Source: Cantharellus purpuraceus (taxonomy: Eukaryota; Basidiomycota; Agaricomycetes; Cantharellales; Hydnaceae). Taken from it: a stretch of DNA of 64,000 bases. The notes beneath the pieces were generated by a model. That model searched no databases. It saw only the letters and a list, made by a program, of their open reading frames with translations, and was not told the DNA's origin. Where the stretch lies: positions 1,240,001-1,304,000 of the forward strand of contig JALBUN010000049.1 in NCBI GenBank assembly GCA_025174535.1. Reading direction: 5' to 3'. Shown here piece by piece: positions 1 through 64,000 of this stretch (position 1 is its first letter; every line of letters begins with the position of its first letter). Made by a program: the position numbers and the translations under genes.

Positions 1-690
1 GGCCCTGGTTTTACAGGAATGTAGAACACTACGATAGGGCAGTCCAAGACTGGACCCTGGAAACTGCAATCCTTGGATTGCAGTGTAGATTCCTACATAC
101 CCTAATGCATCACTATGCGTCAAATAAGTTTGACTCTGTAATACAGGGTCAAAGGACCATTCACAAATTAATGAATGACCTAGATAAGTACGCAGGTCGC
201 ATGATAATGCCACCGGACACATACACGTACAGGAAGAGGTTTGTAACTGCAATGCACAAACCTCTGAGACAAGAAGTCCTCAAGAAGGGCTTCAATGCCG
301 AGTTTAGCAGTATTGAGCAGTTGTACAAAACTGCTTGAATGATAGAGGAAGTGACGCGATACCACCACAGTATGCAACACCCAGAGAACATGACTAACAC
401 GTCCCCCTCAACCCATAGACCAGTAGTCAATAGAACTACTGGTATGATGAATATGGGGAGTTGACCCATGCCCCAAGGACATGTATATGGCTCCCAACAC
501 ACACTCACAACAAGCGAGTGTGTCAAGGTTGGAACCCCATAATGGAAGCTCCGGGGCCAATTCCAACAATTACCTTTTCAAGGGTAATTATCCATCAAAA
601 CCACCAGCACACGCGAGTGGTGATCAATTGAACAATGTTACTAGTAATGTTGTGTGCTACAAATGTGGCCAGACAGGTCACATGTGACCT
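1..690 (+). pseudogene. GypV gag remnant with zinc knuckle
   Basis: Reading forward, 1-338 encodes a retrotransposon capsid-type segment (residues such as HYDRAVQDW and NKFDSVIQGQRT) that also appears in a second copy at 10047. The reading then passes through stops to 481-687, which ends in the nucleic-acid-binding knuckle CYKCGQTGHM followed directly by TGA, so the last Cys of the CCHC box is lost. Gag would coat the element RNA in the cytoplasm. The segment is truncated at the window start and is a pseudogene. The stop after the knuckle lies in a perfect 16-bp palindrome at 675-690. Confidence 0.75.
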
Positions 691-1189
691 AGCTGCCCCA
701 AATTAACGGGCAATGTAAGGTTGGTTGCCGTCCAAAAGGATGTGTCCTCACACATAGTGGAGGATAAGGTAGATGGATTCTCCCTGATAGAGGGAGAACA
801 TGAAGAAGCAATGGATGATCCCAAGGACCATCTAGACAAAAAAGTATCAGCTATAGAAGTGGCTGACAATGGGATGAGGAGGTCGCTGCATATGAATGGG
901 ACAACCAAGATGATGCCCCTGAAAGGGAGGCTACGCCAATGTATTGCTCTAATGTGATATGAATTCAACCCAATGATCAAATTCCACCGAGACACACCTA
1001 TGTGGTGCATTTCTGTAGTGCAACAAGATTCCGGAGAAGCAGGGAATCACGACAGCTGCATACAGCTGCTGTCAGTATTGACAGATTGGCCAAACCTATG
1101 TATAATCATAGGAGCCAACAGAAGTTGACAGTGTGACCAGATAGACTGCACATAGACAACAAAACAATCTCTGGGTATTGGGAGATTGG

Positions 1190-2149
1190 TGGAACACTAG
1201 CCCACTGTCTATTAGACAGTGGAAGTGAGGATAATGATATCCCCTGAATTCACACGCGTGACAGGTATGAAGACATTTGCACTAGAGCAACCCATTGCAC
1301 TGCAATTAGCATGTGTTGGGAGTAGGAGTACCATAAAGTTTGGTAGTCAGAACATTGAAGAATATTTTGATGTCAATGTTGAGTATTACGATGTAATACT
1401 CGGTACCCCATTCCTATGAAAGTTACAAATATGCCTGGACTTTAATGGCCCAGGCCCAATCATGATGGGAACTGAAGAAGTCCCCACCAATGGAGAGCAT
1501 AATACCAATGCTCTTCATACCCCGTCATGGGGTATAAACTCAATATGAAGAAAGAGTGTTGGTGTGAATAAATGATGCCAAGGGGGTAACTCTAAACACG
1601 AGCTACCCACAACACAGTCCTTCCTAAAAGAAGGACTAGACTCAGTAAAGGACCCCCCAATGGAGGATCCAAATAAGAACATGACATGAATAGCTTTGTC
1701 TCGTGAAGAATCAACCACTTACATGGCCAGTCAGATCCCTCAGTTGAGTCATCAATGGAAAGAAAAGTATGCTGACCTATTCAGCAGCATACCCTTAGAA
1801 CTTCCCCCATTTAGGGAAGTTAACCACGAGATTAATCTCGTGGATCCTGACAAGCAAATACATTATCACTTGCCTAAGTGTCCAGAGCACTACTGAGCAG
1901 AACTTTCAGAGAAAGTCCTGTGATACACCACTGCTAAATTGTGGGTATCAGCTACAGCCCAGCAAGCTGTACCAATGCTATGCATTCCCAAAAAAAAACA
2001 GGAAGCTCCACACCATGTTCAACTTGCGTGAACAGAATGATAATACAGTGAAGGACGTAACACCCTTCCCTGATCAGGACAGCATTAGACATGATGTTGC
2101 CTGCTGTACATATCAATCTAAACTTGATATGTCCAAAGCATATGAACAG
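1190..2149 (+). pseudogene. GypV protease to reverse transcriptase N-terminus, broken
   Basis: The retropepsin active site LLDSGS is encoded at 1209-1226. The rest of the protease (to DVILGTPFL, 1219-1419) is in another frame, so a frameshift sits right at the active site. 1696-1896 carries the conserved region just before RT (LPPFREVNHEINLVDPDK), and 2015-2148 carries the first RT blocks (FNLREQNDNTVKDVTPFPDQ, then SKLDMSKAYEQ). The copy stops where LTR-Z copy A begins. The order PR-RT and the motifs are typical of Ty3/gypsy; the enzyme is dead in this copy. Confidence 0.8.
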
Positions 2150-3620
2150 TGTTTTGGAACCTGCAAAATTATGGTGTTAGGGCAAACTGCTTTGGAACCC
2201 ACAAAATTATGGTGTTAGGGCAAACTCTAAATCACCACAATTCTGTGAATGAACAGCTGAGAAGAATATCAAACCCTGCTGCAGCACAACTCCAGAAACA
2301 ATTTAACATTTGTACTTTGGTTACAATCCTTTGTATTGGTCAACGCAGACTATATGCAGAAAAGTAATATGTTTCTTAGCAGCAAGAAATGAACAAGGCT
2401 TCCAGAGTCTAGAGTTCACGGACGCTTAGGGGTCCAGATATTCCAAGAAGAGGGGAATGTACTTAGAGGCTAAAGGAAGTAGGTGGATGAATCCAACTAT
2501 CCAACCAGTGACACTCTGAAGTGGGTAACAGCAATGTGTGAAGTAGTCTAGCAACTGCTTCACATGGGTTCAAGATTCTAATGCTCTGCAAAGGCAGTAC
2601 ACACTAGTAACTTAAACATGAGCACTAATGACAGGACTATTGACAGACAATCTCACCCTGTAGATTTGTAGTCACATGAGGCAGATACTACACTCACGCC
2701 CAAAGCAGGAATATCACTACTTTGAGTGCAATCAAGTACAGTTACACAACTGTAAAAGATCCTTGAACTGGTAATCAACAGTTACTGAGATAGAGGATGA
2801 CACTGTATGTCACTCTAGTCACACTGGTGTGCAGAAGATGGGTAGAAGTGGTAGAATATGTTGTTATTTCAGAGGCAGAATGACCTCCTTATATATTGTA
2901 TTTACAGGGGCTGACTAATGGTTCTAGAATATTCTACCTATTAATAGATGGAAACTACTGGAAGGTTGTGGAAGGTGGAAGAAAGGGGTAGAATATTCCA
3001 AGCCAATCACAGGTTCTGATCACTGTGCTAACACTGATCAGGAGCTGAATAATGGTTCTGGAATGTTCTATCTAATAATAGAAGGAAACAGCTAGAATGT
3101 TATGGAAAGGGGTAGAATATTCCAAGGCAATCACCTGATCTGATCATCAATCATCTGCTCTGATCCCTGAATTAGACACTGATCAGGCAAAAAGGAGGGT
3201 ATCCACCCTGTTTTCTGCACTGGTTTGGACAGCCATGGATAGCCACATCTCAGGTGATGATCTCCACAGAAAATAGTGCCCTGAGAGGCTGTGGTTGTCA
3301 AGTTACACAATATTTATTGATCAGAGACATCTGAGCTTGAATTCAGGCCAAATGCCTGGTCCAAAGGTGGAGAGCTGGCTGTGCAAAGGTTTGTGGGCAC
3401 CTATGGGTCCACAACTGTAGCACAGCAGAAATAAATCATTCTGGGCCGAGTTCTGCATGGAATATTCCTGAAAAAATATGGAAAAATAGAGAATATTTGA
3501 ATAAGTCCATTCCAAGTACAAGCACCATGTATATGCTGATATTTAGGAATGGAAAGGTGAAATAGAGCACATTGGTGCTGCATAAATAGAATTTGATAGG
3601 GAAAAGGTGGTTCCCATACA
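2150..3620 (-). mobile_element. LTR-Z copy A (TG...CA long terminal repeat, 1.47 kb)
   Basis: It starts TGTTTTGGAACC and ends GGTTCCCATACA on the plus strand. The TATA motif is on the minus strand (about 2888-2897), so transcription would run leftward. The first 33 bp are duplicated in tandem (2150-2216). It belongs to the subfamily with several heat-shock-element matches (TTC/GAA triplets at 2922-2934 and 3056-3068). The flanks differ (AACAG left, GTCAT right): GypV RT lies to the left and reversed GypV gag to the right, so this copy sits at a rearrangement joint rather than a clean insertion. No coding capacity is seen. Confidence 0.75.
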
Positions 3621-4013
3621 GTCATGGTTAGAAATGATAGGGCCCATTTGGGAAAAGCCTTCCCAGCATTAGCATGCTTAAGAGCATGCCCAAAGTCATC
3701 CCAGTGTTTGTGGTAATCCATGTGCCATTTGGACTCCAGTGTTTTCAATGCTGGATCATTTAATATATGGGTGGTGTCACCAGCCAGTCCTTATGAAGCT
3801 GATTGATTTCAGCTTCAATTTTGGACAAGGCAAACTCCTTGAGTTTGCTGGGTTTGCTAACACCCTTGGGGGATGCTAGACAAGAGGAGACCACATTTCA
3901 TGGTTGTAATCCTCCCAGATTTGGTCAGTTTTTTCCCAATCATGACCCTCAAACTCATGAGGGTCAATCCAAGGCAACTTGCTCAGATAATTGTCCTCCT
4001 TGGTGAGGTCAAT
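3621..4013 (-). pseudogene. GypV gag fragment, reversed
   Basis: The minus strand encodes pieces matching the GypV gag at 62780-63180: IDLTKED, SKLPWIDP, WDDFGHALKHAN and FPKWA in the same order, with frameshifts between them. Hairpins are kept at matching places, for example the stem GCATGCT at about 3672-3690 (also at 63110-63129) and GACCCTCA at about 3942-3965. It is abruptly joined to LTR-Z at 3620. Confidence 0.7.
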
Positions 4014-4419
4014 TGTCTCCTATGATGATGAAAGACACAGGCTATGAGGATGCAGGAGCAGGCAATAATTTGCCTGCTTTAGCATGATGACAACACTATG
4101 GGGGCTGACTATATAAATGCCAGACAGAATAGTTGAAGGCAAGACAGAATGCTCTTTCTATTGACCGCGCACCGGACAGCTTTGAGTCGACCATGACATT
4201 TCTTCCAAAAGAGAAGACGCAAAAGCAAAGACGCAAAAGCAGCATGCACTGAGTCGTGCCGCTGCATCCGAGTCAACGGCGGCGTCCGCTGCTGACCAAG
4301 CCGGTTGTTCCAGCATCAAAATCGCGTCATGGGGCTTACGAAGGGCGTGTTCAAGATATAGCACATTGATACAGACAGGTTATAGGTATACACGATTAAC
4401 ATCCCAATATCATAATGAG
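4014..4419. other. Boundary between repeat and host island
   Basis: No gene is supported here. A TATA-like stretch lies at 4110-4118. From about 4140 the base composition becomes host-like, and the region to 4419 is the likely 3' UTR and downstream flank of CAF1 on the minus strand. Confidence 0.4.
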
Positions 4420-5777
4420 CTATCGATCCCCTCCCACAGTCCCCATGGCATTCCGGACGAACGGATTGCCACCCATGCCTGGTGCGAACGGGGTGGCGAG
4501 CGGCGTTGGGAAACCACCTCCAAGACCTGGCGTAGGTATCCCACCGGCTAGACCAGGGGGACCGCCAAGGCTCTGACTCTGCTGAGCCTGGTGTTGTTGT
4601 TGTTGTTGCTGCTGCTGCTGCTGGTGTTGCTGTTGCTGTTGTTGCTGCTGCTGCTGGGGGGTGGGTGGAGGAGGCCCGCGATCTCTTTCAGCCGCCGTTG
4701 CGCCTGCGCGATCTGGTTCTGATACTAGGTTGCCGTTGGCAAACGAAGATCCTAGCCCGTAAAGCGTGCCATTGAACTGTTCATCGTCTAGTTTGTCCGC
4801 AAAATATATCTCGCGCATTTTGAAAAAAGTTGCCGAGGTGAGAAGAGAGTCGGAGCCTGCTTGAGATGATCCTATTCGCATTACCTGAAGAGATCAATAT
4901 GTCAGTCAGAACCAAGCTACTGATGGCTGCTGGAAAAGGAGGGAAAGGCAACCGACATCACGTACACCGAGGTCATCTGCAACGTCCTGCAGACCACCTT
5001 TTAACGGTTTACAAACTCGCATAATGAATTTAACATCGTATATGGAGGGAAACCAAATGTGGAGAAGATCGAAGAACTCCTTTTCATCACTTGGCAAACT
5101 GGTGTTTGTAAGAAGTTTGACTAGATACCCGAAGTCGTATCCACTGCCATATTGATTAGTTCAACAACATGTGGACAGTGGCATGAAACACACCTATGGA
5201 AGGATATCCACTTTGTTACATCTGACAATACTAGACCCGACGTGATCAGGAGCTCGGCAAAGTCATTGGGTAGAATGCCAAACTCTTCATGCCGTTGAAA
5301 GTCGATGCCAGATTTTTGAAGGAGCTCAAGAGAATCTGGGGCATACATGTCTTCACTGAAGTGGTGGACAACAAAGCAAACCTCAGTACTTATGAATAGA
5401 TGTGAATCTCACACTCACTTGACGCTGAAGCGAAAATTAAACTGCCAGGTAGACACATCCTGAGGGTAGTCACCGTCATCGTCTGCCAATGTGATTCCAA
5501 TCTGGATCAGCTTGAGGAGCTCAACATTACACCGCATGGTTTGGTAGTGATAGTCGGAGGATGTTTTAAATGAGCCAATGGGACGCGCAACCACACCAGG
5601 GAATTCAGTGTCCTGAAAGCGTCAAGATATGAAGTAAGTTGAAAACGATTCCTAGTAGGGCTGTAGCACACAGTAAACAAGACAGTATACCATCGCCACG
5701 TATGGATAGCGTTCAATGACGCTTCGGATATTCCTCATCTCCATCTCTAGGTTCGTCTGCCAAACATCTCTAATCAT
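4420..5777 (-). CDS. CAF1: CAF1/POP2 deadenylase, CCR4-NOT subunit
   Basis: This is the catalytic 3'-exonuclease of the CCR4-NOT complex, which shortens mRNA poly(A) tails. I reconstruct five exons: 5777-5691, 5612-5419, 5355-5194, 5143-4966 and 4884-4420. All four introns are GT-AG (50-83 bp), and the sum gives an in-frame 361-residue protein. The DEDD nuclease signature is visible: DTE at residues 30-32 (start of exon 2), the SGYDFGYL Asp spanning exons 3-4, and QAGSDSLL in exon 5. The start ATG at 5777 follows an in-frame TGA and gives the usual N-terminus before YPYVAMDTEFPG. The C-terminal tail is unusual: two polyglutamine tracts of about ten residues split by His, then a Gly/Pro-rich end. 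It is divergent from the gene at 5985. Apart from that tail it is a standard family member. Confidence 0.93.
4595..4660 (-). repeat. CAG/CAA repeat coding the CAF1 polyglutamine tail
   Basis: Mixed CAG and CAA codons on the minus strand encode two runs of ten glutamines separated by histidine, then HQAQQ. The mixed codons make it less slippage-prone than a pure CAG run. It lies outside the nuclease fold. Confidence 0.85.
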
Positions 5778-5984
5778 AGTTGCTTGAGCAGAAGGCCAAT
5801 AGGCCCCGTCAATTGATCAGACCGTACAATGAGGAAGTTAGTAGAGTCTCAAGTAACCCAGCAGCGTCTATGAGCGGAGTTCAAAGGATGGTGGCGTGAA
5901 AGTTACATAAGCCTCAATGGACCCGATTTGTGACGTCTCACTTCTCTTGAACGTCTATGCTCTCCACGCGTTGCTGCTGAAGGC

Positions 5985-6932
5985 ATGTCTTCTATCATCA
6001 TGCGCTCTCGCGCATGCTTGAGACCTTGGTGGATGACACGAGCCGTATTGACTACTCAAAGACAGCGTCGTGGTCCACAATGTCTGCCCAATGTTAGCTT
6101 ATGTTTTCCGGTAACGAATCCCCCATTTATAAATCAAAACAAGTCCTCATTGAGGTTTAGCAGAATTCGCGATTTGTATCTTCAACACGTGCGGGAATGT
6201 ATACTAAGTCGCCACAAGTGCTGACTCTACTTTTCTACCCAGCACATGCACACTATCCACGACATACCAGAGGCCAGAGGAATAAGAATGACAAACTCAC
6301 GACGAAGCGCAGCAAGGATGTTCTCAACGAAGTACAAGAAAGCCTCGAAAAAGCCGCTTTAATTGTTACTGAAGTAGATGAGCGCATCAGCAAGGAATTG
6401 AGCCAGAATGCATCATTCGAGACCTATGTCAGGCTGACATTGTGTCGTCTACGGCCGTTCCTTCTCTATTTTGTTCATCATGGACCTCAGGAAGTCAGTG
6501 CTACCCGCCTGTGGTCCATGTAGCAGCACTCACAGCCTAGTATCGCAGTTCCTCAAAGGCTATGCCAAACCAACCTCCTCCATGGCACGTGCTCGCATTG
6601 CAACAGTTTATCTATTTATCTCAGCGCATGCTTGGTTTTTTCGTGCCACGGCAGCGCGATCGTCTGGCTCACAAGATTTACCTCCGGAAGTTGTAAAGAT
6701 TGCTGAACAATTCAACAAGACTGGAAATGTAGTGGAGGCATTTGTAGAGAATAAGCTTCCAGAAGGTATGACCTGGGCAGACGTGGGAGGCGCAATTCTG
6801 GATAGTAGCAGTGATGCTTGGTTTGCTCTGAGCAAGATTATTGCGCCAGAAGCCGGGACGCCAGCACCTGACGAACCTAGCACTCGCCACCCTCAAAAGG
6901 AGTCTCCGAACGAATGTGATGACAGAACTTGA
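5985..6932 (+). CDS. Unrecognised multi-exon gene divergent from CAF1
   Basis: I do not recognise this product. Host-like coding pieces on the plus strand are 5985-6092 (arginine-rich start MSSIIMRSRACLRP, like a mitochondrial presequence), 6243-6420 (a charged stretch with KRSKDVLNEVQESLEKA, likely helical or coiled coil) and about 6661-6932 (PPEVVKIAEQFNKTGNVVEAF, ending at TGA). Plausible GT...AG boundaries exist between them, but I could not find one set that keeps phase, so the exon structure is open. The last piece could instead begin at an ATG near 6581 with a hydrophobic leader. The 200-bp gap to the CAF1 start would serve as a shared promoter region. Confidence 0.35.
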
Positions 6933-7059
6933 TTCCCTCTGCACGTCATACCTGACGCGGGGCCCATGAAGCTTGAAGGCCGAATCACCGCGTTTTGACG
7001 GTTTGTATCTGGAGGGCGAGTGGTTATGACCGGCAGTGAGCGGCTGGCGCATTCTCATA

Positions 7060-7757
7060 TAATAACCCTAGTTTCAAGTGTGTAATCTATTCAAACCCCA
7101 CAATTAGCTCTAGCATCCATCAATGAGATTTGACACGTTGCGATTGATCCAAAGATATGCAACTACAAATAACATTTATAGACAATATCTGATTAGTTCT
7201 GAGTGATGCTTGTTTGGAATCATGTCAGTATACAATATTATGAGATATACATCAGAATTTTAATGATACATAAAGCCAGGGAGTTACAATTTGGATATCT
7301 TAAAAGATTTTGGATGTGTGAATTTTTCATAAATATAAACATATATTCTATATTTTAATAAACTTTAAAAGATAAGATATTTGGTTGAGATGAACATAAT
7401 CATTTACATGGATATAATAGGAATGTATGTATTAATATAATTGGTATTATATAGGTTATTTAGATATACAAATACCAGGTGGGGATTAAAGATAGTTCAA
7501 ATTATGTTACAAGTATTGTATAAGAAAGAATCAATGATATTTGGATGTTCCCTCAAGAGAGTTGCCACCACTAAATGGGGAAAAAACAATTATTTTTGAG
7601 AATTATGCCAAAATATCAAAATATGTTTTTAATCTAGTATATTGTGTAAAATTTGAGAATCATGTTGAAATATGAAAATAAGTTTTAATCTAAGTGTGTT
7701 GTGTAAAATTTGAGGAAAATAGGTTGTATATACATATTTGTTGTATTTCTGAACAAG
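7060..7757. other. AT-rich spacer without genes
   Basis: Strongly AT-rich sequence with no convincing ORF. It ends at a GypY solo LTR and contains a two-unit tandem repeat at 7598-7711. Confidence 0.6.
7598..7711. repeat. 57-bp tandem repeat, two diverged units
   Basis: Units 7598-7654 and 7655-7711 both start GAGAAT and end GTGTAAAATTT. They have the same length and differ mainly by transitions. Confidence 0.7.
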
Positions 7758-8273
7758 TGTTATGACTATATTCATTAACAACCAGATCCCTGTCTGATCC
7801 ACTCAGATCCCCACGCATATGAAATCTATACTCCATTTAGAAACCACCACGTCTCCATTTACCTGTCCGATTGTCACCACCGATTCTGCCCATCCATCTC
7901 CGGTTCCGATTGATGCATCAGCATCACCGTAGGAACCCAGACATCCGTCCCCATCAGACTCGGACATACTCATGTAAGGCCATCGGCCTCAGAGACCCAC
8001 CACCGGAGTAATTATTATTAGATTTCAAATATGTATTTAAGTTGCCCAACTGGGGACTTCATTCCCCAGTTCGAATATCAAATCACGCCTAGTTCCTAAG
8101 TCCGATCCTAACTCTCTAAGTCGTACTCCGCCTCTGAAATCTTGGACACCGGTATTAGTGAGGGCGCAGCACATAAGCTGAAGCCAAGTCTGTTCCGACC
8201 CCCACGACGTACTCTGACTCCGACGAAACCTCCGACCCAATCTCCGACCCCCAATCGGACCTAGTGCGTAACA
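7758..8273 (+). mobile_element. GypY solo LTR with target duplication
   Basis: A 516-bp TG...CA repeat starting TGTTATGACTATATTC and ending GTGCGTAACA, flanked by the 5-bp direct repeat ACAAG (7753-7757 and 8274-8278). It matches the LTRs of the full-length GypY at 14413 and 24325. With no internal sequence, it is a solo LTR left by LTR-LTR recombination. A TATA-like TATTTAAG lies in the middle. Confidence 0.9.
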
Positions 8274-8287
8274 ACAAGTGTCAATGG

Positions 8288-9695
8288 TGTTTTGGAACCT
8301 GCAAAATTATGGTGTTAGGGCAAACTCTAAATCACCACAATTCCGTGAATGAACAGCTGAGAAGAATATCAAATCCTACTGCAGCACAACTCCAGAAACA
8401 ATTTAACGTTTGTACTTTGGTTACAATCCGTTGTAATGGTCAATGCAGACGATACGCAGGAAGGTAATACGTTTCTTAGCAGTAGGGAATGAATAAGACT
8501 TCCAGAGTCTAGAGTTCACGGACGCTTAGGGGTCCAGATATTCCAAAAAGAGGGGAATGCACTTAGAGGCTAGAGGAAGTAGGCAGATGAATCCGATTGT
8601 CCAACCAGTGACACTCTGAAGCGGGTAACAGCGATGTGTGAAGTAGTCTAGCAACTGCTTCACACGAGTTCAAGATTCTAATGCTCTGCAAAGGCAGTAC
8701 ACACTAGTAACTTAAACAAGAGCACTAATGGCAGGACTATCGACAGACAATCTCACCCTGTAGATTTGTAGTCACGCGAGGTAGATACTACACTCACGCC
8801 CAAAGCAGGACAATCACTACTTTGAGTGCAATTGAATACAGTTACACAACTGTAAGTGACCCTTGAACTGGACAATCAACAGTTACTGAGATATAGAGGA
8901 TGACACTGTATGTCACTCTAGTCACACTGATGTGCAAATGATGGGGTAGAAATTGGTTATTTATTCAGAGGCAGAATGGGCTCCTTTTATATTGTATTTA
9001 CAGGAGCTGACCAACACTACTGGAAACTTCTACCTATTAATAGATGGAAACTACTGGAAGCTAGTGGAATATGTGAGAAGGGGGTGGAAGTTTCCTAGCC
9101 AATGAGCTGCTTGGATTTGCTCTGACTCATGGCATGAGTCATGGATGGAGTCATAGTATGAGTAATCACAGGAGTCATGGTATGAGTCATGGAAGGAGTC
9201 ATTGCATGAGTCACCATTACTCAAATAACTCGGGAAATACTCTGTTTCCTGGGCTGATCAGCACAGCTATGGGTAGGCACAGCTTCTATTGAACTCTCCA
9301 CTGAAAATGGAGTCAGGAGGTGCAGTGGTTGCGAAGATATTGAGCATTTACTGGCAGTGGTGAGCAGATTGAGTCGGAGATTGAAATGAGTCATGTGATC
9401 GAAAATGAGTCAGTTGTCCGGGTGACTCCGGCTGACCTTGAGGCTGCTGACATCTGCGAAGGTTTGTGGGTCCATGTGGGTCCCAAAACTTTGCCCAGCA
9501 GAACAATAAGTTTGTAGACTTATTTCTGCATGGAAAATTCCCGAAAAAAATATGAAAAAATAGAGAATATTTGAATGGCCCTGAATCAAGAGAAAGCAGC
9601 AGATATATGCTGATATTTTAAGGCCATGAAGCGAAATTGTACAGTTTCGGGACTTTAAACAAGATCTTTTTTAAGGGAAAACCAGTTCCCATACA
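8288..9695 (-). mobile_element. LTR-Z copy B, solo, target duplication AATGG
   Basis: A 1408-bp TG...CA repeat flanked by AATGG on both sides (8283-8287 and 9696-9700). It belongs to the subfamily carrying many TGASTCA motifs (about 9124-9410) and ends in AACTGG-type sequence before CCCATACA. The transcriptional sense, judged by the TATA motif, is leftward. Confidence 0.88.
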
Positions 9696-10029
9696 AATGG
9701 CTCCAGGTAAGCAGTATGCTGAAACCTTGAGTGGATGAGTATGTCTACTATAGCTTCTTAGAGCATCTGAGGAAGTGCATATGCCTGCAAACTGCTCTAG
9801 GTAAGTCCTATGCTGTTCTGACTTAGTGAAGCAGACTTGAGGTACAGCTCATGCCCCTCCCCTTGACCACTCCCACCACAATCAACCTCCCCTCCTCACT
9901 ATGCAACCTTGATACATCTCTCAGAGCAGTAAGCAATTACATTCATGTTCTCATGCTTGTTGATGCAAATATTCACCCTTGTATATGACAGATGGCTTCA
10001 AGCAATTGATGCATACCACTCTGATTAGC
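9696..10029. other. Noncoding repeat remnant
   Basis: I see no gene. This sequence lies between LTR-Z copy B and a GypV gag fragment, and may be the old target of the LTR-Z insertion. Confidence 0.4.
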
Positions 10030-10607
10030 AAGAACTCACCTGCCCCTTGAGGAATATAGAACATTACAATAGGGCAGTCAGAGACTGGACCATAGAGACT
10101 GCAATTCAAGGGTTGCAGCATAAATTCCTACATACATTGACACATGATGATGTGTCAAATAAGTTTGACTCTGTCATGCACAGTCAAAGGACCATTCATG
10201 AATTGATGAACAATCTAAAAAAAGTATGCAGGCTGCTGCATGATAATGCCATCAGACATGTCCACATTCAGGAAGAGGTTCATAGCCACAATGCACAAAC
10301 CCCTATGACAAGAAGTCAAGAAGGGCTTCAATGCCAAATTTAGCAGCATTGAGCGGTTGTATGAACCTGCTTGAATGTTAGAGGAAGTGACACGATACCA
10401 TCACAGCAATGTCTGGAGAATGCAACAAATGTGTCCCCCTTAGCTCACAAACTAGTAGTCCATAGAACTACTGGTGTAACAAACATAGGAAGCTGACCCA
10501 CACCCTATGGACATACACATGTGGCCCCCAATGTGCACTTGTGAAAAGTGAGTATGCTAAGGCCAGAACCCCATAATGGTGGCTCCAGACCTAGTTTGAA
10601 CAGTTAC
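10030..10607 (+). pseudogene. GypV gag fragment, second copy
   Basis: Parallel to 1-600: residues HYNRAVRDW, then NKFDSVMHSQRTIHEL, followed by stops. It is cut at 10607 by LTR-Z copy C. The hairpins of the first copy are kept with changed bases (10099-10118 and 10137-10158), which allows a covariation test. Confidence 0.75.
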
Positions 10608-11966
10608 TGTTTTGGAACTCACAAAATTATGGTGTTAGGGCAAACTCTAAATCACCAAAATTCCATGAAATGAACAGCTGAGAAGAATATCAAATCCTAC
10701 TGCAACACAACTCCAGAAACAATTTAATGTTTGTACTTTGGTTACAATCCTTTGTAATGGTCAATCCAGATGATATGCAGGAAGGAAATACATTTCTTAG
10801 CAGCAGGGAATGAATAAGACTTCCAGAGTCTAGAGTTCACAGATGCTTAGGGGTCCAGATACTCCAAAAAGAAGGGAATGCACTTAGAGGCTAGAGGAAG
10901 TGGGTGGATGAATCCAACCATCCAACCAGTGACACTCTGAAGTGGGTAACAACAGTGTGAAGTAGTCTAACAACTGCTTCACACAAGTTCAAGATTCTAA
11001 TGCTCTGCAAAGGCAGTACACACTAGTAACTTAAACAAGAGCACTAATGGCAGGACTATCGACAGACAATCTCACCCTGTAGATTTGTAGTCACATGAGG
11101 CAGATACTACACTCATGCCCAAAGCAGGACAATCACTACTTCAAGTGCAATCAAGTACAGTTACACAACTGCAAGTGACCCTTGAACTGGATAATCAACA
11201 GTTACTGAGATATAGAGGATGACACTGTATGTCACTCTAGTCACACTGATGTGCAGAAGATGGGGTAGAATTGGTTGTTATTTCAGAGGCAAAATGGCCT
11301 CTCTATATATCATATTTACAGGGGCTGACTAATGCTTCTGGAGTATTCTACCTATTAATAGATGGAAACTGCTGCCAATCACCTGCTCTGATCACTGAAC
11401 TAACACTGATCAGGGGCTGAATAATGCTTCTGGAATCTTCTATCTAATAATAGATGGAAACTACTAGAAGGTTATGCAAGGTGGAAGGAAGGGGTAGAAG
11501 ATCCCAAGCCAATCACCTGCTCTGATCACTGGACTAGACACTGATCAGGCAAAAAAGAGGGTATCTGCCCTTTTTTTGCACTGGTTCACAGTCACATCTT
11601 AGATGGTAATCTCCATGGAAAATGGTGCCCTGAGAGGCTGTGGTTGTCAAGTTACAGAATATTTATTGATCAGAGACATCTTGAATTTGGGCCAAATGCC
11701 TGGTTCTGAGGTGGAGTGCTGACTGTGTGAAGGTTTGTGGGCATCAGTGGGTCCACAACTGTAGCACAGCAGAATCAACACATTCTGGGTAAAGTTCTGC
11801 ATGGAAAATTCCCAGAAAAATAGGGAAAAATAGAGAATATTTGAATAAGTCCACACTCCAGGTAAAAGCACTGCGTATATGTTGATATTTAGGAATGGAA
11901 AAGTGAAATAAAGCACATTTGTGCTGCATAAATAGCATTTGATAGGGAAAAGGTGGTTCCCATACA
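10608..11966 (-). mobile_element. LTR-Z copy C
   Basis: A complete-looking TG...CA repeat of 1359 bp in the heat-shock-element subfamily, with shortened tandem GGTTCT-type blocks. The flanks differ (GTTAC left, AGGAC right), so one side was rearranged after insertion. Its right flank is unrelated sequence, not GypV. Confidence 0.75.
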
Positions 11967-12600
11967 AGGACCATCCTTCTAAATGCAGCGACTACACAAC
12001 ACACTTACACAAGATGGCTCTCAAATCCAAACAACTTGCTGAATCTTATAAGTACTTGATATGCCTTAACAATGCTGCACTTACCTCATCTTCTCACCCT
12101 GGTGCAGCTCCTGAGGGGTACAAAGCATGTGACTGTCAACAATCATGCAAGGGATATCTATGATGCCTGCATGGAAGTAGCCATGTCCCACCATCCCAAC
12201 AATACTTTCCAGGACCCCAATGGGAACATGCAATGGATTCCCAACCATCCTGTTCCAGCAATGATGCATACCATACCACTCCCTTACAGTTATCCTACAT
12301 ATATGCCTCCCCCCTCTGCCTCTTCTACAATGATGACAATGGATGGAGACTTTCAAATTACCGCAGAAATGCTGTGATATTGACAAAGCACAAGATAGGG
12401 AGGACAAGGAACATGGTTATCAGTTCAGGAACTTTGGTTTCCTAACAGACCCTGGTCCAACCATGGATATACACCATGCTCAAGGGATGCTCAGCCAAGA
12501 TGCATTCTATCAATCAGAGGTGCTCCAAGCTTGCAAGATGACCATGATGAGGCAGACAAGCCTGAATCTGCCAAACTTAGTTCAACTGGCATTGTACTAG
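11967..12600 (+). other. Unrecognised repeat-like coding remnant
   Basis: Several short overlapping forward frames exist, for example 12014-12163 with a Cys-rich bit KACDCQQSCKGY and 12072-12377 rich in Pro and His. No frame is long and no family is recognised. The sequence probably derives from a transposon and may also represent the target of LTR-Z copy C. Confidence 0.3.
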
Positions 12601-12800
12601 GAACGGTTGTAGTTTGTGTGGATTGGAGCTATTGAAAGGGTCAGGTTCCTGGTTTGGGACTTAGAAACCTGCAGGGTATGGATGCTGCTGGCAGGCAGGG
12701 AGATGGCTTGTGCCAGATTCAGGGAGGACAGAGTGCCATCCTCCTTGTTGATGGCCTCTACTATAGGGTCATGCACTTCAGACACCCCCTCCAGTCAGTC
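12601..12800 (-). pseudogene. GypY gag fragment, reversed
   Basis: The minus strand reads NLAQAISLPASSIHT and related residues, matching the GypY gag N-terminus at 15110-15190 (NLAQAISLLTSSIHN). It is a short, diverged remnant. Confidence 0.65.
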
Positions 12801-13201
12801 AGTCACACCCTGTCACAGACAGCTGGTGATGCCATTATTGACTCTGATTGCCCCATCTTTGTGGCATGAGAGGGAATCAGTCAGTCACTCAAATATAAAG
12901 TGTAAGACTATTTCAACTGATTACCTTGAGTATTATAAATCTTGTAATGTAGATAATATGGGTCTGAAGTGCTAGTGGAAATCAGAGGAAGAGGTGGTCT
13001 GGGATATAGTTGAGCTTGGTTACTTGGGTTCAAGGCCATTGGATGACACTTCATTCCCTTGAGAAATAATCCACTGAACTGAGGATTTTCTGCCAGGTTG
13101 TGATGGGCATGTAAATGTCCTTTGATCTGGGATGTAAGTTCCGCTACTGTTCCTCCAGTTGAGAGACAGAGAGCACTGGCAAGGGCAAGCAAGTCATCCT
13201 T

Positions 13202-14303
13202 TCACTTGTAATGCAAGAATGAGTTATTAAAATCCCTGTTAGCTGCTTCATCAAGAAGACATGCATTGTCAGCTTCCTCAACCTCAAACTGGGCACAGAG
13301 GTCTGGTTCAGTGACAAAAAGTCCCTTGATTTTTGTTGATTTGCAGGTTTTCCTTCTAGTTTCATTGGCAAGTTGAATTTGTGTGTCATTAAGCTCCCTT
13401 TTGACCATGGGACAGTGCACTTGAGCAGCTGCAGTCTGAGCCTTTTGGAGCTCAAGCATCATGTATGTCATCTAGTGCTGCTGATGGCATTTATGCAGTT
13501 CTGAAAGCAATTGCTCACAATCCAGGCACTGGTCTTCTTCATATCCAACTACTGAAGGCAGCATGTGTATTGATGCTGCTGCAGCTGAGCTGGAGCAGGT
13601 GGTTTGAGTGGTAGAAGACAGAGTACTACCTGTGTGAACAATGGACTGTGAGTCACCAGGATAAATTGATGAGGCATTGAGGACAAAAAATCCTCATCAG
13701 TCCATGTGTCAGATTCATCAGAAAGATGATAATCTGAGTCATCTTCATGTGCAGTCTCAGCATCAGTGGGGATGGCAGGGAATGATGTCTGCATCTTGGG
13801 GGGATATGAGTCTGGGACTACAGCACTAGCTGAGGTTGCTCTACTTGGTGCAAAGTCCTCATCAGTGAATATAAATGGATCAAGAAAACAAGGCCAGTTT
13901 TTGCCCATGATTTCTTGATGATCCTCAGGGTAATACATGTTCAGGCTTGCATGTATTTGTGTATTACATTGTATCAGTTGATAGGGATGTTTTCAAGCAC
14001 CCACTGGTCACAGATGTCTATCCATGCTTTTTGAACATGTGAAAATACACCAACATCAAGGGGTTGTAATTTATGTGTACACTTCAATGAGAAGCAGATG
14101 AGAATGACTTCCACCTCCATCATGTCATATGCAGTGTGCTTTATTTCCAAGTTTTCATGTGATTCATGACCATCAAGGAAAAGGATGATCAGTTTATTTG
14201 GATTAACTTGATGGCTTGCTGCATAAGGGATGAACACCTTAGTAAACCAATGTTCAAAGATATCATTGTTTGTCCAACCTGATGGCATGGTACTTACACT
14301 GCA
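13202..14303 (-). pseudogene. DDE_1 (pogo/Tigger-like) transposase, C-terminal half
   Basis: The minus strand at 14288-13974 encodes the second half of a DDE_1 integrase fold: PSGWTNNDIFEHW, the catalytic-Asp segment KLIILFLDGHESH, and KCTHKLQPLDVGVFSHVQKAW, all hallmarks of pogo/Tigger cut-and-paste transposases. 13471-13202 matches the charged C-terminal tail typical of fungal copies. Between them lie stops and a low-complexity acidic region. The gene is cut at 14303 by a GypY LTR; its N-terminal half lies at 32080-33060 in the same orientation. Confidence 0.8.
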
Positions 14304-14412
14304 TGTTACACACTAGGTCCAATGGGGGGTCAGAACCTGGATTGGAGTTTGGGGTCAGAGTTGGAGTGGGGGTTGGGGTGCATTGTGGGGGTCAGAATGG
14401 ACTTGGCTTCAG
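14304..14412 (-). mobile_element. GypY LTR fragment, reversed
   Basis: 109 bp starting TGTTACACACTAGG, the reverse complement of the GypY LTR end. It is cut by the 5' LTR of the full-length GypY at 14413. Its left flank ends TGCA, repeated at 32080-32083 on the other side of the nest. Confidence 0.75.
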
Positions 14413-14935
14413 TGTTATGACTATATTCATTAACGACCAGATCCCCATCCGATTCACTCAGATCCCCGTGCATATGAAATCTATACTCCATTTAGAAACT
14501 GCCACGTCTCCATCTACCTGTCCGATTGTCACCGCCAATTCCGCCCATCCATCTCTGGTTCCAATTGATGCATCAGCATCACCATAGGAACCCAGACATC
14601 CATCCCCGTCGGACTCGGACATACTCATGTAAGGCCGTCGGCCTCGGAGACCCATCACTGGAGTAATTATTATTAGATTTCAAAATATAAGTTGCCCGAC
14701 TGGGGACTTCATTCCCCAGTTTGAATATTGAATCACGCCTAGTTCCTAAGTCCGATCCTAACTCTCTAAGTCATACTCTGCCTCCGAAATCTCGGACACC
14801 GGTATTAGTGAGGGTGCAGCACATAAGCTGAAGCCAAGTCCATTCTGGCCCCCACGACGTGCTCCAACTCTGACCCAACCTCCAACCCAACCTCCAACCC
14901 AATCTCTGACCCCCAATCGGACCAAGTGCGTAACA
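14413..14935 (+). repeat. GypY 5' LTR
   Basis: 523 bp, TGTTATG...GTAACA. It lacks about 7 bp around the TATTTAAG motif present in the 3' LTR, so its own promoter may be damaged. Confidence 0.88.
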
Positions 14936-14966
14936 TATATTCGAACTGCCATACTCACTCTTACCA

Positions 14967-16081
14967 ATGCCATGATCCATCGCCAATTCCGAACACGCAC
15001 GAACCGTCGAGGTGCCTGCTCCCAGCATCGACACCATCCCCGAGGTCATTGAAGAACCGACGGACCACATAGAGGCTGTCAATGAAAAAGACAACACCCT
15101 ACCCTCTCCAAATCTGGCGCAAGCCATCTCCCTGCTCACCAGCAGCATCCATAACCCACAAGCTCCTAAGTCCTGGACCAAGGTCCGAGAACCCGACCCA
15201 TTCAATGGCTCCAATCCATGAAAGCTCCAGCCTTTCTTGGTGCAATGCCGGTTGAATTTCCGCGACCGCCCCGACGCGTTCACATCCGATCAGGTGAAGG
15301 TGACCTTTGCCATGTCCTATCAGGCACCGCACTGGACTACTTTGAGCCAGCGCTCATGGATGACTCCGATGACCCAATATGGTCAGAGGACTACTCCGAC
15401 TTCATCTCTGAACTTCAGACCAATTTCGGTCCTTACAACCCCAAGGCCGATGCCGAGAACGAACTTGATCGACTTCGGATGAAGGAAAATCACAAAATTG
15501 CAAAATACATTGTGAGTTTCCAGCAGCTAGCCCCGAAAGTCCAATGGGGCGACACCGCACTCCAATGCCAATTTTACATTGGACTCCCATCCCGCATCAA
15601 GGATGAGATATCACGCGTCGGTAAGCCGGATACTTTGGTTAACCTCCGCAAGCTCGCCCAATCCATCAACACCCGTTATTGGGAACATCAATCTGAGGTC
15701 TCCTGTGAAAATTTGGCCATCAACAAATCGGACAAATCATCGGACAAGACCCCAAAGTCCAACAAGGGGTCCAATAAGAGGACCACTGCCAACTCAGGCC
15801 AGAGGTCAAACACTGGTAATGCTGCCGCTTCCGGTTCCGGTCAGAACAATTCTGGCACCAGCAATAACTCCAGAGCTCACAAGAGTACTCCGGACCTCTC
15901 CACCAAGCTGGGGAAGGATGGAAAACTTACCCAGCAGGAACGCCAGCGCTGCATGGACAACAACCTCTGTCTGTTCTGCGGAAAGCCTGGCCACCAAGCC
16001 AAGGATTGCAACAAGGCAACCTCGTCTGCAGCAAAGGCAAAGGGCCATGCCGCCAACGCCACGACGGACCCAAAAAAATAG
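14967..16081 (+). pseudogene. GypY gag with CCHC zinc knuckle
   Basis: The start ATG at 14967 matches the start of the reversed copy. Gag forms the particle that packages element RNA. The central capsid domain (FDGSNP-type start, then KVTFAMSY, LDYFEP, FGPYNP, ENELDRL) is followed by a Ser/Asn/Lys-rich linker and the knuckle CLFCGKPGHQAKDC near the end. The copy is broken by TGA at 14973 and 15219, where the reversed copy has Arg CGA, and by a 4-bp deletion near 15326. It ends in AAA AAA TAG, a frameshift signal into pol. Confidence 0.85.
16072..16081 (+). promoter_or_regulatory. -1 ribosomal frameshift site A AAA AAA before UAG
   Basis: In the gag frame the last codons are CCA AAA AAA TAG. 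Seven adenines (16072-16078) form a classic X XXY YYZ slippery heptamer directly followed by the stop. A -1 slip continues as ATA GTA AGC into the pol frame, which is open upstream from 16006 and downstream to 16936. The reversed copy keeps the same layout with one extra A. Confidence 0.7.
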
Positions 16082-16938
16082 TAAGCAGTCCTATAGCCTC
16101 CATATGGGCTGAGGGCTGCGTTGGTACTCCCCGTACGACAAACGAGGTCCGCCTGAACGCATCCACTCTTTCCCACTCCGACTCCCTTACCCTCCTCATC
16201 TACTCCAACTCCATTCCCAATACCACTATTCAAGCATTAATTGACTCTGGTTCTACTCACTGTTTCCTCAATTCCTCTTTTTCCGATTTACATAAACTCC
16301 ATACATACACCATAACTCCGATACCACTCCGATTATTTGATGGCACTACTAATGCTGTTATTTCACGAGCTATAGATCTGTCTATCTGTTTTTCTGTTGG
16401 AGAAATCCAGAACCTTACATTCTATGTTACTCCGCTTGACTCCAGCTGTTCTGTAGTTCTCGGACATAACTGGCTCACCCGCTACAATCTGTTGATTGAC
16501 TGGGCATTGGGCCATATCACATTCTGTTCTCCAGTACAGGCTGTGTCATCCCCGACGTCACCAGCAACTATAGGTGCGAAACTATCTTCCGCCTCCGCTG
16601 ACTCTGCTCCGATAGATACTCCATCTACCCCGCCGTTTATATCACTGGTGGATGCTATGGCCTTCGCCAGACTAAGCAAACTGGATGGTTCTCACACATT
16701 CCAGGTCCACCTCTCTGATCTGATATTCCTCGCCGCCCGTTCCGCCCAATCAACTCCACCGGACCTATCTATGGTTCCTAAGGAGTATCATGGGTTCGCC
16801 GACGTGTTCAGCAAGTCTAAAGCCGACTCCCTAGCGGAACACCGACCATACAATCTCAAGATCGAACTGGATGACAACTCCACCCCTCCACTTGGCCCTA
16901 TCTACTCGCTAACCCAAAAAGAGCTACTGGCTCTCTGA
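16082..16938 (+). pseudogene. GypY pol: aspartic protease region
   Basis: This is the pol frame reached by the -1 shift. The retropepsin active site is ALIDSGSTHCF at about 16234-16266, and a VLGHNWL segment typical of gypsy proteases is at about 16457-16477. The frame ends with the pre-RT segment HRPYNLKIELDD and GPIYSL before TGA at 16936, a likely CGA change. The protease cuts the polyprotein in the particle. This stretch is open; only the junction to RT is broken. Confidence 0.85.
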
Positions 16939-18269
16939 ACATTCATAGACGAGAACTTGGCCACAGGCTTCATCCGCCCATCCCTATCTCCCCATGGAGC
17001 TCTGGTCCTATTTGTCTGCAAAAAGGACGGATCACTCCGTCTATGTGCCAACTTCTGTGGACTCAACAAGATCACCAAGAAAGACCGATACCCCACACCG
17101 CAGACCTACTCGAAAGTCCTCGAAAGGCTAAGATCTATTCCAAAATAGATCTCTGACATGCCTACCATCTAGTCTGCATCCGAGAAGGTGACGAATGGAA
17201 AATGACCTTCTGCACACGATATGGATCTTTCGAGTGGTGCATCATGCCCTTCAGACTAACCAATGCTCCGGCCGCCTTCCAGAGGTTCATGAATGATACC
17301 TTTGCCGACCTCCTTGATGTGACTGTCCTCATTTACTTAGACAACATTTTGGTATATTCGGACAATGAAGAAGAACATCAGACACATGTCCAAGAGGTAC
17401 TCCAACGTCTCCGAAAGCATGGCCTCTTTGCCCGTGCTGACAAATGTGAATTCCACTCCGACTCGGTTGAATACCTAGGCTATATCCTCTCCCCGGCAGG
17501 ATTGACAATGTCTGATGACAAAATCAAAGCCATACAGGAATGGCCGGAACCCTGGAGAGTCAAGGATGTACAGTCCTTCCTAGGGTTCACCAACTTCTAC
17601 CACCGCTTCATTCACGGCCACTCCGATATCACCGTTCCGCTCACCCGACTCACTAGGAAGGGTATCCAATGGAATTTCACTGACGAATGTAGACAGAGCT
17701 TTGAGACCTTGAAGAAGGCCTTTACTTCCGCTCCAATACTGACTCATTGGGTTCCAGACGTTCCTATCCTATTAGAGACCGATGCCTCCGACTATGCACT
17801 TGCCGCGATCCTGTCCATCATCTCTCCGGACGACGGACAAGTCCATCTGATCGCTTTTCACTCATGTACATTTATGCCCCCTGAACTGAAGTATGATGTC
17901 CATGACAAAGAGCTCCTTGCCATATATGAAGCCTTCCGGATATGGAGACACTACCTTGAGGGTCCCTCCGATCCAGTGGATGTCATAACTGACCACAAGA
18001 ACTTGGAATACTTCTCCACAATGAAACTACTCACCCGGAGACAAGTCCGATGGTCCGAATACCTATCTCAGTTCAATCTCATTATCCATTTCCGTCCAGG
18101 TCGACTCGGAGCAAAGCCCGACGCTTTAACTAGACGATGGGATGTCTACCCTAAAGAGGGGAATAACGACTATGCCACTGTAAACCCACACAACTTTCAT
18201 CCTGTGTTTACTAACGAGCAGCTGGCATTGTCCCTACAAGCATCCACCCTCATGACTCCCACCCTCTGA
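16939..18269 (+). pseudogene. GypY reverse transcriptase and RNase H
   Basis: RT copies element RNA to cDNA, and RNase H removes the RNA. The RT part shows [33 protein letters not shown], a frameshift near 17145, then FCTRYGSFEWCIMPF, LTNAPAAFQ and the active site. The active site reads YLDN at 17337-17345, whereas the reversed copy near 31293 codes YLDD, so this RT lost a catalytic Asp by a CG to CA change. The thumb/connection LGFTNFYHRF and RNase H (PILLETDASDYALAAIL, DKELLAI, DHKNLEYF) follow. Stops are TGA at about 17155 and at 18267. Confidence 0.88.
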
Positions 18270-19755
18270 GCTGTCACCATTATGGACATCAACCAACTCC
18301 GCTCCGACATCCGCTCATCACTCCGATCTGATCCTGTTGCAGTTAAACACTTGGAGGACCCTTCCGATCCGAAAATGGTCACTTGACCCCGAAGGACACC
18401 TCCGACACAACAACCAGATATATGTCCCCGACGCCAACGGTCTCTGACTCCGAATTTTGCAGTATTATCATGATCACCCGATCTCCGGCCATTTCAGGCA
18501 AAATCGCACACAAGGATTAATCCAATGAGACTATGTATGGCCAAAAATGCGAGAATACATTCAACACTACTGTAACTCCTGCACCACCTGTATGCACTCA
18601 AAATTGCAAAGGCACAAACCCTACAGAACACTTAAGCAACTTCCAGTCCCAGAGCAACCATGGAACTCCATCCCCATGGATTTCATAGAAAAGCTCCCCC
18701 CATCGCTCAGATACGACACCATACTTGTGATTGTCGACAGGTTCACTAAACAGTCACTATTCATTCCGACGCATGACACCATCATCTCCGCCTCACTAGC
18801 TAAATTGTTCGTTCTCCACATATTCTCTAAACACGGAGTCCCATCGCATGTCACATCCGATCGAGGCTCGGAGTTCGTGTCCTCCTTCTTCCGCACATTA
18901 GGAAAGGCTCTCGACATGAAGCTTCACTTCACCTCCGGATACCATCCTGAAGGAGACAGACAAACGGAATGAATGAATCAGTCCCTGGAACAATATCTCC
19001 GAATCTATTGTAACTATCAACAGGACAACTGGGCTGATCTACTTCCGATCGCAGAGTTTGCCTACAACAATGCTCCGAACGCGACTACTGGCATCTCTCC
19101 GTTCTTTGCTAATAAAGGCTATCATCCGAACATCTCCATCCACCCTGAGAAAGAACTTGCCTCCACCAAAGCCCACCAATTCGTAACTGACCCCGATCAA
19201 CTACACCAACATCTCCAAGAAACCATCTCCGATGCCCAGAAACAATATCAAGTCTCTGCAGACCGACACTGCATTCTGGCTCCGGACCTGCAAATCGGAG
19301 ACAAAGTATTTGTTAAGGCTGAACACTTCTGGACCACCCGCCCATCAAAGAAACTCTCCAAGAAATACTTAGGTCCTTATGAGGTCATTGCTTGTGCAGG
19401 CAGCAGGTCCTTCACCCTCCACCTCCCGGACCACTTCCGAGCAGTTCATCCGGTCTTCCATATATCAATGCTCAAACCTGCTACTACGAACAAGATCTCC
19501 AGTCACATGCAACCCCCACCTCCCCTGATCATCATCGAAGGAGACAATGAATATGAGATATCTGAGATCCTGGACTCGAAGATCGACTGTCAATACAAGT
19601 GCAAGCTCCAGTACTTAGTCAAATGGACTGGATACGAAGGCACCGACGAAGAGTCCTCATGGATCTCTGCATCCGAACTCGATCACACATCCGAATCCAT
19701 CTCCGACTTTCACTCCGCTTATCCAGACAAACCTGGCCCCCTTATGAATCTTTAA
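18270..19755 (+). pseudogene. GypY integrase and chromodomain
   Basis: The integrase zinc-binding region (HDHPISGHF, then CNSCTTCMHSK) runs to about 18605. The catalytic core shows MDFIEKLPPS, then VDRFTKQS, SDRGSEFVSSF and HPEGDRQTE. TGA at 18970 replaces an Arg-type codon, after which QSLEQYLRIYCNYQQDNW continues. The C-terminal part (YLGPYEVI, HPVFHISML) leads to a chromodomain (YLVKWTGYEGTDEESSW), which in this clade can steer integration to heterochromatin. Four likely CGA-derived stops plus one frameshift near 18375, shared with the reversed copy, disable it. Confidence 0.88.
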
Positions 19756-19909
19756 GTTCGATTACTAATGGTAATTCTATTATTTCGCATCATCATTTTA
19801 TTACAAGTCACAAGGGAAATTACCAGCCTGCCCAAAAAACTCTGAAGGAATATCACTCCGACTCATTTTTCTCTGCTCCAAAATTTATAATCATTTTCAT
19901 TTTTTATTT

Positions 19910-22900
19910 TTATACATCGCGTTTCCTTTTTCCCTTCCCCTTATCTACCTCAGGCTCCGTCTCCGACTCATCATCACTCTCTACATCCAACACCCAATCT
20001 TTCTCATCCCCCATGTCCAAATCCTCGTCCAAAGGGGCCATGAACTTCCGCAACCGACATAACTCGGCTGTCCGCTGACCCTCCAGAACCTCCTTCCATT
20101 TCATTGTCTTCACCAAGTCCACTAGCAACCCCTCTGTCCGCCGGAGGTGCTCCGACTGCAGGTTAACCAGCCAGATAAGCTGGCCCACAGTACTATTGGG
20201 CGCAGAGACGCGCCCCGTACCTGCACTGGTCATTGCCCCTTCCGATCTGACACCGCTACCCCTGGCTGCCACAGCACCTGCCTCCGTCCGCCGCTTTTTG
20301 GTCGGACGACCTTCCGATTCTTTCTCTGCCCCTCCTTGTACCACTAGTCAGGGCTTGACTGTATGGGAACTGGTTTTCCCTTAAAAAGATCTTGTTTAAA
20401 GTCCCGAAACTGTACAATTTCGCTTCATGGCCTTAAAATATCAGCATATATCTGCTGCTTTCTCTTGATTCAGGGCCATTCAAATATTCTCTATTTTTTC
20501 ATATTTTTTCGGGAATTTTCCATGCAGAAATGAGTCTACAAACTTATTGTTCTGCTGGGCAAAGTTTTGGGACCCACATGGACCCACAAACCTTCGCAGA
20601 TGTCAGCAGCCTCAAAGTCAGCCGGAGTCACCCGGACAACTGACTCATTTTCGATCACATGACTCATTTCAATCTCCAACTCAATCTGCTCACCACTGCC
20701 AGTAAATCCTCAATATCTTCGCAACCACTGCACCTCCTGACTCCATTTTCGGTGGAGAGTTCAATAGAAGCCGTGCCTACCCATAGCTGTGCTAATCAGC
20801 CTGGGAAACGAAGTATTGACCGAGTTATTTGAGTAATGGTGACTCATGCAATGACTCATGCAATGACTCCTTCCATGACTCATACCATGACTCCTGTGAT
20901 TACTCATACTATGACTCCTGCTCTGAGTCACACTATGACTCCATCCATGACTCATGCCATGAGTCAGAGCAAATCCAAGCAGCTCATTGGCTAGGAAACT
21001 TCCACCCCCTTCTCACATATTCCACTAGCTTCCAGTAGTTTCCATCTATTAATAGGTAGAAGTTTCCAGTAGTGTTGGTCAGCTCCTGTAAATACAATAT
21101 AAAAGGAGCCCATTCTGCCTCTGAAATAAATAACCATTTCTACCCCATCATTTGCACATCAGTGTGACTAGAGTGACATACAGTGTCATCCTCTATATCT
21201 CAGTAACTGTTGATTGTCCAGTTCAAGGGTCGCTTACAGTTGTGTAACTGTATTCAATTGCACTCGAAGTAGTGATTGTCCTGCTTTGGGCGTGAGTGTA
21301 GTATCTACCTCGCATGACTACAAATCTACAGGGTGAGATTGTCTGTCGATAGTCCTGCCATTAGTGCTCATGTTTAAGTTACTAGTGTGTACTGCCTTTG
21401 CAGAGCATTAGAATCTTGAACTCGTGTGAAGCAGTTGCTAGACTACTTCACACATCGCTGTTACCCGCTTCAGAGTGTCACTGGTTGGACAATCGGATTC
21501 ATCCACCTACTTCCTCTAGCCTCTAAGTGCATTCCCCTCTTTTTGGAATATCTGGACCCCTAAGCGTCCGTGAACTCTAGACTCTGGAAGTCTTATTCAT
21601 TCCCTACTGCTAAGAAACGTATTACCTTTCTGCGTATAGTCTGCATTGACCAATACAAAGGATTGTAACCAAAGTACAAACGTTAAATTGTTTCTGGAGT
21701 TGTGCTGCAGTAGGATTTGATATTCTTCTCAGCTGTTCATTCACGGAATTGTGGTGATTTAGAGTTTGCCCTAACACCATAATTTTGCGGGTTCCAAAAC
21801 ATTGACGCTCCGACTCCGGGGATTGAACTTTCCATCGATCCTACACCCTCCTTTCCAACCCCGACAACGATCACAGGACCAAAGGCGGCGAGTTGGGCCA
21901 GTAGGCCGCACACACTCCACGCCCGCATCACGACACAAGTCACAAGTTATGCCGGGTCCGCCAAATGGCTCCATTGGAGCCAGAGCCTTGGGTGGTCCGC
22001 CCCTTCTCGCTGCAGCCTCCAAGTGTTCCCTCTCCTCCTCCTTGTCCTGCTGTTCTGCCACCGCCTTCTCCATCTCGTGCTTGCGAAGCTGGATCACCGA
22101 CCTCACAACACGCAGCTCCTTCTTATGGGTTGCCAATACGCAACTCTCCGCCTTGCACCATATGACCCTCCGATCCACCTCCCGCTTCTCCGTATCAGCA
22201 CTCGGGTACGCCTTCAATGAAAAGACTGCAACGTCAAGATTCTTCTTGGTGGTAGCGGCATAGAGCTCCGCTCTTTTGCAAGCCTTGACTGTGGCTACCC
22301 AAGCCATCTCCTCGTAACAATTCAAAGTTGGATCCGGCTCCACATCCGTCCCGACATCCACACCCACCTCAGGCTCCGCATTTGCGTCGAGCTCCATATT
22401 GGCATCGGGATCCGCCTCCACCTCTGCCCTCTCCGCCTCCGCTGCTTCATCTTCCTCAGCCACACCCAACCCAAATAATGGCCATGCCCACGGACGCAAC
22501 GGCAAGTCCTCCACAGTGACAGTTTTCGGATGAGTTGTCTCTGTCCGTTGTCGGTTCGCTTAAGGAATAGATCCTATAAACCTGCGCGCAACGGTCCTAG
22601 CAAACAGACGGTGTGTAACGCAGTTGTTCAGCACTCCAAAGATCAATCAGGGCGAGGGGTACGTAACAGGGAAGTGGGATAGTGCTCTGTGGTTGGATGG
22701 GGATGGGAGCTAAAGGTCAGTCCCGATGGCTGATCGTGCTCTGTGACTGGATGACAGTGCGGAGCCCGGTTGGGAGGTACGCGAAAGCTGGTTTCAGGAG
22801 AATCAACCTCTCAGTGGCGGAGGGAAATCTGATCGTTGAACCAAGGTGTTTTACCTCAGTGTAGAGATGATGGATTGTGATGTAGAGCGTAGAGCGTAGA

Positions 22901-24183
22901 CTTAGAGCGTGGACTTTGACTTTAGAGCGTTGGCTGAAAACTTGTTGATTGATTCCAAAGGTGAAAACTAGCGCCCTTTTATATACAAATCCCCAGGGCA
23001 CAACAACACAATATGAGGAGCAAATGATGCGATATGATGCAAGAAATGCTGATCAAGCCAGCTGACAAAGCGTGTGAAGTTGAACTACTAAAGGGGGAAA
23101 TCATGGAGAAATGAAACGACAGATAGGGGTAATCTTTGTAAGAATAGGGGGTGATGAGTAATAAAAGAACCAAAAATAGAACAAGGATGAGTAAGTCGTG
23201 TATGAATGAATTAAAAGATGAAACAGGGGTGAGTCATATAAAAGAACAATAGAAACGTCCACCAATACCATCTTCCCTACGGCTCCGAAGGTTAATTGAC
23301 CCTGAGTCACATGAGGACTTCAGTCAGCATCCACAACAAATACTCCTTATTGTCTTAGTGATCCGTCTCCATATGGTATCCCATTCCAAGAGTATTCGGT
23401 CCCTTTGCCTGACACGATGTAACCTGAGTCGGATTGAAGTGGGAGGATAGGTCAGCGATGGCGACTGAAATTCTACCTCACGTTCGACTCTTCTATCCGT
23501 GTTACAATATAGAGGTGAAATGTTGAGGAATGTATATGGTTCAACGGAATTGTGAAAGAATATGGGATCGCCAATGGCATAAGAGAGACATGGTGGGGAT
23601 CTTGGACGCTGAAAGAGTTTTGGAAGTATTTTGACACGTGGAGGTGGCTTAACATGCCCGTGGAGCTCGGCGTATTTTTGATAGTCCTCTGTGTCCAGAG
23701 ACCAGTGTGATGTATTATTAGAAGTGATGTTGGAGAGGGGAATAGAATGGGAAGCCATGTGAATGATGATGAAAGGATGGGTGTGAATAGAAGGCTGATA
23801 ATGATCGATGGCGATGAAACACGAGTGACGATCAATGGCGATGAAACACGAGTGACGATCAATGGCTAGAATTAGAGACTGAGGTGGAGAGGGAGTTGCG
23901 GCGCTATTTAAAAGTTGATACGAAAAGACGCTGGCGGAGTTGAACTGTCAGAGTGGTTCGATATGCGTCCTCGATGCGTCCTGGCTCGTCACCGTGTAAC
24001 AGAGATGATGGCGACTTCAGGGGTCCCTGTCTGTATCGGCACACTCGGACTTCCTGGACTGGTTGCCCCTGCCCTGGTCACCTCCTCCTCTTTCCATTTC
24101 TGCTCCTCTTCCTCTTCCTTCCATCGGGCCAAGAGCAACTGCTCAAGCTCGGCCACACTCATGCTTGCCAAAGGGTTTGACAT
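19910..24183 (-). CDS. GypY antisense ORF, Zn2Cys6-like coiled-coil protein (split by two LTRs)
   Basis: On the minus strand, from just inside the 3' LTR toward pol, one ORF can be followed across two insertions: 24183-23992, 22548-21802 and 20359-19910. It starts near SNPLASMSVAELEQLL, then runs through Glu/Lys coiled coil, an acidic region and AWVATVKACKRAELYAATTK. Next comes a cysteine cluster with spacing CX2CX6CX12CX2CX6C (about 21846-21944), which fits the fungal Zn(II)2Cys6 pattern. It ends with a second coiled coil, an acidic block and a basic KGKGKRKR tail like a nuclear signal. The copy at 51065-54200 keeps all six Cys. No stop occurs in the parts read here, while pol on the other strand carries many. 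Function unknown; a DNA- or chromatin-binding accessory protein is inference. Confidence 0.6.
20360..21801 (+). mobile_element. LTR-Z copy D, solo, target duplication TTGAC
   Basis: A 1442-bp TG...CA repeat flanked by TTGAC (20355-20359 and 21802-21806). The uninterrupted target is present in the second GypY copy at 52948-52952, proving insertion into GypY. It is in sense orientation: eight TGASTCA sites lie upstream of TATAAAAG at 21098-21105. It interrupts the antisense ORF just after the zinc cluster. Confidence 0.92.
20641..20966 (+). promoter_or_regulatory. TGASTCA (GCN4/AP-1-type) site cluster in LTR-Z copy D
   Basis: Exact TGACTCA or TGAGTCA heptamers occur at 20641, 20660, 20840, 20852, 20876, 20924, 20948 and 20960, among many near-matches (TGACTCC). 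The cluster is 130-460 bp upstream of the TATA box. bZIP factors of the GCN4/AP-1 class bind this heptamer. The apparent ORF rich in DS codons in this interval is a by-product of the repeat. Confidence 0.65.
22549..23991 (-). mobile_element. LTR-X copy 1, solo, target duplication CCGT
   Basis: A 1443-bp repeat (TGTCGG...CTCGTCA on the plus strand) flanked by CCGT (22545-22548 and 23992-23995). The second GypY copy has the corresponding empty site at 53691-53694. The TATA motif TATATAAAAGG on the minus strand (22985-22975) gives leftward sense. It contains a 144-codon minus-strand ORF (23758-23324) upstream of that TATA. Confidence 0.85.
23324..23758 (-). CDS. LTR-X internal ORF, unknown 144-aa product
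   Basis: It starts MASHSIPLSN and continues SHWSLDTEDYQKY and VKPPPRVKILPKLF. The same ORF is present in LTR-X copies 2 (start near 48319) and 3 (start near 52664) with a few substitutions; those copies end earlier, at a stop after RQRD. No family is recognised and no signal or membrane segment is seen. It lies in what would be the U3 part of the LTR. It may be a captured gene or a chance frame. Confidence 0.3.
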   Translation of the reverse strand: MASHSIPLSNITSNNTSHWSLDTEDYQKYAELHGHVKPPPRVKILPKLFQRPRSPPCLSYAIGDPIFFHNSVEPYTFLNISPLYCNTDRRVEREVEFQSPSLTYPPTSIRLRLHRVRQRDRILLEWDTIWRRITKTIRSICCGC

Positions 24184-24213
24184 CGTTGAGGATAAGACCT
24201 CAATCATGCCCCA

Positions 24214-24223
24214 CCTTTTATAT
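24214..24223 (-). promoter_or_regulatory. TATA box for the GypY antisense ORF
   Basis: On the minus strand ATATAAAAGG lies about 31 bp upstream of the ATG at 24183 and about 50 bp upstream of an alternative ATG at 24162. The same box is kept in the second copy (about 54239-54249). It lies inside the 3' LTR boundary, so it is independent of the LTR promoter. Confidence 0.5.
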
Positions 24224-24324
24224 GTCTCCAGACCCCCAGTATAACTCCGACTGCACCCAACCATCTCACCTATTCAATTCGTGGACATGAGGCCTCAGGG
24301 GCTCAGCCTTAAATGGAGAGATAC

Positions 24325-24833
24325 TGTTATGACTATATTCATTAACGCCCAGATCCCCGTCCGATCCACACAGATCCCCGTGCATATGAAATCTATACTC
24401 CATTTGGAAACCGCCACGTCTCCATCTACCTGTCCGATTGTCACCGCCGATTCTGCCCATCCGTCTCCGGTTCCGATTGATGCATCAGCATCACCATAGG
24501 AACCTGGACATCCGTCCCCATCGGACTTGGACATACTCATGTAAGGCCATCAGCCTCGGAGACCCATCACCGGAGTAATTATTATTAGATTTCAAAATAT
24601 GTATTTAAGTTGCCCAACTGGGGACTTCATTCCCCAGTTTGAATATCGAATCACGCCTAGTTCCTAAGTCCGATCCTAACTCTCTAAGTCGTACTCCACC
24701 TCCAAAATCTCAGACACTGGTATTAGTGAGGGTGCAGCACATAAGCTGAAGCCAAGTCCGTTCCGACCCCCACGACGTGCTCCAACTCTGACCCAACCTC
24801 CGACCAACCCCCAATCGGACCTAGTGCGTAACA
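24325..24833 (+). repeat. GypY 3' LTR
   Basis: 509 bp, TGTTATG...GTAACA, with an intact TATTTAAG at about 24602. It is directly followed by a reversed GypY gag/pol piece rather than host DNA. Confidence 0.9.
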
Positions 24834-24929
24834 AGTGGGAAAGAGTGGAGGCATTCAGGCGGACCTTGTTTGTCATACGGGGAGTACCAACGCAGCCCTC
24901 AGCCCATACGGAGGCTATAGGACTGCTTG

Positions 24930-26848
24930 CTATTTTTTTTGGTCAGTCATGGCATTGGCGGCACAGCCCTTTGCCTTTGCTGTGGATGAGGTTGCCTTGT
25001 TGCAATCCTTGGCTTGGTGGCCAGGCTTTCCGCAGAACAGACAGAGGTTGTTGTCCATGCGGCGCTGGCATTCCTGCTGGGTAAGTTTTCCATCCTTTCC
25101 CAGCTTGGTGGAGAGGTCCAGAGTACTCTTGCAAGCTCTGGAGTTATTGCTGGTGCCGGAGTTGTTCTGACTGGAACCGGAGGCAGCAGTGTTACCTGTG
25201 TTTGACTTCTGGGCGGAGTTGGTAGTAGTCTTCTTATCCCACCCCTTGTTGGACTTTGGGGTCTTGTCCGATGATTTGTCCAATTTGTTGTTAGCCGAAT
25301 TTTTGCGGGAGACCTCGGATTGACATTCCCAATAACGGGCATCGATGGATTGGGCGAGCTTGCAAAGGTTAACCAAAGTATCCGGCTTACCAATGTGTGA
25401 TATCTCATCCTTGATGCAGGATGGGAGACCAACATAAAATTGGTGTCGGAGTGCAGCATCACCCCATTGGACTTTCAGGGCTAGCTGCTGGAAGCTCACA
25501 ATGTATCTTGCAATTTTGTGATTTTCCTTCTGTGATTTAAAATGTGAATAATTGCCTTGCTGGGGTGTAGTGATGAGCAGAAGTCGAATAGAAAATGGAG
25601 CAGTGGTGGGAACACAATGTATGCGCAGTCGAATTGGAGATATATCTTGGGAGTATCCTCGTACGAAGTTTGATGGGATTTGGTGTAGTCTTCGTCTAGA
25701 TATTGACAATTTGAGCAGGGATCAGGAGCAGATGACTCGAACGAGAGTAAATGCTTAATAAAAAAGTAGCCAGTGATTGTATGGCTTCATAATTCGAGAT
25801 TCAAGTGGGATATGCAATATTCTAATAGAATATGCAAAAGCTAATAGAAATACCCGTTCGTTCTGGAGTTATTCCAGATATGAATAGACTCAGACACACA
25901 GACAGAATATGTGAGAGATAATTACTCTGTCATTTCAAGTGCATTACAGACGTGATTTATATATGATACTAAGTCCTATGAATGAATGAAGTCATTCGTG
26001 AATGTCCTGAGTCAATGATGGGATGGATGATGAGATGATGATGTGGGGAAGTGTCCATGATGATGAAATGATGAAAATAAAAGCGAAATAATGTCCAGGA
26101 AGTTCTGGAACTCACAGGGGCTTCTCCTGTTCCCTATTCCATTCCTGTAACCATCCTCCTTTACCCCCTTCACCCCTCCAAACCTCCTGAGCCTCCTATA
26201 TGCTCCTGTTCCTCCCCTGTCCCCTCTAATCCCTCTCTCCTCTTCTTTCTCCCCAGAAGTCCGGCAGCTAGATATCCAGCAGCTGGAACAACACCTTCAT
26301 CCAAAGTTGATCAAGTTCATTCTCAGCATTGGCCTTGGGGTTGTAAGGACCGAAATTGGTCCAAAGTTCGGAGATGAAGTCGGAGTAGTCATCTGACCAT
26401 ATCGGGTCATCAGAGTCATCCATGAGCGCTGGCTTGAAGTAGTCCAGTGCGGTGCCCTTGAGATAGGACATGGCGAAGGTCACCTTCACCCGATCGGATG
26501 TGAATGCATCGGGGTGGTTGTGGAAATTCAACCGGCATTGCACCAAGAAAGGCTGGAGCTTTCGTGGATTGGAGCCATCAAATGGGTCAGGTTCTCGGAC
26601 CTTGGTCCAGGACTTAGGGGCTTGTGGGGTACAGATGCTGCTGGCGAGCAGGGAGATGGCTTGCGCTAGATTTGGAGAGGGTGGAGTGTTGTCTTCTTCA
26701 TTGACAGCCTCTATGTGGTCCGTCGGTTCTTTGACGACCTCGGGGATGGTGTCAATGCTGGGAGTGGGCACCTCGACGGTTCGTGTGTGTTCAGAATTGG
26801 CGGTGGATCGTGGCATTGGTAGGAGTGAGTATGGCAGTTCAAATATAC
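24930..26848 (-). pseudogene. GypY gag, reversed copy
   Basis: The N-terminal two thirds lie at 26848-26299 (TPSIDTIPEVV, then GSNPRKLQP, SYLKGTALDYF). The C-terminal part is at 25530-24930 with the knuckle CLFCGKPGHQAKDC, ending QKK-stop. The solo LTR-W splits it. Apart from that insertion the coding sequence is better preserved than in the full-length copy and serves to identify its mutations. Confidence 0.85.
25531..26293 (+). mobile_element. LTR-W solo LTR, target duplication CCTTC
   Basis: A 763-bp TG...CA repeat (TGTGATTTAAAATG to GGAACAACA) flanked by CCTTC (25526-25530 and 26294-26298) inside GypY gag. A TATA-like TTATATATG lies at about 25960. No ORF belongs to it. A related, diverged piece lies at 31514-32079. 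Confidence 0.88.
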
Positions 26849-27374
26849 TGTTACACACTTGGTCCGATTGAGGGTCGGAGATTGGGTCAGAGGTTTGGTC
26901 GGAGTCGGAGAAGGAGTCGGGTACGTCATGGGGGTTGGAATGGACTTGGCTTCAGCTTATGTGCTGCACCCTCACTAATACCAGTGTCTGAGATTTCGGA
27001 GACGGAGTACAACTTAGGGAGTTAGGATCGGACTTAGGAGCTAGGCGTGATTCAATATTCAAACTGGGGATGAAGTCCCCAGTTGGACAGCTCAAATACA
27101 TATTTGAAATCTAATAATAATTACTCTGGTAATGGGTCTCCAAGGCTGACGGCCTTACATGAGTATGTCTGAGTCCGACGGGGACGGATGTCTGGGTTCC
27201 TATGGTGATGCTGATGCATCAATCGGAACCGGAGATGGATGGGCGGAATTGGCGGTGACAATCGGACAGGTAAATGGAGACATGATGGTTTCCAAATGGA
27301 GTATAGATTTCATATGCGTGGGGATCTGAGTGGATCGGACGGGGATCTGGGCGTTAATGAATATAGCCATAACA
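26849..27374 (-). repeat. GypY LTR of the reversed copy
   Basis: 526 bp, TGTTACACAC...CATAACA on the plus strand. The outer end at 27374 is joined to GypY integrase sequence in forward orientation, so the insertion (or breakpoint) lies inside another GypY. Confidence 0.88.
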
Positions 27375-28478
27375 CCCTGGAACAATATCCGAGTCTATTG
27401 TAACTATCAACAAGATAACTGGGCTGACCTACTTCCAATCGGAGAGTTTGCCTACAACAATGCCCTGAACATGACTACTGGCATCTCTCCGTTCTTTGCT
27501 AATAAAGGCTACCATCTGAACATCTCTGTCCACCCCGAGAAGGAACTCGCCTCCACCAAAGCCCGCCAATTCGTAACCGACCTCAACCAACTACACCAAC
27601 ATCTCCGAGAAACCATCTCCGATGCCCAGAAACAATACCAAGTCTCTGCAGACTGACACCACATCCCGGCTCCAGACCTGCAAATCGGAGACAAAGTATT
27701 CATCAAGGCCGAACACTTCTGGACCACCCATCCATTGAAGAAACTCTCTGAGAAATACTTAGGTCCTTATGAGGTCATTGCTTGTGCAGGCAGCAGGTCC
27801 TTCACCCTCCGCCTCCCTGACCACTTCCAAGCAGTTCACCTGGTCTTCCATATATCAATGCTCGAACCTGCTACTACAAATGAGATCTCCGGTTGCACCC
27901 AACCTCTGCCTCCTCCAATCATCATTGACGGAGATAATGGATATGAGATATCTGAGATCCTGGACTCAAAGATTGATCATCAGTACAAGTGCAAGCTCCA
28001 GTACCTAGTCAAATGGACTGGATATGAAGGCAATGATGAAGAGTCCTCATGGATTTCCACATCCGAACTCGATCATGCATCCAAATCTGTTTCCAATTTT
28101 CACTCCACTTATCCAGACAAACCTAGCCCTCTTATGAATCTTTAAGTTCCATTACTGATGCTAATTCTAACATTTCGCATGATCATTTCATTACAAAGTC
28201 ACAAAGGAAATTACAAGTCTACCCAACCTCTGAAAGAATCTCACTCCACCCCATTTTTTCTTCACTCTGAAATATTACAATCAAAATCATTTTCATTTTT
28301 TTAGTTATACATTGTGTTTCCTTTTTCCCTTCCCCTTGTCTACCTCAGGCTCCATCTCCAACTCATCCTCACCCTCCACATCTGACACCCAATCTTTCTC
28401 ATCCCCCATGTCCAAATCCTCATCCAAGGGGGCCATGAACTTCCACAGCTGATGCAACTCAGCAGTCCACCGACCCTC
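27375..28478 (+). pseudogene. GypY integrase C-terminus and chromodomain, left arm of inverted repeat
   Basis: It begins inside integrase, runs through the chromodomain (YLVKWTGYEGNDEESSW) to a stop at 28145, then into the C-terminal end of the antisense ORF. A TGA at about 27654 breaks the integrase frame. The sequence is nearly identical to the reverse complement of 28557-29662; the 136-codon frames 27735-28145 and 28890-29300 encode the same protein. Confidence 0.88.
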
Positions 28479-29662
28479 TAACCTGCAGTCGGAGCACCTC
28501 CAGCATACGGAGGGGTTGTTAGTGGAGTTAGTGAAGACAATGAAATGGAGGTTCTGGAGGGTCGGTGGACTGCTGAGTTGCATCAGCTGTGGAAGTTCAT
28601 GGCCCCCTTGGATGAGGATTTGGACATGGGGGATGAGAAAGATTGGGTGTCAGATGTGGAGGGTGAGGATGAGTTGGAGATGGAGCCTGAGGTAGACAAG
28701 GGGAAGGGAAAAAGGAAACACAATGTATAACTAAAAAAATGAAAATGATTTTGATTGTAATATTTCAGAGTGGAGAAAAAATGGGGTGGAGTGAGATTCT
28801 TTCAGAGGTTGGGTAGACTTGTAATTTCCTTTGTGACTTTGTAATGAAATGATCATGTGAAATGTTAGAATTAGCATCAGTAATGGAACTTAAAGATTCA
28901 TAAGAGGGCTAGGTTTGTCTGGATAAGTGGAGTGAAAATTGGAAACAGATTTGGATGCATGATCGAGTTCGGATGTGGAAATCCATGAGGACTCTTCATC
29001 ATTGCCTTCATATCCAGTCCATTTGACTAGGTACTGGAGCTTGCACTTGTACTGATGATCAATCTTTGAGTCCAGGATCTCAGATATCTCATATCCATTA
29101 TCTCCGTCAATGATGATTGGAGGAGGCAGAGGTTGGGTGCAACCGGAGATCTCATTTGTAGTAGCAGGTTCGAGCATTGATATATGGAAGACCAGGTGAA
29201 CTGCTTGGAAGTGGTCAGGGAGGCGGAGGGTGAAGGACCTGCTGCCTGCACAAGCAATGACCTCATAAGGACCTAAGTATTTCTCAGAGAGTTTCTTCAA
29301 TGGATGGGTGGTCCGGAAGTGTTCGGCCTTGATGAATACTTTGTCTCCGATTTGCAGGTCTGGAGCCGGGATGTGGTGTCAGTCTGCAGAGACTTGGTAT
29401 TGTTTCTGGGCATCGGAGATGGTTTCTCGGAGATGTTGGTGTAGTTGGTTGAGGTCGGTTACGAATTGGCGGGCTTTGGTGGAGGCGAGTTCCTTCTCGG
29501 GGTGGACAGAGATGTTCAGATGGTAGCCTTTATTAGCAAAGAACGGAGAGATGCCAGTAGTCATGTTCAGGGCATTGTTGTAGGCAAACTCTCCGATTGG
29601 AAGTAGGTCAGCCCAGTTATCTTGTTGATAGTTACAATAGACTCGGAGATATTGTTCCAGGG
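27375..29662. repeat. Near-perfect inverted duplication of GypY sequence, about 1.1-kb arms
   Basis: Arms 27375-28478 and 28557-29662 are separated by 78 bp (28479-28556). I found only a 2-bp indel near 27389 and a single T/C difference near 27718 in the stretches compared. The 78-bp spacer continues the right arm, so the left arm was copied back starting at an internal point, as in a foldback or template-switch event. A transcript across it could form a long hairpin. Confidence 0.88.
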
Positions 29663-31513
29663 ACTGATTCATTCATTCTGTTTGTCTGTCTCCTTCAGGA
29701 TGGTATCCAGAGGTGAAATGAAGCTTCGTGTTGAGAGCCTTTCCTAATGTGCGGAAGAAGGAGGACACAAACTCCAAGCCCCGATCAGACATGACCTGCA
29801 ATGGGACTCCATGTTTAGAGAATACGTGGAGAACAAACAACTTAGCTAGTGAGGCGGAGGTGATGGTGTCATGTGTCAGAATGAATAGTGACTGTTTATT
29901 GAACCTGTCAACAATCATGAGTATGGTGTTGTATCTGAGCAATGGGGGGAGTTTCTCTATGAAATCCATGGAGATGGAGTTCCATGGTTGCTTCAGGACT
30001 GGAAGTTGCTTAAGTGTTCCATAGGGTTTGTGCCTTTGCAATTTTGAGTGCATACAGGTGGTACAAGAGTTACAGTAGTGTTGAATGTACTCTCACATTT
30101 TTGGCCATATGTAGTCCTGTTGGATTAACCCTTGTGTGCGATTTTGCCTGAAATGGCTGGAGATCAGGTGATCATGATAATACTGCAAAACTTGGAGTTG
30201 GAGACCATTGGCATTGGGGACATATATCTGGTTGTTGTGTCAGAGGTGTCCTTCAGGATCAAGTGACCATTTTGGATCGGAAGGGTTGTCCAAGTGTTTA
30301 ACTGCAACAGGATCGGATTGGAGTGATGAGTGGATGTCAGAACGGAGTTGGTTGATATCCATAATGGTGACAGCTCAGAGGTTGGGAGTCATGAGGGTAG
30401 ATGCCTATAGGGACAATGCCAGCTGCTCGTTAGTGAACACAGGGCAAAAGTTGTGGGGGTTTACAGTGGCATAGTCACTACCCCCCTCTTTAGGGTAGAT
30501 GTCCCATCGTCTAGTTAACATGTCGGGCTTTGCTCTGAATTGACCAGGACAGAAGCAGATAACAAGGTTGAACTGAGACAGGTATTTGGACCATCGGACT
30601 TGTCTCCAGGTGAGTAGTTTGATTGTGGAGAAGTATTCCAAGTTCTTGTGGTCCATTATGACGTCCACTGGATCGGAAGGGCGTTCAAGGTAGTGTCTCC
30701 ATATCCTGAAGGCTTCATATATGGCAAGGAGCTCTTTGTCATGGATGTCATAGTTCAGTTTGGGAGGCATCAATGTACATGAGTGAAAAGTGATTGGGTG
30801 GACTTGTCCATCATCTCTCCAGATGATGGACAGGATTGCAGCAAGTGCATAGTTGGAGGCATTGGTCTCTAATAGGATAGGAACATCTGGAACCCAATGA
30901 GTCAGTATTGGAGCAGAAGTAAAGGCCTTCTTCAAGGTCTCAAAGCTCTGTCTACATTCATCAGTGAAATTCCATTGGATACCCTTCCTAGTAAGTTGGG
31001 TGAGTGGAACGGTAATATCAGAGTAGTTGTAGATGAAGTGGCAGTAGAAGTTGGCAAACCCCAGGAAGGACTGTATGTCTTTGACTTTCTGTGGTTCTGG
31101 CCATTCCTGTATGGCTTTGATTTTGTCATCAGACATTATCAGTCCTGCCAGGGAGAGGATATAGCCTAGATATTTGACTGAGTCAGAGTGGAATTTGCAT
31201 TTGTCAGTGTGGGTGAAGAGGCCATGTTTTTGGAGATGTTGGAATACTTCTCAGACATGTGTCTGATGTTCTTCTTCGTTATCCAAATATATCAAAATGT
31301 CGTCTAAGTAAATGAGGACAGTAACATCAAGGAGGTCAGCGAAGGTATCGTTCATGAACCTCTGGAAGGTGGCTGGAGCATTGGTTAGTCTGAAGGGCAT
31401 GACACACCATTCGAAAGATCCATATCAAGTGTGGAAAGTCATTTTCCACTCGTCACCTTCTTGGATGTGGACTAGATGGTAGGCATGAATGTATGTTCAA
31501 TAGAGATGGATCC
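28479..31513 (-). pseudogene. GypY pol reversed: RT, RNase H, integrase, chromodomain
   Basis: Reading leftward from 31513 there is RT from the segment after [11 protein letters not shown], with an intact YLDD active site near 31293, then RNase H (31136-30405), integrase (about 30200-29300) and chromodomain (to 28890), then the antisense-ORF tail up to 28479. It shares the frameshift near 30255 with the full-length copy and has its own stops. Its right end joins the LTR-W-like piece at 31514. Confidence 0.85.
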
Positions 31514-32079
31514 TGTGGTCCAAATGTTCATAATTTGAGATAGTGATAGCTGTTGCAATATTCTAATAGAATATGCAAAAGGATTTGAAGTTGTTAGGAT
31601 CATTTAGGAGTTATTCCAGGAACGACCAAAAAATGACACAAGTTGTTTGATTTACAACTTGGAAGGGATAAACACAATGAATCTGATATGGATACTCATA
31701 CATAGTTGTAGCTAATATACAATTTGGCAATCACATGATAAGAAAGCCTTTTAGTAAGATTGAAACATATGATGAAAGAAATGATGCAGATACTTATAAT
31801 AAGTGATGTCATATGGGAAAAACTTTTATAACTTGATGGGATTTTATCTGCATCTTATGGGACTTATGATGAGTGTTAATCATCATAATATGGTCCCTTT
31901 TGAATAGAATTTCCCCCCCTGAAGACAAAAGGAGGGCTCACAAGAAAATTAATACCCTGTCCCCATCCAATAACCATATTTTCTACACCTTTTAATACCT
32001 CTTAAGGACTTTTCACACCTCTTCACTTCTTTTGCACCTTTAGAATAGATTCTCAACAAAGATAGAAACCAAACAAATA
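31514..32079 (+). mobile_element. LTR-W-related repeat, diverged
   Basis: It begins TGTGGTCCAAATG, comparable to the LTR-W start, and shares GCAATATTCTAATAGAATATG and GGAGTTATTCCAG with LTR-W in the same order. The right end is uncertain: TG...CA would close at 32074, while the duplicated TGCA of the transposase starts at 32080. No ORF. Confidence 0.55.
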
Positions 32080-33060
32080 TGCACCTGCCCACAGGTGCAT
32101 TAATGCCTTGGATGTCAGGCAATGGACCCTCATTCAACATGAAGGCAGGAGGGGCAGCATCCCCTGTGGCAGAAATACACTCCAAAATTGTCACAAGTTC
32201 AAGGTTATCACTACTGATCCTGTAGCAATTTCTAAAACCATGGAGGAAGGAGTGCTTCCTATTCCCAGTCTTTCACCCACCACCCATTTGAATCCCCTTC
32301 TCATCTTTGTTCCACTCATGCTCTGGCAGTATACTCCATATCTTTCCCTCAGCTTGAGCATCACATTGTTGAAAAGTCCACTACAATTTTCTAAGTGAAA
32401 TGCTGTGCACACTTCAGGTCAAGCTTGTTGGCTTTTGCTGCTATAAGTTCAGGATGTTGCTTCTGAAAATTATACAGCCATTTCTTCCCAGGATATGTGC
32501 TGGTTAGTCATTGTGCATGTGTGCAGAATGCTACACCATTGTAAGGTCATCCAGTACTTGATGACTGTTTGCACCATTCAGCAAGAACTAATTCCTGTGC
32601 AGGTGTAAGGATTTGCTGCTCTAAATGGGCCTCCCCCAGCTTTTATGTCAGTTCTTAGCCCTGTCAGTGAGCATTGATAAAGCAACCTGCTCAGCAAGAC
32701 AATGAGAGGTAACACATGCAGAAAATCTGGTTTATTACTCACATTTTCCTGCTCTGCAGCCCTCCTGAATGACTGATATTTACCATTAAGAACCCCCTCT
32801 ATTGCAGCTTTAACCCATCCTTTGTAGTTAGGACCATCAGTCCTTCAATGTTTGTGTGTCATGGTCAAACAGTCTGCCATCACAGCTGCATTGAAACTCC
32901 ATTATGGCATGAACAGCAAAGCATGACAGAATCCTCCAAACTGGATCTCTCACAAAACTATCTTTGAGGGCTTTTTTTTTTTACCAACATGTATAATGCT
33001 ACAATACATTTGTGTCTGTAAATTTTTTTTGGCCATATAGAAGAAATTTGGCCAGCTATA
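32080..33060 (-). pseudogene. DDE_1 transposase, N-terminal part
   Basis: Reading leftward, broken frames include KLRERYGVYCQS (32412-32191) and TILECISATGDAAPPAF (32194-32090), which correspond to the start of the DDE_1 catalytic fold. Upstream, 33060-32420 is noncoding-looking, decayed sequence where the helix-turn-helix would be. The gene resumes at 14303. The join through TGCA restores a plausible reading from AGRC to SVSTMPSGW. Confidence 0.65.
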
Positions 33061-33117
33061 CTCAATGACCAACTGGGGGAGGGTATCCAAAGTGTGTGAC
33101 CCTATAGTATATGGCTA

Positions 33118-33747
33118 GTTGACTCTTCAATAACCTCAGGAATGGTGTTGATGCCGGGGGCAGGCACACTCAATCATTCATGTGCATTTGGAATTGGCAG
33201 TGGAGTGTGGCATTGGGGTAGAAGTGAGTGTGGCAGTTCAAATATACTGTTATGCACTAGGTCCAATGGAGGGTCAGGGTTGAGGTCAGAATTGGGATGG
33301 AGTCAGAGTTGGAGTGGGTCATGGCAATCAAGGTGGACTTGGCTTCAGCTTATGTGCTGTGCCCTCACTAATACTGGTGTCCAAGATTTTGGAGACAGAG
33401 TAGGACTTAGCTAGTTTTGGATAAGACTTAGGACCTAGATGTGGTTCAATATTCAAACTGGGGAATAAAGTCCCCAGTAGTGTGACTTAAATACATATTT
33501 GAAATCTAATAATAATTACTCCAGTGAGGAATCTCCAAGGCTGACAGCCTTATGTGAGTATGTCCGAGTCTGATGGGGATGGGTGTCCAGGTTTCTATGG
33601 TGATGCTGATGCATCAATGGAACCAGAGACAGATGGGTGGGAACAGTGGTGATGATTGGACAGACTAATGGAGATGTGACAATTTCCAAATGGAGTACAG
33701 ATCTCATACACATGGGGATCTGGACATTAATGAATATAATCATAATA
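33118..33747 (-). mobile_element. GypY LTR and gag start, reversed, decayed
   Basis: 33747-33248 is a GypY LTR (500 bp) whose outer end reads CATAATA instead of CATAACA. 33247-33118 is the leader and gag start. Many CG dinucleotides of the family are TG or CA here, so this is an old copy. Confidence 0.7.
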
Positions 33748-33940
33748 CTGAAGCCAAATCTGTCCTGACCACCATGACTCCAATTCTGACCACCATGACT
33801 CCAATTCTGACCACCATGACTCCAATTCTGACCACCATGACTCCAATTCTGACCACCATGACTCCAATTCTGACCACCATGACTCCAATTCTGACCCCAA
33901 CTCAGAATACTTGACCTCCCAATGAACTCAGAGCATAACA
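33748..33940 (+). mobile_element. GypY LTR 3' end with internal minisatellite
   Basis: It runs from GAAGCCAAATCTG to GAGCATAACA, matching the last part of a forward GypY LTR. A six-copy 21-bp repeat (33771-33896) has expanded where other LTRs have one or two degenerate CTCC/GACC units. Confidence 0.65.
33771..33896. repeat. 21-bp minisatellite, six identical units
   Basis: The unit starts ACCATGACTCC and ends TTCTGACC. All six copies are identical by eye, indicating recent expansion or homogenisation within a decayed LTR. Confidence 0.92.
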
Positions 33941-33943
33941 GTC

Positions 33944-34429
33944 TGTTACCAATAATTACTGGGGTGGCTAGTAAGTTTTTATAAACTAATAATATAAGCA
34001 CTAAGGTCATTGATAAATCTCACAGGTGCTCTACATGTGACAGGAATGTGACAGACCTCAATCACTGTGCTGAGCAGTTGATCAAGGTTGCATGTGGAAA
34101 ACTCTTCAGGTGCATGAAGATTTTTGAATGGAAGGGAGGCTGGCTGTGGTAACCAAGGTGGTGAGAGAGAGGTGAGCCAGGGGAGGGTGTGCTAAGTCAT
34201 GGGGTCCAAATGAAAAATTGGGTCAGCCAGTGAGAACAATGGAAGGGGGGTGGGTGGTAGAAGGGGTAGAGGAGCTGTAGAATAGCTCAGGTTGGATGGC
34301 AGCCATATGAGGCGAGATGCAGCGTGTTGTGGGTAGGAGTGGACGTGTTCTTTACTATCAACTTCCCACAGTGTACTAGTAACTATTATTCTGCCCTGCA
34401 TACGCCGGAGCCAATAATTATTGGTAACA
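33944..34429. other. Possible small element with inverted ends
   Basis: The left end TGTTACCAATAATTACTGG and the right end CCAATAATTATTGGTAACA are inverted repeats about 486 bp apart. The flanks (CAGTC and AATAC) do not match, so this is a weak candidate for a solo LTR or MITE. Each end is itself nearly palindromic, which could produce the match by itself. Confidence 0.3.
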
Positions 34430-35497
34430 AATACTCTCTACTAGCCCCAAGAACCTACTATATACACCACTATCCTAATCTATTCGGGCTACAGATACTT
34501 ACCGTCAAAACGCGGTGAATATAATACTGCAACACGGATTTCACGCGTAATCGTTTGAAGCTGAGTTGTAAATCTATGTTCTTTAGAGTTCGGTAATTAG
34601 CGTTACATTTCTATCTATAATAAGTAGTCCTTGGCTGGCTTCTATTTTCAAAACTCAATAACTGTAATTCAAAGGCACTCGAGATCACACCAGTTTAGTG
34701 ACGCACTTAACGCGAATGTGTAGCGTGTCACCGCGCCAGTAGTACAGGATACCTAAGGAGACATGGAATGGCCGACAGTCACCCAGTTTCAAGGCGACTT
34801 TCAATAAGTACCTATGGTGCTAAATCTTACGTTGTAATAGAGAAGCTCAGAGCACCGGAAATCGAAGCAACCGCATTTCAGAGAACCACCGTGAGAACCC
34901 TCAATTCTATCGTCTCTTCTATGATGGAAAGAACAAGGATCCACCAGTGCATCTAAACTCATCGGGTGTTAACGCGGACAGCTCAGTCTGGCCCAGGGCA
35001 GACAAGAAAGACCGGCCGCCGCTCCCTCGTGAGTCTATGATAGCTAATAATTGTTTGCCTCAATTCAGGGTGCCAATAAACCTTAGCAACATACGATACA
35101 CACCAGCCTACTTATTTCTCCTATGTGATGGCGCGATCAGCGGAACTGTAAGAGCAGAGCTCAAGGGCGCAGTCTAGCATAGTCTAGCCCTGAGACCGAA
35201 TACATGGCTGGCGCGCATGTTGCCAAAGACTCAATCGCAGGGCTGAGAGCCTTTCAGTCTGGACCAAGACATATTCAAAATCCACCAACTTGGAATACGT
35301 ATTCCATACAATGCATAAGTAGCTGGTTGTATTTGAGGCTGTGGAGCTGTAGGCCCATTAGGACAGTTTTCTAGCATATTTAAGCAGAGAGTTCTCTCCT
35401 CGAAATACCGCTGCCTTCATTTTATTGTCCACTTCACGTCAGTTGATTCCACTAGCTTTGCTGCCCCTTCACTGACAAATTGAACAGGACCTTGAGA
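34430..35497. other. Intergenic region upstream of the Rieske-AIF gene
   Basis: Short forward frames at 34768-34956 and 34947-35177 show no recognisable domain, so I do not support a gene. The last 100-150 bp before 35498 are pyrimidine-rich and are the likely promoter and leader of the next gene. Confidence 0.4.
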
Positions 35498-37877
35498 ATG
35501 CCGCCTGTCGAGATTCAAACCATAGCCGTCCTGAGAGAGGGTGACCTAATGGAAGGCCAGATGTTAGTATTATGTTTGCACAGCTGAGTTATCATGAACT
35601 CAGGCTGACAAGATGTTTCTAGGAAGGAAGTAGACTTTGGCGCCGAAGGTGGAAAGGTGCTTCTTTCACGGCTGGGAAATGGTACGGTGCACGCAACAAG
35701 TGCATTTTGTACTCATAATGGAGTGTCTCTCGTAAATGGAACCCTCTCTGGGGATGGAAGAGTTATGTGGTGAGTTCTTACAGCCACGTGCGACCGAAAT
35801 GCATGTGTTCTATTTAATTTACAGCCCCTTGCATGGAGGTATATTTTTCATTTATTAATATACTGTAAAGTCGAACATATTTGTGGCAGCATGCTTCAAT
35901 GTCTGCACAGGAGACATCGGTGCGTCACACGCTCTGCGGAATATAGACAATGTGCTAACTGTAGCATAGAGGATGCACCCGCTCGGAGCGCTATTCATTC
36001 TTTCAAAGCCGAAGTTGCGGCCAGCCATATTTTTGTCACTGCAAATCCAGTCGATACTCTACCGATACACAAGTCGCGTTCCTTCACACTAAGAGGACCA
36101 GATTTTACGACAGATGGTCTTGGAGTGGTGGTTGTGGGAGGTGGTGCTGGCGCACTGAATCTCATAGAGAGTCTGCGTGAGGTACGTGAGTGTCCGCGAT
36201 CTGCTGTTATAGCCGTTTTACACTATGACAAGAATGGGTATAAGAAATCAATAACAATGATCAGTTCTGAACCATATGCTCCCATTGATAGGCATGCAAT
36301 TCCCACCTCTATCGCACACATTATGACTGACATGCTAGCGAAAGAACCATGCTCAGTAAAGAGAACATAACCGACGTGAGCAAAATCGAGTTGCGCTCGG
36401 TTTCCGACCTCGAGAAAAATTTCGGCGTTACTTTCCGTTCTGGTGTAGTACGTATGGATGCCCAATGGGTTTGTTTGTGGTATTCAATGGCATATTGTCT
36501 GTTAGACTGTCACAGCGATCGATCCCAAGGCGAAGCATGTCGAGATCAGTGGTGGGGAGAAGGTTAGGTATGAGAATGTTGTGCTTGCTATGGGTGGAGC
36601 CGCTCGCCGTTTGGACCTACCTCCCTATGAAAGAGAGAACGTTTATACCCTCCGTTACGTACAGGATGCAAAGAACATTGATGCTGGTGAGCCCTTTTAT
36701 ATAATGCCACATTAGCGTACTTCATATGCAATGTCCAGCCCTTAAAGACGGCAAACGTCTTGTCCTGGTTGGTAGCTCATTCATCAGCATGGAGCTTATC
36801 GTCGCTTTTCAAGAACGAAAATTCGCCTCGATTGATGTTGTTTCCCCGGAGAAGTACCCTTTTCAAAAAGCACTTGGCATGATTGTGGGGAAGGGCCTCC
36901 AGAAAGTATATCTGTTCTCGCCTCTGTTGTGGAAGGACCTAATCCCCACCTCTCTTCCAAAGCACTTCGAGAAACAAGGCGTCAAGTTCCACCTCGGCTT
37001 CAAAGTTACTGGGATACTTCCATCTAAGTCGAAAGAACCTGCAACTGCGGTTGTGCTCGACAATGGGACGAACATTCAAGGTGACATATTTGTGACCGGT
37101 ATCGGTGTCGTTCCAGCGACCGAGTTCCTAAAAAACAGCGGAATTCCTCTTGAGCATGATCAAGGTATCAAGGTAGATAAGTTCCTCTGCGTTCCGAACT
37201 TCGACGGTGCATACGCAATTGGTGACATTGCGATGTACCCTGATGCTCCGGATCATTCGGCACGTATCGAACACTGGAATGTTGCTTCGAATCACGGCAG
37301 GGCTGTTGGGAGACATATCATGAGCAAACATGAGCCTTTTGGGAAGATACCATTCACTTGGAGCACATGTGAGTGGTTTGATTCCTTGAGATCTGAGTAA
37401 ATTTTGACGAGCCTTTTAATCACGGTCAGTGGGACATACCTTACGATATGTAGGTAATATTGAGAAATTCAAGGATTCGGATGTCATTGTTCAAGGCAAA
37501 CCGGAAGAGCTTGATGTAGGATCATCGCTCACGCTTATTTGGATTGACAAATAATATTTGAACAGTTTGTTGCATACTACACCGAAAACAACAATGTCCT
37601 TGCTATCGCCAGGTACGTTATTAGAATCACACGACGGAGCTGAAAGCTGACCGTCTTTGGTCTGTCCAACCATAGCATGCAAAGGGATCCGATCGCGGCA
37701 AAGTGCTCTGAGCTTTTGCGCCTGGGACTCATGCCCTCGAGGTCAGAAATTGAGGCTGGAAAGGTACGGTGTGATAACCCAACTCATCCTCATGGGTGAG
37801 ATCTGACGCTCTCATAGGACCCGCTCGAGATAGATATTTCCATCGTAAAAGGAAAGGGCTTATGCGGAGGGCACTGA
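35498..37877 (+). CDS. Rieske-domain AIF-type NAD(P)H/FAD oxidoreductase (AIFM3-like)
   Basis: I reconstruct 14 exons: 35498-35562, 35623-35769, 35825-35838, 35890-35919, 35970-36181, 36233-36291, 36345-36447, 36506-36686, 36739-36905, 36963-37368, 37430-37515, 37566-37612, 37676-37763 and 37818-37877. Together they give 554 in-frame codons. The Rieske [2Fe-2S] ligands are Cys51/His53 (CTHNG) and Cys71/His74 (CPLHG). FAD- and NAD-binding glycine motifs are VVGGGAGA (about 141-147) and LVGSSFISMEL (about 280-290), and GDI in AYAIGDIAMYP is the typical second FAD site. The family moves electrons from NAD(P)H and is linked to mitochondria and cell death in animals; the role here is inferred. Exon 3 is only 14 nt and intron 6 (36292-36344) has a GC donor. 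It is convergent with KRE33. Confidence 0.88.
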
Positions 37878-38230
37878 AGATATCATGAAAACTTACGTGG
37901 CGCATGTCTCGAGGTCAAATGAGACGCAGAAGCATGACGCACGTTATGCTGGATGTGCTGTTTACTTTGAGTGACATATGCGTTGTTTTGATGTGAATGC
38001 CCGTTAGGGCCTGCAGTGCGTCTGTTGGCCGCCTCTTTCCTTGCTATGCACTGTGCGCATCTCCTTGTCGCCTAACGGACAAGGCTTTCCATTGTTAATT
38101 ATGGGATACAATGGATTTTTGATTTAATAAGATGTGATCTAAGGACAGTCAGTATAGCTACTTAGGTCTCAATTCGGCACGTCTTGCCCTCGGGCTGCAG
38201 AAATGGTGGTTTGACATTATGCTCAACATG
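37878..38230. other. Convergent intergenic region
   Basis: 353 bp between two converging 3' ends. No gene is seen, and it should hold both terminators. Forward ORF 38184-38483 overlaps the KRE33 3' exon antisense and is not supported. Confidence 0.6.
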
Positions 38231-41200
38231 TTATCGCTTTGCTTTTTTCCCCCTATGTGTCTTGTTGTCTGTTCCTGCAGGTGGATCGTCGCTATGGACA
38301 CCTTCCCTTTCTGCCTTTCGCTTCACGCCTCCTGTGCTCTTGATACTGACGACATCCGACTTACCCTTCACTCCTACGTTCCAAGCGACCTGTAGTTCTG
38401 CGTCTTGCCAGTCTGCCCCCGACGTATCTATCGCGTACCTGGTTCAAGCCTCAATATTTAGAAGTGAGGATAATGGTGTGTAGGATGCATAGCGACCCAC
38501 TTGCTTAGATCTAGAGCATTGATCATCTCGCGTTGCCGCTCCCGTAGTCTTTTGGTTTCCTCATTCCCAGCAGCAGCTAGTTCCTCGTCGAGGTCCTCCG
38601 CTATCGGCTTCCAAGAATTCTCGGCAGTGACTGCCGCGGTACTGTCTAGTGCATGTCGTGTCGCAGATGGGGCGTCGGGGACTTCCACGCTGACTATAGC
38701 CTTCTGTAGTTCCTCTAGTCGTTTGCCGACTTTGCGGATCGACTTGACGAAGAGAGCAAGTGCCTGAGACACAGGAAGCTGCAACTCGCTCTGACATGAC
38801 GGTCAGTTCTCCTTTAGCGTCGGATTTTCGTCTGATGTCTCACCTCAACTTCCTCCACAGTTTTTCGCTGTAACCCTACTGCAAGCAGGATGGAACTCTG
38901 AACCGCGCTTAATTTTGATTCGTGGCCCAATCGTTTCTCAAAGTATAACGAAGCGATGGTGGGCAGTATGTCCAGAATGACGTGGTAATCTAACATGTTG
39001 TTGGCGTACGATTCAAGGCGCTTGATGTCGAAGGGGCTAAGGAGAAATGAGAGTTCTTGGGGAGCTATGTCTGTATGAGGTTGGGTTGACCCCGACAAAC
39101 GTTGATCTTGGTACGCACTCAGGGATGGTCCGGAGTCAAATTGCTTTACCCCAGCGTTAATGGCCTCAATGACGCTCAACGCAGTAACACTGCCCAACTC
39201 GCGGAATTTAAAGGATAATAATGTGAGGAACCGATGGCGAAAGTCTATATCGAGCTTGTCAATATATAGAAAGCTCATTGTAGCCTCCTCGCGTACCTTT
39301 CGCGAACTCTGCGAGCCACTCAACGTTGTCACCGTGCGCATCACCAATGCCTCTTACCATGACACAGGTGTGTTCCCCCGTCAATTCGTTCGTGGTCTGG
39401 CGAATGTACAGTGGAACGTATCCCGATCGCTTCCAAAAGCGAAGAAGTTGGGGAGTAAGTCCATAAGAAACACCAAGATACTCTAGTGCCTCAGGCTTGC
39501 GCTCTGTCAATCGCTGCAAAAGCGGCGGCATGGACGAAGGTGCACGAATGGTAGGATTATCGGTGAGGAGGGTTGTGGTCTGCATTAGAAGTCAGAAGCA
39601 TTCGAGCTTTTTGAAATCACAGTATACCTCATTAATTCTCGATCGGCGCGCAAAGGAATTTTCGGCATAGATGTCGGGAAAAGGTGTCTCATCGACATTG
39701 AAATATTCTGCATTGTAATAGGAATTTAAAGCCTGTAAAGCCCGTGCACCATATCCCATCTATTGCAAGATGTCAATATAACACGGCGAGACTGAAAAAC
39801 AGCAGGAGAGGCACGTTAACGTAGTCGGGATGCGTCGCTATTCGGACGACTCTAGCTCCTGATAGCGACGCGAATTTGCTTTCTTGAAACTATGAAACAG
39901 GCTTCAAGTCAGTCACGTTATTCACCATACAACATTGGATCCAACTGTACCTGTTGAGATATTATCCACGGAATCATATCCCCGCCTGTTCTTGTGCCTC
40001 TGCTCAATCCATCCAATATAGATTGCTTGCTGATGTCTCCTTCCAATGCGACTTGTAACACAACTAGCGGTTCTGGAAGTGTACTCTCGTCATCTTTCAC
40101 AGGCGGCAATAACACAAACAGATGGTGTGCAGGCGCATCTGACATGAGCTGGAGATCGTTCGGCTGGTTTTTATAGTGACTGGAAACATACAGTGCCATC
40201 ATCCGCTGGAGAAAGAGTTCAGAAGCGGGGTGATAACTGAACAAGGTGTCGCGCGAGACGTAGTATAACTCGCATGTTGAAGGATGTGGGCAACCCTGGA
40301 CAGATAGAGACTTCGAAGCAATTGATGCGTCCAGACACAACACGGAATATAACCATTTCTCCACTTCATCCCCAGCTCCGTATCGAATGGGTGTTTCCAA
40401 TTTGATCTCTCGAAGTGTACGAGACTTTGGAGGTGCTTTGGGGATGGCTTTTTTGGTCGATGTCGATGCGCTCATATCTCGAGTCGCAGAGCCCGTGTCA
40501 GTTAAAGACGAGCGCGCACTCTCCCGGAGCTGCTGGATAAGTTTTATCGAGAGCGACCTGCCAGTACCCTCATAGCCGTTGATAGTGGATGCCATGAAAA
40601 CTAGGTAGGGGCCAATGAGGTTTCGCACTAATGGGAGAGGGATCGCTGCAGCTTCATCTATAATCATAAGTTCAGCATGGCTGAGAACGTGTGAGTCCTG
40701 GGGCTGGATATACTGTGAAAGCATGTTACCAGCTGTGACAGGAAAACCACGCTTCAATACTCACTTGGATGGTCTGACGATGATCACGAAACACGTTAAC
40801 CCTCACAATCGCCTTGTTGAAGTCAGGATTGGTGCTCTGCGAGATGTCGTATTCAAGATGCTCCTCATAGCCAAGAGCGTCCATGCCCTTGAAAACAAAC
40901 TCGAAAACCGTCTTTAGATTTTCAGGGCTGGGACTTGTCACAAAAATGTTGGAGTAACCATGTGCGAGTGCTGCTGCAATGGCAAGTCCCAAAGCTGCAG
41001 ATTTCCCACGACCACGAGCAGCTGTCAACGTAACGGTAGATGAGAGTGTCTTCTCAGCAATCGCATCCACAAAGGTCAATATAGCTTGAGCCTATACGGC
41101 CATCAGAGACACGGTTGGCATACAGGAAGAAACGCACTTGGTCTATAGTTTTGGCCAGCTTTACAAGCTCCCCAACAGGTTTGGTATCAGCCAAACCCTC

Positions 41201-42123
41201 TTTGAGTTCCTTCAATTCTGATTCAACTTTGTCGTTTCCTTTCACATCAGTATCCTCGAGAGGCGATATGTTCTTTCCACTTGAAATAGGAAGGACGTTG
41301 AGCTCATCATCAAGTACAAGGCAATCTTCGCATGATCCAAGCGAAAGTATAAATCGCTCATTGAACCGAGCAACCACTGAATCATGAGCTGAAGTTCGAT
41401 ATCGGGCATGGACATCCTGAAAAATGCATCTACGTGGGTTTAATCACACTTGACACGTTACCACATACCATGGCCATTGTGTAGAGCTGCCTCAGAGACG
41501 ACATGGTTTTTAACAATAAAACGATCAAACCACCTCCTTCCACCGTCTCGATGGTCCTTGCCAGTAAGTTGGGAGTGATTGCTTCGAAGTCCTGAAGCAC
41601 ACACATGCCAAATGTGTTTCCCAGAATTTTATGCGACTCTTTGTAATAGCTGTTCAATGATGTCAGACATCTACAAAGCAAAACAATGTTGGTTTCTCAC
41701 GTGTAACGTATATCTGTTACAGTCACAAAAATCTCAAAGGGATTTTGTTCGTTGGCTTCACGCACACCTCGCTTGACATCCCGCTTTAGCTTGGCTTCTC
41801 GCTTTTTGCGATGACTGGTGGTTGGGTATTGATGTTTATGATCCAGACACGGCTGAATAGAGTACCACGTGCCTTGTAAATCCGAGCTCCTTCTTGTAGC
41901 ACCATAGCACAGATGGTCGCGCAGAAACACGGGCTTGAGAGAGCAGGAAGTGCAGATTTACGATCTAAAAACCTTGAATGAACGTTCCCATGTAGAATCT
42001 ACAAGCCATGAGGTATACCTGATCTCTTCCTTTGTCGCCGACAAGAACAATGAATGATCTGTGGTTTTCCTTGACATTGTTGTTGATCAGAATTGGTATT
42101 CGAGAGTCCAATTGCTTGCGCAT
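38231..42123 (-). CDS. KRE33: RNA cytidine acetyltransferase KRE33/NAT10
   Basis: This enzyme makes N4-acetylcytidine in 18S rRNA and tRNA and is needed for small-subunit assembly in the nucleolus. Thirteen exons on the minus strand: 42123-42019, 41964-41873, 41814-41701, 41649-41469, 41416-41138, 41091-40765, 40712-39951, 39889-39815, 39759-39628, 39579-39297, 39244-38844, 38790-38501 and 38438-38231. They total 1082 codons, close to the family size of about 1050. Features are the N-terminal MRKQLDSRIP, Walker A AARGRGKSAALG (about residues 281-292), DEAAAIPLP of the helicase part, the acetyltransferase segment (LSGARVVRIATHPDY, MGYGARALQ), the tRNA-binding C-terminus and a basic tail ending KKAKR. 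The third intron in transcription order (41872-41815) needs a GC donor to keep FTSHRKKREAK. It looks intact. Confidence 0.95.
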
Positions 42124-42353
42124 GACGAAAGGAACGGGCGCCAAGGTGCTTTTCGATGCTTAGCCGGGTCGTGGAACCAATAAACTAGCTTGGACACATT
42201 TAGAACTCCCCGGGTGACGTTGTGATAGCTTAGTCATCCCGATTGTCTTACCAATAAGCTACGTATCACGAATCGAAATTGGTTGGGTCTTGATCCCTTA
42301 ATATATCCCCGAGAGACTTCCTGCGATAGTACACCCGCCGGTGATACAGTTAT
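42124..42353. other. Divergent promoter region KRE33 / P450
   Basis: About 230 bp with CCAAT motifs near 42175 and 42252. No coding sequence is supported. Confidence 0.45.
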
Positions 42354-44463
42354 TAAAAGCTTTGGGGAGGATGTTCGCCGAGCGCGAGGACAGTGCTGAG
42401 TGGGACCACTTCTCAATTTCCTACCACATCTGTCTTCATGATGTGGAGTGTGCCTTGCATCACTCTTGCAGTGCTCCTGGTTTCTTCCCGGATCCTGAAG
42501 CTGTTCAGAGATTTGAAGGTATCGGACCAGTCCGGTTTTCTCAAGGCAGATTCAGACCAACGCTAATGGACCCATGTCCAGACCGTTGACCATCTACCCG
42601 GGTTGAAATATTTATTCTCGCCCCTTTCGATACCCGGCGCGCTCCTTCCACCTCATGGAATCCAAGCCTGAGCTGGACCTGGCATTGGCGGTCCTTCAGT
42701 ACTTTTTTGATCTCTATGGACACCGTTCTTGCTGAATCACAATCACATTCTCCGTCTATAGTTGACAAGCAGTACCAATCAGAAACGATATCTGTCGTGC
42801 CTTGACTTTTTGGTCGCCCCTACATCTTCACCAGCTCCATTGAAGTCGCTCGACAAGTTCTGTCTAATGGCCCAAGGAACCATCATCCACCCAAGGCGTA
42901 GCGTGAGCATCAGTAGCTACTACTCTAACTATACTAAAGACACTTACAGCCTGTGGGGTCAAAATATAATATCAACTGAGCATGAAACGTACAAGCGTCA
43001 CCGTCGCATTGTTGGTCCAGCGTTTTCGGGCAACATGTGCGCTCACGATGACCATCCAAGAAGTATGCTGATAGAAGCCGACGGCAGATTCCCACTCATA
43101 TGGGAAGAGACATTGAAGACATATAAAGAGATACTGGCCGGTGAGGGATGGTCAGAAATGACTACGGTTCTCACGGACTGCATCAACGATCAGGTCCAGA
43201 AGGTAAGATGTGAAGTCCTCTTGTGCAATCTGACTAATAAGGACTAATCTACCTTAGCTTGCCCTCATTCTCATATCCAGATGCGCGTTTGGTCTTCCTC
43301 ACCCTTAAAGGGCGAGTTGGACGTAGAGTGTCATATCAAATGTTTCACGTTCCATTGTCGTTCGCATTGTTACACCATGCTGGTTGTATAAGCTCCCTAT
43401 GAAGATGTGAGTGAATGACAATCCTAACGTCTACTTTGCTTACTTATGACTCCACCCTATATGCTGACAGAAGTGCACAAGGCGCACAATTTTTTGGAAA
43501 AACTCATGGAAACTCTCGTCAGTTCGTACAAGACCGAGACCGCTATTCAAGCAGGGAAGGCAGACCCATTTACTCGTCTTATTATGGCCAACGAGATGTA
43601 AGGGAAATTCGTACTTGATGACACTGAGCTAGTAAGTTCCGCGCCACGCTAATGCCCTTCTGTCTTTGTTTACGTTGACTAATGAGGTCGTGTTTGCATT
43701 CCTGCTCGCTGGTCACATCGAGTAGCAGTTCTCCGCATTGCGGATCACACATAATTCCAGAAATAGAGACAACCGCTAGAACGATTGCGGCAACTCTGGC
43801 ACTTGTGGCATTGCATCCGGAAGAACAGGATATTGCCGTCGAGGGAATCCGAAGTGTGCTAGTCGACGGCAGAGACCCTGTATTCAAATTTTCGCGCATC
43901 AGGTCGTTTCCTGGCTGACGTTTTGTAGGAATTGAGCGACACTCTTGCACTATCGAAAGTGCAGGCGTGTTTTGTAGAAGGCGCAAGAATGTTTCGTCAG
44001 TATTGTCACTTACTCATGCTTCATTTCAGACACTAATGAAATACATAGCCCTGGCTTACATTTTGATGAGAGACGTGCAGGAGACTGTGGAAATCACAAC
44101 GCCTACTGACAAAGGGGACAAGACATTCGTCGTGGGACCTGGGACGTGCATGGTGACGGACATGATAGGCATCTGTGAGTTTACCAATGTTTCAAATATT
44201 GCCGCAACATTCATGGAGGAAACGCAGGCTACAACCCACGTCTCTTTAAGGATCCTGAGGTGTACAGACCATCGCGCTGGTATGAATCACAGGACTCGGA
44301 CATGGTGTTTTTCGGGTTAGGACCACGTGTATGTCTTGGTCGGAAATTTACGTTGACAGAGGTGCTGTGTTTCCTGACTGTATTTCTCCCTGACTGGGCC
44401 ATGTCTCCCCTCTTATGTGATGGAGAGACCATCAAAGATTGGGAGAGCCATGTGCTCCAATGA
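42354..44463 (+). pseudogene. Cytochrome P450, probably inactivated
   Basis: Pieces in family order: HLPGLKYLFSPLSIPGA (about 42586), VVP-stop-LFGRPYIFTSS (42795-42830), WGQNIISTEHETYKRHRRIVGPAFS (about 42953), the I-helix FLLAGHIE spliced to an ATLALVALHPEEQ segment (about 43690-43830), the K-helix ExxR as EGARMF (about 43980), YNPRLFKDPEVYRPSRW, and the heme loop FGLGPRVCLGRKF with the Cys ligand near 44328. Introns of 50-60 bp can be fitted. TGA at 42803 replaces the Trp expected before LFGRP (a TGG to TGA change), and the C-terminus stops early after SHVLQ. P450s are ER-bound monooxygenases; the substrate is unknown. The start is not resolved. Confidence 0.7.
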
Positions 44464-44790
44464 GGAGACTTGTCCATCACTTCAGAGTGGGTGATTGTAA
44501 GCACCCTGGGTTCTTACTCATCTAGTATAATGAACAGGGTTCATGATGTGGCACTTGAAGATGCCTACACTTGAGGGCTCCCTGCAATGATTCTTGACAA
44601 GATCCATGCACAGCCAGTACTCCCATTATGCCTGTCTGGAAGGAAGCAGCCTGTCAAATTGACTGCAATCTCTGTCACCTCATAGAAGTGAAATGGGTAC
44701 AGGCTCCCCACACATCCTCTCACCCTACCCCACCCCAAGCTCACAACACTCCTGTCATCTCTGCACCCACCACTTCTGCACAGTGGTGCT
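44464..44790. other. Repeat-like sequence left of LTR-Z copy E
   Basis: No gene is supported. With LTR-Z copy E and one GTGCT removed, this joins 46198-46500, which encodes a zinc knuckle, so the whole was probably one retroelement fragment before the insertion. Confidence 0.4.
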
Positions 44791-46192
44791 TGTATGGGAA
44801 CCACCTTTTCCCTATCAAATTCCATTTATGCAGCACCAATGTGCTATTCTTTGCTTTTCCATTCCTAAATATCAGCATATATTTGATGCTTGTACCTGGA
44901 ATGGACTTATTCAAATATTCTCTATTTTTCCATATTTTTTTGGGAATATTCCATGCAGAACTCGGCTCAGAATCATTTATTTCTGCTGTGCTACAGTTGT
45001 GGACCCATAGGTGCCCACAAACCTTCCCACAGCCGGCTCTCCCCTTTTGGACCAGGCATTTATAAATATTCTGTAACTTAACAACCACAGCCTCTCAGGG
45101 CACTATTTTCCATGCAGATCATCACCTGAGATGTGGCTATCCACAGCTGTCCAAACCAGTGCAGAAAACAGGGTGGACACCCTTCTTTTTGCCTGATCAG
45201 TGCCTAGTTCAGGGATCAGATCAGCTGATGGGTGATCAGATCAGGTGATTGCCTTGGAATATTCTACCCCTTTCCATAACATTCTAGCTGTTTCCTTCTA
45301 TTATTAGATAGAACATTCCAGAACCATTATTCAGCTCCTGATCAGTGTTAGTGCTGTGATCAGATCCTGTGATTGGCTTGGAATATTCTACCCCTTTCTT
45401 CCACCTTCCACTACCTTCCAGTAGTTTCCATCTATTAATAGGTAGAATATTCCAGAAGCATTACTCAGCCCCTGTAAATACAATATATAAGGAGGCCATT
45501 CTACCTCTGAAAGAATAACATATCATCATATTCTACCCATCTTCTGCACACCAGTGTGACTAGAGTGACATACAGTGTCATCCTCTATATCTCAGTAACT
45601 GTTGATTACCAGTTCAAGGATCTTTTACAGTTGTGTAACTGTACTTGATTGCACTCAAAGTAGTGATATTCCTGCTTTGGGCATGAGTGTAGTATCTGCC
45701 TCACATGACTACGAATCTATAGGGTGAGATTGTCTGTTGATAGTCCTGCCATTAGTGCTCTTGTTAAAGTTACTAGTGTGTACTGCCTTTGCAGGGCATT
45801 AGAAGCTTAAACTCGTGTGAAGCAGTTGCTAGACTACTTCACACATCGCTGTTACCCACTTCTGAGTGCCACTGGTTGGACAGTTGGATTCATCCACCTA
45901 CTTCCTTTAGCCTCTAAGTGCATTCCCATCTTTTCAGAATATCTGGACCCCTAAGCGTCTGTGAACTCTAGACTCTGGAAGTCTTATTCATTTCTTGCTG
46001 CTAAGAAATGTATTACCTTTCTGCGTATAGTCTGCATTGACCAATACAAAGGATTGTAACCAAAGTACAAATGTTAAATCGTTTCTGGAGTTGTGCTGCA
46101 GCAGGGTTTGATATTCTTCTCAGCTGTTCATTCACGGAATTGTGGTGATTTAGAGTTTGCCCTAACACCATAATTTTGCGGGTTCCAAAACA
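44791..46192 (+). mobile_element. LTR-Z copy E, solo, target duplication GTGCT
   Basis: A 1402-bp TGTATGGG...CCAAAACA repeat flanked by GTGCT (44786-44790 and 46193-46197). It is in sense orientation, with four heat-shock-type elements upstream of TATATAA at 45484. It lies between the P450 and a gag fragment. Confidence 0.92.
45257..45490 (+). promoter_or_regulatory. Heat-shock-element array and TATA box in LTR-Z copy E
   Basis: GAA and TTC triplets spaced by 2 nt occur at 45257-45264 (GAATATTC), 45311-45323 (GAACATTCCAGAA), 45381-45388 (GAATATTC) and 45445-45457 (GAATATTCCAGAA). TATATAA follows at 45484-45490, 27 bp after the last one. Two are full three-unit HSEs as bound by heat shock factor. 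Confidence 0.6.
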
Positions 46193-46500
46193 GTGCTGTA
46201 CCCACAGACATTGACTCCAGCCATCATTGTATTGAAACTCAAATGTGCTATAACTGTGGCAAGCATGGCCATATCTCCCCAGCATGCACTGAACCATGCA
46301 GAGAACATATTTGAGCTGATCTGACCAAAGCAGCCATTGACAGTATGTCTCTGAATCAGTTGCAAATGGATGCCAAAGAAACAAGGCATCAACTCCAGCA
46401 CAAGAGGAAAAACAGGGTTTTCAGACCAGTTGGAAGTGAAGAGCATGCCCTGCTTGACAAATCAGTTTTCAGTTCTTGAATCATATACAATAGGGCTCAC
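46193..46500 (+). pseudogene. Retroelement gag fragment with zinc knuckle
   Basis: The forward frame encodes CYNCGKHGHISPAC, a CCHC knuckle, followed by a stop. The family is not determined; the knuckle differs from those of GypV, GypY and copia. It is bounded by two LTR-Z copies in opposite orientation. Confidence 0.55.
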
Positions 46501-47250
46501 TGTTTTGGAACCCGCAAAATTATGGTGTTAGGGCAAACTCTAAATCACCACAATTCCGTGAATGAACAGCTGAGAAGAATATCAAACCCTGCTGCAGCAC
46601 AACTCCAGAAACAATTCAACATTTGTACTTTGGTTGCAATCCTTTGTATTGGTCAATGCAGACTATATGCAGAAAAGTAATATGTTTCTTAGCAGCAAGA
46701 AATGAATAAAACTTCCAGAGTCTAGAGTTCACAGATGCTTAGGGGTCCAGATATTCCAAAATAAGGGGAATGCACTTAGAGGCTAAAGGAAGTAGGTGGA
46801 TGAATCCAACTGTCCAACCAGTGACACTCTGAAGCGGGTAACAGCGATGTGTGAAGTAGTCTAGCAACTGCTTCACACAAGTTCAAGATCCTAATGCTCT
46901 GCAAAGGCAGTACACACTAGTAACTTAAACAAGAGCACTAATGGCAGGACTATCAACAGACAATCTCACCCTGTAGATTCGTAGTCACGCGAGGTAGATA
47001 CTACACTCATGCCCAAAGCAGGAATATCACTACTTTGAGTGCAATCAAGTACAGTTACACAACTGTAAAAGATCCTTGAACTGGTAATCAACAGTTACTG
47101 AGATAGAGGATGACACTGTATATCACTCTAGTCACACTGGTGTGCAGAAGATGGATAGGATATGTTTGATATTTCAGAGGCAGAATGACCTCCTTATATA
47201 TTGTATTTACAGGGGCTGACTAATGGTTCTAGAATATTCTACCTATTTAT
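46501..47250 (-). mobile_element. LTR-Z copy F, truncated
   Basis: It starts TGTTTTGGAACCCG and follows copies A and E closely to CTACCTATT, then switches to LTR-X at 47251. The remaining half of the repeat is missing. The joint has no obvious target duplication. Confidence 0.8.
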
Positions 47251-48525
47251 GTGGTTGGATGAGGATGGGAGCAAAAGGTCGGTCCCGATGGCTGATCGTG
47301 CTCTGTGACTGGATGACAATGGATAGCCCAGTTGGGAGGTACGCGAAAGCTGGTTTCAGGAGAAGCAACCTCTCGGTGGTGGAGGGAAATCTGATTGTTG
47401 AACCAAGGTGTTTTACCTCAGTGTAGAGATGATGGATTGTGATGTAGAGCGTAGAGCGTAGACTTAGAGCATGGACTTTGACTTTAGAGCGTTGGCTGAA
47501 AACTTATTGATTCATTCCAAAGGTGAAAACTAGCGCCCTTTTATATACAAATCCCCAGGGCACAACGACACAATATGAAGAGCAAATGATGCAATATGAT
47601 GCAAGAAATGCTGATCAAGCCAGCTGACAAAGCATGTGAAGTTGAACTACTAATGGGGAAATCATGGAGAAATGAAGCGACAGATAGGGGTAATCTTTGT
47701 AAGAATAGGGGGTGATGAGTAATAAAAGAACCAAAAATAGAACAAAGATGAGTAAGTCATGTATGAATGAATTAAAAGATGAAACAGGGGTGAGTCATAT
47801 AAAAGAACAATAGAAACGTCCACCAATACCATCTTCCATACGGCTCCAAAGGTAAATTGACCCTGAGTCACATGAGGACTTCAGTCAGCATCCATAACAA
47901 ATACTCCTTATTGTCTTAGTGATACGTCTCCATATGGTATCCCGTTCCAAGGGTATTCAGTCCCTTTGCCTGACACAATGTAACCTGAGTTGGATTGAAG
48001 TGGGAGGATAGGTCGGCGATGGCGACTGAAATTCTACCTCACGTTCGACTCGTCTATCCGTGTTGCAATATAGAGGTGAAATGCTGAGGAATGTATATGG
48101 TTCAACGGAATTGTGAAAGAATATGGGATTGCCAATGGCACAAGAGAGACATGGTGGGGATCTTGGACGTTGAAAGAGTTTTGGAAGTATTTTGACACGT
48201 GGAGGTGGCTTAACATGTCCGTGGAGCTTGGCATATTTTTGATAGTCCTCTGTGTCCAGAGACCAGTGTGATGTATTATTAGAAGAGATGTTGGAGAGGG
48301 GAATAGAATTGGAAGCCATGTGAATGATGATGAAAGGATGGGTGTGAATAGAAGGCTGATAATGATCGATGGCGATGAAACATGAGTGACAATTGATGGC
48401 TAGAATTAGAGACTGAGGTGGAGAGGGAGTCACGGCGCTATTTAAAGGTTGATATGAAAAGACGCTGGCGGAGTTGGACTGTCAGAGTGGTTCAATATAC
48501 GTCCTCGATGCATCCTGGCTCGTCA
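47251..48525 (-). mobile_element. LTR-X copy 2, truncated at one end
   Basis: It matches LTR-X copy 1 from 22691 to the end (CTCGTCA). It contains the conserved minus-strand ORF; the copy's TATA motif sits near 47540. Its right flank is copia gag. Confidence 0.82.
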
Positions 48526-50308
48526 CTGGGCTCACAGATGATGAGCTCATCACTGTGATCCTCGGGTCAATCCCAAAGTCTTACTGGTCACTCATCAACA
48601 CCATATCATTGTCAGCGAAGCATGCCCAGATCAAGTTGAAGCCAGATGCCATCATTGGGAGCCTACTTGAGGAATTTGACAGGCTAAAGATAGAAGAATG
48701 TCAGTTGAAAGCAGCCAAAAGCACCCTCACAGCTGCAAAGGGCCATGGGAAAGGCCGTTGCACCGGAGGCAACTCAAAGACCAAGAAGATGGACATTGAA
48801 TGCTGGAAGTGCGGGAAGACAGGGCATATGAAGGCAGACTGCAACAAGAAGGGGAAGAAAGGAAGATGATGACAAAAAGAAGAACTCCGCCAGCATTGCT
48901 ACTGAAGGTGATGAATGGGCATTCACAATGACGCTTGTCCCCCAGGCATCCCCTCAGGAGGCAAACTCATGCAAAGGCTCAGAGGTCGATGTCTATGACT
49001 CTGGCGCATCTTCCCACATGTCCCCTGACTGACATTGCTTCATAAACTTCAAGGAAACGCCACCCTACCCTATAGCTGCTGCAGACAAGGCTATATTCAA
49101 TGCAACTGGCATTGGTGATATGCGCATTGCCATCCCAAATGATAAAGTGATTAATTACATAATGGTCAAAGATGTACTCTACTGCAAAGACTTGGCATTC
49201 ATGCTGATATCACTCACCCGATGCAACAAGGCCAGTTTTACAGTGCTGCTATGTGACAAGCACTGCACAATTCATGACCGAAAAGGGACAACTGTTGGCT
49301 GGATACCACTCATAGGAGGCCTATACAAGGTTGAGCACAAACAACCTACCAGTTATGCCAGCACAGCACATGGAACCCTCTCAATAGACGAGGCACACTG
49401 CCAGATGGGTCATATCTCCCCCTGCTACATAAAAGAATTGGTGACTAAAGGAATCATCACCGGCCTTGAGATAGATAAGCAAAGTGTACCCACCTTCTGT
49501 GCATCATGTGCAAAAGGGAAAATGACTTGGAAAGCCATTCCGAAGGCCAGGACAGGGCCACGATCATCGAGATTTGGTGAGAAGACTCATACAGACATGT
49601 GGGGGCCTACCACGCCCAGGAGCTATGACGGACATGAATACTTCACCACATTCACTGATGATCATACTCACTGGAGCAAGGTGGATGTGATGAAAAAGAA
49701 AAGCGAGACCTTTGCTTGCTACAAGCACTATGAGGCATGGGCAGAGACGCAACACAATGCCAAGCTCAAACGACTCCAAAGTGATTGAGGGGGAGAATAC
49801 TTATCTGAAGAATTTAATCAGCACTTGAAGTCAAAGGGTACAATTTGGAACCTCACCGTGCATGACATGCCGGAACAAAATGGCACAGTGGAGAGACTCA
49901 ATCACACCCTAGTTGAGCACACACGCGTGATGCACTATGCGGCTGACCTTCCCAAGTTTCTCTGGATGGAGTCTATTCAGCATGCTGCCTGGATCAAAAA
50001 CCGCATGACCACTTACCAGCTGGGTGGTAAGACACCCTTTGAACTGATGTTTGACCAGAAGCCTGACCTCACCAACTTACTGGAGTGGGGAGTGAAGGTA
50101 TGGGTCCTGAAGGAGGACCGCAGTAAACTAGATGCAAAGGCAGATGAGGGGCGCTGGGTTGGCTATAGCAGAGAAAGCAAGGCTCACCAGATTTACTGGC
50201 CTGGGAAACAATGTGTGATGAATGAGTGCAACATCTCATTTGATGACACTGTGATTGTCACCCCAAGCGATGTGCCAGCTGAGAATGACAATGAGAGCCC
50301 AGGGCACG
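48526..50308 (+). pseudogene. Ty1/copia gag to integrase fragment
   Basis: The gag part shows LTDDELITVILGSIP and the knuckle CWKCGKTGHMKADC (to 48869). The copia-type protease site YDSGASSHM lies at about 48990-49017. The pre-integrase HHCC region shows HCQMGHIS with FCASCAKGK. The integrase core runs from HTDMWGP, through LQSD then a TGA (49786) before GGEYLSEEF, to PEQNGTVERLNHTL. The order PR-IN before RT marks Ty1/copia. The start of gag and everything after integrase are missing: LTR-X cuts the left side and a rearrangement at 50308 cuts the right. Confidence 0.88.
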
Positions 50309-50347
50309 GTGTATGGGAACCACCTTTTCCCTATCAAATCCTATTTA
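50309..50347 (+). mobile_element. LTR-Z stub, 39 bp
   Basis: TGTATGGGAACCACC and the next 24 bp equal the start of LTR-Z copy E, then switch to GypY integrase at 50348. It marks a deletion that joined a copia target carrying LTR-Z to a GypY copy. Confidence 0.75.
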
Positions 50348-50925
50348 CAATTTGTAACCGACCTCGATCAACTACACCAACATCTCTGAGAGACCATCTC
50401 CGATGCCCAGAAACAATATCAAGTCTCCGCAGACCGATGCCGCATTCTGGCTCCGGACCTGCAAATCAGAGACAAAGTATTCGTTAAGGCCGAACACTTC
50501 TGGACCACCCGTCCATCGAAGAAACTCTCCAAGAAATACTTAGGTCCTTATGAGGTCATTGCTCGTGTGGGCAGCAGGTCTTTCACCCTCCGCCTCCCTG
50601 ACCACTTCCGAGCAGTTCATCCGGTCTTCCATATATCAATGCTCGAACCCGCTACTATGAACGAGATCTCCGGTTGCACGCAACCTCCACCTCCCCTGAT
50701 CATCATCGAAGGAGACAATGAATATGAGATATCTGAGATCCTGGACTCGAAGATTGACCGTTGATACAAGTGCAAGCTCCAGTACTTAGTCAAATGGACT
50801 GGATACGAAGGCACCGATGAAGAGTCTTCATGGATCTCCACATCCGAACTCGATCATGCATCTGAATCCGTCTCCGATTTTCACTCTGCTTATCCAGACA
50901 AACCTGGCCCCCTTACGAATCTTTA
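50348..50925 (+). pseudogene. GypY integrase tail and chromodomain
   Basis: Residues RSFTLRLPDHF, HPVFHISMLEPA and a chromodomain (YLVKWTGYEGTDEESSW). TGA at 50762 is followed by YKCKLQ, as expected for a CAA or CGA change. It encodes only the C-terminal end of pol. Confidence 0.8.
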
Positions 50926-51064
50926 AGTTCAATTACTAATGCTAATGTTATTATTTTGCATCATCATTTTATTACAAGTCAAGGGAAATTGCATGCCTGC
51001 CCAAAAAGCTCCGAAGGAATCACTCCGCCTCATTTTTCTCCGTTCTGAAATTTATAATCATTTT

Positions 51065-54000
51065 CATTCTTATTTTATACATCACGTTTCCTTTTTCCCT
51101 TTCCCTTATCTACCTCAGGCTCCATCTCCAACTCCTCACTCTCTACATCCGACACCCAATCCTTCTCATCTCCCATGTCTGAATCCTCATCCAATGGGGC
51201 CATGAATTTCTGCAACTGATGTAACTCGGCTGTCCGACAACCCTCCAGAACCTCCTTCCGTTTCATCGTCCTCACCAAGTCTACTAACAACCCCTCCGTC
51301 CGCCGAAGGTGCTCCGACTGTAGGTTAACCAGCCGGATAAGCTGGCCCACAGTGCTATTGGACGCCAAAATGCGCCCCGTACCTGCACCGGTCGTTGCCC
51401 CTTCCGATCCGATGCCGCTACCCCTGGCTGCCACAGCACCCATTGTCAGTTCGCTTAAGGAATAGATCCTATAAGCCTGCGCACAACGGTCCTAGCAAAC
51501 AGACGGTGTGTAACGCAGTTGTTCAGCACTCCAAAGATCAATCAGGTTGAGGGGTAGAGGTAGCACTTAGTAACAGGGAAGTGGAATAGTGCTCTGTGGT
51601 TGGATGTGGATGGGAGCAAAAGGTCGGTCCCGATGGCTGATCATGCTCTGTGACTGGATGACAATGCGGAGCCCAGTTGGGAGGTACACGAAAGCTGGTT
51701 TCAAGAGAAGCAACCTCTCGGTGGTGGAGGGAAATCTGATTGTTGAACCAAGGTGTTTTACCTCAGTGTAGAGATGATGGATTGTGATGTAGAGTGTAGA
51801 GTGTAGACTTAGAGCATGGACTTTGACTTTAGAGCGTGGGCTGAAAACTTGTTGATTCATTCCAAAGGTGAAAACTAGCGCCCTTTTATATACAAATCCC
51901 CAGGGCACAACGACACAATATGAAGAGCAAATGATGCAATATGATGCAAGAAATGCTGATCAAGCCAGCTGACAAAGCATGTGAAGTTGAACTACTAATG
52001 GGGAAATCATGGAGAAATGAAGCGACAGATAGGGGTAATCTTTGTAAGAATAGGGGGTGATGAGTAATAAAAGAACCAAAAATAGAACAAAGATGAGTAA
52101 GTCATGTATGAATGAATTAAAAGATGAAACAGGGGTGAGTCATATAAAAGAACAATAGAAACGTCCACCAATACCATCTTCCATACGGCTCCAAAGGTAA
52201 ATTGACCCTGAGTCACATGAGGACTTCAGTCAGCATCCACAACAAATACTCCTTATTGTCTTAGTGATACGTCTCCATATGGTATCCCGTTCCAAGGGTA
52301 TTCAGTCCCTTTGCCTGACACAATGTAACCTGAGTTGGATTGAAGTGGGAGGATAGGTCGGCGATGGCGACTGAAATTCTACCTCACGTTCGACTCGTCT
52401 ATCCATGTTACGATATAGAGGTGAAATGCCGAGGAATGTATATGGTTCAATGGAATTGTGAAAGAATATGGGATTGCCAATGGCACAAGAGAGACATGGT
52501 GGGGATCTTGGACGTTGAAAGAGTTTTGGAAGTATTTTGACACATGGAGGTGGCTTAACATGTCCGTGGAGCTTGGCATATTTTTGATAGTCCTCTGTGT
52601 CCAGAGACCAGTGTGACGTATTATTAGAAGAGATGTTGGAGAGGGGAATAGAATTGGAAGCCATGTGAATGATGATGAAAGGATGGGTGTGAATAGAAGG
52701 CTGATAATGATCGATGGCGATGAAACACGAGTGACAATCGATGGCTAGAATTAGAGACTGAGGTGGAGAGGGAGTCACGGCGCTATTTAAAGGTTGATAT
52801 GAAAAGACGCTGGCGGAGTTGGACTGTCAGAGTGGTTCGATATACGTCCTCGATGTGTCCTGGCTCATCACCGTCTCCGTCCGCCTCTTTTTGGTCAGAC
52901 GACCCTCCGATTCTTTCTCTGCCCCTCCTTGTACCACTAGTCGGGGCTTGACGCTCCGACTCTGGGGATCGAACTTCCCATCAATCCTACACCCTCCTTT
53001 CCAACCCCGACAACGATCACAGGACCAAAGTCGGTGAGTTGGGCCGGTAGGCCACACGCACTCCACACCTGCATCACAACATAAGTCGCAAGTTATGCCG
53101 GGTCCGCCAAATGGCTCCGTTGGAGCCAGAGCCTTGGGTGGTCCGCCCCTTCTTGCTGCGGCCTCCAAGCATTCCCTCTCCTCCTCCTTGTCCTGCTGTT
53201 CTGCGGCCGCCTTCTCCATCTCGCGCTTGTGAAGCTGGATCGCCGACCTCACAACACACAGCTCCTTCTTATGGGTCGCCAACACGCGACTCTCCGCCTT
53301 GCACCATATGACCCTCCAGTCCGCCTCTCACTTCTCCGTATCAGCACTCGGGTAGGCCTTCAATGAAAAGACCACGACATTGAGATTCTTCTTGGTGGTA
53401 GCGGCATAGAGCTCCGCTCTTTTGCGAGCCTTGACCGCAGCTACCCAAGCCATCTCCTCATAGGAATTCGAAGTGGGATCCGGCTCCACATCCATCCCAA
53501 CATCCATGCCCACCTCGGGCTCCGCATTTGCATCAAGCTCCACATTGGCATCGGGATCCGCCTCCACCTCCGCCCTCTCCGTCTCCGCCGCATCATCTTC
53601 CTCAGCTGCCCCCAACTCAAATAGGGGCCGTGCCCGCAGACATAACGGCGAGTCCTCTGCAGTGACAGTCCTCGAACGAGTCATCTCCGTCCATGTAACA
53701 GAGATGATGGTGACTTCCGGGGTCCCTGGCCGTATTGGCACACTCGGACTTCCTGGGTGGCTGGTTCCCCCTGCCCCGGTCACCTCCTCCTCTACCTCCA
53801 TGGCGGCCTCTAACTCGTGCGCCTGCTCCTCCACTTCTTTCAGTCTTGCAGCCTCCATCACTGCCGCAAGTTCCTTCACCATGTGGGCCCTCTCAACCTT
53901 TGCTTCCTCCTCTTTCCTTCTCTGTTCCGTTTTTGCCGCCTCTTTCCGCCGCTGCTCTTCCTCCTCCTTCCATCTCCGTTCCGCCTCCTCCTCCTCCTTC

Positions 54001-54210
54001 CGTCTCCGTTCCACCTCTTCCTCCTCCTTCCGTCTCCGTTCCGCCTCCTCCTCCTCCTTCCGTTTCCATTCCACCTCCTCCTCCTCCTTCCGTCTCCATT
54101 CCGCTTCCTCCTCCTCTTTCCGTTTCCGCTCCTCTTCCTCTTCCTTCCGTCGGGCCAAGAGCAACTGCTCCAGCTCGGCCACGCTCATGCTTGCCAAAGG
54201 GTTTGACATC
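51065..54210 (-). CDS. GypY antisense ORF, second copy (split by LTR-X)
   Basis: Reading leftward: the start MSNPLASMSVAELEQ near 54208, a long charged coiled coil made of about six 10-residue units with KEEEE (54170-53930), a linker, and the acidic region. A stop then lies near 53325, where the other copy has Lys-Arg. After it come LATHKKELCVVRS and the six-Cys cluster (about 52995-53095). LTR-X copy 3 splits the following region, and the coiled coil and KGKGKRKR tail finish at 51075. All six cysteines and their spacing are kept. It is longer than the full-length GypY copy because of the KEEEE repeats. Confidence 0.55.
51444..52870 (-). mobile_element. LTR-X copy 3, solo
   Basis: A 1427-bp TGTCAG...CTCATCA repeat flanked by CCAT (51440-51443) and CCGT (52871-52874), likely one CCGT duplication with a CG to CA change. 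It carries the unknown ORF (52664-52302). It interrupts the GypY antisense ORF at a place different from copy 1. Confidence 0.82.
53930..54170 (-). repeat. 30-bp coding repeat (KEEEE units) in the antisense ORF
   Basis: Tandem 30-bp units encode ten residues of the type RRKEEEEAER. The full-length GypY copy near 24100 has only about two units, so the number varies between copies. Confidence 0.75.
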
Positions 54211-54350
54211 GTTGAGGATAAGACCTCAATCATGCCCCTCCTTTTATATGTCTCCAGACCCCCAGTATAACTCCGACTGTGCCCAATCATCTCACCTATT
54301 CAATCCACGGACATGAGGCCTCAGGGGTTCAGCCTTAAATGGAGAGATAC

Positions 54351-54890
54351 TGTTATGACTATATTCATTAACGCCCAGATCCCCATCCAATCCCCTCAGA
54401 TCCCCGCGCATATGAAATCTATACTCCATTTGGAAACTGCTACGTCTCCATTTACCTGTCCGATTGTCACCGCCGATTCCACCCATCCATCTCCGGTTCT
54501 GATTGATGCATCAGCATCATCATAGGAACCCAGACATCCATCCCCATCAGACTCAGACATACTCACGTAAGGCTGTCGGCCTCAGAGACCCATCACCGGA
54601 GTAATTATTATTAGATTTCGAGTATGTATTTAAGTTGCCCAACTGGGGACTTCATTCCCCAGTTTGAATATTGAATCACACCTAGCTCCTAAGTCCGATC
54701 CTAACTCTCTAAGTCATACTCCGTCTCCGAAGTCTCGGACACCGGTATTAGTGAGGGCGCAGCACATAAGCTGAAGCCAAGTCCATTCCAACCCCCACGA
54801 CGTACTCCAACCCCAACCCAACCTCCGACCCTAACTCCGACCCGACCTCCAATCCAATCTCCGACCCCCAATCGGACCTAGTGCGTAACA
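54351..54890 (+). repeat. GypY 3' LTR of the second copy
   Basis: 540 bp, TGTTATG...GTAACA, the longest GypY LTR here because of extra CTCCGACC-type units near the end. Directly followed by an LTR-X piece. Confidence 0.88.
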
Positions 54891-55264
54891 ACACTCTAAG
54901 TCTACACTCTACGCTCTACATCACAATCCATCAGCTCTACACTGAGGTAAAGCACCTTGGTTCAACAATCAGATTTCCCTCCGCCACTGAGAGGTTGCTT
55001 CTCCTGAAACCAGCTTTCACGTACCTCCCAACTGGGCTCTCCATTGGCATCCAGTCACAGAGCACGATCAGCCATCGGGACCGACCTTTTGCTCCCATCC
55101 TCATCCAACCACAGAGCACTATTCCACTTTCCTGTTACTCAGTGCTACCTCTACCCCTTGACCTGATTGGTCTTTGGAGTGCTGAACAACTGCGTTACAC
55201 ACCGTCTGTTTGCTAGGACCATTGCACGCAGGCTTATAGGATCTATTCCTTAAGCGAACTGACA
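54891..55264 (+). mobile_element. LTR-X copy 4, fragment
   Basis: It is the reverse complement of the first 374 bp of LTR-X copy 3, ending GCGAACTGACA. It is followed by CCGTCCAACC, the LTR-Z sequence in which it sits, so the target again contains CCGT. Confidence 0.78.
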
Positions 55265-56378
55265 CCGTCCAACCAGTGGCACTCTGAAGCAGGTAACAGT
55301 GATGTGTGAAGTAGTCTAGCAACTGCTTCACACGAGTTCAAGCTTCTAATGCCCTGCAAAGGCAGTACACACTAGTAACTTTAACAAGAGCACTAATGGC
55401 AGGACTATCAACAGACAATCTCACCCTGTAGATTCGTAGTCACGCGAGGTAGATACTACACTCATGCCCAAAGCAGGAATATCACTACTTTGAGTGCAAT
55501 CAAGTACAGTTACACAACTGTAAAAGATCCTTGAACTGGTAATCAACAGTTACTGAGATATAGAGGATGACACTGTATGTCACTCTAGTCACACTGGTGT
55601 GCAGAAGATGGGTAGAAGTGGTAGAATTTGTTCCTATTTCAGAGGCAGAATGGCCTCCTTATATATTGTATTTACAGGGGCTGAGTAATGCTTCTGGAAT
55701 ATTCTACCTATTAATAGATGGAAACTACTGGAAGGTAGTGGAAGGTGGAAGAAAGGGGTAGAATATTCCAAGCCAATCACAGGATCTGATCACTGGACTA
55801 ACACTGATCAGGAGCTGAATAATGGTTCTGGAATGTTCTATCTAATAATAGAAGGAAACAGCTAGAATGTTATGGAAAGGGGTAGAATATTCCAAGGCAA
55901 TCACCTGATCTGATCACCCATCACCTGATCTGATCCCTGAACTAGGCACTGATCAGGCAAAAAGAAGGGTGTCCACCCTGTTTTCTGCACTGGTTTGGAC
56001 AGCTGTGGATAGCCACATCTCAGGTGATGATCTGCATGGAAAATAGTGCCCTGAGAGGCTGTGGTTGTTAAGTTACAGAATATTTATTGATCAGAGACAT
56101 CTGAGCTTGAATTCAGGCCAAATGCCTGGTCCAAAGGTGGAGAGCCAGCTGTGGGAAGGTTTGTGGGCACCTATGGGTCCACAACTGTAGCACAGCAGAA
56201 ATAAATGATTCTGGGCCGAGTTCTGCTATTCCTGAAAAAATATGGAAAAATAGAGAATATTTGAATAAGTCCATTCCAGGTACAAGCACCTTGTATATGC
56301 TGATATTTAGGAATGGAAAAGCAAAGTATAGCACATTGGTGCTGCATAAATAGGATTTGATAGGGTGGTTCCCATACA
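55265..56378 (-). mobile_element. LTR-Z copy I, missing one end
   Basis: It follows the heat-shock-element subfamily from CCGTCCAACCAGTGG to CCCATACA. The outer 300-350 bp are replaced by LTR-X copy 4. Its right flank is GypV RNase H. Confidence 0.8.
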
Positions 56379-58900
56379 CTAGTGTGTAGGGCTCCAATAT
56401 TGAAGCCCATCAATGTCAATAACCCCGATACTATTTGGGTTATTACTGATGGCTCCAAAACTGGAGTCAGAGCTGTCTATGGACAAGGAAAAGATTGGCA
56501 GACCTGTTGGCCTGCCAGATTCCTATCAAAGAAATTTAGTGCTGCACAACAGCACTATAAGACCCATGAGCATGAGACTATAGCTGTGCTTGAAGCCCTC
56601 ATGAGATGGGAAGATAAGCTACTAGGACGAAAGTTCATCCTAGTAACTGACCACAAGGGTCTCAAATACTTTGAGATGCAAAAGAACCTGTCTCCTAGAC
56701 AGATTAGGTGGTGGGAGTTTGTGAATTGGGTGTCTTAGTTCACACCATTGCACAGAACTCAACCAAGTGTATTGGTGGGGTGATGTGCTGTACAGTGTGG
56801 TAGTTACTAAATCTTTCTGTCTCCTATATGTGGACCCACACGTGTACTTGGGTCCACTGGCTTACATAATAACTATACATATTCACCCATAGGATGCATA
56901 TATCTATCAAAAAGACAGCATTCCTTAATGGAATGCTGCATACACTAACTATCTAGCTACATACTATAGTAGGTAAGTACCTTGGGTACTTACAGAGTTC
57001 TTATCCCATTTTAACTTTACTACCCTGCATATAGACAGGGTAGAGAACAAAGTAGCGGATTGTCTATCATGCTACTATGCTGATGACTCCCCAACAGAGA
57101 GTCATCCCAACTACATCTACGTAAATGCAGATGAATGTCTCAACCCTGAAGGAGAACTGCTCCCCATGGAATGGTTCGTTGAGATCAGGACAGCAGCAGT
57201 CACCTGAAGGTGACTGCTCAAGAAAAAAGAAAACAGAGCGCTAGAAGCTGAAGCACTCAATATTCAAACAGAATCATTGAATGATGATTCTAATTCCTCT
57301 AAAGAAATAGAGGACGCTGGAGTGATGTCATCAGATGATGATGGAACACCATTGCAATCCCATGTTGAGCATGGGATCAACCTCATGCAGATTGTATGAG
57401 GTACATATAGAAAGGATACTGTCCTTTCTAAGGTGCTGGAAGCACTTAAAGAACACGCACAATTGGTGTGCGTGATGGTCTAATATGGACCAAAAATATA
57501 TACAAATGTGATGTCATCTGTATACCCCACTCAGTGTTCCTGAAGAGGAGGAGGCTGGTCAAGATAATAATCAACCATGTGCACCAAGTGGTTGGCCATT
57601 TTGGTCGACTAAAAACCGTGAATTACATTCAATGGTCATACTGGTGGTCAAGCATGACCACCAATGTCAAATCATTCTGCACTTCATGTGTGAAGTGCCA
57701 AATGAATAAAGACAGTGCGAAGAAACCCACAGGGCTTCTTCATAGCTTGCCAGTACCAGAGTGGCCCTGGCAATTGATAGGTATGGACTTTATGGGTCCA
57801 TTACCAAAATCAAATCACTATGACTACCTACTGGTAGTCATAGATCACTTCACGTCACAGGTACATATAATACCTACAAACATGCATGTAACAGCAAAAG
57901 GAGTAGCATGGCTATTCCTTACCTTCACAGTGTACCAGACTCAATCGTGTCTGATTGAGATTTGAAGTTCACGTCTATCTTTTGGCATGAACTACAGTGG
58001 ATAATGGGAGTGAAACTCCTCATGTCCACAGCATTCCATCTGCAAACAGATGGAGCAACAGAACAAGTGAATCATTCCATTGGCCAAATACTTCATACTG
58101 TTGTACAAAGTGATCAGAAAGATTGGGCACACAAGTGTCCAATGGTGGAGTTTGCACTAAACTCCAACATAAGCTCAACAACAGGGTTTACTCTGTTTGA
58201 GCTTAACCATGGGTATATGCCTAGAATAGGCATGCCCATTAACAATGACACCAAATTCAAGGGTGTCAAATGATTCACACAGCAGGCTCAAATGAACCTG
58301 CTAGCAGCGCACAACATGATTATAGAAAGTCACGTTGTTCAGATGTTTTATGCCAATAAGAAATGTCAGAAAGGTCCAACCTTCCAGAGAGGTGACAAAG
58401 TCTACCTCTCAATGAAAAAAATTGACTCTACCTAAGGGTAGAACCAGCAAACTAGTGCCCAGGTATATCAGGCCCTATAAAATAATTGAAGCCCATAATA
58501 AAGCTTCAATGGTGACACTGGAACTGCCACCAGAACTGACTAGTAGGCACATTACACCTACGTTCCACATCAGCCTCATTCAACCGTATGTGCCAAATGA
58601 TGAGATGAGATTCCCGAAATGGGCAGTGAAGTCATTTTACAACTTTGGGAACAACACTGAGCAGGAGTGGCTCATCAATGAAATCATTGCTCATCGATGG
58701 ATAAGTGATAAAGAACTTGAATTTCAAGTTCTATGGATGTTGGGAGATGTCACCTGGGAACCTTACACATCATGTAAGGACCTAGAAGCTCTAGACGATT
58801 ATTTAGAACTTTGAGGGGTGACTCAAGCATGAGAACTACCTCATTGAAGGTAGTTCTCAGAGAGACAGAACCCCAAAAATCTAATGGGGCTCAAAGGGGG
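56379..58900 (+). pseudogene. GypV RNase H, integrase and chromodomain
   Basis: RNase H: WVITDGSKTGV, HYKTHEHETIAVLEAL, LVTDHKGLKYFE (56420-56690). The spacer to 57470 is frame-broken. Integrase: HHVHQVVGHFG zinc region with CTSCVKCQ, IGMDFMGPLPKS, VVIDHFTSQ, then a shifted frame with TDGATEQVN. Tail: LTPTFHISLIQ-type segment HITPTFHISLIQPYV, and chromodomain to DDYLEL with stop at 58812-58814. It would complete the GypV polyprotein whose start is seen at 1-2149, although from another copy. The DNA carries at least 18 perfect hairpins with stems of 8 bp or more (see findings). A purine run AAAGGGGGGAAG at 58893-58904 fits a polypurine tract. Confidence 0.85.
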
Positions 58901-58904
58901 GAAG

Positions 58905-60695
58905 TGGAGCTACCAAGAATAAAGGTAGCTCCTAGTGGCATGCAGCAAAGAGCTACCATCAATGATGGTAGCTCAACAAGGGGAGGAGGAACTACCTCAA
59001 TCAAATGGTAGTTCCTAGATAAGGATAGAGCTACCATAACAATAGGCAGTGTTTTGGAACCCGCAAAATTATGGTGTTAGGGCAAACTCTAAATCACCAC
59101 AATTCCGTGAATGAACAGCTGAGAAGAATATCAAATCCTACTGCAGCACAACTCCAGAAACGATTTAACGTTTGTACTTTGGTTACAATCCGTTGTAATG
59201 GTCAATGCAGACGATACGCAGGAAGGTAATACATTTCTTAGCAGTAGGGAATGAATAAGACTTCCAGAGTCTAGAGTTCACGGACGCTTAGGGGTCCAGA
59301 TATTCCAAAAAGAGGGGAATGCACTTAGAGGCTAGAGGAAGTAGGTGGATGAATCTGACCGTCCAACCAGTGACACTCTGAAGCGGGTAACAGCGATGTG
59401 TGAAGTAGTCTAGCAACTGCTTCACACAAGTTCAAGATTCTAATGCTCTGCAAAGGCAGTACACACTAGTAACTTAAACAAGAGCACTAATGGCAGGACT
59501 ATCGACAGACAATCTCACCCTGTAGATTCGTAGTCACACGAGGTAGATACTACACTCACGCCCAAAGCAGGACAATCACTACTTCGAGTGCAATTGAATA
59601 CAGTTACACAACTGTAAGCGACCCTTGAACTGGACAATCAACAGTTACTGAGATATAGAGGATGACACTGTATGTCACTCTAGTCACACTGATGTGCAAA
59701 TGATGGGGTAGAAAATGGTTATTTATTTCAGAGGCAGAATGGGCTCCTTTTATATTGTATTTACAGGAGCTGACTAATACTACTGGAAACTTCTACCTAT
59801 TAATAGATGGAAACTACTGGAAGCTAGTGGAATATGTGAGAAGGGGGTGGAAGTTTCCTAGCCAATGAGCTGCTTGGATTTGCTCTGACTCAGGGCATGA
59901 GTCATGGATGGAGTCATAGTGTGACTCAGAGCAGGAGTCATAGTATGAGTAATCACAGGAGTCATGGTATGAGTCATGGAAGGAGTCATAGCATGAGTCA
60001 TGGCAGGAGTCATTGCATGAGTCACCATTACTCAAATAACTCGGTCAATACTTCGTTTCCCAGGCTGATTAGCACAGCTATGGGTAGGCATGGCTTCTAT
60101 TGAACTCTCCACTGAAAATGGAGTCAGGAGGTGCAGTGGTTGCGAAGATATTGAGGATTTACTGGCAGTGGTGACCAGATTGAGTTGGAGATTGAAATGA
60201 GTCATGTGATCGAAAATGAGTCAGTTGTCCGGGTGACTCCGGCTGACTTTGAGGCTGCTGACATCTGCGAAGGTTTGTGGGTCCATGTGGGTCCCAAAAC
60301 TTCACCCAGCAGAACAATAAGTTTGTAGACTCATTTCTGCATGGAAAATTCCCAAAAAAATATGAAAAAATAGAGAATATTTGAATGGCTCTGAATCAAG
60401 AGAAAGCAGCAGATATATGCTGATATTTTAAGGCCATCAAGTGGAATTGTACAGTTTTGGGACTTTAAACAAGATCTTTTTAAGGGAAAACCAGTTCCCA
60501 TACAGGCAGCTCAATGGTTGAAAAAACTGCTCCCATAGGGAGCAGTTCACTGTCGTGCTACTCATAGTAGCATGAAAGGGGTAAGCAATAATCAATCATG
60601 TTACACCCATGTGACATAGTCACTAGAAAAATTCTCAATAAAGAATTTTTGAGCTCAGCCATAAAAGGCTAGTGGTGTTTCTTCGAACCACCACA
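58905..60695 (+). repeat. GypV LTR, interrupted by LTR-Z copy G
   Basis: It starts TGGAGCTACC just after the polypurine tract, continues to 59049, and resumes after LTR-Z and GGCAG at 60510-60695, ending near CCACCACA before the gag leader. The net length is about 330 bp. It is built almost entirely of consecutive hairpins. A CATAAAAGG motif at about 60659-60668 could be the TATA box. The 3' end is inferred. Confidence 0.55.
59050..60504 (-). mobile_element. LTR-Z copy G, solo, target duplication GGCAG
   Basis: A 1455-bp TG...CA repeat flanked by GGCAG (59045-59049 and 60505-60509), inserted in the GypV LTR. TGASTCA subfamily. It seems identical to the reverse complement of copy H at every place compared. 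Confidence 0.92.
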
Positions 60696-60716
60696 ACCCC
60701 CCCCCCCTCCATCAAA

Positions 60717-63615
60717 ATGTCATCTCTCAGAAGGGAGATGATGGATGCTCAGGATGAGCATCCAATGGAAGTTGAACAAACTTCCACAGTGGCAGCACTG
60801 GTAACAAGTGCTGCAGATATGATCAGGGGTCATCAAGATGAGATGACCTGGAAAATTGGCAGATGGCATGGTGGCACTGTCATCCATCACCCTCATGGGT
60901 GCAACAAGTGCAATGCATATGTGTTGCACTTAATTGAGGCCCAAAATGGGGGCCAACTATACCTTTCCACCACTTTGGTGGAAAGAGCATTAAGAGTTGC
61001 ATGGCTGTGACTGTATGGGAACTGGTTTTCCCTTAAAAAGATCTTGTTTAAAGTCCCAAAACTGTACAATTCCACTTGATGGCCTTAAAATATCAGCATA
61101 TATCTGCTGCTTTCTCTTGATTCAGAGCCATTCAAATATTCTCTATTTTTTCATATTTTTTTGGGAATTTTCCATGCAGAAATGAGTCTACAAACTTATT
61201 GTTCTGCTGGGTGAAGTTTTGGGACCCACATGGACCCACAAACCTTCGCAGATGTCAGCAGCCTCAAAGTCAGCCGGAGTCACCCGGACAACTGACTCAT
61301 TTTCGATCACATGACTCATTTCAATCTCCAACTCAATCTGGTCACCACTGCCAGTAAATCCTCAATATCTTCGCAACCACTGCACCTCCTGACTCCATTT
61401 TCAGTGGAGAGTTCAATAGAAGCCATGCCTACCCATAGCTGTGCTAATCAGCCTGGGAAACGAAGTATTGACCGAGTTATTTGAGTAATGGTGACTCATG
61501 CAATGACTCCTGCCATGACTCATGCTATGACTCCTTCCATGACTCATACCATGACTCCTGTGATTACTCATACTATGACTCCTGCTCTGAGTCACACTAT
61601 GACTCCATCCATGACTCATGCCCTGAGTCAGAGCAAATCCAAGCAGCTCATTGGCTAGGAAACTTCCACCCCCTTCTCACATATTCCACTAGCTTCCAGT
61701 AGTTTCCATCTATTAATAGGTAGAAGTTTCCAGTAGTATTAGTCAGCTCCTGTAAATACAATATAAAAGGAGCCCATTCTGCCTCTGAAATAAATAACCA
61801 TTTTCTACCCCATCATTTGCACATCAGTGTGACTAGAGTGACATACAGTGTCATCCTCTATATCTCAGTAACTGTTGATTGTCCAGTTCAAGGGTCGCTT
61901 ACAGTTGTGTAACTGTATTCAATTGCACTCGAAGTAGTGATTGTCCTGCTTTGGGCGTGAGTGTAGTATCTACCTCGCGTGACTACGAATCTACAGGGTG
62001 AGATTGTCTGTCGATAGTCCTGCCATTAGTGCTCTTGTTTAAGTTACTAGTGTGTACTGCCTTTGCAGAGCATTAGAATCTTGAACTTGTGTGAAGCAGT
62101 TGCTAGACTACTTCACACATCGCTGTTACCCGCTTCAGAGTGTCACTGGTTGGACGGTCAGATTCATCCACCTACTTCCTCTAGCCTCTAAGTGCATTCC
62201 CCTCTTTTTGGAATATCTGGACCCCTAAGCGTCCGTGAACTCTAGACTCTGGAAGTCTTATTCATTCCCTACTGCTAAGAAATGTATTACCTTCCTGCGT
62301 ATCGTCTGCATTGACCATTACAACGGATTGTAACCAAAGTACAAACGTTAAATCGTTTCTGGAGTTGTGCTGCAGTAGGATTTGATATTCTTCTCAGCTG
62401 TTCATTCACGGAATTGTGGTGATTTAGAGTTTGCCCTAACACCATAATTTTGCGGGTTCCAAAACAGCGACTTATATGCGACATTGAAGATGACGTCACA
62501 ACACCTTATCATGAAGACTATGATAAGAGGATAACTTGGACCTGTTTGCACAGGTCCAAGAACTCAAAGGACTTCTTGACAATGAGAAGTCCAAAGTAAC
62601 TCATCTCAGAGACAAGTTAAAAACATTGAAGGAGGCTGCTAATAGAGCACCTCCTACATTCAAGACCAAGCTCACAATGGTGCACTTGGCCCCAATAGCA
62701 TCACTATCACATGCTATGGCAGGCAAATCATTGTCTGCCATGATGCCGTCACAGCCCATGGCTTCATCATCACGGGAAATGATCGATCTCACCAAAGAGG
62801 AGGACAATTGCCCAAGCAAATTGCCTTGGATCGATCCTCGAGGGTTTGAGGGTCAAGATTGGGATGACACTGACCCAATCTGGGAGGGATACAACCACAA
62901 TCGTGGCCTCCTCCTGGCTAGCATCCCCAAGGGTGCTAAGCAATCAGGCAAACTCAAAGAGTTTTCCCTATCAGAAATTGAAGCTGAGATTGATCAGCTT
63001 TGAAAGGAATATATGGCTGGTGATGCCAGCCATACCTTAAAAGATCTAGCATTGAAGATGCTGGAGGAAGCCCAGCATACAAATTATTGCAAACAATGGG
63101 ACGATTTTGGGCATGCTCTCAAGCATGCCAATGTGGGGAAATCATTCCCCAAATGGGCACCATGGTTCATGACTGTGGCTGACCCCCCCAGAGCAGTCAC
63201 TGGCCACCTGCCATGACCTCTGGGCAAGTCCACCCCTATCAGGGCAGACTGGTTTGACATCTGTGATATGGACACTCCAGAGTTCATATCACTCCATAAA
63301 AAGGCATTGGCCATGCCGTTCATGGAATGGACTGTACCGATGCACAGAGTCATCAAGAGAATGACTCTACTGGCTCACACTGATAACACGAGTCCTATTG
63401 TCACTCTACTGACCACACCAGTAGACACACTTGCCCTCATACAAGGGTGGCAAGTAAACCCTAATGGGGTCCCCCCAGCCATCTGACAGGAGTCAGATGG
63501 TACTATGAACTTGTCCAATGTGGACATCTGGATGTGGCTACAAAAGGCCACTCCCAAGAAGGGTTCTTCTGTATTTAAGAAGAACCTCTGGACTATGTTC
63601 CAGAATCCTGGCCAT
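60717..63615 (+). pseudogene. GypV gag (N-terminal polyprotein), interrupted by LTR-Z copy H
   Basis: The ATG at 60717 follows a C-run leader: MSSLRREMMDAQ, HPHGCNKCNAYVLHLIEAQ, VERALRVAWL, then TGA created in the LTR-Z target duplication. After the insertion: a coiled-coil segment (VQELKGLLDNEKSKV), IDLTKEEDN, LPWIDPRGFEG, WDDFGHALKHANVGK, then ISLHKKALAMPF and VDIWMWLQKAT. Frames change at about 62530, 63001 and 63213-63483. This matches the fragment at 3621-4013 and should precede the capsid segment seen at 1-690. It is cut at 63615 by LTR-Z copy J. The exact role of this N-terminal part is not recognised. Confidence 0.65.
61012..62466 (+). mobile_element. LTR-Z copy H, solo, target duplication G(T/C)GAC
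   Basis: A 1455-bp repeat in sense orientation, flanked by GTGAC (61007-61011) and GCGAC (62467-62471): one duplication with a C to T change at a CpG. It interrupts GypV gag. With copy G it forms a large inverted repeat around a 507-bp spacer. Confidence 0.9.
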
Positions 63616-64000
63616 TGGAAACTACTGGAAGGTTGTGGAAGGTGGAAGAAAGGGATAGAATATTCCAAGCCAATCACAGGTTCTGATCACTGGACTAACA
63701 CTGATCAGGAGCTGAATAATGGTTCTGGAATGTTCTATCTAATAATAGAAGGAAACAGCTAGAATGTTATGAAAAGGGGTAGAACAATCACCTGATCTGA
63801 TCCCTGAACTAGACACTGATCAGGCAAAAAGAAGGGTGTCCACCCTGTTTTCTACACTGGTTTGCACAGCCATGGATAGCCACATCTCAGGTGATGATCT
63901 CCACAGAAAATAGTGCCCTGAGAGACTGTGGTTGTCAAGTTACACAATATTTATTGATCAGAGACATCTGAGCTTGAATTCAGGCCAAATGCCTGGTCCA
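63616..64000 (-). mobile_element. LTR-Z copy J, partial, runs off the window
   Basis: It follows LTR-Z copy A from TGGAAACTACTGG (equal to 2948) to GCCTGGTCCA (equal to 3362). The first 800 bp are missing. It is joined directly to GypV gag. Confidence 0.85.

Follow-up and report, generated by a model that had tools for sequence, protein, structure and literature searches.

The window, 64,000 nucleotides of Cantharellus purpuraceus DNA, carries several pieces of one LTR retrotransposon family, which we call V, together with two diverged relatives of it:

1..2186, plus strand: second V copy, hairpin-rich; gag, protease and the first part of RT, assigned from its match to copy L028
3639..4086, minus strand: relic Y, diverged V relative (about 75% identity); 4 hairpins
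10049..10607, plus strand: relic X, diverged relative of V gag (about 75% identity); 1 hairpin of at least 8 bp
56379..56719, plus strand: V pol fragment, RNase H region; Pfam RT_RNaseH 1e-25 on 56364-56735
56720..56994, minus strand: solo V LTR, 275 bp, TG..CA, inserted in V pol
56995..58814, plus strand: V pol, RNase H end, integrase and SH3; Integrase_H2C2 4.6e-16, SH3_Tf2-1 9.8e-11
58815..59049, plus strand: V stretch past the last pol ORF, taken as non-coding; four hairpins in 235 bp (17/kb)
60509..61008, plus strand: same V element continued, start of 3′ ORF; 7 hairpins; split off by an inserted LTR-like repeat
62467..63615, plus strand: V 3′ ORF continued; 9 hairpins; split off by a second inserted LTR-like repeat

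The pol fragment at 56379..56719 matches four genome copies at 91-94%; its left end, at 56379, is where the end of another kind of repeat cuts it off. The solo LTR is flanked by the target-site duplication GAGTT (56715-56719 and 56995-56999). Other V copies lack it (their matches overlap by 5 bp at this point), and it is homologous to the left LTRs of copies L013 and L021 and the right LTR of L025. The reading frames of 56995..58814 are broken. L021 and L028 run from window position 59049 straight to about 60502, and positions 8425-9567 of L028 align with window 62470-63618. The stretches 1-2186, 60509-61008 and 62467-63615 are of the same hairpin-rich family and did not figure in the original prediction.

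V has the Ty3/Gypsy order of gag, protease, RT, RNase H and integrase. The Pfam matches in L028 follow in rising order as Ty3_capsid (8.5e-6, below the curated cut-off), zf-CCHC, RVP_2, RVT_1 (1.8e-20), RT_RNaseH_2 (below cut-off), Integrase_H2C2 (4.7e-18) and SH3_Tf2-1 (4e-12); RT_RNaseH, Integrase_H2C2 and SH3_Tf2-1 in the window pieces are all above cut-off. It is an LTR element by its TG..CA ends, target-site duplication and polypurine tract, the last seen in L025 as an A/G-rich tract directly 5′ of the right LTR. A primer-binding-site search in L021 and L013 found no 7-12 base complement between the LTR and the 45 bases that follow, and the one piece scanned of the extra ORFs downstream of pol had no Pfam match. 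Apparent terminal inverted repeats at the ends of L028 proved to match a second V-type end in head-to-head orientation. Copies of V are dispersed over many contigs.

According to the original prediction, the pol interval 56379-58814 is threaded with perfect inverted repeats. All 18 that it listed, and a longer one claimed at 58170-58205, are exact, which confirms the hairpins as a real feature of the interval. A greedy scan (perfect stem of at least 8 bp, loop of 3-11 nt) found 20 stems there, with 56418-56444 and 58146-58166 as additions, and four further hairpins with stems of 9-12 bp just downstream of 58814, at 58830-59016. They are given below (strand not assigned); entries with no remark were predicted and matched exactly.

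56418..56444: 8 bp, loop 11; greedy scan
56537..56557: 8 bp, loop 5
56620..56645: 8 bp, loop 10
56830..56857: 9 bp, loop 10; within solo LTR
56916..56938: 9 bp, loop 5; within solo LTR
56973..56993: 9 bp, loop 3; first bases of V LTR, minus strand
57020..57043: 8 bp, loop 8
57082..57106: 8 bp, loop 9
57195..57218: 10 bp, loop 4
57270..57291: 8 bp, loop 6
57357..57377: 8 bp, loop 5
57408..57430: 9 bp, loop 5
57454..57474: 8 bp, loop 5; CpG-rich, decayed in other copies
57642..57663: 9 bp, loop 4
57679..57698: 8 bp, loop 4
57818..57843: 11 bp, loop 4
58035..58054: 8 bp, loop 4
58146..58166: 8 bp, loop 5; greedy scan
58170..58205: inverted repeat, 9 bp, loop 18
58485..58510: 8 bp, loop 10; CpG decay site
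58712..58732: 9 bp, loop 3
58830..58859: 12 bp, loop 6; greedy scan
58906..58932: 9 bp, loop 9; stem unchanged in 11/11 fetched copies aligned there
58950..58974: 11 bp, loop 3; greedy scan
58987..59016: 10 bp, loop 10; greedy scan

Two of these can be read otherwise, 57195-57218 as 11 bp with a 2-nt loop and 58712-58732 as 10 bp with a 1-nt loop. The hairpins had been placed in coding DNA; those at 56830, 56916 and 56973 lie in the reversed solo LTR (56720-56994) and not in pol. The notion that LTRs lack hairpins was dropped, being true of the LTR-like repeats of other families and false of V's own LTR, which has three.

Dinucleotide shuffles of 56379-58814 (n = 200) gave a mean of 0.44 stems and a maximum of 3, against the 20 observed. 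Codon-preserving shuffles also leave the element (GypV in the original prediction) clearly above chance, the frame-defined pol segments of the window having 11 stems of at least 8 bp against 0.61 ± 0.72 (maximum 3, 100 shuffles). The corresponding figures are 8 against 0.47 for gag, 11 against 1.21 for pol and 9 against 0.51 for the 3′ ORFs of L028, and 9 against 0.54 for gag and 8 against 0.31 for pol of L013. Across 23 copies there are 125 distinct hairpin sites in 8.5 kb, about one site per 70 bases, and 54 of them occur in half or more of the copies that cover them. This pile-up leaves out the near-duplicates L014, L029, L030, L031, L033 and L034 (left out likewise of the relic comparisons where matching) and sets aside 1,206 of its 8,498 columns as CpG-suspect. 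Stems are 6-12 bp and loops mostly short. Hairpins are spaced at roughly one per 100 to 150 bases along the element; L028, a single decayed copy, has one perfect stem of at least 8 bp per 157 bases. L028 has perfect stems of up to 11 bp and the window of up to 12 bp. The array occurs in LTR, gag, protease, RT, RNase H, integrase, 3′ ORFs and non-coding DNA, far above codon-preserving chance, and belongs to one Ty3/Gypsy family rather than to the single window copy.

Fetched V-like DNA holds 837 hairpins in 137,860 bp (6.07 per kb) and fetched DNA with no V match 42 in 193,082 bp (0.22 per kb), counts in which overlapping stretches enter more than once and L001-L008 are not included. Within the window, V accounts for 49 hairpins in 6,232 bp and the rest for 15 in 52,459 bp, and there are none at 55268-56378, 59050-60508 and 61009-62466, which are LTR-like repeats of other families. 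Each of 14 integrase loci sampled from other Gypsy elements (about three similarity groups) shows 0 or 1 hairpin in 3.2 kb. The central claim, of a single Gypsy element full of hairpins among neighbouring elements that are not, is borne out by both shuffles and density contrasts. In the sampled DNA the array is confined to V and its diverged relics. A search for relatives in viral and prokaryote contigs gave pattern matches, none of them confirmed; the comparison at the DNA level covers one genome. That genome has further diverged V-like fragments at C9:589563, C23:2831657, C11:701192 and C9:1303692, and V relatives in other fungi and soil metagenomes are represented by proteins with 55-74% identity.

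Four relics (X, Y, Z and Q), about 25% divergent from V, allowed the stems to be compared with their surroundings. Stem bases, whose ascertainment in V could slightly favour slow sites, differ half as often as other bases from these relics, which are single dead copies with private decay mixed into the differences. For X, Y and Z, which are coding, the non-CpG differences are 25/287 in stems and 188/1122 at other bases (p = 4e-4). Third codon positions show the contrast (10/95 in stems, 90/339 elsewhere, p = 8e-4), with 0 of 5000 shifted masks as low; first (7/91, 48/353) and second (8/90, 31/357) positions are not significant, and four-fold sites alone (7/48, 35/126, p = 0.077) fall short of significance. 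The separate relic Q, which covers the 3′ end and LTR, gives 9/129 and 55/330 (p = 0.007). Among the 20 V hairpins compared with X, Y and Z, four are free of non-CpG stem differences and 18 have two or fewer. The lower stem divergence, mainly at third codon positions, shows that the hairpins were maintained; in these alignments, silent sites within stems stayed constant as the lineage diverged. Non-CpG variation within V is also lower in stems (271/16,521) than outside (1,242/58,723), which we set aside as evidence because the stems were chosen by being intact. The amino acids that the stems encode in integrase and SH3 are ordinary, the V residue having a frequency among 120 homologues of 0.646 in 47 stem codons and 0.629 in 137 others, and no protein cost is seen there. 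No clear codon-phase bias of the hairpins was found.

Selection for an RNA structure would account for stem constraint at silent sites and in the LTR. The genomic RNA would form a chain of hairpins that helps it to be packaged or to avoid silencing or degradation; the whole element is covered, and the sense RNA folds with far greater stability than its shuffled versions (mean z −3.8 to −4.2 per 150 nt). The antisense strand, however, folds equally well (mean z −3.8 to −4.3 per 150 nt over both strands; 71 folding windows from three V stretches). The predicted genome-wide RNA fold thus stands as a strand-symmetric structure. Its RNA version, protection or packaging, failed in the principal prediction, since G·U pairs show no preference over A·C mismatches: shared non-CpG stem mismatches comprise 10 G·T (two sharing a base), 14 A·C and 11 others. 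Relic pairs at differences between V and X, Y and Z are G·T in 7 cases and A·C in 6, V pairs at relic hairpins are G·T in 5 and A·C in 2, relic Q has 0 and 7 at its differences from V, and mismatch cells within V number 86 and 99. Beside the stems of L028 there are 50 A·C and 17 G·T, an excess that may come from A-rich composition and not from minus-strand pairing. The 83 tetraloop occurrences include 6 GNRA and 0 UNCG, and Rfam gave no match at the gathering threshold in window 56300-64000. The hairpins do not look like sense-RNA structure, and we consider selection on the RNA unlikely.

We give a similarly low probability to the hairpins being a mutational by-product, in which snap-back template switches by RT perfect imperfect inverted repeats and the protein filters the survivors. 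A family-specific, strand-symmetric array that is dense in non-coding DNA (the four in 235 bp) would be expected, and some loops are indeed inverted as units between copies with their stems kept, in a few cases: CAAG/CTTG, AGA/TCT and AAG/CTT at three sites, with two single-base candidates besides. The CAAG/CTTG site with its flank has 74 dispersed exact matches in the genome, 66 CAAG and 8 CTTG, with neither of the two single-step intermediates; further loop sites matched 61, 59 and 31 places, with 13 AGA and 1 AAA among the matches listed for the first of these sites. Each of the two fetched CTTG carriers has another copy closer to it than the other carrier, by a slight margin in one case. 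A fourth candidate, CATGCACA/TGTGCATG, was dropped as CpG decay. Loop inversion is a known by-product of switching between hairpin arms in the excerpts of PMC8604942 used here. Inversion of loops as units suggests that V hairpins fold as DNA, and the few events seen may have arisen after integration, in host DNA, rather than during element replication.

The stems themselves speak against a mutational by-product. Copying of one arm from the other should yield compensatory pairs (fewer in coding DNA), but V and the relics show no two-sided non-CpG stem change; three pairs are still Watson-Crick, the opposite side being CpG-suspect. Within V, of 245 non-CpG cells that depart, 3 have changed on both sides and still pair. 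The 45 two-sided cells first counted (2,845 scored, 39 gap cells set aside) look like CpG decay, CG to TG in one arm and CG to CA in the other, and were given up as support from covariation. In stems with two or more non-CpG V-relic differences, the changes are not concentrated in one arm (5 one-arm, 6 mixed; small numbers), and among 648 hairpin occurrences, seven with two or more private stem bases, there is no clean non-CpG one-arm tract. A 9-bp hairpin apparently gained in relic X by three one-arm changes retained one change after CpG-suspect columns were excluded. In a toy model limited to silent changes, about 19 seeded switches per point mutation are needed for 3.75 hairpins/kb, an extreme rate that disfavours silent template switching alone as the source. 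Of the snap-back copying originally proposed there remain the inverted loops, which point to snap-back or cruciform events, with no excess of one-arm copying. Chance, composition or assembly artefact, which has in its favour only that decay lets single stems appear or vanish, is already refuted by both kinds of shuffle, the hairpin-poor other families and the 74 dispersed matches of one hairpin.

Our preferred, still tentative, reading is that selection has preserved an element-wide array of perfect Watson-Crick hairpins, probably in its DNA (cDNA) form. The hairpins are written into the V genes through silent codon choice and would be selected, as a structure useful to the element, for DNA-type pairing that is strictly Watson-Crick and alike on both strands. 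During reverse transcription the single-stranded cDNA would fold into a bead-like chain, whose most likely benefit would be to compact or shield it, and occasional snap-back would flip loops. That the V lineage evolved a whole-element structure selected as DNA, a single-stranded cDNA whose roughly one hundred perfect mini-hairpins, encoded at silent sites, serve as a shield or compaction device for the reverse-transcription intermediate, is a more doubtful proposal.

V shares with Ty3/Gypsy elements having a Tf2-type SH3 integrase the order of gag, CCHC knuckle, protease, RT, RNase H, integrase and SH3, a short TG..CA LTR, a polypurine tract and a 5-bp target duplication. It differs in its extra ORFs downstream of pol and in the hairpin array throughout, which is absent from the 14 other Gypsy loci sampled. 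The contrast with these nearly hairpin-free loci of the same genome makes it testable whether retroelement replication intermediates are structurally selected as DNA, and also whether hairpins are written by reverse transcription itself. Extensive structure in coding sequence has been described chiefly for viruses, as RNA structure; in some RNA viruses, with a persistence phenotype, genome-scale ordered RNA structure combines genome-long folding energy far below shuffles with silent-site constraint. V resembles it in both respects and differs in being a retroelement with discrete perfect stems that are strand-symmetric; its silent-site constraint comes without the G·U signature, or the favoured sense strand, of RNA selection.

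Template-switch hairpin mutations, as treated in the excerpts of PMC8794818 and PMC8604942 used here, resemble those of V in loop inversion with intact arms; arm-homogenising clusters are not in excess in V, and such switching explains its silent-site constraint only at an extreme rate. Another likeness, in coding DNA, is with nematomorph mitochondrial genes, where the excerpts used of PMC6649704 describe perfect inverted repeats of up to 284 bp in conserved protein-coding regions with proteins preserved, and discuss template switching. The V stems are at most 12 bp and lie in a nuclear retrotransposon; the nematomorph palindromes are gained and lost between species, whereas 18 of the 20 V hairpins have at most two non-CpG differences from the relics.

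The sequence from 56379 onward is a broken element of V, a Ty3/Gypsy LTR retrotransposon family, and the V pieces in the window match models for RNase H, the integrase zinc-binding domain and SH3_Tf2-1. The reference V copy, L028, carries in order capsid, CCHC, protease, RT, RNase H, integrase and SH3; its capsid and RNase H matches lie below the curated cut-off. Four fragments from the same genome, around 25% diverged from V (relics X, Y, Z and Q), served as outside points.

V pieces, interrupting repeats and relics (window coordinates unless stated)
1-2186: additional V copy
3639-4086: relic Y
10049-10607: relic X
56720-56994, reversed: solo LTR of V, 275 bp, GAGTT on each side; contains three of the predicted hairpins
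59050-60508 and 61009-62466, opposite orientations: LTR-like repeats of another family, interrupting the downstream part of V
60509-61008 and 62467-63615: downstream pieces of V, split apart by these repeats
within L027, a fetched stretch: relic Z
adjoining the V copy in L028: relic Q, spanning the 3′ end and LTR

The two LTR-like repeats belong to one family and lie inside one V element; their 99.9% identity suggests that the nested insertions are recent. Within one of them, a 12-bp GAGTCATGG-like unit is repeated in tandem over 59887-60039. Open reading frames 3′ of pol occur in fetched stretch L025 (8522-9364, V orientation) and in the window (62467-63615); a 281-aa piece of these had no match in Pfam and 12 homologues, all named hypothetical proteins by one source. 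Duplication is seen elsewhere. The V copy at 1-2180 has an inverted duplicate of 100% identity around 14 kb away (G000 C49:1224261-1226442), 17157-20165 and 28479-31487 form an inverted duplicate of around 3 kb (88% identity) within a repeat nest, and 27375-29662 is a near-perfect inverted repeat (97.5%). Two 9.8-kb stretches on different contigs, L013 (C12) and L014 (C2), are 99.8% identical across all the repeats they contain and are probably a recent segmental duplication.

A hairpin was counted wherever a perfect stem reached 8 bp or more and its loop measured 3-11 nt. The inverted repeats listed in the original prediction are all exact to the base, and the excess it claimed holds against both kinds of shuffle: 56379-58814 contains 20 stems against a mean of 0.44 and a maximum of 3 in 200 dinucleotide shuffles, and its readable frames contain 11 against 0.61 ± 0.72 in 100 shuffles preserving protein and codon usage. 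Four additional stems (9-12 bp) lie at 58830-59016. In the window alone, V has 49 hairpins in 6,232 bp and the remainder 15 in 52,459 bp.

Twenty more stretches of around 10 kb each were fetched. Across stretches L009-L050 and the window, some of them overlapping or duplicating each other, hairpin density is 6.07/kb in V-like DNA (837 in 137,860 bp), 3.34/kb in diverged V-like DNA (17 in 5,097 bp) and 0.22/kb in DNA without a V match (42 in 193,082 bp). The sole non-V cluster found in this count groups three hairpins (8-9 bp) in 460 bp at 31639-32100 of the window. Other Gypsy elements have 0-1 hairpin per integrase locus in 3.2 kb (14 loci, around three similarity groups), and four of these loci had no stems of at least 8 bp in the codon-shuffle test. 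L028 by itself has 54 such stems in 8,498 bp; its excess runs from 6 bp (42 versus 12.9 shuffled) up to 11 bp and is absent for 5-bp stems (46 versus 47). Aligned on L028, the 23 copies reveal 125 distinct hairpin positions over 8.5 kb; 54 occur in half or more of the copies that cover them, and 21 are restricted to one copy.

Many stem differences among V copies are consistent with CpG loss, and judged by their sequence the copies have undergone strong methylation-type decay. We rejected 45 seemingly compensatory cells as covariation; they resemble CG→TG in one arm and CG→CA in the other. CpG-suspect columns (1,206 of 8,498 in the alignment on L028) were excluded from all subsequent tests. 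Over the whole length of V copies, CpG observed/expected is 0.08-0.32 in the pieces; non-CpG G>A and C>T are also the top changes.

Against relics X, Y and Z, at most two non-CpG stem differences are seen in 18 of 20 V hairpins, and none at all in four. Stem bases differ at 25/287 non-CpG positions and others at 188/1,122 (Fisher p 4e-4; hairpins defined in V only). The difference is clear at third codon positions (10/95 versus 90/339, p 8e-4) and not significant at first (7/91 versus 48/353) or second (8/90 versus 31/357) positions. Two-fold sites gave 3/47 versus 55/213 (p 0.003) and four-fold sites 7/48 versus 35/126 (p 0.077). When the stem mask was shifted circularly 5,000 times, no shifted mask came out equally low at these silent positions. 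Relic Q, covering the 3′ end and LTR, differs at 9/129 stem positions and 55/330 elsewhere (p 0.007). In integrase and SH3, V residue typicality is 0.646 in 47 stem codons and 0.629 in 137 others (120 of 576 homologues found). Given the third-position constraint, the Q result and the ordinary amino acids in stem codons, these alignments indicate that the hairpins of V are written in silent choice and have been kept during divergence of the lineage.

Selection on sense RNA predicts that stems tolerate G·U far more than A·C.

Stem changes by resulting pair
Non-CpG mismatches common to at least 60% of copies: G·T 10 (two with one base in common), A·C 14, other 11
V versus X, Y, Z, relic pair: G·T 7, A·C 6, other 10, still paired 2
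Relic-defined hairpins, V pair: G·T 5, A·C 2, other 2, paired 1
Q: G·T 0, A·C 7, other 2
One-sided departures within V: G·T 86, A·C 99, other 57 (two-sided paired cells, 3)

No two-sided non-CpG change was found between V and any of the four relics. The element-wide fold originally proposed survives as a strand-symmetric structure of low folding energy (z −3.8 to −4.3, both strands equally low; controls −0.75 to +0.35); its RNA version fails in its main prediction, G·U being no more tolerated than A·C. Flanking L028 stems, A·C outnumbers G·T (50 versus 17, p 0.004 against composition); this could be minus-strand pairing or merely A-rich flanks, and we leave it as a lead.

At three sites the loop is the reverse complement between copies with stems intact (CAAG/CTTG, AGA/TCT and AAG/CTT), which suggests that V hairpins form in DNA at some point. 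A fourth hit was dropped as CpG decay, and two further sites (GCC/GGC, AAT/ATT) are each explicable by a single central change. Between copies we saw no plainly reversed loop and one plainly complemented, the AGA/TCT site already counted. Genome-wide, the first site has 74 exact matches, 66 CAAG and eight CTTG (two CTTG in one duplicated stretch), and none is either single-step intermediate. L036 and the window, the two CTTG carriers among the fetched copies, both lie nearer to some CAAG carriers than to each other, by a slight margin for L036 (0.032 versus 0.034). There are hints that CTTG arose by more than one inversion or that recombination was involved. Loop inversion has been described as a by-product of switching between inverted-repeat arms (PMC8604942).

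Perfect hairpins could arise in one step through template switching (PMC8794818). Snap-back copying, one of the meanings first offered for the array, gains from the inverted loops, which suggest DNA folding, but the one-arm clusters expected of template switching are not in excess (5 one-armed versus 6 mixed among stems with at least two differences). In a toy model (random coding sequence, silent changes only) reaching 3.75 hairpins/kb takes around 19 seeded switches per point mutation, and this density falls short of the roughly 6/kb in V. Copying may have contributed to the building of the array; its upkeep is more simply explained by selection on the stems, with function inferred.

Among the best literature matches, mostly papers free of subscription and judged by title and opening of the abstract, there was no report of such a hairpin array in LTR retrotransposons, nor in passages on Ty3 RNA structure (PMC11381356). 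The V relatives compared at DNA level are those of this genome. V comes closest to two known phenomena, genome-scale ordered RNA structure and the coding palindromes found in mitochondria of nematomorphs; it fits some defining features of each and fails others.
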